Below the pieces are notes generated by a model that did not search any database, was not told the origin of the DNA, and worked only from the letters and a program-made list of their open reading frames with translations. A stretch of 37,132 bases of DNA, taken from the NCBI RefSeq assembly GCF_000374645.1, contig NZ_KB894825.1, positions 1-37,132 on the forward strand, given 5' to 3'. Source of the DNA: Arhodomonas aquaeolei DSM 8974. Lineage in GTDB: Bacteria; Pseudomonadota; Gammaproteobacteria; Nitrococcales; Nitrococcaceae. The position numbers and the translations under genes are program-made. This document shows, piece after piece, positions 1 to 37,132 of this stretch (position 1 is its first letter; the number at the start of each line of letters is the position of its first letter).

Positions 1-179
1 TAGCCCTCGCGCGCCTCGGTACGCTCGCCAGGCGCGGCCTTGAGACACTCCTGCATCTGCGCCTCCAGCGCCTGCTGCACCGTCTCGTGCACCAGCGCCC
101 GCAGCAGATCCCGATCCTCGCCAAGTAATGCTTCCAGCGCCTCGCCGCTCGCAGTAGCCTTTCGAGTGTGAGTGGCCAT
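1..179 (-). CDS. IS256-family transposase, N-terminal part (runs off window)
   Basis: Reading leftward from an ATG at 177-179, the frame stays open to the window edge (59 codons). The product starts MATHTRKATASGEAL, continues with LLRALVHETVQQALEAQ and ends at ...ERTEAREG. This is the characteristic beginning of IS256/Mutator-type transposases: a short variable tail, an acidic helix, then the E-x-L-x-A and ER-(T/S)-xxR-xGYR region. The catalytic DDE residues would lie beyond the edge. The enzyme would move its own element by cut or copy of the ends. It lies in a gene-poor patch before an unrelated exported protein. Whether the element is intact cannot be judged here. Family assignment is by recall of typical sequences and is fairly secure. 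Confidence 0.85.
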   Translation of the reverse strand, partial: MATHTRKATASGEALEALLGEDRDLLRALVHETVQQALEAQMQECLKAAPGERTEAREG

Positions 180-250
180 GGCTTCGCCCTCCCAAGGGGA
201 TTCAGGTGGTCGGTCAACCAACCCGAATACCATGGCCGCTCACCTCGCTC

Positions 251-280
251 TAGCTTGTGCACATAATTCCGCACACTACT
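251..280. repeat. Possible terminal region of the IS256-type element
   Basis: About 75-100 bases upstream of the transposase start lies an AT-richer tract (TTGTGCACATAATTCCGCAC) unlike the surrounding DNA. It resembles the GTGCACA/GGAATT-type termini common in IS256-family elements. The partner end is outside the window, so the exact boundary cannot be fixed. The rest of 180-480 shows no convincing gene. Confidence 0.3.
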
Positions 281-480
281 CTGTCCGGGTGATCCCTCGG
301 GGCAGCCGAGCGAACGCGTATGGGCAAAGGGGGGCGGACCGAATGCCGGACTCATTGCCGGAGTGTCGGCAACGCAGCGCTAGCGCCGCTTCTACCCGTT
401 GTGGTGCTTGCAAGAGTAAGGGCCCGGTAAGGCCGGGGGTCTAGAAACGTAAACTCACCCCTTGCTTGTTCGGAGACGTC

Positions 481-1725
481 ATGCCCTTTAAAGACCGTTG
501 CATTCCCGCGAGCCCCCTGTGCCGTGTCCTGTTCGCCGCGCTGATCACGGTGTCGTTCGGTGCCGGGGCCGCGTCGCCCGTTACGTTTGTCGCCCGGCAG
601 GCCGTGGATGGTGACGTGTTCGGTACCACCGTCGCCATCGACGACGGCCGGGTCGCGGTGGGTGCGTCCTCGACGGACCTTGAGCGGGACGACGTCGGCG
701 CGGTCTACCTGTTCGACCGCACCGGGGGTGGCATTGCGCCGGCCGCGATGCTCCAGGCGTCCGACGGCGAGCTCGCGGACGGGTTCGGCGCGTCTGTCGC
801 GGTCAGTGGCGACACGGTCCTTGTCGGGGCGCCGGGCGTGGTGCTCTCCGAGCTTAACGAGGGGGCAGCGTATCTCTTCGAACGCAAAGGCGGGGCGTGG
901 ACCCCGGTCGCGAAGCTGCGGCGCGATACGGTCGGGAAGAACGACATGGCCGGCGTTGCCGTGGCCCTGGATGGTGGTGTCGCGGCCATCGGTGCCCCGG
1001 GGGCGGACGTCGTCGGCGAGGACTCGGGCGTGGTACTGGTCTACGAACGCGGGGAGGGCGGCTGGACGAAAACCGCGTCCCTGACGCCGAAGTCCGCCGG
1101 GGAGCGCTTCGGTTCCGCCGTCGCCGTGGACGGCGACCGTATCCTGGTGGGGGCCAGCGGTGACGTGCCGGCGAAGGAGACGACGGGCAGCGCCTACGTC
1201 TTCGAGCGCCGGGATAGCGGCTGGGAGCAGGCCGCAAGGCTGACGCCGTCGGACGGCGGCGGTGGCGACGGCTTCGGTGACGCCGTGGCGCTGGCCGGTG
1301 ACCGGGCGCTGGTCGGTGCACGCTTTGCCGATCTCGACGGCAGCGACGAGGGGGCCGCGTACGTCTTCGGGCGCACGGGTGAAGGCTGGAGCGAGATCGC
1401 GAAGCTGACCGCACCGGAACCGGCGGATCGCGACCAGTTCGGGCACGCGGTCGCGCTGACGGGGGATGTGGCGGTGGTGGGCGCGCCGCGTGTCGACGAG
1501 CCCGGGCGGGACAGCGGTGCCATCTGGACGTTTGCTCCGGGCGACGACGGGTGGCGCCTGAGCACCCGGCTGTCGCCGTCGGCGCCGGACACCTATGACG
1601 AGTTCGGCTCCGCCGTTGCGGCCGGCCAGGGTGCCGTCGTCGTCGGTGCACCGCAGGACATCCCGGCGGATGCCGACGGTGAGGTCGTTACCGGCACGGC
1701 GACGCTGTTTCCGGCAGTGCACTAG
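481..1725 (+). CDS. Exported FG-GAP repeat (beta-propeller) protein
   Basis: The 414-residue product starts at the ATG at 481, preceded by GGAG five bases upstream; a TTG at 466 is a poorer start. Residues 1 to about 30 form a signal peptide (basic start, hydrophobic core LFAALITVSFGAGA, probable cleavage near AAS). The mature part is made of seven repeats of about 50-55 residues, each with an [DE]-x-FG-xx-VA-x-x-G-D-xx-VGA core, such as DGFGASVAVSGDTVLVGAP and DQFGHAVALTGDVAVVGAP. The third repeat has lost the FG. Seven FG-GAP units suggest a closed seven-bladed propeller like the integrin alpha head. Many acidic loops could bind calcium. No anchor or enzymatic domain is visible, so it is probably a periplasmic or secreted binding protein of unknown partner. 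It stands alone, convergent with the next gene. Confidence 0.85.
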   Translation: MPFKDRCIPASPLCRVLFAALITVSFGAGAASPVTFVARQAVDGDVFGTTVAIDDGRVAVGASSTDLERDDVGAVYLFDRTGGGIAPAAMLQASDGELADGFGASVAVSGDTVLVGAPGVVLSELNEGAAYLFERKGGAWTPVAKLRRDTVGKNDMAGVAVALDGGVAAIGAPGADVVGEDSGVVLVYERGEGGWTKTASLTPKSAGERFGSAVAVDGDRILVGASGDVPAKETTGSAYVFERRDSGWEQAARLTPSDGGGGDGFGDAVALAGDRALVGARFADLDGSDEGAAYVFGRTGEGWSEIAKLTAPEPADRDQFGHAVALTGDVAVVGAPRVDEPGRDSGAIWTFAPGDDGWRLSTRLSPSAPDTYDEFGSAVAAGQGAVVVGAPQDIPADADGEVVTGTATLFPAVH

Positions 1726-1809
1726 CTCCGAGGCGATTTGCCGGCAGGAAACGCGCTGCGGCATGCGTGTCGCAGTGCGTCGGGAATAGCCTGCAAGGCA
1801 CTGGATATA

Positions 1810-1828
1810 AAGGGCTCCATATGCCCTT
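1810..1828 (-). terminator. Hairpin followed by T-rich tract, downstream of the EamA gene
   Basis: AAGGGC at 1810-1815 pairs with GCCCTT at 1823-1828 around a seven-base loop. Read on the minus strand, the stem is followed by TTATAT, a weak intrinsic-terminator pattern. It sits between two convergent genes. Confidence 0.45.
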
Positions 1829-1853
1829 CGCAAATGGGTCTGTCGCCCCGTAT

Positions 1854-1875
1854 CGCCCGTACGAGCCGTAGGGCG
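1854..1875. terminator. Inverted repeat between convergent genes
   Basis: CGCCC (1854-1858) pairs with GGGCG (1871-1875), and inside it TACG (1860-1863) pairs with CGTA (1867-1870) around an AGC loop, with one bulged G. There is no T tract. It could act in both directions between the FG-GAP gene and the transporter gene. Confidence 0.35.
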
Positions 1876-1879
1876 GCGA

Positions 1880-2779
1880 TCACGGCGTGTTGTCGGCGCG
1901 ACTGCGTCGTACCGGCCAGACCTCCAGCACACCCGCGCACAGCACCAGGGCGCCACCGGCGATCTCCTGCGCCCCCAGCAGCTCGCCGGCGATCAGCGCC
2001 GCCGAGATCAGGCCGACCAGCACCTCCGACATCAGCAGGATGCCCACCCGGGCGGGCTCCAGCCGGGCCGCCGCCCACATCAGGCAGGCCATCGACAGCC
2101 CCCACCAGATGCCGCCGGTGACGAGGGCCCAGCCGAGCGCGGGGGCCGCGGCGCTCGCCGACAGTCGCGGCAGGGGCGCAAGGGCCGGTGCGAGAACGGC
2201 GGCACCGATACAGGCGCCGAGGGCGAAGACGAAGGCAGACTTGCCCGGTGCCACCGCCGGGCGGGAGCGGATCCCCGTGGTGGCGATGGCCCAGAGCAGC
2301 CCGGAGGTCAGCCCGAGCCAGTCGCCGAGGCCGTGCGGGAGCGGGACGGCACCGTCTGCACCCAGCACGAGGGCTAGTCCGGCCAGACCCACGACGATGG
2401 CGACGAGGCGCGGCCATGGTGTCGGCCAGCCCATGACGTAGCGGCCGATCAGGGTGCTCCAGACCGGCGTGAGGAAGAACAGCAGGACCACGATGGCCAC
2501 GCGTCCGTAGACCAGGCCGGCCGAGTAGAGGACGAAGGCGAAACCGCCCAGGGCAACCCACACCAGGGCCGCGCGGCTGGACGGTACGGATTGGTGCGAG
2601 GTTCGCACGGCGAACGGTAGCAGCAGGAGGGCGGCCACAGCGACGATCGCCAGCGTGCCCCAGGCGCCCGACAGGCCGAGCTCGGAGAGCCGCCGCACCG
2701 GCAGCCAGTAGAAGCCCCACAGGCATCCGGTACCGACGACGAATAGCGTGGCCAGGGTGGTGTTGTGGTCGTTGCGCAT
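1880..2779 (-). CDS. EamA/DMT-superfamily transporter
   Basis: The 299-residue protein has about ten hydrophobic segments arranged as two EamA-like halves (roughly residues 8-140 and 152-290), the usual length and layout of inner-membrane drug/metabolite transporters. Recognisable features are the GCLWGFYWLPVRR start of helix 1, the end of the first half (VGLAGLALVLGADG) and the second-half helix 9-10 pattern SEVLVGLISAALIAGELLG. The family exports or imports small metabolites such as amino acids, nucleosides or dyes. Substrate cannot be read from sequence. It starts at the ATG at 2777-2779 and ends in a short charged tail. It is a single gene, convergent with the FG-GAP gene and divergent from the WG-repeat operon across a 702-bp gap. 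Confidence 0.9.
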   Translation of the reverse strand: MRNDHNTTLATLFVVGTGCLWGFYWLPVRRLSELGLSGAWGTLAIVAVAALLLLPFAVRTSHQSVPSSRAALVWVALGGFAFVLYSAGLVYGRVAIVVLLFFLTPVWSTLIGRYVMGWPTPWPRLVAIVVGLAGLALVLGADGAVPLPHGLGDWLGLTSGLLWAIATTGIRSRPAVAPGKSAFVFALGACIGAAVLAPALAPLPRLSASAAAPALGWALVTGGIWWGLSMACLMWAAARLEPARVGILLMSEVLVGLISAALIAGELLGAQEIAGGALVLCAGVLEVWPVRRSRADNTP

Positions 2780-3481
2780 CCAGCTAAGAGGGTGGGGATT
2801 GGCGCCCTACCTTAGCATCGGGCGAATTGCCCGGTATTGGCTGCGGCGCGTGACCTACCGGAATGTGCAGCCTTCGGCCGCGGGCACGCGACGTTCCTGC
2901 GCTCGCGACGCCGCGGAGACGTCGCACACCTGTCGGTGCACGACCTACGGGATGGGGGGGGGTGGGTGCCATGGTGGTCGGTCGTGCGCGGCCGTCGGCC
3001 GTGTGTCACATCCTTGCCGGGGGCGCCCGCGGGATATCGCGCGTGGCGGGCGCGCGAGCTGCCGGGGTCAGCTACACGCCCGGCCGGGCGGTCATGCCGT
3101 CCCTTACGTTGGCGGCTCCTGGCTGGCAATACGTTCCGGGCCTGCGGCGGTCGCCACTGCATGACCGGTCCAGCACACATTTGGGGAGAATGCCGGCTGC
3201 CCTGTGCAGCCGACCTGCAGCGGACCACGTTGCAGACGGTGGGCGTAACGGACGGGGCGGTCCCAGACGCGGTATGTGCGCCGGCCATTGTGCGTGGGTC
3301 TTCCGTTGCGGTGATGGCCGGCGACGCGCCGGTAACGCCGGTGTATGGCATGCGGGACCGTGCCCCGTGTATCCTCCCCGCGATGCATTCCCGAGGCATG
3401 GCCCCATGCAGCGTGTTCGCCCCTGGAGCGCGCCGGTGCAATGGCCTCACGCATATCGGATATCGCTTTCAGGGAAGAACA
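2780..3481. other. 702-bp gene-free gap between divergent genes
   Basis: No frame here has the codon pattern of a gene. The long frames crossing it are extensions or shadows of the WG-repeat gene. It holds a run of nine G at 2954-2962 and, just before 3482, the AGGGAAG ribosome-binding site of the WG gene. Promoters for the transporter and the WG operon must lie here, but I could not place convincing -35/-10 boxes. Confidence 0.6.
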
Positions 3482-6268
3482 ATGTCTCGTGTTATTTCGG
3501 CATCCCTGATCGGTGCGTTTGCCGCCGTTCTCTCTTGCGTCGCGCAGTCCGCGATCGTCCACTGGCCCACCCTGTGCAACTGGCAGAGCGATCGCCTGAG
3601 CTGTTTCGGGACCTTCCACGAGGGACTGGCGCGCGCACCGATCGGAGACCTCGGTGCGCGGCGGCCGACCATCGGCTACATCGACAAGTCCGGCTCGATG
3701 GTGATCGAGCCGCGGTTCGACGATGCGACGGATTTCGCCAACGGCCTGGCCGCTGTCTCCCGCGACGGCGAATGGGGATACATCGACGTCCGGGGCGAAT
3801 GGGTCATTCCGCCGCAGTTCGAGGATGCCAACCCGTTCGGCGCCGGCGGTGCGGCGATGGTCAGGGTGGAGGGCCGTTTCACGCTCATCGACCGTACCGG
3901 CGCGACTATCAGACGCCTGCCGGACGGTGCGTTCTATCGGGCGCCGTTCCGTCAGGCCGAAATGGCGCTGTTTCCGGTCAGGGTGCCGGTGCCGCCGAAG
4001 GTCTGGCGCGCCACGAACGGCGGGGCGGTGACGTTGCCCGGGGACACGCTCTCCGTGTCCGTCAGCGCTGATGCACCGGAGGCACTCGCCGTTCTGGTCA
4101 GGCTGTCGCCGGAGCGGGTGCGCTGGGGACTGTACGATGCCCGGGGCGGGTGGCGTCTCTCCCCGGAGATGCTGGACGCAACGGCCGAGCCGGTGACCGA
4201 TGGCGAGCTGACGGCGATCAGGGGCGACGAGACGTGGCGGCTGTACGACAACCAGGGCCGGCTGCTTGGTGAACGTAACTATCGCACATTCAAGCCGGTG
4301 CTTACCGGTACCTGGGTCGCTGAAGATGACGACGGCGAACGGTGGCTGGTGGACGCGGCCGGCAACGAGATCGAGACGCTCGAGCGCTATGCCTCGCCCT
4401 ACGTTGAACGTGACGGATTCGCCGTATACGAACTCGAGGATGCCGTCGTCATCGCCCGCCGCAACGGCGAGACGGTTCGCGTAGCCGCACCCGGGCTCAA
4501 AACGCTTTATTTTCGCGACGGCATACTCTGGCTCTATGACGAGACACGCGATGTCATGGACATCCGGGACCTCGCGGGCGAGTCCGTCATTGACGAGGAA
4601 ACCCGGCAGCGCCTGAAGGATTACCGGGTCGATCTGTTCACGCTGCCGGCGGATGTGGAGGAGGGCGATACCGACCGGTCTCTCCCCCTCGCCGCGCTGA
4701 GACCGCGCGATGGCGGGCAGCCGTTGGCGGTCCTGAGCGCCGACGGGCGCATCGTCAGCAATGAAGACTGGGACACGTTCACGGATACCGATGACGTGCT
4801 CGCGCCGGCGCTGGTTAAAACCCGGGGTGGCCGGATCGGTGCCATCGATGCCAGCGGGGACTGGGTGATCCCGCCCGATTATGCCGACATGGTGGCGTTC
4901 TCCGATGTCTATACCCTGGCACAGTCCACCGCCGGCGGGCGTGTGGTGATCCTCGACCGGGACGGCAATCGCTATCCGCTGCGTCCCCATATCTTCGAGC
5001 ACAACCACGGGTTCAACGGTGGTCTGCTCGAGTTCAGCGAGCGCTCGTCGCAGGGCGGCGCCCGATGGGGGCTCTGGAGCGTGACCGAAGGCGCGGTAGC
5101 GGCCCAGCCCAAGTTCACGTCCATATCCGGGTTCGTGGACGGCTACGCGCCTGCCGCGGTGCGAACCGATGCCGGCGATGATCGTTGGGGGATCATCGAC
5201 CGGCAGGGCGAATGGGTCGTCGAGCCGCTGCACGACGACCGTTCGCCGCCGGAGCGTATCGCCCCGGGGATCTACGAGATCAAACGCCGCGCCGTTGAGG
5301 GCGACCCCCGTAGTGACCGGCATTACCAGCTCGTCTCGACCGAGGCCGGCGAACCGATCACCGGGCTACTGTTCGAGTCTGCGGAAGTCGTGGGGCCGCA
5401 GCGTTTCCTGGTCCAGCCCATCAATGGTGGTGTCTGGCTCATCGATCGCACGGGTGACGCGCTCGCCATCGCCGAGGGCCGGGTCAAGCGTTTCGAGAGC
5501 AACGGGACGCTAGCGCTCACGCTCTTCGAGGACGGCGACGGCGCCCTCGACAGCGACGGGGAGTGGCGGGTCGAACCGGTCTACGCGGCCTCGCTGGACT
5601 TCGTGCCACCGCTGATGCAGGCACGGGTCTATGACGGCCGGGAGACCGTCGTGGTGGACGACGAAGGGAACGTCCGGGCGGACGACAACCTGACGCCCGT
5701 CCCCGGGATGAGGCGCTATGCCCTGAACCTGGAGGGGGACGACGCGACGGCGCTGGTCAACGCCGAAGGCGACGAGCTGACGCGGATTCCGGGGCAGCGT
5801 GCCTTCGATACGGCCTCCGGGGCGAACGGCCTGGTCGCCTGGCGGGAGGACGGCTCGGATCTCTACGGGTTCATGAACGCGCAGGGCGAGAAGGTCACCG
5901 GTGCCTATTTCACCAAACTGGGTGCCATGCGCGGGGACCGGGCGGCGTTCCAGCGCCGAAAGATATCGGGCGAACTTATCGGCTTCATCAGCCGGGACGG
6001 CGGGATCGCCATCCCCGCGGCCTACAAGCGGGTGTCGACCTTCAGCGAGTCGCGGGCGCTGGTTTCCGGTAAGGAGGGCGGTCTGTTCTTCATCGATCCC
6101 CAGGGCCGGAAAACGGTCGGTTTCGGTGTCCTCTGCAACCGGATCGTGGTCACCGATCCCGAGGACGAAGTGATCTGGCCGACGGAGCTCGACGAGGCCA
6201 CGTTCCCCTGTCTCGCAGAGGATCCCCGGAAGGATGACGGTTCGCAGAACAAGGAAGGCACCTCGTGA
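3482..6268 (+). CDS. Exported WG-repeat protein, first of a tandem pair
   Basis: The 928-residue product starts at the ATG at 3482 (AGGGAAG nine bases upstream). An open frame continues upstream, but the signal peptide (MSRVISASLIGAFAAVLSCV, cleavage probably after AQSA) fixes this start. The mature protein consists of many WG (KWG-type) repeats, for example GYIDKSGSMVIEPRFDDA and WGYIDVRGEWVIPPQFEDA. Each has a turn of the form [YF]-ID-x-x-G-x-[WM]-[VA]-I-x-P-x-[FY], and these stretches alternate with degenerate ones. Two cysteines lie near the N terminus (LCNW...LSCFGTFHEGLA) and two near the C terminus (VLCNRIV...VIWP...FPCL). WG proteins are exported or surface proteins of poorly known, probably binding, function. 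The stop overlaps the start of the next gene by four bases (GTGA). Confidence 0.88.
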   Translation: MSRVISASLIGAFAAVLSCVAQSAIVHWPTLCNWQSDRLSCFGTFHEGLARAPIGDLGARRPTIGYIDKSGSMVIEPRFDDATDFANGLAAVSRDGEWGYIDVRGEWVIPPQFEDANPFGAGGAAMVRVEGRFTLIDRTGATIRRLPDGAFYRAPFRQAEMALFPVRVPVPPKVWRATNGGAVTLPGDTLSVSVSADAPEALAVLVRLSPERVRWGLYDARGGWRLSPEMLDATAEPVTDGELTAIRGDETWRLYDNQGRLLGERNYRTFKPVLTGTWVAEDDDGERWLVDAAGNEIETLERYASPYVERDGFAVYELEDAVVIARRNGETVRVAAPGLKTLYFRDGILWLYDETRDVMDIRDLAGESVIDEETRQRLKDYRVDLFTLPADVEEGDTDRSLPLAALRPRDGGQPLAVLSADGRIVSNEDWDTFTDTDDVLAPALVKTRGGRIGAIDASGDWVIPPDYADMVAFSDVYTLAQSTAGGRVVILDRDGNRYPLRPHIFEHNHGFNGGLLEFSERSSQGGARWGLWSVTEGAVAAQPKFTSISGFVDGYAPAAVRTDAGDDRWGIIDRQGEWVVEPLHDDRSPPERIAPGIYEIKRRAVEGDPRSDRHYQLVSTEAGEPITGLLFESAEVVGPQRFLVQPINGGVWLIDRTGDALAIAEGRVKRFESNGTLALTLFEDGDGALDSDGEWRVEPVYAASLDFVPPLMQARVYDGRETVVVDDEGNVRADDNLTPVPGMRRYALNLEGDDATALVNAEGDELTRIPGQRAFDTASGANGLVAWREDGSDLYGFMNAQGEKVTGAYFTKLGAMRGDRAAFQRRKISGELIGFISRDGGIAIPAAYKRVSTFSESRALVSGKEGGLFFIDPQGRKTVGFGVLCNRIVVTDPEDEVIWPTELDEATFPCLAEDPRKDDGSQNKEGTS

Positions 6269-9156
6269 GGAAACAGGGAACGCTCCACTGCCTGGTACCG
6301 CTCTCGATTGCCGCCACCGTGGCGGCCGTGATGCCCGCAGGTGCGGTGGCCCGGGACACGGATCGCTGCCTTACGTCGAAATACGTGCAGCCATTCGGTG
6401 ACTACCAGCTGATTGCCTACCGCCGGAACCGCGGCAGCACCTGCCTCTACGAGCTGCACGAGGGCCTGGCCGCGCTGCGGCTGCCCGCCGAGGGGGTCGA
6501 TATCGACGATGTCGCCGCCGTCGACGGCTTCGCCGAGTATCGCTGGGGATTCATCGATACAGCGGGCGCACTGGCAATCCCGCCGCGGTTCGAGGATGTC
6601 ACCGATTTCCACGGCGGACTGGCCGGCGCCTACGACGGCGAGCAGTGGGGCTATATCGATCGCCGGGGCGAATGGGCCATCGAACCACAGTTCGAGGACG
6701 TTCGGGCTTTCCGGGATAACGGTATCGCGGCCGCTGTCCGTGACGGCGAGTGGGTGCTCATCGACCGTTCGGGGGCAGCCCTCAACGTCGAGTTGCACGA
6801 TCATGTGAACCAAATCCGTGTCGGCGACGGTACCCCCGTGCGGGTCGAGGTCGAGTACGGAGCCACCTACGAGAACGCCGATGGAGAGACGCTCGCCGTA
6901 CCCGAGGGGATCACCCTGGTCGAGCCGTTCGGGTCGGCGGGGCTGTTCATCGCACGCCGCGATCGCCGGTACGGACTCATCGACCGGGATCTGGAATGGC
7001 AGATCAAACCGGATTACAGGGATATCAGCGCGCCGTCGGAGTCCGGGGCGGCGGCCTTGGCTGCGGGCGGTCCCGAGGGCGATGCACTGATTCGCCAGGA
7101 TGGCAGCGCTGTGGGGAAGGACGGCGCAGCCGTGCGGCGTAGGGACGATTTCTGGCGCGTTACGTGGCCTGACGGCCGTAATGCCGTCTTCGATCTCCAG
7201 GGCGAACGAATCGCCGAATTCGGTGGGGAGGCTGACAGTCGCGTCAGGGCAATGGGTTCCTTCCTGGTCGATTCGGGGGGCGACAGCACGAAGGTCATCG
7301 GACCGGCGTTCGACGAGCCGGTCGTGCTCGCCTCCGGGCTCACTCCCAAACCGGTTCGTTCCGCCGGCCTGTTGGTGGTGTTCGACGGCGAGACGCTGGC
7401 GGGCGTGATTCTCGGATCCGGCACCTATCTCACCGGCGAGGACAGCAAGGACGGCCGCGACTGGTTCGGGCAGATCGCCTACGCCGAGCGTCACGGCGCG
7501 TGGACGTGGTTCCGCGACCGGGACAAGGCGCTAATCCAGATCGTCGATCCGCACGGGCGTCCCCTGCTCGACGAGGCCACGCGCAAACGCCTCGGCAACC
7601 ACCATATCGAGCCCCTGGAAACGGCGGAGGGCGGGGCCGGGGACAATCCGGCCGCGATTGCGTTGATCAGCGAGAGCCGGTACTGCCACTGCGGGCCCGG
7701 TGCCGGCATGTTGATGTCCGACGGCCAGCTCGAATTCCACGAAGACTGGCAAAAGGTCGAGTCGCTCGATATCCGCGGGCCCGTGCGTGGGCGGCGCTTC
7801 GCGTTTCACACCGACGAAGGCGTCGGCATCCTCGACGGGCAGGGTTCGGTCGTCCTCGCCGCGGAGCAGGAGCATATCGACGACTTCCACCACGGCAATG
7901 CCCTGGTGTACGGAGATGGCGTGACCCGGGTCGTGGACCGCTCGGGGCAGCTCTTCGACATACCCAACGGCTTCGGCATGTCGGTGGTCGCCCCCGGAAT
8001 CATGCGTTATCGCAGGAGCGCCGCGGCGGAGGCGCTGTTCAGTCTCTACGACCTCACCTCGCAGCAACCGATCACCAAACCCCGGTTCCAGGACGTGGGG
8101 GATTTTCACGACGGTCAGGCCACGGCGGTCTCGCCGGAAGGGAAGACCGGTGTGATCGACAGGGCCGGCGAGTGGGTGCTGGCGCCGGCGTATGCCGCGG
8201 TTGAGCCGGTCAACGGCCAGCTGTGGATCGTTCAGCGGCGCCGTGGGAGCGACCCGTTCGAGGACATCCCCCGAGCGCTGGTCGACGCCGACGGCGAGAC
8301 GATCGTTCCCTATACGGAAGGTCTGCTTTCCGCGACGGTGCTCGACAACCGCAGTGTCGAGGTCCGGGCACACGGTCCGGTCGGTGTCCACAAGTTGCTG
8401 AGTCCGTCCGGGGAGGTGCTTCTCGATGGCCACGAGGCGACGTTCACCGTCATGGGCGACTTGCTGAGGCTGCGGCGTCGCCCCTCCATCGGCTATCTCG
8501 GCGACGATCTCGAATGGGCCGTTGCCCTCGAACCCGGCACGGGCAGTGTCTTCCACGCCGATCCGCAACGGGCGTTGCGTTCAACCGGCGAAAGGGCAGA
8601 GATCCTCGATGCCAAAGGTAGGGTCGTGGCGACCCTGCCGGACGGCGAATGGCGCTGGCCGACCGCTGCGTCCCGCATCATAGGGCGTGTGTACGAGGAC
8701 GGGGTGACGAAAACGAAATACGCCGATCCGAGCGGCGAGATCACCCTCATCGTTGACGGCAAGGCCGGCGTATTTCGTGGCGATACCGCGCTGGTGAGCC
8801 GAACCGATGGTCAGGACGGGTTCTGGGTAGACGCCTCGGGGGAACGCCGGGAGATCCCGGGACGCTATACGGACCTCGGGCTGCCCGCCGACAATGGCCT
8901 GGCCTACGCGGCCAGCGGCGGCCGTTACGGCTTCGTCGACGGGGACGGACGGTACGTCATACCGCCGGTCTACGATCTGGTAACGCCTTTCCAGGACGGG
9001 CGCGCCATCGCCACGACGGAGCGCAGCGCGATGATGATCGACCGCCAGGGCCGGCCCATCGCCCGAGTGGCGAGTGAATGCGGCGTCAGGGTGCTTTACG
9101 GCCCCGACAACGAGCGTGTCTGGCCGGAGCGTCTGCCCCAGCGCTGCCGGCACTGA
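6265..9156 (+). CDS. Exported WG-repeat protein, second of a tandem pair
   Basis: The 963-residue product starts at GTG 6265, overlapping the previous stop as GTGA, with AAGGAAGG just upstream; translation is therefore probably coupled. The signal peptide MRKQGTLHCLVPLSIAATVA ends near GAVA. Clear WG repeats follow, such as YRWGFIDTAGALAIPPRFED and WGYIDRRGEWAIEPQFED, and a last one at YGFVDGDGRYVIPPVYD. It matches its upstream neighbour across its whole length: an N-terminal cysteine pair before HEGLA, a central DEATRKRL element (DEETRQRL in the neighbour) followed by an acidic linker and an EDW motif, and a C-terminal C-x-(I/V)...WP-x-x-L...C ending. The pair is therefore an ancient gene duplication. 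Function is unknown; export to the periplasm or cell surface is inferred. A strong hairpin follows 15 bases after the stop. Confidence 0.88.
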   Translation: MRKQGTLHCLVPLSIAATVAAVMPAGAVARDTDRCLTSKYVQPFGDYQLIAYRRNRGSTCLYELHEGLAALRLPAEGVDIDDVAAVDGFAEYRWGFIDTAGALAIPPRFEDVTDFHGGLAGAYDGEQWGYIDRRGEWAIEPQFEDVRAFRDNGIAAAVRDGEWVLIDRSGAALNVELHDHVNQIRVGDGTPVRVEVEYGATYENADGETLAVPEGITLVEPFGSAGLFIARRDRRYGLIDRDLEWQIKPDYRDISAPSESGAAALAAGGPEGDALIRQDGSAVGKDGAAVRRRDDFWRVTWPDGRNAVFDLQGERIAEFGGEADSRVRAMGSFLVDSGGDSTKVIGPAFDEPVVLASGLTPKPVRSAGLLVVFDGETLAGVILGSGTYLTGEDSKDGRDWFGQIAYAERHGAWTWFRDRDKALIQIVDPHGRPLLDEATRKRLGNHHIEPLETAEGGAGDNPAAIALISESRYCHCGPGAGMLMSDGQLEFHEDWQKVESLDIRGPVRGRRFAFHTDEGVGILDGQGSVVLAAEQEHIDDFHHGNALVYGDGVTRVVDRSGQLFDIPNGFGMSVVAPGIMRYRRSAAAEALFSLYDLTSQQPITKPRFQDVGDFHDGQATAVSPEGKTGVIDRAGEWVLAPAYAAVEPVNGQLWIVQRRRGSDPFEDIPRALVDADGETIVPYTEGLLSATVLDNRSVEVRAHGPVGVHKLLSPSGEVLLDGHEATFTVMGDLLRLRRRPSIGYLGDDLEWAVALEPGTGSVFHADPQRALRSTGERAEILDAKGRVVATLPDGEWRWPTAASRIIGRVYEDGVTKTKYADPSGEITLIVDGKAGVFRGDTALVSRTDGQDGFWVDASGERREIPGRYTDLGLPADNGLAYAASGGRYGFVDGDGRYVIPPVYDLVTPFQDGRAIATTERSAMMIDRQGRPIARVASECGVRVLYGPDNERVWPERLPQRCRH

Positions 9157-9171
9157 TCCAATGCAATGGTA

Positions 9172-9204
9172 ACGGCCCCGGCGCATACCGTGTGCCGGGG
9201 CCGT
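9172..9204 (+). terminator. Strong GC-rich hairpin after the WG-repeat operon
   Basis: An 11-bp perfect stem, ACGGCCCCGGC (9172-9182) with GCCGGGGCCGT (9194-9204), can be extended by three pairs (one G-T) to leave a five-base loop. No T tract follows, so it may act as a transcription block or mRNA 3' end rather than a classic intrinsic terminator. Confidence 0.6.
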
Positions 9205-9242
9205 GCCGTGAGCCGGCGGGGCCCCGCGGTGCCCGCCGCCGT

Positions 9243-9572
9243 CCGCTCCAGAAATTCGGGCGAGTAGGTTGACTGCTTACGGCAGCCAACATCCGGCCTT
9301 GCGGCACCGGCACTGTCGGCTGCCAGGAGCGGCCGACCTACGGCGGAGGCGCGCCGAGGGGCACCGGTGGTGTCCCCGGCGCATCAGCGCACCGCGGCAG
9401 CCCCCTCCCGCTCGAGAAATTCGGGCGAGTAGGTTGGCTGCTTACGGCAGCCAACATCCGGCCTTGCGGCACCGGCACTGTCGGCTGCCAGGAGCGGCCG
9501 ACCTACGGCGGAGGCGCGCCGAGGGGCACCGGTGGTGTCCCCGGCGCATCAGCGCACCGCGGCAAGCCCCTC
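9243..9572. repeat. 165-bp tandem duplication including the 3' end of the downstream dehydrogenase gene
   Basis: Bases 9243-9407 and 9408-9572 are two head-to-tail copies that differ at about three positions (for example CTCCAG versus CTCGAG, and TTGACTG versus TTGGCTG). The boundaries share a CCGCTC(C/G) microhomology at 9243, 9408 and 9573. The second copy carries the last codons and stop of the minus-strand dehydrogenase gene, so the first copy contains a stray duplicate of that gene end. Each copy also carries two inverted repeats. Confidence 0.9.
9433..9502. repeat. Paired inverted repeats (REP-like) inside each duplicated unit
   Basis: In the second copy GTTGGCTGC (9433-9441) pairs with GCAGCCAAC (9447-9455) around TTACG, and GTCGGC (9480-9485) pairs with GCCGAC (9497-9502). 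The whole is framed by GTAGGT and ACCTAC. The first copy has the same structure 165 bases upstream, with one mismatch in the first stem. This resembles GTAGGTTGG-type intergenic palindromes scattered in many proteobacterial genomes, and probably serves as a transcript end. Confidence 0.6.
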
Positions 9573-10580
9573 CCGCTCCAGGCGTTCGAGCTGGGCGTCT
9601 TCCTCGGCCGTCAGCACGATCCCGTCCGTCTCGGCGGTCTCGCGTGCCGCGAAACGCCGCTGGGAGGGGAGGCGGGCGCCCTGTCCGACGATCGCGTCGA
9701 ACAGCATCTCCGCCCGGGCCTCCGGCGAGCCCTCGCGGCCCGCGGCGAAGCGTGCCGGGTCGAAGGCCAGGATCAGCTCGCCGTGGCTCGGAGAGAGCGA
9801 GGTGTCGCCCAGCCAGTCCAGGGCCTCCCGGCTGGTGAGATCGCCGATCATCGCGCCGGCCAGCAGCTCGATCATGGTCGAGATCGCCGAGCCCTTGTGA
9901 CCGCCGAAGGGCAGCATGGCCCCGGCGAGGGCCTCCTCCGGGTTATCGGTGGGACTGCCGTCCGGCCCGAGCGCCCAGCCAGCCGGGAGCGTCTCGCCGG
10001 CGCGGCGGCGCAGCTCTATCTCGCCGCGGGCCGCCACGCTGGTAGCGAAGTCGAAGACGAAGGGATGGCCGCGCCGCGGCCACCCGAATGCCAGGGGGTT
10101 CGTGCCCAGCAGCGGCTCACGTCCGCCGACCGGGGCGACGGTCGCATAGCTCGGGCACATCGCCAGCGCGGCGAGACCGTGTTCGGTGATCGCCTCGATC
10201 TCGGGCCAGAGGGCGGCGAAGTGGGTGCAGTCGTTGATGACCATCGCGGCGACGCCCAGCGTGCGTGTCCGCTCCACGAGCTTCGGCAGTCCGGCCTCGA
10301 AGGCGGCGTTGGAGAAGCCGCCCGCGGCATTCACGCGGACGATGGCGCTGTCGTCGGCGGAGACGACGGGCACCGCGTCCGCTACTACCTTGCCCCGCTT
10401 GAGCGTGCGCAGGCAGCCCTCGACGCGGTAGATGCCGTGCGATTTGCAGCCGTCGCGTTCGCCAGCCACCAGCACACGGCTCAATGCGTCGGCGTGATCG
10501 GCGCTGAAGCCTGCGCCGCGAAAGATCGCCTCGACCCTGGCGGTCAGCTCCGGAATCGAGGTCACCTGTTGCCCGTCCAT
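9549..10580 (-). CDS. Ldh2/malate dehydrogenase-family NAD(P)H oxidoreductase
   Basis: The 343-residue protein is of the usual length for the YlbC/MdhC/DpkA family, which reduces 2-keto acids or cyclic imines with NAD(P)H and is not related to classical lactate dehydrogenase. Key motifs are the catalytic-region ERDGCKSHGIYR (His48), NAAGGFSNAAFE, HFAALWPEIE, GTNPLAFGWPR, FDFATSVAARGE and LPFGGHKGSA. The ERDGCKSHGIYR and HFAALWP forms look closest to delta1-piperideine-2-carboxylate/pyrroline-2-carboxylate reductases as I recall them, so a role in D-lysine, proline or hydroxyproline breakdown is possible; a ureidoglycolate, malate or lactate enzyme is not excluded. It starts at the ATG at 10578-10580 behind GGAG. 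Its 3' end is inside the tandem duplication. A GntR-like palindrome lies 22 bases upstream of the start. Confidence 0.88.
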   Translation of the reverse strand: MDGQQVTSIPELTARVEAIFRGAGFSADHADALSRVLVAGERDGCKSHGIYRVEGCLRTLKRGKVVADAVPVVSADDSAIVRVNAAGGFSNAAFEAGLPKLVERTRTLGVAAMVINDCTHFAALWPEIEAITEHGLAALAMCPSYATVAPVGGREPLLGTNPLAFGWPRRGHPFVFDFATSVAARGEIELRRRAGETLPAGWALGPDGSPTDNPEEALAGAMLPFGGHKGSAISTMIELLAGAMIGDLTSREALDWLGDTSLSPSHGELILAFDPARFAAGREGSPEARAEMLFDAIVGQGARLPSQRRFAARETAETDGIVLTAEEDAQLERLEREGLAAVR

Positions 10581-10601
10581 CAGGGGTCTCCTTCAGGGTT
10601 A

Positions 10602-10620
10602 ATTGGATATTTTATCCAAT
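10602..10620. promoter_or_regulatory. GntR-type operator palindrome upstream of the dehydrogenase gene
   Basis: ATTGGATA (10602-10609) and TATCCAAT (10613-10620) form a perfect inverted repeat around TTT. It sits 22 bases upstream of the start codon, where a repressor would overlap the promoter. TTGGAT-n-ATCCAA sites are typical of FCD-subfamily GntR regulators of catabolic genes. No such regulator is encoded in the window, so the controlling protein is unknown. Confidence 0.6.
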
Positions 10621-10785
10621 CTAATGTGCCCGCTGTAGTGGCAAGGCACAAGCACACATCCCTGAGTGTCACGCCGGAGGCCTCGTCAACGGCGCGTTGG
10701 AAACGGGTGGCGGCGACGTGGGATCCTGTGCCGAATGCTCACGCCGTTCGCGCTGACGGCTATTCCAGCCGGGACATCGGTCACC

Positions 10786-10893
10786 ATGCTTTCCGGACCA
10801 CTGCTCGACAGACGCTACCGCCATCTCTTCGCGGCCCAGGTTACCGCCCTGCGGGCACAGGGCTGACGACGATCGCACTCGCGCTCCTCCGTG
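10786..10893 (+). pseudogene. Remnant of an MFS transporter N terminus, frameshifted
   Basis: From the ATG at 10786 the frame reads LLDRRYRHLFAAQVTAL, the typical beginning of a major-facilitator transporter. It then goes out of frame and stops at 10864-10866. Shifting by one base after GCCCTG continues with GTGLTTIALALL, the expected rest of the first membrane helix (QVTALLGTGL...). Loss of a single base from CTGCTGGGC explains this. Similarity ends near 10893, so only about 35 codons survive. It lies between the dehydrogenase and the diguanylate cyclase genes. Confidence 0.6.
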
Positions 10894-10963
10894 ATCGATC
10901 TCCATCACCGGGAATGGGCCGCGGCGGCGGGGCCCCGTCGCCTCGTGACACTGCCAGGGCTGG

Positions 10964-11977
10964 TCAGTCGAGCGATATCACCTGGTTGCGGCCGGAGCGT
11001 TTGGCCTGCAGAAGCGACTCGTCGGCCCGTTCGGTGAGGTCATGCAGCCGGGAGTCCGCTTTCGATGACCCTGTCACGCCGATGCTGACGGTGACGCCGC
11101 ATTCCCGCTCGACCGCGTTGCGGATGCGCTCGGCGACGTGCCCGGCGTCGCCGGTATCCGTACCGGGCAGCGCCACGATGAACTCGTCGCCACCGTAACG
11201 GCCGAGCAGATCGACCTGGCGAAGGTGGCTGCGCAGGGTGGTGGTCACCTGCCTGAGGCGTTCATCGCCGGCGGTGTGACCCTGCTTGTCGTTGACCGTT
11301 TTGAAGTCGTCCAGATCCACCATAAGGAGCGTCAGCGGATGATTGTGGCGTCTGGCGTTCTGGAGTTCGTGCTCGACGAGTAGCTCGAGACTGCGCCGGT
11401 TGTGCGCGCCGGTAAGGTGGTCGCGGGTCGCAAGGTGCTCCAGCTCCGAGTTCAGCGTGTTCAGGCGGTCGATGGCCTGCCGAAGCTCGGCGGTACGCTC
11501 TTCCACGCGGGCTTCCAGTGCCTGGTTCTGGCGCTCCAGTTCCTGATGCGCGAGGCGCAGCTGCGTGATGTTCTGCGAGATGCCGAAGAGATGGCTGATC
11601 CGGCCGGCGCCGTCACGCAGCGGCACCAGCAACGTCAGCCAGCTCCCGTTGCGCTGTACGCCGGACGGATCGAAATAGGTGACGTCGCTCTCCTCGTAGC
11701 GGATCGGCTCCGCGCGTTCCAGGCACTCCCGGTAGTTGCCGATGACCCGCTCGGCGGTCGCATCGGGCAGGAACTCGCGAAGCGATTTGCCTTCGCACCA
11801 GGCACCGAGCGTGGTGGCTTCCGCCGGATTGATCGCCTCGATCACGAAGTCGTCGGTGGCCTCCATCACTCGGATGAGGAACATGTTTTCCGGGAAATTC
11901 TCCCAGACAGCCTGGAACAGCGAGGCGTCCCCGGGTTGCCTGAGCTGCAGAAGGCGATCGATGGGCGTCTCCGCCAT
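10964..11977 (-). CDS. PAS-GGDEF diguanylate cyclase
   Basis: The 337-residue protein makes the second messenger cyclic di-GMP from two GTP. The start is the ATG at 11975-11977 (MAETPIDRLLQLRQ); the much longer open frame upstream has no protein-like character. Residues of about 20-135 are a PAS sensor domain (FPENMFLIRVMEAT, then ESDVTYFDPSGVQRNGSW, ISHLFGISQNIT). A coiled coil follows (LAHQELERQNQALEARVEER), then a GGDEF domain starting at LATRDHLTGAHNRR. The active-site motif is RYGGDEF and the product-inhibition I-site RQVD lies five residues before it, so feedback control should be intact. There are no membrane helices, so it is cytosolic, with the PAS domain probably binding a ligand or cofactor. 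It is a single gene, divergent from the permease gene. Confidence 0.93.
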   Translation of the reverse strand: MAETPIDRLLQLRQPGDASLFQAVWENFPENMFLIRVMEATDDFVIEAINPAEATTLGAWCEGKSLREFLPDATAERVIGNYRECLERAEPIRYEESDVTYFDPSGVQRNGSWLTLLVPLRDGAGRISHLFGISQNITQLRLAHQELERQNQALEARVEERTAELRQAIDRLNTLNSELEHLATRDHLTGAHNRRSLELLVEHELQNARRHNHPLTLLMVDLDDFKTVNDKQGHTAGDERLRQVTTTLRSHLRQVDLLGRYGGDEFIVALPGTDTGDAGHVAERIRNAVERECGVTVSIGVTGSSKADSRLHDLTERADESLLQAKRSGRNQVISLD

Positions 11978-12321
11978 ATGCAAGACCCTGTTCCGAATGT
12001 GCCGCACGTGTTGGTGTTGGGCTGAGGATACATCAGGTCCCTGATCGAGTGAGCGTCGTCGCGGTCGCAGCGGAACTGCCTTGTGTGATGCCCGTTTGCG
12101 GCCGGGCCGGGCGAGTAGGGCAGGTTGGTAATCCGGATACCGACGGGGGATCGACGGGGCCACGGAGGCGTTCATGACAACCGCGGAGGCGCGTGATCGC
12201 ACTCCCCCGACGTCCAGGAGGCCCACAGGTGGTAGGCTCGAGGGGGTGGGAAATGCGTCGTCCGCGTCTGCAGCCCCGTGGGCGCACGCGTACACGCACG
12301 CGGCACTGAGTGGGGGATCAC
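11978..12321. other. Gene-free divergent intergenic region
   Basis: The 344 bases separate the cyclase and permease genes. The open frames crossing it read as low-complexity Arg/Pro/Ser protein and are not credible. The permease ribosome-binding site (GGGGGA) lies at its right end. No clear promoter boxes or operators were found. Confidence 0.5.
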
Positions 12322-13491
12322 ATGGCATCACTCCTCGAGGCGATCGGATCGGCCGCTTACCTGGCTGCGGCCATGGGCTGGGAGGTGCTGTGGGGGCTGG
12401 TTCTCGGCTTCCTGCTGTCAGCAGCGGTGGACGTCTTGGTGTCCAAGGCCGAGCTCCAGCGCATGCTCCCGGACGACTCCGCCCGCTCGGTGACCCGCGC
12501 CTCCGTCGTTGGCGCCGCATCGTCGTCCTGCTCGTACGCCGCCGTCGCGATCGCCCGGTCCATCTTCCGCAAGGGCGGTGACTTCACCGCCGCGATGGCC
12601 TTCCAGTTCGCCTCGACGAACCTCGTCATCGAGCTCGGCGTGTTGCTGGTCGTGCTCATGGGCTGGAGCTTCGGCGCGGCGGAGTTCATCGGCGGCCCCA
12701 TCATGATCGCGCTGCTCGTGCTCATGTTCCGCAGGCTCCTTCGTCCATCCCTGGTGGACGAGGCCCGCCGCCAGGCGAAGAAGGGCCTTAGCGGGAGCAT
12801 GGAGGGCCACGCCGGCATGGCCACCATGGCGAAGGAGGGCACCTGGCGCGAACGTCTCACCTCGGCCGAGGGGTGGACCGCGATCAGCCACTACTTCGTG
12901 ATGAACTGGTCGATGCTCTGGAAGGACATCGGCGTCGGCCTCGTGGTATCGGGCACGCTGGGCGCGCTGGTGCCGGACGCCTTCTGGCATGCCGCGTTCT
13001 TCACCGACGACCCGGTGCTCTCCACGCTGTGGGGGCCCATCATCGGGCCGCTCATCGCGGTGGCGTCGTTCACCTGTTCCATCGGCAACGTGCCCCTCGC
13101 CGCCGTGCTCTGGAACGGGGGCATCAGCTTCGGCGGCGTGGTCGCGTTCATCTTCGGCGACCTGATCATACTGCCGATCCTCAACATCTACCGGAAATAC
13201 TATGGCCTGCGGATGGCCGTGTTCCTGGCGGTGGTGTTCTATGTCGCCATGGTGATCTCGGCGATCGCCGTGGAGCTGCTGTTCGGCGGCATCGGGTGGA
13301 TCCCCGCGGAGCGAAACGCCAATGTGGGCACCGCCGCGTTCTCGCTTAACTACACGACGGTCCTGAACGTCATCGCGCTAGTTGTCGCGGGCGGGCTGTA
13401 TCTGCGCTACCGCCACACCGGCGGCCCGGAAATGATGCGTGCGATGGAGCAGGGCGGCGAGCATGATCACCACCATGCGCACGGGCACTGA
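12322..13491 (+). CDS. ArsP_1/DUF318-type permease with His-rich C terminus
   Basis: The 389-residue inner-membrane protein has about eight to ten hydrophobic segments. The ATG at 12322 is preferred because GGGGGA lies six bases before it; a GTG at 12310 overlaps that site. Two conserved cysteine motifs face each other in the two halves: GAASSSCSYAAVAIARSIF and SFTCSIGNVPLAAVLWNGG, followed by FIFGDLIILPILNIYRKYYG. This pattern belongs to the permease family that includes ArsP-like organoarsenical exporters and related uncharacterised metal-linked permeases. The C terminus ends GGEHDHHHAHGH, with six His, a likely metal-binding tail. A role in metal or metalloid export is inferred, and the substrate is unknown. 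No metal-responsive regulator lies next to it, and it is convergent with a small exported-protein gene. Confidence 0.82.
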   Translation: MASLLEAIGSAAYLAAAMGWEVLWGLVLGFLLSAAVDVLVSKAELQRMLPDDSARSVTRASVVGAASSSCSYAAVAIARSIFRKGGDFTAAMAFQFASTNLVIELGVLLVVLMGWSFGAAEFIGGPIMIALLVLMFRRLLRPSLVDEARRQAKKGLSGSMEGHAGMATMAKEGTWRERLTSAEGWTAISHYFVMNWSMLWKDIGVGLVVSGTLGALVPDAFWHAAFFTDDPVLSTLWGPIIGPLIAVASFTCSIGNVPLAAVLWNGGISFGGVVAFIFGDLIILPILNIYRKYYGLRMAVFLAVVFYVAMVISAIAVELLFGGIGWIPAERNANVGTAAFSLNYTTVLNVIALVVAGGLYLRYRHTGGPEMMRAMEQGGEHDHHHAHGH

Positions 13492-13618
13492 CGGGGCGGG
13501 GGGACACCCGGCGCTGTCGGTCAGGTGGTCGACTGCCGCAATGCGTGTGTTCAGATTCGGGGCGCCGTTTCCGTGAATTCCCGGGCAGCCCGCCCCGTTG
13601 CCCAGGGATGTCTGGTTT

Positions 13619-13930
13619 TCACTGCGCGGATCTGAGTGCGTCAACCACGCGTTCACCCATCGAAGTGGCCGCTTCGGCGCTATCGAATTCCACGGAGAGG
13701 GTCTTGCCGTTATCGAGCATCAGGCCGACCTCGTGCCCGGAGCGGCTGGTCACCCTCACGCTCGCGATGTGCGCCGGGCTGATAGCGGTGAAATCACCTT
13801 CATTCGCATTCGGGCTGTGGTAGTAAACCATCCCCTCGTCAACCTCCAATGACCCGCCGCTGGCCGCAAGCGTGGCTACCGGGATAGCGGTGAGCGCAAT
13901 TGAAGCGGCAAGCGCGAATTGATACGTCAT
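13619..13930 (-). CDS. Small exported protein of unknown function
   Basis: The 103-residue protein has a clear signal peptide (MTYQFALAASIALTAIPVAT, cleavage probably after LAA), giving a mature periplasmic protein of about 80 residues. The mature part is hydrophilic and acidic and looks beta-rich (SLEVDEGMVYYHSP, AHIASVRVTSRSGHEVGLML, TLSVEFDSAEAA), with a final helix (GERVVDALRSAQ). There are no cysteines. AGAAGG lies nine bases before the ATG at 13928-13930. I do not recognise a family. Base use and the signal peptide make it a credible gene. It is convergent with the permease gene and divergent from the HAD gene. Confidence 0.75.
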   Translation of the reverse strand: MTYQFALAASIALTAIPVATLAASGGSLEVDEGMVYYHSPNANEGDFTAISPAHIASVRVTSRSGHEVGLMLDNGKTLSVEFDSAEAATSMGERVVDALRSAQ

Positions 13931-14277
13931 AGATTCAGCCTTCTTATTTGTCAGAGGGATCGCCTCGGGAGGCTCATCATAGCAGGCCGTTAAACGGCAG
14001 CGATCGAATCCCGGATGCGTGCACCGCCTTCCGGATGGAGCCGATGTGGGGCCCTGGCGCCAGTTCTTGAGCGCCGAAGTGCTGAGTCGTCATGGTGGCA
14101 GTAGAGCTGGCAACAGCGCCTGGGCATCCTGAGGGACCTGTCAGCGGGGGCTGGCACGCCGCGCCCACTGGCGACAGCGAAGGCCGGGCAGCGTTTCGTC
14201 TGCTACGGTTTCCGGAGTATCGGCGAAGGGACCTCCCGTGCGCGCTCACTCAACTTGTAAGCCAGGAGACCATCGAC
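13931..14277. other. Divergent intergenic region, no gene seen
   Basis: The 347 bases hold one small palindrome, GCCGTT-A-AACGGC at 13985-13997. An in-frame extension of the HAD gene upstream to 14092 lacks protein-like content. The HAD ribosome-binding site (CAGGAGA) lies at the right end. Confidence 0.45.
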
Positions 14278-14946
14278 ATGGCTGAGCGACCGGACGCAGT
14301 GGTTTTCGATGTCCTGGAAACATTGCTCAACCTTGATCCGCTGGCGGCGCGACTGGAGGAGGTGGGCCAGCCGGCGACCGTGCTGGATCGATGGTTCATG
14401 CGATTCCAACGCGATGCCATGGCGCTGACGCTCGCCGGCGACGAGGCGCCCTTCGAGCCGGTCGCGCGTCAGGCGCTGCGCACCGAGACGCAACACACGC
14501 TCGGTGAAGATGGTATCGATTACGTACTTGCCGGGTTTTCCTCGCTGCCGACCTTCGACGACGCCGCCCCGGCGCTACGGACCCTCTCTCAGGCAGGGGT
14601 CACCGTCGGTTGCCTGACCGTCGGCGGTCCCGACAATACCCGGCGCTTCCTCGAGGGAGCCGGACTTTCCGAGTACGTTGACCACGTCATCACCGCGCAG
14701 GCGGCAGGCGTGTGGAAGCCTCATCCCGAGATCTACCGTTTCACCGCGAAACAGATCCAGACACCGCTTGAGCGTATGGCCCTGGTCGCAGTGCACGCGT
14801 GGGATTGCCATGGCGCCAAACGGGCCGGTGCGCTCGCCGGCTGGTGTGCCCGTCTGGAAATCCAGCGGGGAGACGTGTTCCTGCCCCCTGACGTCATGGG
14901 GCAAAGCCTCGACGAGGTGGCAGACAAGCTGCTCACGTTGCACTAA
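14278..14946 (+). CDS. HAD-superfamily hydrolase, haloacid dehalogenase type II-like
   Basis: The 222-residue cytosolic protein starts at the ATG at 14278 behind AGGAG. The nucleophile motif is VVFDVLETLL (Asp11), with the single-Asp form of L-2-haloacid dehalogenases rather than the DxD of phosphatases. The conserved lysine is in AGVWKPHPEIYR and the acidic motif in AVHAWDCHGAKRAGALAGW, both typical of type II dehalogenases. The Ser/Thr of motif 2 appears in GCLTVGGPDNTRR, where the usual SNG is replaced by TVGG. The family removes halide from 2-haloacids through an aspartyl ester, but many members act on other substrates. True dehalogenase activity is therefore uncertain. It is a single gene, followed by 243 bases without a gene. 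Confidence 0.85.
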   Translation: MAERPDAVVFDVLETLLNLDPLAARLEEVGQPATVLDRWFMRFQRDAMALTLAGDEAPFEPVARQALRTETQHTLGEDGIDYVLAGFSSLPTFDDAAPALRTLSQAGVTVGCLTVGGPDNTRRFLEGAGLSEYVDHVITAQAAGVWKPHPEIYRFTAKQIQTPLERMALVAVHAWDCHGAKRAGALAGWCARLEIQRGDVFLPPDVMGQSLDEVADKLLTLH

Positions 14947-15189
14947 CCAGCCTACACGTCCAATACGGCGCAGATTGGCCTCCGGGAATGCGGGGGACGC
15001 TCAGCGGGGCAGGGTGGCGCACACGGCCGCCACGCAGCTGGACGCATTCCCGTGGGCCTTGCGTCGTATCGAGAAGTTCGAGCGTCGGCGGCGGTCATGC
15101 TTGGTGAGCCCGCGCCTTCGAAAGTCGGCGGGGGCTGCAGGGGAGGAAGGCTCAGCGAGCGAAGGGGCACGAGGGCGATGCGCGGTGAT

Positions 15190-15432
15190 TCACTGTACGG
15201 TGGTGCCCACTGAACGCACGCAATTGCGTTGGTCCTTTTTGGCCTGGTACATAGCGGTATCCGCCGCCTTGAGAAGCTGTTGATGATCGGCGTATTCATG
15301 GTTCTCAATGGCGGCAACGCCGATACTCACGGTCACCGTTCCCAGCGGCGTCTTGTCGTTCTTAATAGCGAGGGCTTCCACGGATCGGCGGATGTTTTCC
15401 GCCATAATCAGGGCGCCCGCCAGATCGGTGTC
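15190..15432 (-). pseudogene. C-terminal fragment of a GGDEF diguanylate cyclase, cut by the IS3 element
   Basis: Eighty codons and a stop remain. They read from DTDLAGALIMAENIRRSVE through VTVSIGVAAIENH to LLKAADTAMYQAKKDQRN, which is the last half of a GGDEF domain beginning a few residues after the catalytic GGDEF motif. The frame then runs straight into the end of the insertion sequence at 15433. The catalytic motif and N-terminal part are not recognisable on the far side of the element (from 16693). The product would be inactive. This gene is distinct from the intact cyclase gene at 10964-11977. Confidence 0.85.
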
Positions 15433-15456
15433 TGAAGTTAACCCGCTTCGGTGGAC
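15433..15456. repeat. IS3 element terminal inverted repeat (OrfB side)
   Basis: It ends in GGTGGAC and matches the other terminus at 19 of 24 positions. Confidence 0.8.
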
Positions 15457-15460
15457 GGTT

Positions 15461-16318
15461 TCAGACTTTCGGGGGGATCTTCCGGTTGTTGAGCCTCCTC
15501 TCGTAGTTAAGGGGTGAGTGGTAGCCGATGGCGGAGTGGCGCCGGTGTGAGTTGTACCAGCCCTCGATGAACTCGAATATCGCCGGTCGGGCCTCACCGG
15601 GATCGCGGAAACGGTGATGGGCAAGCAGCTCGCACTCGAGGGTGGCAAAGAAGCTCTCCGCCATGGCGTTGTCGTAGCAGTCCCCGACCGAGCCCATCGA
15701 GGGGCGCACGCCCGCGGTCCGGCAGCGCTCGCCGAAGGCCAGGGACGTATATTGGCACCCCTGGTCGGAGTGATGTATCACGCCCTCGGGGCGGCGCTGG
15801 ACGATGGCCATCTCCAGCGCCGCGACGACGAGCTCGGTGCGCAGGTGCGTGGCCATCGCCCAACCCACCACACGGCGGGTGCAGGCATCGAGCACCGCGG
15901 CGAGGTACAAAAAGCCCGCCCAGGTTGGGACGTAGGTGATATCGGCGACGTACACCTCATCCGGGCGCTCGGCGGCGAACTCGCGCTCCAGCAGATCCGG
16001 TGCCGGGCGTCGTTCGCCCGCGCGCCGGGTGGTCACCGTCCAGCGCCGGCGAGTCTCGCCCACCAGGCCGCGGCGGCGCATCAGTCTTGCGACACGCTTG
16101 CGGCCCACACAGCGGCCCTCATCGCGCAGCTTGGCGTGCACCCGCGGCGCCCCGTAGGTGCCCCGCGAGCGCTCATGAATCGCCTCGATGTGAGCGGTGA
16201 GCTCCTGGTCGCCGCGCTGGCGCGGCGAGCGGACCCGGGTACGCCACGCATAGTACCCGCTGGGGGAGACGCCCAGCACCCGGCACATCGTGGCAACGCG
16301 GTGGAAGGCCCGGTTCAC
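15461..16318 (-). CDS. IS3-family transposase OrfB (DDE integrase core)
   Basis: The 285-residue protein has an N-terminal HTH_21-like segment (GTYGAPRVHAKLRDEG) and an rve integrase core. The catalytic residues are Asp126 (VYVADITYV), Asp185 (IHHSDQGCQY) and Glu221 (NAMAESFFATLE), with the 35-residue spacing of IS3 enzymes. It ends with the usual YNSHRRHSAIGYHSPLNYE motif. It starts with GTG overlapping the OrfA stop as GTGA, so it may be made by coupled re-initiation rather than only as the frameshift fusion usual in this family. Its stop lies just inside the left terminal repeat. Confidence 0.95.
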   Translation of the reverse strand: MNRAFHRVATMCRVLGVSPSGYYAWRTRVRSPRQRGDQELTAHIEAIHERSRGTYGAPRVHAKLRDEGRCVGRKRVARLMRRRGLVGETRRRWTVTTRRAGERRPAPDLLEREFAAERPDEVYVADITYVPTWAGFLYLAAVLDACTRRVVGWAMATHLRTELVVAALEMAIVQRRPEGVIHHSDQGCQYTSLAFGERCRTAGVRPSMGSVGDCYDNAMAESFFATLECELLAHHRFRDPGEARPAIFEFIEGWYNSHRRHSAIGYHSPLNYERRLNNRKIPPKV

Positions 16319-16635
16319 TTCGACGAACTCGAAGACTTCGGTGGCACCGAGTCGGTCTCCCGAGCGAACCAGGCCGCGGCTTTTGACAGGATCTCCCGCT
16401 CCTCACGCAGCCGCTTCACCTCTCGGCGCAGGCGCCGCAGCTCCTCCTGCTCGGCGCTGCTCGGCCCATCAGAGCGCCGGCCGCTGTCGCGCTCGGCCTG
16501 CGCGACCCAGTTACGGATGGTCTGCGCTGTGGGCTCGAACTCCTGGGCAAGCTCCTCAGGCGTACGCCCGGTGCGCACCAACTCGATCATCTGCTCGCGG
16601 AAGGCCGCCGGATATGGGGGTCTGGACTGTGGCAT
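16315..16635 (-). CDS. IS3-family transposase OrfA (HTH_Tnp_1)
   Basis: The 106-residue DNA-binding partner starts at the ATG at 16633-16635 (MPQSRPPYPAAFREQMIELV); a GTG at 16672-16674 inside the terminal repeat is unlikely. Residues 8-50 form the helix-turn-helix (GRTPEELAQEFEPTAQTIRNW). A leucine-zipper-like helix follows (EELRRLRREVKRLREEREIL), then KAAAWFARET, typical of IS3-family OrfA. It binds the element ends and dimerises with OrfB. Confidence 0.93.
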   Translation of the reverse strand: MPQSRPPYPAAFREQMIELVRTGRTPEELAQEFEPTAQTIRNWVAQAERDSGRRSDGPSSAEQEELRRLRREVKRLREEREILSKAAAWFARETDSVPPKSSSSSK

Positions 16636-16668
16636 CGTGGACTCCAATTGCTTCCCAAAGGCTCGGAT

Positions 16669-16692
16669 GTCCACCAGAACGGGTCAACTCCA
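16669..16692. repeat. IS3 element terminal inverted repeat (OrfA side)
   Basis: Read leftward from 16692 it starts TGGAGTTGACCCG and ends GGTGGAC. Confidence 0.8.
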
Positions 16693-17104
16693 GTTGGGCG
16701 ACCTCTCGTCAGCAGAGCTCGGCCTCCGGTACCATCATGACCGATGATCGGTACTCGGTTGGTTAACCTGGAACGTCCCCATTTTCGCGACAGCGTCTGC
16801 TTGGTACACAGGATCACGCCCTTGCCGTTCTGTTTTAGAATACGTTCCCGATGGAACGGTGCCAGCACGCCAACGTTACGGTCTCCCGCTGGAGCACAAC
16901 GGCTTGGCACGCAGCGGGTGGGTCCTCTCTACTCATCATCCGCGCAGCAACTCGGTGTGCCGCTTCCTTGGCATGTTCGATGGCCTCGTGGCAACAGATC
17001 TACTTCTGGAGGATTCGAGCAGTGCGGAGTGCCCTGCCGAGGTGTGGCCGAACCAAGCGTGAAAGATCATCGCATCCGAAGGTTTACGTAGGGCATCTCA
17101 AGCT
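16693..17104. other. 412-bp gene-free left boundary of the BREX locus
   Basis: Neither strand carries a recognisable protein. A minus-strand frame ending in the IS (residues such as RILKQNGKGVILCTKQTLSR) does not look like the missing part of the interrupted cyclase. The pglW promoter must lie here. The ATG at 17105 has only a distant AGGG (about 12 bases upstream), so pglW translation may be weak. Confidence 0.5.
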
Positions 17105-20100
17105 ATGAAGCCACCCCGCTGGCAGGTCGTGACCGAGTCCGAGTTCCCATGGGAGCGAAGCGCCCTCGAGTATCTCCGAGACCGGCTACCGGACTACGAG
17201 CCGTTTCGCGCATGGGCCAACCTGGAGTTCATAGCGGATGACGGCAGCGTTAATGAAGTTGACGTCCTCGTCGTCTCGCGCAGTCGTATCTACCTGGTCG
17301 AGATCAAGAGCCATCCTGGGCGTATCAGCGGGGACGCCGGTACGTGGACGTGGGAGCGCGACGGCCGTAGGAGCAGCTTCGACAATCCGCTTCTGCTGGC
17401 CAACCGTAAGGCAAAGAAGCTGAAGACCCTGCTGCAATCGCAGCGCGCCTTCCGCAAAAAGGGTGGCGGGCGGGTCCCCTACATCGAAGCGGTCGTATTT
17501 CTCTCGAACCAGGACTTGCGGTGTGATCTGACCGGGACTGCCCGGGCGGGGATCTACCTACCGGACAACAAGGCAGAAACCACACAGGAAAACATCCTGG
17601 CGCTATTGCGGGGCGAGCTCGACCAGCGCTCGGCGGCGGCTATCGGTCATGGCCAGTCTCGCCAGATCAAGCAGGCGCTGGAACAGTGCGGGATAAGAAA
17701 GTCGCAGCAGCAGAATCGAGTCGGTGACTTTCGCCTGAATACGCTGATTCGTGAGACCGATCTATACCAGGACTGGGAGGCGTCCCATGTCCGGTTCGAA
17801 CGCTCGCACCGGCGAGTCCGTATCTACCCGTATGCGCTCACCACTTCCGAAACCAGCCGACGGGAGCGTCAGAAGGCGGCAGAGCGAGAGTTCCAGATTC
17901 TGGATGGGGTGAAGCACCCGGGTATCCTGCAGGTCGAGCAGTTCACGGAGCATGAGCGCGGGCCCGCGCTCGTCTTCGAGCATCCCGAGGGCGTTGAGCG
18001 ACTGGATCAGTGGCTGCCGCTCCAGCGCGATACCCTGGACGCCGGTGACCGGCTGGACCTCGTGCGCCAGATCGCCGAGACCCTAAAGTTCGCGCACGGC
18101 AATCGACTGTATCATCGCGCGCTGAGCCCCGAGTCCATCCTCGTCTACCGTGACAAGCAACGCGGGCTCGCGCTGAAGCTTTTTGACTGGCAAAGCGCCC
18201 GCCAGGGGACGGGTACAGATGGCGGCACGCGGCTCTCCATATCCGAGACGTCGGCGCCGGCCTATTGGGGAGAAAATCAGTCGGAGGCCTTCATCGCGCC
18301 GGAAGCGATCGTGGGTGCGGGTTACGACGATCAGCGCATGGATGTCTTCTCGCTGGGGTGTCTCGCCTTTTTCCTGTTCTCCGAGACACCCCCCGCGGAC
18401 GGTGCCGAGGGTCTGCGCGCCAAGCTGGAGACGGGCGATGGTCTCCGGCTTTCCGACGTCATGGATGCCGCCCCATCGGCGCTGGATGACCTCATATGCG
18501 AGGCGACTCGCCCGGAAGCGATGGACCGGCTGAGTGGTGTGGACGAATTTCTGCAGGAGCTCGAGGGCGTCGAGGAAGAACTAACCCGCCCTGACCCGGA
18601 GGATCAACCCAACCCGCTGGATGCGCGCCCCAAGGACGTGCTCGACGGCGGCTTCCAGGTACGCCGCCGTCTGGGCAAGGGCTCCACGGCCGTTGCCTTG
18701 CTCGTCACTGACCGTGAGGGGCGGGAGGGCGTGCTCAAGGTCGCCCTGGAGCCGCGCTTTAACGAGCGCGTTGAACAGGAAGGCCAGGTGCTTGCTCAGT
18801 TACGGCACCAGAACATCGTCGAACTCTTTGATCGGACGACTGTTTCCGGCCACTCCGCCTTGTTCATGGCGCGAGCTGGTACCGAGAACAAGACCGGAAC
18901 CGAGACGCTGGCCCAGCGCATTCGCGAGGACGGCAAGCTCAGCCTGGATCTGCTGCAGCGATTCGGTGACGAACTGCTCCAGGTGGCCGCGTGGCTGGAG
19001 CAGGCGGGCGTCGCTCATCGGGACATCAAGCCGGACAACATCGGTATCGGCGAGACGCCCGGCAAAAAGCTCACCCTGGTTCTATTTGACTTCTCCCTGT
19101 CCAACGCGCCACCGGAGAACATTCGCGCGGGCACGCCGCCGTACCTGGATCCCTTCCTCTCCAAGCGTCGGCCGCAACGCTGGGACCTCCATGCTGAGCG
19201 GTACGCCGCGGCCGTGACGCTCTACGAAATGGCCACTGGTGTTACCCCGTCCTGGGGGGACGGCTCCAGCGATCCGCTGTTGACTGATGAGGAGGTCTAC
19301 CTCGACACCGCGCAATTTGACGCCGCCGTGCGCGAGGGTCTGACTCGGTTTTTCCGCCAGGCGCTGGCCCGTGATCCGGCGGACCGCTTCGACACCGCCG
19401 AGGAGATGCGAAGGGCCTGGTATCGCGTCTTCGAGCACGTCGACCGCCCCACGCGCACGACCCACGACGACGACATACCGGACGTGGACGCCCTGCTGGA
19501 CGAGATGCTGCCGTACCTCGACCGCAGCACACCCATCTCGGAGCTCGGCTTGAGCGGCCGCCTTATGAATGCCCTTGGCGATCGTCTCGGCGTCAATCAG
19601 ATAGACGATCTGCTGCGCCTACCACGTATTCGCCTGTATCGAAACAAGGGCTTGGGCCAACGCACGGTTTCCCAGATCCGGCAATTGGCCGAACGCCTGC
19701 GCGAGCATTTCGAGTCAGAGGCCACCACCACCGCCGCCGACGACGACGAGGATGGCGACAGCGTCGGCGCCCCGGAATACTGGAGCCTGGACCGCCTTGT
19801 GGCTCGCGTCGTGCACAACCGCATGGAGGAAGAGGAAGCGCGCCTGCTCCGCGGCTTCCTCGGACTGGACGCCGAGGAAGGGGGCGCTGGCGGGAACGAG
19901 GGCGGCGAGCCGACAGGCGAATGGGCCGACACCCGCAACGCAGCCCGCCGGCTCGCCGTCCCCCGGCAAACGCTGGAGAGCGCTCTGGACCGGGCGCGCG
20001 AGCGATGGGCCAAGCGACAGTGGATGACGGCCCTTCGCCAGGACGTGGGAGAGCTGGTACGCCGCCACGGCGGTGTGCTCACACTGAGCGAGCTGTGTCA

Positions 20101-21334
20101 CGGGCTCGTCAGCATGCGGGGGGCGGCCAGCGACGGCGTGCGCCGGGAGCGCCGGGCCCTCGCCGTGGCGGCGGCGGCCTGCGAGGTGGAGGAGGGCCTG
20201 GAAAAGCCGCGCTTCGTTGTCTTTCGAGGCCAGCACCACACGTTTGTGTTGGCCACCGAGCACCTGGACGAAGCCTGGGCGGCCTCCGATGCCCCACGAC
20301 GCGCCCGCTATGCCGAGGCCCTCGGCGAGGCGGCGGACCGCATGGCCGCCGAGGACCCACTCCCCGCACCGCAACGGGTCATCGAGGCACTACGCACCAT
20401 CGACGCTCCCGAGCCCGAGCTGAGCGATAACCGTCTGGTCAATCTGGCCGTGGCCAGCTCCAGCACCGCCGCGTTGTCGAGTCGCCTGGAGATCTACCCG
20501 CGCGGCATGGACGCCGAGCGCGCGTTGCGCCTGGGGTACGGCGCCCTCATCGGGCCGAGCAAACTCACCGCACGCGCCATCCAGCAACGGATCGCACGAC
20601 GCTATCCGGAGGCGGAGCCGCTGCCGGATCACCCGCGTCTGGACACGCTGCTCGATCAGGTAGACGCCCAGTTGCGCTGGGACAGCCGTCAGGGGCACTA
20701 CACCGTTGCCAGCGTTCGGGGGTCGCTGACCGCCGGCGATACCACCCGCGATACGACCGCGGCCGAAAGCCCGGGCAGCGAACGCGTCACGGAGATCGAG
20801 CACAAACTCCGTCGCGTGGCAAAGGAGGGCCGCTTCCTCGCCCTGCGCATTGCGCCACGACACATGGTTCGGGCCCAGCAGCGCCTCTCCACCGGTTATG
20901 GCCTCACCCCGTACAGCCTGGAGGGCGAACTGCTGCGTGCCATGAAGGCCGTCGCTGAGGCGCGTAAGGCCCGCTGGAGCGTTGTGCTGGAAGCCGACGG
21001 GGCGGGGCCCGACGGGGCCAACTGGCCGCGCTTGCTGCAGCTTGTGGCGGAAGCCGTCCGGCGCATTACCCCGTCCGTTATCGAGGCCGATTCGCCGATC
21101 CTGATTCTCAACCCCGGATTGCTGGTCCGCTACGGCCACATGGAGCTGCTCAACCGCGTGCGCGACGCCTGTGAGCGCGGGCGGCACCCGGGCGCGGTCC
21201 TGCTGATTCCAGGCTCGAGTGCCTCGACGCTGCCGATGATCGACGACCGGGCGCTGCCCATCGTGCACACTTCCGAGTGGCTGCACGCGGACCGTCACTG
21301 GCTGAACACGCCCCCCGAAACGGTGAAGGGGTAA
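17105..21334 (+). CDS. pglW: BREX-2 Ser/Thr kinase PglW (NERD + pseudokinase + kinase)
   Basis: The 1409-residue cytosolic protein is of the usual PglW length. Residues of about 10-130 are a NERD nuclease-like domain with Asp53 and the pair Glu66-x-Lys68 (YLVEIKSH). Residues of about 235-495 form a first kinase-like domain whose catalytic loop reads YHRALSPES (HRA at 337-339) and whose metal loop reads LFDWQS, so it should be inactive. Residues of about 517-780 are an intact kinase: glycine loop LGKGSTAVAL, lysine in VLKVAL, HRDIKPDNI (Asp640), DFSLS and the APE-like region. Residues 808-870 (ISELGLSGRLMNALGDRLG... LGQRTVSQI) resemble the RNA polymerase alpha C-terminal DNA-binding fold. The C-terminal third has no family I can name. 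In Pgl systems PglW is an essential kinase; its target here is unknown. Confidence 0.92.
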   Translation: MKPPRWQVVTESEFPWERSALEYLRDRLPDYEPFRAWANLEFIADDGSVNEVDVLVVSRSRIYLVEIKSHPGRISGDAGTWTWERDGRRSSFDNPLLLANRKAKKLKTLLQSQRAFRKKGGGRVPYIEAVVFLSNQDLRCDLTGTARAGIYLPDNKAETTQENILALLRGELDQRSAAAIGHGQSRQIKQALEQCGIRKSQQQNRVGDFRLNTLIRETDLYQDWEASHVRFERSHRRVRIYPYALTTSETSRRERQKAAEREFQILDGVKHPGILQVEQFTEHERGPALVFEHPEGVERLDQWLPLQRDTLDAGDRLDLVRQIAETLKFAHGNRLYHRALSPESILVYRDKQRGLALKLFDWQSARQGTGTDGGTRLSISETSAPAYWGENQSEAFIAPEAIVGAGYDDQRMDVFSLGCLAFFLFSETPPADGAEGLRAKLETGDGLRLSDVMDAAPSALDDLICEATRPEAMDRLSGVDEFLQELEGVEEELTRPDPEDQPNPLDARPKDVLDGGFQVRRRLGKGSTAVALLVTDREGREGVLKVALEPRFNERVEQEGQVLAQLRHQNIVELFDRTTVSGHSALFMARAGTENKTGTETLAQRIREDGKLSLDLLQRFGDELLQVAAWLEQAGVAHRDIKPDNIGIGETPGKKLTLVLFDFSLSNAPPENIRAGTPPYLDPFLSKRRPQRWDLHAERYAAAVTLYEMATGVTPSWGDGSSDPLLTDEEVYLDTAQFDAAVREGLTRFFRQALARDPADRFDTAEEMRRAWYRVFEHVDRPTRTTHDDDIPDVDALLDEMLPYLDRSTPISELGLSGRLMNALGDRLGVNQIDDLLRLPRIRLYRNKGLGQRTVSQIRQLAERLREHFESEATTTAADDDEDGDSVGAPEYWSLDRLVARVVHNRMEEEEARLLRGFLGLDAEEGGAGGNEGGEPTGEWADTRNAARRLAVPRQTLESALDRARERWAKRQWMTALRQDVGELVRRHGGVLTLSELCHGLVSMRGAASDGVRRERRALAVAAAACEVEEGLEKPRFVVFRGQHHTFVLATEHLDEAWAASDAPRRARYAEALGEAADRMAAEDPLPAPQRVIEALRTIDAPEPELSDNRLVNLAVASSSTAALSSRLEIYPRGMDAERALRLGYGALIGPSKLTARAIQQRIARRYPEAEPLPDHPRLDTLLDQVDAQLRWDSRQGHYTVASVRGSLTAGDTTRDTTAAESPGSERVTEIEHKLRRVAKEGRFLALRIAPRHMVRAQQRLSTGYGLTPYSLEGELLRAMKAVAEARKARWSVVLEADGAGPDGANWPRLLQLVAEAVRRITPSVIEADSPILILNPGLLVRYGHMELLNRVRDACERGRHPGAVLLIPGSSASTLPMIDDRALPIVHTSEWLHADRHWLNTPPETVKG

Positions 21335-21392
21335 TCGACTATGGGGGCTTCGAGGGAGCTGCCGAACTCCAACGGCGTGACTCGGGGTCACA

Positions 21393-21503
21393 ATGCATGT
21401 TGGCAGTGAGTTCTCGCTGTTGACGGCGGTGGCGCTTTCGTTGGGCGGCTCCCCGACAGAGCTGGATCGATTCGCGCTTTGGTTTCTCGAAGCCCTCAGC
21501 TAA
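21393..21503 (+). CDS. Candidate 36-residue small protein between pglW and pglX
   Basis: An ATG at 21393, with GGGG five bases upstream, opens a frame of 36 codons ending in TAA. The peptide begins MHVGSEFSLLTAVALSL and ends DRFALWFLEALS, hydrophobic and probably helical. The 263-bp gap (21335-21597) is otherwise empty and must hold any internal promoter for pglX. I recognise no family, and it may be chance. Confidence 0.25.
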   Translation: MHVGSEFSLLTAVALSLGGSPTELDRFALWFLEALS

Positions 21504-21597
21504 ACAGTCACACAGAGAATCAAAGCCAATCCGGTTTAGGCCAGACGTAGGGTTTACCGGTTGGTCCGTTCCACCTGTTTCGTAGAGAAGGGGCAAC

Positions 21598-24500
21598 ATG
21601 GGGGTAGAACTGAACGCGCTGCGTCGGGACCTGCAGCAGCAGGTGGCGAACCTGACCGACGACCTGCGTGAGCGCAGCGAGGCCGTGGCGTCGATGCGGG
21701 ATCGCCTGCAGGCGGAGTACCGCGAGGCGCGTGACAGCGGTCGCACGGCCGCAACGTACCAGGACTGGCGGGAGGACAACCTCACCCAGAGCGCGGTCGC
21801 CTGGGTGCTGGCGGGCGTTTTCGTGCGCTTCCTGGAGGACAACCAGCTCCTGGCCGAGGCGTTCATCACAGGCCCCGGTGAGCGCGCGCGCCAGGCCCGC
21901 GAGCGGCGGGACGGCTACTTCCGCGAGCACCCCACGGACACGGACCGGGACTACTTCCTCAACGTCTTCGAGACCGTCGGAGAGCTGCCCGCCATGCGCG
22001 AGCTGTTCGACCGGGAACACAACCCGCTCTGGCAACTCACACCGTCCGGCGACGCCGCCCGCGGGCTCTGGGAATTCTGGCGTCGGGTGGTCCCGGAGAC
22101 GGGCGAGCTGGTCCACGACTTCACCGATCCGGACTGGGACACGCGCTTCCTCGGCGATCTGTACGAGCAGCTCTCCGAGCGGGCGCGTAAGCAGTTCGCC
22201 CTGCTGCAGACGCCGGAGTTCGTCGAGGAATTCATCCTGGATCGCACGCTCGACCCGGCCATCGAGGACTTCGGGTTGGAGGCGGTGCGGCTGATCGACC
22301 CCACCTGTGGCTCGGGTCACTTCCTCATCGGTGCGTTCCATCGCCTGCTCCAGCGCTGGCACCGCCAGGCACCGGCCATGACCCCGCGCGAGCGCATTCA
22401 GAAAGCCCTGCGCGCCGTGGCGGGCGTGGACATCAACCCCTTCGCCGTCAGCATCGCGCGCTTCCGCCTGCTCATCGCGGCCCTGCAGGCCGAGGGGATA
22501 GGAAAGGTCAAGGAGGCGCCTGCCTACCAATTCGAGTTGGCCGCGGGTGACAGCCTGCTACATGGCCTGCCATTGAACGAGCTGGCGCTGGACCATGCCG
22601 GATCCATGCGGCGCCATCCGAGTTTCGGCCAGGCCTACCGGTCCGAGGATATCGAGGCGCTGAACCGAATCCTGGGGAGTCACTACCACGCGGTGGTCGG
22701 CAATCCACCGTACATCACGGTCAAGGACAAGGCGCAGAACGCACTCTACCGCCGCTTCTACGGCGAGGTCTGCCACCGCCAATATGCGTTGACCGTGCCG
22801 TTCACGCAGCGCTTCTTCAGTCTCGCGTTGCCGGGCGGTGACCGCCAGCCCGCCGGCCACACCGGCATGATCATCGCGGACTCCTTCATGAAGCGGGAGT
22901 TCGGCAAGAAGCTGGTGGAGCAGTTCCTGCCGCGGGTGAACCTGACGCATGTCATCCATACGGCTGGGGCCTATATCCCGGGGCACGGCACACCGACCGT
23001 CATCCTCTTTGGCAGCAACCGGGCACCGACGGCGCCCACGGTGCGGACAGTCATGGGGATACGAGGGGAGCCGGGCACACCGTCTGATCCAGCGAGGGGC
23101 CAGGTGTGGAGCGCTATCCTCGATCAAGTCGATCAGCCGGGCAGCGAAAGTGACTTCGTGTCGGTAGCCGATCTCGAAAGGCCTACCTTTGCGGCTCACC
23201 CATGGTCGTTGGGCGGCGGCAGTATTACTGCGGTGAAGGAGCATGTGGAAGGTAGCGCCCAATCCACAATGCAGGAGTGGGCAACCTCCATTGGATTTGT
23301 TTGCATCACCAAGAGTGATGAGGTGTTTGTTCAGGAACCTGACGTCTTCAGGCGTCAGGGTGTCCCTATGAATCTTGTCCGTACCTTCGGGATCGGCGAG
23401 GACATACGGGATTGGGCCTTCTACGAGGTCTGGTCGGCGCTGTTTCCCTATACACCGTCCGTTGAGGTAATTGAGCCGCAGGCGATTGAAGGGGCCTTTC
23501 CGTTCATGTGGCCGTATCGGACGACCTTGTTCGATCGCAAAGTCTTTGGTGGTAAGACCTATCGCGATGTTGGCAAGGCCTGGTACGAGTACGGCCAGAT
23601 TCCCGCGGATCGCTTTCAGATCCCAAGATCCATCACCTTCGCCTTCGTCGCCACCCACAACCACTTCGTCCTCGACCGCGGCGGCAAGGTGTTCAATCGT
23701 TCGGCGCCGGTGATCAAGCTCCCGGCCGAGGCCAGCGAGGACGACCATCTGGCGCTGCTGGGCCTGCTGAACAGCTCGGTGGCCTGCTTCTGGATGAAGC
23801 AGGTGTTTCACAGCAAGGGAGCTGGCGGCGGAAGCCGAGTGGCGGCGGGTTACTCGGCAATGGGCGACGAGAACTGGGAAAGTCATTACGAGTTCACCGG
23901 CACCGGCCTGAAGCAGTTCCCAGTCACCGAGACCAAGCCCCTGGACCTCGCCCGGCAGCTCGACGATCTCGCCACCCGGCGGCAGGCCGTCCTGCCGGAC
24001 GCGCTGAGGGACCGCCTGCCGCTCTCCCGCGATGAGCTGGACGCCTACCGCGCGCAGGCTGAGGACCTGCTCGGGCGCATGATCGCGCTGCAGGAGGAAG
24101 TGGACTGGCGATGCTACCGGCTCTACGGCGTGCTCGATCGGGACTTCGAGTACTGCGATGCGGCCGGTCGGCCACAGTCGCCCCCGGCGCTGCGCCTGGG
24201 CGAACGGGCCTTCGAGATCGCCATGGCGCGGCGCATGGCCGCTGGCAAGCTGGAGACGAGCTGGTTTCGTCGCCATGGCTCCACGCCCATCACGGAGCTC
24301 CCAACGGACTGGCCCGAGGATTACCGCGCCCTGGTCGAGGCGCGCATCGAGCACATCCAGTCGGACCGCTACATCGGCCTGCTGGAGCAGCCCGAGCACA
24401 AGCGCCGCTGGAACTTGGATAGCTGGGCAGAGACGGAAGAGGCCGCGCTGCGCCGCTGGCTGCTGGACCGATTGGAGGCGGGGCGTTACTGGGGCGAGCC

Positions 24501-25287
24501 GGCCCTGCAGACCACCAACGATCTGGCGGACCGGGCGGTGCTGGATGTTGACTTCATGGCGGTTGCGGAGCTCTACGTCGGCCGCAGCGGCGTGGATGTG
24601 AAGAAGCTGGTGGCGGAGCTGGTGGCGGACGAGGCCGTACCACTGCTGTCGGTGCTGCGCTACAAGGCGGCCGGGCAGCGCAAGCGTCAGGACTGGGAGG
24701 CCACCTGGGCGCTCCAGCGGCGCGAGGACGCCATCGATGCGGAGGTGGCCGCCGAGCTGACACAGGGCGATGACGAGTCGGATGCGGACTTCGCCCAGCG
24801 GCTGAAGCGCGCGCAGGATGAACGCAAACGCACCGAGCTGGGCACCATCCCGGTGCCGCCGAAGTACAACAAGGGGGATTTTCTGGACGGCACCTACTGG
24901 CGGCTGCGCGGGGCGCTGGACGTGCCCAAGGAGCGCTTCGTCAGCCTGCCCCATTGCAGCCCGGACGGTGACAACAGCCTGCTGGTCGGGTGGGCGGGCT
25001 GGGACAGCCTGCAGCGGATGCAGGCGGTCGCGGCGTGTTACACGGACCGCCGCCAGCAGGCCGGCTGGCCCGCGGAGCGCCTGGTGCCATTTCTCGCGGC
25101 GATGGATGAGCTGCTGCCCTGGGTCCAGCAGTGGCACAGCACGCCGGACCCGGAGTTCGGCCGGATGGACGAGTTCTTCGAGACCTACCTGACCGGTCAG
25201 CTCCAGGAGCTGGGCCTGACGCGGGATGCCATCCGCCAGTGGCAACCGCCGCAGACACGTCGGCGGGGCCGCAAGGCCCAGAGCTGA
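21598..25287 (+). CDS. pglX: BREX-2 adenine-specific DNA methyltransferase PglX
   Basis: The 1229-residue enzyme starts at the ATG at 21598 behind AGAAGGGG. It is expected to methylate adenine N6 in an asymmetric host motif, marking self DNA and taking part in phage blocking. The AdoMet-binding motif I is DPTCGSGHFL (Asp234) and the catalytic motif IV is NPPY (369-372). The N-terminal helical part reads LTQSAVAWVLAGVFVRFLEDNQLL. The middle region (about residues 535-680), which in such enzymes recognises the target, has strikingly low G+C. The C-terminal half carries helical regions with RALVEARIEHIQSDRYIGLLE and KYNKGDFLDGTYWRLRGALD, conserved in BREX-2 PglX as I recall. There are no long G tracts of the kind that cause phase variation of Streptomyces pglX. 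Confidence 0.95.
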   Translation: MGVELNALRRDLQQQVANLTDDLRERSEAVASMRDRLQAEYREARDSGRTAATYQDWREDNLTQSAVAWVLAGVFVRFLEDNQLLAEAFITGPGERARQARERRDGYFREHPTDTDRDYFLNVFETVGELPAMRELFDREHNPLWQLTPSGDAARGLWEFWRRVVPETGELVHDFTDPDWDTRFLGDLYEQLSERARKQFALLQTPEFVEEFILDRTLDPAIEDFGLEAVRLIDPTCGSGHFLIGAFHRLLQRWHRQAPAMTPRERIQKALRAVAGVDINPFAVSIARFRLLIAALQAEGIGKVKEAPAYQFELAAGDSLLHGLPLNELALDHAGSMRRHPSFGQAYRSEDIEALNRILGSHYHAVVGNPPYITVKDKAQNALYRRFYGEVCHRQYALTVPFTQRFFSLALPGGDRQPAGHTGMIIADSFMKREFGKKLVEQFLPRVNLTHVIHTAGAYIPGHGTPTVILFGSNRAPTAPTVRTVMGIRGEPGTPSDPARGQVWSAILDQVDQPGSESDFVSVADLERPTFAAHPWSLGGGSITAVKEHVEGSAQSTMQEWATSIGFVCITKSDEVFVQEPDVFRRQGVPMNLVRTFGIGEDIRDWAFYEVWSALFPYTPSVEVIEPQAIEGAFPFMWPYRTTLFDRKVFGGKTYRDVGKAWYEYGQIPADRFQIPRSITFAFVATHNHFVLDRGGKVFNRSAPVIKLPAEASEDDHLALLGLLNSSVACFWMKQVFHSKGAGGGSRVAAGYSAMGDENWESHYEFTGTGLKQFPVTETKPLDLARQLDDLATRRQAVLPDALRDRLPLSRDELDAYRAQAEDLLGRMIALQEEVDWRCYRLYGVLDRDFEYCDAAGRPQSPPALRLGERAFEIAMARRMAAGKLETSWFRRHGSTPITELPTDWPEDYRALVEARIEHIQSDRYIGLLEQPEHKRRWNLDSWAETEEAALRRWLLDRLEAGRYWGEPALQTTNDLADRAVLDVDFMAVAELYVGRSGVDVKKLVAELVADEAVPLLSVLRYKAAGQRKRQDWEATWALQRREDAIDAEVAAELTQGDDESDADFAQRLKRAQDERKRTELGTIPVPPKYNKGDFLDGTYWRLRGALDVPKERFVSLPHCSPDGDNSLLVGWAGWDSLQRMQAVAACYTDRRQQAGWPAERLVPFLAAMDELLPWVQQWHSTPDPEFGRMDEFFETYLTGQLQELGLTRDAIRQWQPPQTRRRGRKAQS

Positions 25288-25315
25288 AGCGGCTGGCTTA
25301 CTGCTAGACTACAGT

Positions 25316-25332
25316 CGAATACAGAGTATTCG
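25316..25332. promoter_or_regulatory. Perfect palindrome upstream of the antitoxin gene (probable operator)
   Basis: CGAATAC (25316-25322) and GTATTCG (25326-25332) form an inverted repeat around AGA. It lies 20 bases before the antitoxin start and 29 bases after the pglX stop. Ribbon-helix-helix antitoxins bind such palindromes to repress their own operon. A weak -10-like TAGACT lies at 25305-25310. Confidence 0.6.
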
Positions 25333-25351
25333 GATATCAGCGGGGGCCGTG

Positions 25352-25624
25352 ATGGGTGTCACCACCGTTCGATTCCAGCCGGAGGTGGAGCAGGGGCTGG
25401 AGGCCATGGCTCAGCGGCTCCAGCGCAGCAAGGGCTGGCTGATCAATCAGGCCATGGCGGAATACCTGGAGCGCCATCAGCGCGAGCAGGCGCGCTGGCA
25501 GGCGACGCTGGACGCCGTGGAGTCCGCCACCCAGGGGCGCGTCGCCGATGGGGAGGCGGTGCACAACTGGCTGCGCAGTTGGGGGCAGACGGACGAGCTG
25601 CCGCCGCCCAAGGCGGGTGAGTGA
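25352..25624 (+). CDS. Ribbon-helix-helix antitoxin of a RelBE/ParDE-type module
   Basis: The 90-residue protein starts at the ATG at 25352; a longer open frame upstream overlaps pglX and is a shadow. The N-terminal MGVTTVRFQPEVEQGLEAMA is a beta strand plus helix, and QRSKGWLINQAMAEYLERH is the second helix of a CopG/RHH DNA-binding fold. The rest (ATLDAVESATQGRVADGEAV, HNWLRSWGQT) is the toxin-wrapping tail seen in antitoxins that pair with RelE/ParE proteins. It probably neutralises the next gene's product and represses the pair through the palindrome upstream. The stop overlaps the toxin start as GTGA. Confidence 0.88.
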   Translation: MGVTTVRFQPEVEQGLEAMAQRLQRSKGWLINQAMAEYLERHQREQARWQATLDAVESATQGRVADGEAVHNWLRSWGQTDELPPPKAGE

Positions 25625-25908
25625 GGCGGGTCTATGCTGCGGAGGCCATTGAGGACCTCAGCCGCCTGCGGGCCTTCATCGCCGAGCATGACCCGAATGC
25701 GGCCGGTCGAGTGGCGGCAGAGTTGCTGGAACGCCTGGAGACGTTGCCGCGGTTTCCGCGCATGGGGCGGCCCGTCGCTGCTGCGCCGGAGCCGGAGACC
25801 GTTCGTGACATGGTCTTCGGCCGCTATGTCGTGCGCTACTCCGTGCATCGGGAGACGCTGGTGATCCTGCGGGTCTGGCACGAGCTTGAGGGGCGGGGCG
25901 GGTCATGA
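25621..25908 (+). CDS. RelE/ParE-family toxin
   Basis: The 95-residue protein starts at GTG 25621, overlapping the antitoxin stop. The fold pattern is that of the RelE/ParE superfamily: AEAIEDLSRLRAFIAEHDP (helix pair), LETLPRFPRMGRPV (the conserved P-x-x-G-R-x-V turn), VRDMVFGRYVVRYSVHRETL and VILRVWHELEGR. Members inhibit either translation by cutting mRNA on the ribosome or DNA gyrase; the sequence does not decide which. R-x-(Y/V)-x-V-x-Y near the C terminus is present. The gene sits inside the BREX operon, where loss of the locus would free the toxin. Confidence 0.88.
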   Translation: MRRVYAAEAIEDLSRLRAFIAEHDPNAAGRVAAELLERLETLPRFPRMGRPVAAAPEPETVRDMVFGRYVVRYSVHRETLVILRVWHELEGRGGS

Positions 25909-25957
25909 GGCGGATAGGCCCGGCAAGCCTGCGACGACGGAATTTGCGGGTGTGCCC

Positions 25958-26938
25958 ATGCAACTGAGCTTTGCCCTCACGCAGCTCGATGGCTATGTTG
26001 ACAGCCGCCAGGCCCCACCGATGATGCCGCCGGGGCGTGAGCTGGCCTGGTTCACGCTGCGTGGCTTGGCGGTGGGCGAGCGCGCCGAGAATCAGGACAA
26101 CCTGGTGGTGGTGGATGCTGCGGGCTTTGGTGTCTGCCTGCGTGGGGGCGCACCAACCACGATCAACCGGGACGACTGGCCGGCGGGGCGGCTACGCATC
26201 GCGGTACTGGATGGCATGGGGGGCCACGACAACGGCCGCCAAGTGGCCGAGGACGCGGCGGATGCCATTCGGCGGTTGCCGGTGTATGCGTCGCGCGAGG
26301 CGCTGGTCAACGGGCTGGATGCCCTGCACGATCAACTCCACGCGGATTGGGGTGCCGGTGTTCGCTCGCCAGGTTGTACGCTGACCCTGCTGGAGGTGGT
26401 GGCGGAAGATACCGCGTGGCTCTACCACGTGGGTGACAGCCGGCTCTATGAGCTGGGCTCCGGGGTGGGTCCGCGCTATCTGACCCTGGACCATGCGCCG
26501 TCGACGCGCGCCATGCTCGCTGGCGCGATAGACGTCGAGGCTTGGCAGCGGCGGATACACAGGCAGCCGGAGAGCCGCATCAGCCAGGCGTTTGCCATGG
26601 GTAATACCTTCGAGGACGAGCGCGGTCGCTTGTCGCCGGGTTTACGGCACCTCACGGCGGAGGATCTGCCGCTGTCGCTGGCGGAGCGGGCCGACTGCCG
26701 GACCATAACGCTTCGGCCCGGCGGGCGATACCTGCTAAGCACGGATGGCCTGTGGGCCGTGTCCGATCCGGCGTCGCTGGTGGACCGGCACTGGAAGAAG
26801 CTAGCAGGCGACGCACGACAGCCAGACGCGCTGCTGCGCGGGCTGCTGGACGTACTGCAACAGGCCGCCCAACCGGGCGAGTCGGACAACACGACGGCGC
26901 TGCTGCTGCAGGTGGCGCCTTCTAAAGGGCAGGGGTGA
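25958..26938 (+). CDS. PP2C-family Ser/Thr protein phosphatase within the BREX locus
   Basis: The 326-residue protein starts at the ATG at 25958 (in-frame GTG at 25952 and a TTG at 25886 inside the toxin gene are alternatives; none has a good ribosome-binding site). All metal-binding acidic residues of the PPM/PP2C fold are present: Asp47 in AENQDN, Asp85 in VLDGMGGH, Asp263 in LLSTDGLW and Asp310 in GESDNTT. GCTLTL and YHVGDSRLYELG are also intact, so it should be an active Mn/Mg-dependent phosphatase. It is cytosolic and has no extra domain. It is the natural opponent of the PglW kinase, and probably reverses PglW phosphorylation of itself or another BREX protein (inference). Its stop overlaps the upstream GTG start option of pglY. 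Confidence 0.92.
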   Translation: MQLSFALTQLDGYVDSRQAPPMMPPGRELAWFTLRGLAVGERAENQDNLVVVDAAGFGVCLRGGAPTTINRDDWPAGRLRIAVLDGMGGHDNGRQVAEDAADAIRRLPVYASREALVNGLDALHDQLHADWGAGVRSPGCTLTLLEVVAEDTAWLYHVGDSRLYELGSGVGPRYLTLDHAPSTRAMLAGAIDVEAWQRRIHRQPESRISQAFAMGNTFEDERGRLSPGLRHLTAEDLPLSLAERADCRTITLRPGGRYLLSTDGLWAVSDPASLVDRHWKKLAGDARQPDALLRGLLDVLQQAAQPGESDNTTALLLQVAPSKGQG

Positions 26939-26949
26939 CGGGACGTGCC

Positions 26950-29900
26950 ATGACAAAGATCGCCGAGATCATCGATATTCCCCACGAGGTGCACCAGGGG
27001 GACTTCGTGCTGCGACTGACCGAGGGCGTGCAGGATCCGCAGGGCACGCTGCGCAGCTATGTTGTGACGCCGGAGCTGCGGCGCTGCTTCGATCAGGCCA
27101 TGACGCTGGTCAAGAGCGCCCTCGACGCGCCGGCAAGCAAGGGCGCCTACCTTCACGGCAGCTTTGGCAGCGGTAAGAGCCATTTCATGGCGGTGCTGAC
27201 CTTGCTGCTGCAGGGCAGTGCGGACGCGCGTGCTATCCCGGAGCTGGCCAACGTCATCCAGCGGCATAACGAGTGGACCCAGAACCACAATGTGCTAGTG
27301 GTTCCGTATCACATGATCGGCGCCCGCAGCATGGAGGCGGCGATCCTCGGCCACTACGTGACCTACATCCGCCGCCTCCATCCGGACGCGCCCACGCCAC
27401 CGGTGTACCGCAGCGAAGGCCTGTTCAAGGATGCCCGCGGCCTGCGGGAGCGGATGGGCGACGAGGCCTTCTTCGCCGGTCTGGGCCAGCAGGGCGGCGG
27501 TGATGATGGCTGGGGCGACCTCGCCGGTGGCTGGGACGCGGCCACGTTCGAGTCAGCCATGGCCGCGCCGCCGGAGAGCGAGCTGCGTGGGCAGCTGATC
27601 ACCGACCTGGTGGACAGCTACTTCAGCCACGCCGGCCAGCTTGCGGGTGATGAAACCCAGGGGCTGGTGGACCTGGATAAGGGGCTGGCCGTGATCGCGC
27701 GGCACGCGCAGTCCCTGGGCTATGACGGGCTGGTGCTGTTCCTCGACGAGCTGATCCTGTGGCTGGCGAGCCATGCGTCCGATGACGAGTTCATCAACCG
27801 CGAGGGCCAGAAGGTGGCCAAGCTTGTGGAGTCCATGGACGCCTCTCGCCCCATCCCCATCATCAGTTTCATCGCCCGGCAGCGCGACCTCCGCGAGCTG
27901 GTCAGTGAGCACATGGGTGGCATCGAGCAGATGCGCTTCTCGGACGTGCTTAACTGGTGGGAGGCGCGTTTCGACAAGATCACGCTGGAGGACCGCAACC
28001 TCCCCGCCATCGTCGAAAAGCGGCTGCTGCGGCCCAAGTCCGAGGACGCGCGGGCGCAGCTCGATCAGGCCTTCGAGAAGGCCGCGCAGGTGCGGGAAGG
28101 CGTGCTCCAGACCCTGCTGACCCGCGACTACACCAAGGAGCAGTTCCGGCAGGTCTACCCGTTCAGCCCGGTGCTGGTGAAGGCCCTGGTGGCGTTGTCG
28201 TCACTGCTTCAGCGCGAGCGCACCGCCTTGAAGCTCATGCTCCAGCTCTTGGTGGACCAGCGCGATCGCTTGGAGCTGGGCGACATCGTGCCCGTGGGTG
28301 ACCTGTACGACGTTCTCGCCAGCGGCGATGAGCCATTCTCCCAGGCAATGCGTGGGCATTTCGACAACGCACGGCGTTTGTACCGGACACGCCTGCTACC
28401 GGTCCTCGCGGATCACTACGGCACCACCGTGGAGGCGCTGGAGGATGGTCAGCTGCCCGAGGGCCAAGAAAAGGCGTTTCGGGCTGACGATCGGTTGGTC
28501 AAAACGCTGCTTCTCGCGGCGCTGGCGGAGGGCGTGGAGGAACTCGCCGCGATGACCCCGGCGCGGTTGGCCACGCTGAACCACGGCAGCGTGCGGTCCC
28601 CCATCCCGGGCCAGGAGGCCACGGCGGTGCTCCAGAAGTGTCGCCGCTGGGCGAGCCAGATCGGGGAAATCAAGGTCAGCGATGAGGGTACCGACGCCAC
28701 CGTAGCGCTCCAACTCGTCGGTGTGGATACCGATGGCATTCTCGAGAACGCGCTGGCGTCGGACACGCCGGGCGCCCGTGTTCAGCTCGTGCGGGACATG
28801 ATTCGCGCCGACCTGGCCTTGAAGGACACGGACGACATGTACCGTTCCCCCGTGCTGGATTTCGACTGGCGCGGAACGCGACGCCGATGCGAAGTGGAGA
28901 TCATCAAGGCCAAGGAGTTGTCACTCGAGGGATTCCGCCCGCGGGAGACGGATTGGAAAGTGGTCATCAGCCTGCCCATCGGCGATGCGGTGGCGAACGA
29001 TCGGGCGCAGGTCCAGCAGTTCCAGAGCATCTACGGCGAGTGTTCGACGCTGGTGTGGTTGCCCTCGGCGTTCAGCGCCAAGGCGAATGATGATCTGGCA
29101 CGCTTGACGGTGCTGGAGCATGTCCTGTCCGGCCAGCGGCTCGCGAACTATGGGAGCCACCTGTCGCAGGCCCAGCGCGATCAGGCGCGGGTGCTGTTGA
29201 CCAATCAACGCGACCAGCTGCGACAGCGGGTTCGCTCCAATCTGCTGACGGCCTATGGCATCAGCCGGATCAACGAGGATGCGGTCGACGCGGGGCAGGA
29301 TCTGGATGATCACTTCCTCTCACTGTCCCAGGGCATTCACTTGCAGCCGCCGGTGGGGGCGAACTTCCTGGAGAATCTCCAGCATCTGCTGGATCAAATG
29401 CTGGCGGCACATTACCCGGATCATCCGCGGTTCACGGTAGAAGTCCGTCGTGCGGCGCTCAAGAAAGTGTTGGCCGTCGTCAGCCGTGTGGCGGGCCTAC
29501 CTGACGGGCGCGTGGAGGTGGCCCGGGAAGACCGGGAGGTCATGAACGGCATCGCAGTGCCGCTGCACCTCGGCCAGATGGGTGAGACGCACTTCGTCCT
29601 GGGCGACTACTGGCGGGACACGTTCAACCGTCGGATCAACAGCGAGGATGTCCAGCAGCTCACCGTAGGCCGCCTGCGTCATTGGTTGCAGACCGAGCAT
29701 GCCATGGGGTTGCCGGGAGACGTCGAGAACCTGGTGATCCTGGCGTTCGCCGAGCAGACGAACCGCCGCTTCTACCTGCATGGGGGTGCCGTCGAACCGC
29801 GGCTTGACCAGGTGGACGATCAGCTCGAACTACGCGAGCAGCCGTTGCCGGCGCAGCAGGACTGGAATGAGGCACTGGAGCGCGCTGGTCACCTGTTTGG

Positions 29901-30609
29901 CCTAGCGATGGATTCGCGCCAGCTCAACGCCACGAACGTCGGCCGTTTCGTGGATGAGCTGCGCACGCATGCGAATACCCGGCGAGACGCGGTTGAGCGC
30001 CTCAACCAGTCGCTAGAGAAACGCATCGCCGCACTCGGCCTCGATCCGGGCAGTTCGCAGCGGCGACGTAGCGTTGAGGCCGCGCGTACCATTCTCGAAC
30101 GCATCACCCAGGCGGAGGAGAACGAGGTGATCCGGGCCCTTGCCCAGACCGACATCCCGGGGTCGACGACGGCAGTCGGCGCTTGTATCGGCAAGGCGGG
30201 CGAGCTGGCGGAGACACTGGAGCAGTCCGGGGCCTGGGATCTGTTCCAGCGGCTTGCCGAATTGCCCGCTGAATGGACCGCCGAAGCGGAATCCATCATG
30301 AGCCCGGTTCACGATGCGCTGACGCGTGATGAACATGTCCTGCCGCTAACGCCCGCGGTCGATGAGGCGCAGCGATCGGCCCTGGATTTGATGACGCGCG
30401 CTGCGCGTGGCGGCGGCACACCATCGCCGACATCGCGCCCCCCCAACGCGCCCAATCGGCGAGCGGTGAAGCGGGATCGCCAGCAGGTGTCCGCGTCCGA
30501 GGTCGATGAGGTCTTCCGGGCGCTCAAGGCGGAGCTGAGCGGCGTCTCGGCGAGTGCCACGATCGAGGTCTCCTGGACGATATTCGACGAGTCCGGCCAT
30601 GGCGACTAG
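26950..30609 (+). CDS. pglY: BREX-2 ATPase PglY
   Basis: The 1219-residue protein starts at the ATG at 26950 (MTKIAEIIDIPHEVHQGDFV); a GTG at 26935 overlapping the PP2C stop (GTGA) would add five residues and couple translation. The P-loop is HGSFGSGKSHF (residues 70-77 core) and Walker B is LVLFLDELILW (Asp266-Glu267). FIARQRDLRELV and VYPFSPVLVKALVALSS follow as in large P-loop proteins of DUF6079/BrxC type. The C-terminal half is helical with no named domain. PglY is thought to be the ATP-driven counterpart of type 1 BrxC, working with PglZ and PglX. Its end overlaps pglZ by eleven bases. Confidence 0.93.
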   Translation: MTKIAEIIDIPHEVHQGDFVLRLTEGVQDPQGTLRSYVVTPELRRCFDQAMTLVKSALDAPASKGAYLHGSFGSGKSHFMAVLTLLLQGSADARAIPELANVIQRHNEWTQNHNVLVVPYHMIGARSMEAAILGHYVTYIRRLHPDAPTPPVYRSEGLFKDARGLRERMGDEAFFAGLGQQGGGDDGWGDLAGGWDAATFESAMAAPPESELRGQLITDLVDSYFSHAGQLAGDETQGLVDLDKGLAVIARHAQSLGYDGLVLFLDELILWLASHASDDEFINREGQKVAKLVESMDASRPIPIISFIARQRDLRELVSEHMGGIEQMRFSDVLNWWEARFDKITLEDRNLPAIVEKRLLRPKSEDARAQLDQAFEKAAQVREGVLQTLLTRDYTKEQFRQVYPFSPVLVKALVALSSLLQRERTALKLMLQLLVDQRDRLELGDIVPVGDLYDVLASGDEPFSQAMRGHFDNARRLYRTRLLPVLADHYGTTVEALEDGQLPEGQEKAFRADDRLVKTLLLAALAEGVEELAAMTPARLATLNHGSVRSPIPGQEATAVLQKCRRWASQIGEIKVSDEGTDATVALQLVGVDTDGILENALASDTPGARVQLVRDMIRADLALKDTDDMYRSPVLDFDWRGTRRRCEVEIIKAKELSLEGFRPRETDWKVVISLPIGDAVANDRAQVQQFQSIYGECSTLVWLPSAFSAKANDDLARLTVLEHVLSGQRLANYGSHLSQAQRDQARVLLTNQRDQLRQRVRSNLLTAYGISRINEDAVDAGQDLDDHFLSLSQGIHLQPPVGANFLENLQHLLDQMLAAHYPDHPRFTVEVRRAALKKVLAVVSRVAGLPDGRVEVAREDREVMNGIAVPLHLGQMGETHFVLGDYWRDTFNRRINSEDVQQLTVGRLRHWLQTEHAMGLPGDVENLVILAFAEQTNRRFYLHGGAVEPRLDQVDDQLELREQPLPAQQDWNEALERAGHLFGLAMDSRQLNATNVGRFVDELRTHANTRRDAVERLNQSLEKRIAALGLDPGSSQRRRSVEAARTILERITQAEENEVIRALAQTDIPGSTTAVGACIGKAGELAETLEQSGAWDLFQRLAELPAEWTAEAESIMSPVHDALTRDEHVLPLTPAVDEAQRSALDLMTRAARGGGTPSPTSRPPNAPNRRAVKRDRQQVSASEVDEVFRALKAELSGVSASATIEVSWTIFDESGHGD

Positions 30610-33328
30610 GGCGAGCCCTTCGACTGCGCCGTCGAGACAGCTCACGCCCGACCTCATTCGGGCGCGAGCGGAGCAGGTCATCGCGCGACACGGCGTAGAA
30701 ACCGTGGGGATAAGCGCCACCGGCGAATGGGCGGGCGAGGACGTCATTCAGCTCCAGGGGCAGCGGTGGCCGGTTCGGCGGTGTGATTCGGTGCTCGAGC
30801 TCGGTCTGGCCCTTAACGAACTCAATGCACATGGGCAACACGGTGTGGTGTTGAGCCGTCTGCATGAGGCCGACTTGCCCGAGGACATGCGGGCGCGCCT
30901 TTGTGGTGGAAGGCTGTACGGGCTTGATCCGTGGGACAGCGTGCTCGCGCTCTTCGCGGCGGACCGACTGGATCCAAGGATTCCCCGTGCGCCGCGGCTC
31001 GCTGAGCTGCTGATCAGTAACGTCCCGCCGGAGGGGTATCCGTCCTGTCGCGCTCGATTTCTCGATGCGGATACCGTTTGGCGCTCGCTGTTTCGTCGCT
31101 ACCTGGGGTTCGACCAGGACCTACTGGACGCCAAGGCGGTGATGAGGTGGCTCCTCTCTGAAGGCGCTGCTGACGCATGGCGACGCATGGATGACGAGGT
31201 CCGACAGCTTTTTCGAGGTCGCATCGAGCAACGAGCCGGCAGGCTCGGGCTGCACTTGCTGGACGTGGCGGAGAGCGAGTACGCGGAATATGTGCTCGCT
31301 ATCGGGCTGGTGTGCGAGCTGATCTTTGACGAATCCGGCTCGATCACGGCTGACCGGCAGCTTGCGGCGGGCCGGCTGGAGCGCTATCTGGCCGGCCAGG
31401 CGCTGGCGGGCGCGGCGGGCCGGCGGTGGTTCGCGCTGGCGCGAGATCTGCTCGGTGACCTGGACGAGGCGTCACGACAGACCCACCGGGCGCGCGCTCA
31501 GGCCATTCTCGATGAGCTGCAGATCAGTGACGCAGGCGGGGAGAGTCTGGTCCTGCAGCGCGGATATGAGCACCGTCTGCAGCGTTATGCAGACGCGCTT
31601 ACCAACGCCCTTGATGGGCGCGCTGAATGCTCGGACGTCGGGGCGGCATTGCAGGCGGTCCGGTCCCATGAGCTTAGTCCGGGCGATGAGGGGCGCCTGG
31701 AGCGGCTCGATGTTGCCCTGCGATTGTTGCGTTACCTCAATGTTGGCGGTACACGCGGCGCCAATCGCAGTCTTGAGCAACTGGCGGTTAGCCATCGCGA
31801 CGACGCTAGCTTTGTGGACTGGGGGCGCCGGCTTCTCCTTGGCGGTGATGCCCATGCGGGCGTCAGCGCCGCATTGGAGCGATTGCTCACGCAGTTGCGT
31901 CAGCACCGCGAGACGTTGAACAAGCGGTTTGCGGAGGCCTTGGCGAACTGGGATCGGACTTCTTTCGCCAATGGGCGCTTTGTTGGCCTTGAGGCGGTGC
32001 TGGATGAGCTCGTGGCACCCTTGGCTCGGCAGTCACCCGTGCTTTTTCTCGTGATGGACGGTATGGATTACGGGGCCTACCGCGAGCTGGAAGCGGACTT
32101 ATCAGCGGACGGTTGGATCAGTTATGGGCCAGCCGGTAGCGGGCGAACGGTGTCGGCGCTGAGTACGTTACCGAGCGTTACGCGCGTGGCCCGGGCGAGT
32201 CTCTTCAGCGGCAGACTCTGTCAGGGCCAGTCCGACTTCGAGCGCAATTCATTCGCGAACCATCAGGGCTTGCTGCACGCCATTGGGTCCGGGAAGTCCA
32301 AGCCGACCGTCTACCACAAGGCGGCGCTCAGCGAGGGCGGTGGGGAGTTGGCCAGTGACGTTCGCGAGGCCATTGCCAACCCCAAAAAGCGCCTCTTAGG
32401 TGTTGTGGTCAATGCCATCGACGATCACCTGGACAAATCCGATCAGTTGCGCCTGCGCTGGAGTCGCGACCAGTTCCGACAGCTCGACGCCTTACTGGAG
32501 TCTGCGCGGGTCAGCGGCAGGACCGTGGTGCTCACCAGCGACCACGGTCACGTGATGGATTGGCACAGTCATCAACCGGTTCAGGCGCTCGCCGGTCGTT
32601 GGCGTGATTCCGGAACCGAGCCCGTGGAGGGCGAAATCCGAGTCGCCAATCCCGCCGTCCGCGAGGCGCTCGGAGTCGACAGCGTTATCGTGCCATGGAG
32701 CGAGCGTATTCGTTACGTTCGACGGAGCAATGGATACCATGGCGGTGCAACGCCTCAAGAGATTGTCGTCCCTGTTGGCGTCTTCCGCTTCATGGGCAGT
32801 GAGAACGCAGTTGAGCTTTCCGGCTGGGACGCGCTGCCGGCGCAGGAACCAGCCTGGTGGGCTCAGGCGGCGGAGCCTGTTCAGCGGGCGAACGCGGCCG
32901 AGCCTGCGGCCACTTTGAAAAGCGCGAAGTTGCGTGGAGGCGGCGAAACAACACGCCAGGCGAGTCTGTTCGAGCAACTGGACACCACCTACGGGCCCGA
33001 GCAGGACCAAGGCGAACGGTTAGTTGAGCAGTTGCTCGCGTCGCCGACCTATCACCGCCAGCGAAAGGCCGCTGGCCGCATCGCGCCGAAGGAATCGGTC
33101 CTGAGGCAGTTCCTCCATGCTCTTTTGCAGGCCGATGGCCGCCTGAGTCGCAAGCGACTCGCGGCCGCCATGGACATACCGGAGCTGCGCGTGCGCTCTC
33201 AGTTTGCTGCAATGCAGAAATTGCTGAACGTCGATGGCTATGCGGTGGTCGGCGAGGATGCGTCGGGCGCCGAAATCGTGCTCGACACGGCGCTGCTACG
33301 AAAGCAGTTCGAGATCTCCGAGGGCTGA
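30599..33328 (+). CDS. pglZ: BREX-2 alkaline-phosphatase-superfamily protein PglZ
   Basis: The 909-residue product starts at the ATG at 30599, overlapping the end of pglY by eleven bases; the frame upstream is a shadow of pglY. The PglZ domain spans about residues 470-750. Its metal-site motifs are LFLVMDGMDYGAY (Asp487) and TSDHGHVMDWHSH (Asp648, His649, His651), typical of the alkaline phosphatase superfamily. VSALSTLPSVTRVARASLFSG marks the conserved serine/threonine-rich turn. PglZ is the one protein shared by nearly all BREX types, and metal-dependent nuclease or phosphatase activity has been proposed. The C-terminal part (ESVLRQFLHALLQADGRLSR) looks like a small winged-helix domain. Only four bases separate it from brxD. 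Confidence 0.94.
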   Translation: MATRASPSTAPSRQLTPDLIRARAEQVIARHGVETVGISATGEWAGEDVIQLQGQRWPVRRCDSVLELGLALNELNAHGQHGVVLSRLHEADLPEDMRARLCGGRLYGLDPWDSVLALFAADRLDPRIPRAPRLAELLISNVPPEGYPSCRARFLDADTVWRSLFRRYLGFDQDLLDAKAVMRWLLSEGAADAWRRMDDEVRQLFRGRIEQRAGRLGLHLLDVAESEYAEYVLAIGLVCELIFDESGSITADRQLAAGRLERYLAGQALAGAAGRRWFALARDLLGDLDEASRQTHRARAQAILDELQISDAGGESLVLQRGYEHRLQRYADALTNALDGRAECSDVGAALQAVRSHELSPGDEGRLERLDVALRLLRYLNVGGTRGANRSLEQLAVSHRDDASFVDWGRRLLLGGDAHAGVSAALERLLTQLRQHRETLNKRFAEALANWDRTSFANGRFVGLEAVLDELVAPLARQSPVLFLVMDGMDYGAYRELEADLSADGWISYGPAGSGRTVSALSTLPSVTRVARASLFSGRLCQGQSDFERNSFANHQGLLHAIGSGKSKPTVYHKAALSEGGGELASDVREAIANPKKRLLGVVVNAIDDHLDKSDQLRLRWSRDQFRQLDALLESARVSGRTVVLTSDHGHVMDWHSHQPVQALAGRWRDSGTEPVEGEIRVANPAVREALGVDSVIVPWSERIRYVRRSNGYHGGATPQEIVVPVGVFRFMGSENAVELSGWDALPAQEPAWWAQAAEPVQRANAAEPAATLKSAKLRGGGETTRQASLFEQLDTTYGPEQDQGERLVEQLLASPTYHRQRKAAGRIAPKESVLRQFLHALLQADGRLSRKRLAAAMDIPELRVRSQFAAMQKLLNVDGYAVVGEDASGAEIVLDTALLRKQFEISEG

Positions 33329-33332
33329 GCCT

Positions 33333-34655
33333 ATGCGTGACATCGAGCACATCAGTCCGGAGCGGCGCGACGAAATCCTGGACGCGTTGCGGCGGGGAAC
33401 CGTGCCACCTCAGGGTCTTGATGTGCTGGCGGTCGGCCTTGAGGGGTATGTGGACGCACTTGATCGGGAGCTGGCCACGGCGCAGTCGGGACGAGGCGTA
33501 TTCAAGGCCGTGCGGGGTGAGTACGGCGCGGGCAAGACGTTTTTCTCGCGCTGGCTACAGGAGCGTGGTCTCGGGCGGGGGTTCGCGACAACCGAGGTTC
33601 AGATTTCGGAGGCCGAGACGCCGCTTCACCGACTGGAGACCGTTTACCGGCGGCTGGTCGAGCGCCTGACGGTTCAGGGGAATCGGCATGGTGCTCTTCG
33701 CCTCATTGTGGATGGCTGGTTCTTTACCTTGGAAGAGGACGTCCTGGCGGATGAGCCGGAGCTGTCTGACGAGGCGCAGCTCATGGAGCGGACGAACGCT
33801 CTAATGGAGCGCAAGCTGCAAGAGGTGAATCGCCGTGCGCCGGCATTTGCCGCCTGCCTGCGGGGCTATCGGAAGGCCTTGCTGGAGGGGGAGCAGGCGA
33901 TCGCCGATGGATTGCTCGCCTGGCTCGGCGGCCAGCCGAATGTCTCCGCTCACGCCAAGCGCTACGCGGGTATCAAGGGCGATATCGACCACTTCGGGGC
34001 GATGAGCTTTCTTCAGGGCCTGCTCATCGTGTTGCGTGACTCGGGCTATGCCGGGTTGGTCTGGGTATTGGACGAGGTCGAAACTCTCCAACGTGTCCGC
34101 GGCGACGTGCGTGACAAGGGGTTGAATGCCCTGAGGCAGCTTATGGACGAAGTGGATGCCGGTCGCTTTCCGGGGTTGTACCTGATCATGACCGGGACTC
34201 CGCCGTTTTTCGACGGCCCGCAGGGCATACAGCGGTTGGCACCGCTCGCGCAGCGCTTGCATGTGGAGTTCCAGGACAATGGTCGTTTCGACAATCCGAG
34301 GGCTCCTCAGATCCGGTTGCAGAACTTTAACGAAGAACGGCTTCTGGCCGTAGGGCAGCGTGTCCGGGATCTGTTCGCGGCAGGCTCTGAACAATCTGCG
34401 CGAATCCAAACCAAGGCAGACGATGATTACCTGAAAGGCCTGGCTCAGGCGGTGACCGGCAATCTGGGTGGGAACGTCGGCGTCGCGCCGCGCCTGTTCC
34501 TCAAGAAGCTGGTGGGGGAGGTGCTGGATCGCATTGACCAGTTTCCCGATTTCGATCCACGGCAGCACTACTCATTGACGGTCGACCCAAACGAGCTAAC
34601 AGCGCAGGAGCGCTCCGTTTCAGGCGCGACTTCAGTGGACGACATACGCCTGTGA
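33333..34655 (+). CDS. brxD: BREX ATP-binding protein BrxD
   Basis: The 440-residue protein starts at the ATG at 33333 behind GAGGG, four bases after pglZ. The P-loop is GEYGAGKTFF (Gly62-Thr69) and Walker B is LVWVLDEVETLQ (Asp247-Glu248), followed by a sensor-like LYLIMTGTPPFFDG. This layout, with the opening EHISPERRDEILDALRRGTVP, matches BrxD, an AAA-like ATPase (DUF2791 type) found in type 2 and related BREX systems. It probably loads or drives the helicase encoded by the next gene. The stop overlaps the brxHI start as GTGA, so their translation is coupled. Confidence 0.93.
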   Translation: MRDIEHISPERRDEILDALRRGTVPPQGLDVLAVGLEGYVDALDRELATAQSGRGVFKAVRGEYGAGKTFFSRWLQERGLGRGFATTEVQISEAETPLHRLETVYRRLVERLTVQGNRHGALRLIVDGWFFTLEEDVLADEPELSDEAQLMERTNALMERKLQEVNRRAPAFAACLRGYRKALLEGEQAIADGLLAWLGGQPNVSAHAKRYAGIKGDIDHFGAMSFLQGLLIVLRDSGYAGLVWVLDEVETLQRVRGDVRDKGLNALRQLMDEVDAGRFPGLYLIMTGTPPFFDGPQGIQRLAPLAQRLHVEFQDNGRFDNPRAPQIRLQNFNEERLLAVGQRVRDLFAAGSEQSARIQTKADDDYLKGLAQAVTGNLGGNVGVAPRLFLKKLVGEVLDRIDQFPDFDPRQHYSLTVDPNELTAQERSVSGATSVDDIRL

Positions 34656-36751
34656 GCGTCGACGCCTTTGAGCGGCTGAACCCAGCCGTCCAGCATCACG
34701 TAGTCAACAGTCTCAGATGGCGTGAGCTGCGACCACTGCAGGCTGAAGCCATTGACCCGATCCTCTCAGGGGAGCATGCGTTGCTGCTGGCGCCAACAGC
34801 CGGGGGCAAGACCGAGGCGGCTATCCTGCCCGTTTTTTCGAGGATGCTTAGCGAGCACTGGACCGGCCTATCGGTGCTCTATCTCTGTCCTATCAAGGCC
34901 CTCCTGAATAACCTCGAACATCGCCTCAGGATGTATGCAGCGCTTTTCGGACGCAGCGTTGGGGTATGGCATGGGGACATAGGAGCGTCCACAAGAAAGA
35001 AGCTGCGCCGCCAGCCACCCGACATCCTCTTGGCGACGCCGGAGTCGCTGGAGGTCATGCTCGACTCCGCCTTGATGGACCATCGGACGTTTTTCGCGTC
35101 GCTGCGGGTCGTGGTCGTAGATGAGATTCATGCGTTTGCGGGAGATGACCGCGGCTGGCACCTCCTCGCTGTGCTCGGAAGGGTGGGTCAACTCACACCT
35201 CACGTGATTCAGCGTCTGGGGTTGTCAGCGACCGTAGGCAATGCGGAAGGGTTGCTCAATTGGCTCACCAAGGGGACGACGAGCGGCTCGCGTCGTGTGG
35301 TCTCGCCAGAGGTGGCGGAAACACGTGCTCCCGATGTGACCCTGGACTTCGTGGGCGGGCTAGACAACGCCGCGCTCGTCATTTCGCGCCTATACCTTGG
35401 AGAAAAGCGGCTGGTCTTCTGTGACAGCCGGCAACAGGTTGAAGAGCTCGCACTAAGGCTTCGAGAGCTGGGTGTCACGACCTACGTTTCCCACAGCTCG
35501 CTGTCTCAGGACGAGCGCCGTCGCGCGGAGGATGCGTTTGCCGACGGACGGGACTGCGTCATCGTCGCCACAAGCACGCTCGAGCTCGGTATCGATGTAG
35601 GGGATCTGGATCGAATGATCCAGATCGATGCGCCCGGTTCAGTGGCCTCTTTTCTTCAACGAATAGGCCGGACTGGCCGCCGAAATGGCCAGCGAAACTG
35701 CCTCTTTCTTGCCACAACTCGCGCAGGCTTCCTGCGCGCGGCAGGGCTGCTGCATCGCTGGCGGGAAGGGTACGTCGAGCCCATTGTGCCACCCCCGTAC
35801 CCAGTCCATGTGCTTGCACAGCAGATCCTGGCCTTGGTGCTCCAAGAGGGCGGACTGGTGAGGTCCGAAGTACAGCGGGCCCTTCAGCCGTTCCTCGCTG
35901 CCACAGAGATAGCCCCCGAGGAGTATCAGAAGCTTCTGGATCACCTCCTGTCCGAAAAGGTTCTTTTTGAGGTCGATGGCCTGATTTGTCTCGGCGATGA
36001 GGGTGAACGTCGCTATGGGCGCAAGAACTTTCTCGAATTGTTCTCGGTTTTCCTGGCTGCTCCCTTGATGAGTGTCATGCACGGCCGCTCGGAAGTGGGC
36101 ACGGTGGATATGGCCTCGCTCTTTCCTATCGACGCCCAGCCCATTGTCCTGACCTTGGCCGGTAAAGGCTGGCGAGTGATTCACTTGGATTGGAAGCAGC
36201 GCCGCGTATGGGTAGAACCATCAGACCGCAGAGGGACCAGCCGCTGGAGTGGGGCACCACCCGGATTGTCTGGGGCAGTGACTCAAGGTGTGCGGGCGGC
36301 GCTAGTCGAGCCGGGCATAAATGACTTGCTATCTAACAGAGGTCAAGACGCTCTCCAAGAGGCGCGGGAGGAGTTCGATTGGTTAGACATGAAAGGGAGC
36401 TATCTGATTGATGGCATAGCCGGTGTTTCTTGGTGGACGTTCCTGGGAGCGAGCGCGAACACAGCAATCGCGGCAGCACTCAAGAATCAAGGTTCCTCGT
36501 GCACAGCTGATGCCTGGCGGATACGATTCAAGCCTCCTATGGACGCCACGGAACAGTCTCTTGCCGACTGCATCCGCTCACTGAACGCTGATCAATTAAC
36601 CGTGCCCATCGAAGCGTGCGAGCGCCGCTACAAGTTCTCGGACCTACTGCCAGCCCAGTTGGGAGCGAAATTTGCTCGAGAGCGTGGAGCGAAGGCACGT
36701 AGAGAGGAAATAGACTGGCTGCTACCGATCGTAAGGGTCAGGGTAGAGTAG
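34652..36751 (+). CDS. brxHI: BREX Lhr-like DEAD/DEAH helicase BrxHI
   Basis: The 699-residue superfamily-2 helicase starts at GTG 34652. Helicase motifs appear in order: Q-like RPLQAEAIDPIL, motif I APTAGGKTEAA (Lys53), PIKALLNN (Ia), TPESLEVML (Ib), DEIH (157-160), LSATVGN (III), TSTLELGIDVGDLD (V) and QRIGRTGRRNGQ (VI). The C-terminal 300 residues resemble the Lhr extension with a winged helix (HVLAQQILALVLQEGGLVRS). It would unwind nucleic acid during the anti-phage response. Base composition drops toward the 3' end (30 of 60 G+C at 36301-36360). It is the last core gene of the locus. Confidence 0.94.
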   Translation: MSVDAFERLNPAVQHHVVNSLRWRELRPLQAEAIDPILSGEHALLLAPTAGGKTEAAILPVFSRMLSEHWTGLSVLYLCPIKALLNNLEHRLRMYAALFGRSVGVWHGDIGASTRKKLRRQPPDILLATPESLEVMLDSALMDHRTFFASLRVVVVDEIHAFAGDDRGWHLLAVLGRVGQLTPHVIQRLGLSATVGNAEGLLNWLTKGTTSGSRRVVSPEVAETRAPDVTLDFVGGLDNAALVISRLYLGEKRLVFCDSRQQVEELALRLRELGVTTYVSHSSLSQDERRRAEDAFADGRDCVIVATSTLELGIDVGDLDRMIQIDAPGSVASFLQRIGRTGRRNGQRNCLFLATTRAGFLRAAGLLHRWREGYVEPIVPPPYPVHVLAQQILALVLQEGGLVRSEVQRALQPFLAATEIAPEEYQKLLDHLLSEKVLFEVDGLICLGDEGERRYGRKNFLELFSVFLAAPLMSVMHGRSEVGTVDMASLFPIDAQPIVLTLAGKGWRVIHLDWKQRRVWVEPSDRRGTSRWSGAPPGLSGAVTQGVRAALVEPGINDLLSNRGQDALQEAREEFDWLDMKGSYLIDGIAGVSWWTFLGASANTAIAAALKNQGSSCTADAWRIRFKPPMDATEQSLADCIRSLNADQLTVPIEACERRYKFSDLLPAQLGAKFARERGAKARREEIDWLLPIVRVRVE

Positions 36752-36917
36752 CAAGCGGTCATCCGTGTCGTCGTCATGCGCGCACGTGAACGCGGCGAGG
36801 GTCCAGCACGGGGCTCACCCACCGCAGATTCTGGTTCTGGTACTCACGAGGTAAGCGGGAAGGGGTGGGGCGCACCCAAGCAGCGAGCGAGTAAGGGCTG
36901 CGCGTGGGAGTGCATGA

Positions 36918-37132
36918 ATGACCAAACCACTGTCGGAGACTCCAAATAATTCCTTCATTACCAATAGGTTACGGAGTTTCACCGGCGTGGAAAAATTTCA
37001 TCTGAAACTGGATCCTACACCACAACGGTGGGGCTCCAGTGTCCACTTCCCCGACTTAGGCCCAGTCATAAATAGAAACTCCAGCATGGCCACGGTCGTT
37101 GAGGAACTCGAGCGGCGAGATATCGCCGAGTG
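36918..37132 (+). CDS. N-terminal part of an unknown protein (runs off window)
   Basis: From the ATG at 36918, with GGGAG about eight bases upstream, 71 codons stay open to the window edge. The peptide starts MTKPLSETPNNSFITNRLRS and continues FTGVEKFHLKLDP, then GSSVHFPDLGPVINRN and ATVVEELERRDIAE. It has the amino-acid balance of a real protein and no signal peptide. I recognise no family. G+C is low (27 of 60 at 36961-37020), unlike most of the window, suggesting separately acquired DNA. It lies 166 bases after brxHI on the same strand; whether it belongs to the defence island cannot be told. Confidence 0.5.
   Translation, partial: MTKPLSETPNNSFITNRLRSFTGVEKFHLKLDPTPQRWGSSVHFPDLGPVINRNSSMATVVEELERRDIAE

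Follow-up and report, generated by a model that had tools for sequence, protein, structure and literature searches.

The type 2 BREX operon of Arhodomonas aquaeolei DSM 8974 harbours, between pglX and pglY, two overlapping genes which, as judged from their sequences, are a type II toxin–antitoxin (TA) module of the CopA_SO–ParE_SO kind, with predicted toxicity and neutralisation. The explanation that we regard as probable is that a working, self-repressed module of this kind occupies a slot for additional genes at the pglX–pglY junction and serves as insurance should the operon be lost or shut down.

The window, that is, the whole stretch of 37,132 nucleotides that was analysed, contains a complete type 2 BREX core on the forward strand (PglW, PglX, PglY, PglZ, BrxD and BrxHI, all with strong PADLOC matches; Table 1). 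Three extra genes lie between PglX and PglY, one for a ribbon-helix-helix (RHH) protein, one for a member of the ParE family and one for a PP2C-like phosphatase, and the PADLOC assignments of the flanking genes agree with the preliminary description, which had placed the pair within the operon at this junction. Upstream of the operon, a transposase gene with rve and HTH_21 domains (15461-16318, reverse strand) is found about 0.8 kb from pglW, together with a PAS-GGDEF protein (10964-12520, reverse strand) and an ArsP-type permease (12310-13491, forward strand), whose frames overlap, so that one of the two starts is probably misplaced. Two adjacent large open frames, at 2837-6268 and 6265-9156, contain many WG repeats (PF14903) and overlap by 4 bases.

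Table 1. Features of the operon, the gene pair and the associated candidate signals (positions in the window)
Feature	Position	Strand	Basis and remarks
pglW, type 2 BREX kinase protein	17105..21334	+	PADLOC PDLC02512, E=0
pglX, adenine methyltransferase, upstream neighbour	21598..25287	+	PADLOC PDLC02529, E=0
Probable operator of three boxes at 10-bp intervals, AGACTAC-AGT-CGAATAC-AGA-GTATTCG	25306..25332	.	12/18 to (GTANTAC N3)x3
TACAGT, weak -10-like candidate	25310..25315	+	By eye, in the place of TACAAT in relatives
Perfect 7-3-7 palindrome CGAATAC-AGA-GTATTCG (boxes 2 and 3)	25316..25332	.	Sequence reading
RHH (CopG-type) antitoxin, CopA_SO-like	25352..25624	+	PF01402 (RHH_1), 20.9 bits, cut-off 20.5; 7etr_A E=1.1e-9; 90 aa, ATG start at 25352
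ParE-family toxin, ParE_SO-like	25621..25908	+	PF05016 (ParE_toxin), 59.9 bits, cut-off 23; 7etr_C E=5.8e-7; 95 aa, GTG start
PP2C-type phosphatase	25886..26938	+	Start TTG 25886, GTG 25952 or ATG 25958; PP2C/SpoIIE below Pfam cut-offs
Sigma-70-like site TTGACA-16-GATGAT in phosphatase gene	25998..26025	+	10/12, consensus match only; shuffle mean 0.0
pglY/brxC	26935..30609	+	PDLC02488, E=0
pglZ	30554..33328	+	PDLC02565
brxD	33234..34655	+	PDLC02494
brxHI	34652..36751	+	PDLC02503

The antitoxin and toxin genes, which both appear intact, share a GTGA overlap at 25621-25624; the earlier reading of the pair as an RHH antitoxin and a RelE/ParE toxin overlapping by GTGA is borne out by the coordinates and by Pfam. 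Its family assignment of the toxin also held and could be refined, from RelE/ParE in general to Pfam ParE_toxin and, through the match to a protein of solved structure, to the CopA_SO–ParE_SO kind. The best solved-structure match of the two proteins is one and the same complex, PDB entry 7ETR, whose CopG-family regulator chain is matched by the antitoxin and whose RelE/StbE-family toxin chain is matched by the toxin. We take 7ETR to be the ParE_SO–CopA_SO complex, and the residue numbers given in the relevant part of PMC8706911 (His91 and Lys93) fit its toxin chain.

According to part of the same source, ParE_SO and CopA_SO are encoded by the Shewanella oneidensis prophage CP4So, where the pair maintains the excised prophage and the toxin stops growth; His91 of ParE_SO is essential for toxicity, a change of Arg18 has a moderate effect, Glu86 of CopA_SO is needed for neutralisation, and gyrase is put forward as a hypothetical target of the toxin (PMC8706911). 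In the printed alignment against 7ETR, His87 of the A. aquaeolei toxin aligns with ParE_SO His91, while its Arg17 is the counterpart of Arg18 and Glu82 of the antitoxin that of CopA_SO Glu86. A Trp-His pair is kept in 16 of 16 toxin relatives with an alignment covering that position, a count that omits two relatives whose alignment rows end early (L214 and L224) and one with no toxin match (L225). As regards the catalytic residues that set RelE/YoeB-type mRNases apart from ParE-type gyrase poisons, Gly49 and Leu89 of the toxin occupy the positions of ParE_SO Gly50 and Lys93, at which YoeB has Glu46 and His83. The likeness to ParE_SO–CopA_SO consists in matches to both chains, in candidate operator boxes of 7 bp with 3-bp spacers and in the retention of the key His, Arg and Glu positions; on the other hand, the pair is only modestly similar, its candidate boxes are diverged and it is located in a BREX operon instead of a prophage.

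Other comparisons of the two proteins were less specific. The PHROGs matches were to an Arc-like repressor and to families with no assigned function, and neither protein was matched by PADLOC. A single-sequence fold model was of low confidence (pLDDT 64.6) and gave no Foldseek match at E <= 0.001, with ParE toxins at the top of the list and unrelated Ragulator chains among them. In overall and third-position G+C content the toxin gene is close to pglX and pglY and the antitoxin gene is slightly higher, so that the composition of the pair, being close to that of the operon, does not clearly point to a recent acquisition.

A perfect palindrome before the antitoxin start, reported earlier, is exact at its position (Table 1), ending 19 bases before the ATG; the corresponding distance is 20 bases in two relatives (L164 and L208). 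The 3.96-Mb host genome has no second exact copy of it, and eight further places differ from it at two positions. Taken alone, the palindrome is only mildly unusual and does not constitute strong evidence: when the 64-base spacer was dinucleotide-shuffled 5000 times, 78 of the shuffled sequences held a palindrome with 7-base arms and a loop of 0-6, and the whole window contains 45 of this type. The 17-bp palindrome by itself was rejected as proof of an operator, given these shuffles and at least 120 stretches in genome_contigs that match the pattern exactly.

A comparison with the known operator is more informative. CopA_SO binds 5'-GTANTAC(N)3GTANTAC-3', both repeats being required, and its hold on the DNA is weakened when the toxin binds, as stated in part of PMC8706911. 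The palindrome of the window shares this 7-3-7 layout; its inner half-sites (TAC...GTA) are kept and its outer ones changed. For scoring, the 100 bases preceding the antitoxin gene were used, both for the window and for 19 relatives with at least 42% identity and a fetched locus (L164 and L208-L225); the operator counts leave out relatives without a fetched locus, such as a second copy in G220, and those lacking a tblastn RHH match (L229-L232 and L234-L236). Of the 19 relatives, 18 have the two-box motif at 10/12 or better, scores that no more than 39 of 1000 shuffles attain; the exception, L224, has no motif. The window scores 8/12, which is equalled in 162 of 1000 shuffles, and so the two-box motif does not stand out there.

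When a third box, in phase at a distance of 10 bp, is added, the same 18 of 19 relatives score at least 13/18 (at most 11 of 1000 shuffles), with a best register that varies among them, and the window scores 12/18 (8 of 1000 shuffles), a value attained at no second place in it. The third box was chosen after the relatives had been inspected, and the three-box score therefore counts as support and not as an independent test. Among four more distant relatives (L226, L227, L228 and L233), three have the motif at no more than 15 of 1000 shuffles and L228 does not. The predicted operator is thus probably the three-box, 27-bp array, longer than the 17-bp palindrome. The earlier proposal that the palindrome is the operator of the pair stands in so far as it picked out likely operator boxes; it is the extent that has been revised. 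By these scores, the predicted operator of the window is more diverged than those of the relatives.

A scan of the 100 upstream bases gave no convincing sigma-70 promoter at the operator, the best score being 6/12, compared with 6-10 in 17 relatives. Inspection by eye revealed a TACAAT -10-like hexamer in six relatives (L211, L212, L213, L215, L216 and L220), and the weak candidate in the window that takes its place was not picked by the scan of the upstream region. The preliminary description had held that a strong terminator between the toxin and phosphatase genes would speak against its reading; a scan of 25000-26100 gave no terminator-like site and a single promoter-like one, the better-scoring sigma-70-like site within the phosphatase gene (Table 1). 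A TTG start would give the phosphatase gene an overlap of 23 bases with the toxin gene, while the GTG and ATG starts would leave gaps of 43 and 49 bases, respectively.

The phosphatase itself gives a Stp1 match of 43.2 bits, below the cut-off of that family, and carries ENQDN, DGMGGH, GDSR, STDGL and SDNTT, which we take to be typical PP2C motifs. Matches to it occur in 106 of 369 genomes, the host's own included. As a known BREX part the gene was rejected, since three better relatives (L167-L169, 38-43% identity) have no PglX, PglY or PglZ in about 19 kb. Weak matches to PglW kinase regions are found near the phosphatase relative in L167 and L168, and the phosphatase, which is also located in the slot, could oppose the PglW kinase.

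Relatives of the RHH protein are present in 66 of the 369 genomes of the class and PglY in 5 of 369, both occurring on one contig in the window's own genome only; in G200 and G361 they are on separate contigs. A BREX-specific TA family was accordingly rejected, as RHH relatives are found in genomes without a PglY match (E <= 1e-20) or away from the PglY contig. The 66 genomes include the host. Among the 19 relatives with at least 42% identity and a fetched locus, the toxin adjoins the RHH gene in 18. Toxin matches occur in 1578 plasmid records, two at 60-80% identity and 1576 below 60%, and in 7 of 23 genomes of the host's family, its own included, the others being at most 42% identical; no relative of either the toxin or PglY was confirmed in viral_contigs.

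Two plasmid relatives (L164 and L165) were checked for BREX genes. The pair on plasmid p_unnamed1 of Halomonas sp. PA16-9 (L164) resembles that of the window in identity (60% for the RHH protein and 64% for the toxin), in gene order and in having three boxes, but differs from it in that no BREX gene is matched in 27.8 kb, with only about 7.5 kb of this on the side where the record stops. Pfam ParE_toxin matches are found in 13 of 18 type 2 BREX genomes or records, the host's own included and G510, with its PglY remnant, left out; a ParE gene within the stretch from PglW to BrxHI is found in this locus only, and it is the sole ParE_toxin match of the host genome. Since the relatives that could be placed lie outside BREX, the pair appears to be a general TA module that has settled in a BREX operon, and with no ParE found in the core of any other BREX locus examined nothing shows selection for the combination.

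The pglX–pglY junction was compared with that of 18 other type 2 BREX loci (L185-L202), comprising six of the seven PglY-matching plasmid records and twelve loci from genomes. The seventh plasmid record (NZ_CP021355.1), in which 21% of PglY is covered, was left out, and a PglY search in the family of G455 and the orders of G397, G196 and G200 gave no new BREX genome. Gaps were measured between neighbouring core-gene open frames, each extended to its limits, and the counts for this junction exclude L194 (no pglX match), L201 (a contig without a pglX match, in which a UvrD-like helicase gene directly precedes pglY) and L202 (a PglY remnant). Extra genes are present in 8 of the 15 other loci: an AAA/AbiEii-like ATPase and a hypothetical protein in L185; a FitA-like RHH protein, a hypothetical, a ParA-like and a weakly AAA-like protein in L186; two unknowns in L187; an unknown, a ParA-like and a weakly AAA-like protein in L188; and HEPN and MNT genes in L195, L196, L197 and L200. 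In a further locus, L189, the gap measures 493 bases and no gene is annotated in it, but the gene table is incomplete; the remaining six, including the nearest relative L191 (57% PglY), hold nothing gene-sized. Counting this locus, the junction is readable in 16 type 2 BREX loci, and the RHH–ParE pair is found in one of them.

Like the RHH–ParE pair, the HEPN and MNT genes form a two-gene TA-like module at this junction; they differ from it in that the proteins are unrelated and in that the HEPN gene comes first in all four loci. Pfam confirms the HEPN domain in L195 and L196 and the nucleotidyltransferase in L195 and L200, and the remaining assignments rest on similarity, the HEPN proteins being 43.5-68% identical and the MNT proteins having been identified by eye. 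The four genomes belong to one order, and so may reflect a single acquisition. In HEPN–MNT TA pairs the MNT gene is almost always first, according to part of PMC3710099, and because of the contrary order the pairs of these loci are graded as TA-like at most. In L197 and L200 pglX is matched at its 3' end only, yet the HEPN–MNT pair and pglY remain.

Reading frames are also present at the pglW–pglX junction, in 5 of 13 loci (L185, L186, L189, L192 and L198), among them an RHH–PemK pair in L186, of which PemK is Pfam-confirmed and the RHH protein is not. No gap above 0 bases was measured at the Y–Z, Z–D and D–HI junctions (0/15, 0/13 and 0/11, respectively). On the Thiodictyon plasmid pTs417 (L186 and L237), a ParD–ParE pair lies just outside the operon, divergent from pglW, while a FitA-like RHH gene follows pglX, which is annotated in two pieces. 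The comparison suggests that the pglX–pglY junction is a cargo slot in which add-on or insurance genes gather. Among the loci measured, entry of accessory genes is restricted to the 5' half of the operon (W–X–Y) and spares the Y–Z–D–HI block.

Toxin-like genes in such operons have precedents. In 2013, HEPN genes were reported from within Pgl operons and interpreted as possible devices for cell suicide (PMC3710099, in part). A 2026 survey, which counts 1309 taxa with type 2 BREX, describes in part of its text numerous nucleases that serve as effectors inside BREX operons and also notes HEPN–MNT fusions (PMC12839542). The pair studied here resembles both in being an extra toxin-like effector within the core operon with a proposed back-up role, and differs in that those effectors are, in the parts of the two sources concerned, nucleases. 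The words ParE, PP2C and RHH are absent from the main text of PMC12839542; RelE/ParE toxins are the topic of a 2025 paper (PMC11980606, in part). In the open-licence BREX and Pgl literature, titles and abstract openings among the matches listed name neither an RHH–ParE pair nor a PP2C gene between pglX and pglY. Type II TA pairs and toxin-like genes in BREX operons are therefore known, while their combination at this junction and the slot comparison are new in the literature searched.

If the pair behaves like its family, antitoxin and toxin would be produced together, RHH dimers would fill the boxes and repress transcription, and the antitoxin would hold the toxin. Loss of the operon or arrest of its transcription would let the labile antitoxin vanish first, and the freed ParE-type toxin would then arrest the cell, probably through gyrase poisoning. 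That such a module probably insures the operon is suggested by the gene pair, its families and functional residues, the operator-type boxes, the lack of a terminator in the downstream scan and the variable cargo found elsewhere at the junction, as well as by the single ParE_toxin match of the host; the maintenance of the excised prophage by ParE_SO–CopA_SO offers a precedent by analogy (PMC8706911, in part). Against it stand the nearest BREX locus, which has no pair, the G+C content, which hardly differs from that of the operon, a two-box score no better than chance, the weak promoter, the lack of ParE in the core of any other BREX locus examined and the low-confidence fold model with its Foldseek result. 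A mobile TA module that settled in a tolerant gap as a neutral passenger with no role for BREX is possible though unlikely: toxin relatives occur in many plasmid records and RHH relatives in the class, and the pair is found in a single locus and is lacking from the nearest BREX locus, whereas the intactness of both genes and the lack of another ParE_toxin match in the host argue against mere carriage.

Two other explanations overlap with insurance of the operon, and the likelihoods given here are not meant as shares of a whole. In one, a phage that blocks host transcription or BREX would cause release of the toxin and halt the infected cell, with BREX acting first and ParE second. The location within a defence operon points this way, as do the unrelated HEPN–MNT pairs that 4 of 15 loci carry between pglX and pglY and the HEPN, Schlafen and other effectors of Pgl and BREX operons proposed as suicide back-up in parts of PMC3710099 and PMC12839542; such an abortive role is nevertheless unlikely, given that the placed relatives outside BREX indicate no dedicated defence link, that there is no known phage trigger, that PADLOC matches neither protein and that the HEPN-first order departs from the MNT-first norm (PMC3710099, in part). 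In the other, which we consider doubtful, the RHH protein on its boxes would act as an internal promoter switch or as a roadblock to read-through, setting the level of PP2C–PglY–PglZ–BrxD–BrxHI relative to PglW–PglX. A predicted operator within the operon, the lack of a terminator in the scan and a phosphatase frame that overlaps or closely trails the toxin are consistent with it, and Streptomyces PglX is toxic without PglZ (PMC4365076, in part), so that, by analogy, balance across a module between both genes could matter. It is weakened by the absence of a further operator copy in the window, by the weak promoter at the operator, by the promoter-like site within the phosphatase gene, which is beyond the reach of the boxes, and by loci with no gene whatever at this junction. 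A combination of the two, in which plentiful antitoxin on the boxes restrains PP2C–PglY–PglZ–BrxD–BrxHI until phage shut-off and antitoxin decay free a gyrase-type toxin and derepress this effector half, with the gap as a docking site for unrelated TA modules (RHH–ParE and HEPN–MNT), is very unlikely; if true, one RHH protein would couple suicide back-up to BREX activation.

To our knowledge, the retention, silencing and back-up of type 2 BREX operons are poorly known. A TA pair with a recognisable candidate operator at the boundary between pglX and pglY–pglZ provides a small, concrete test case, and the pattern of cargo, confined to the 5' half of the operon in the loci measured and including unrelated TA-like modules, can be tested at large scale.
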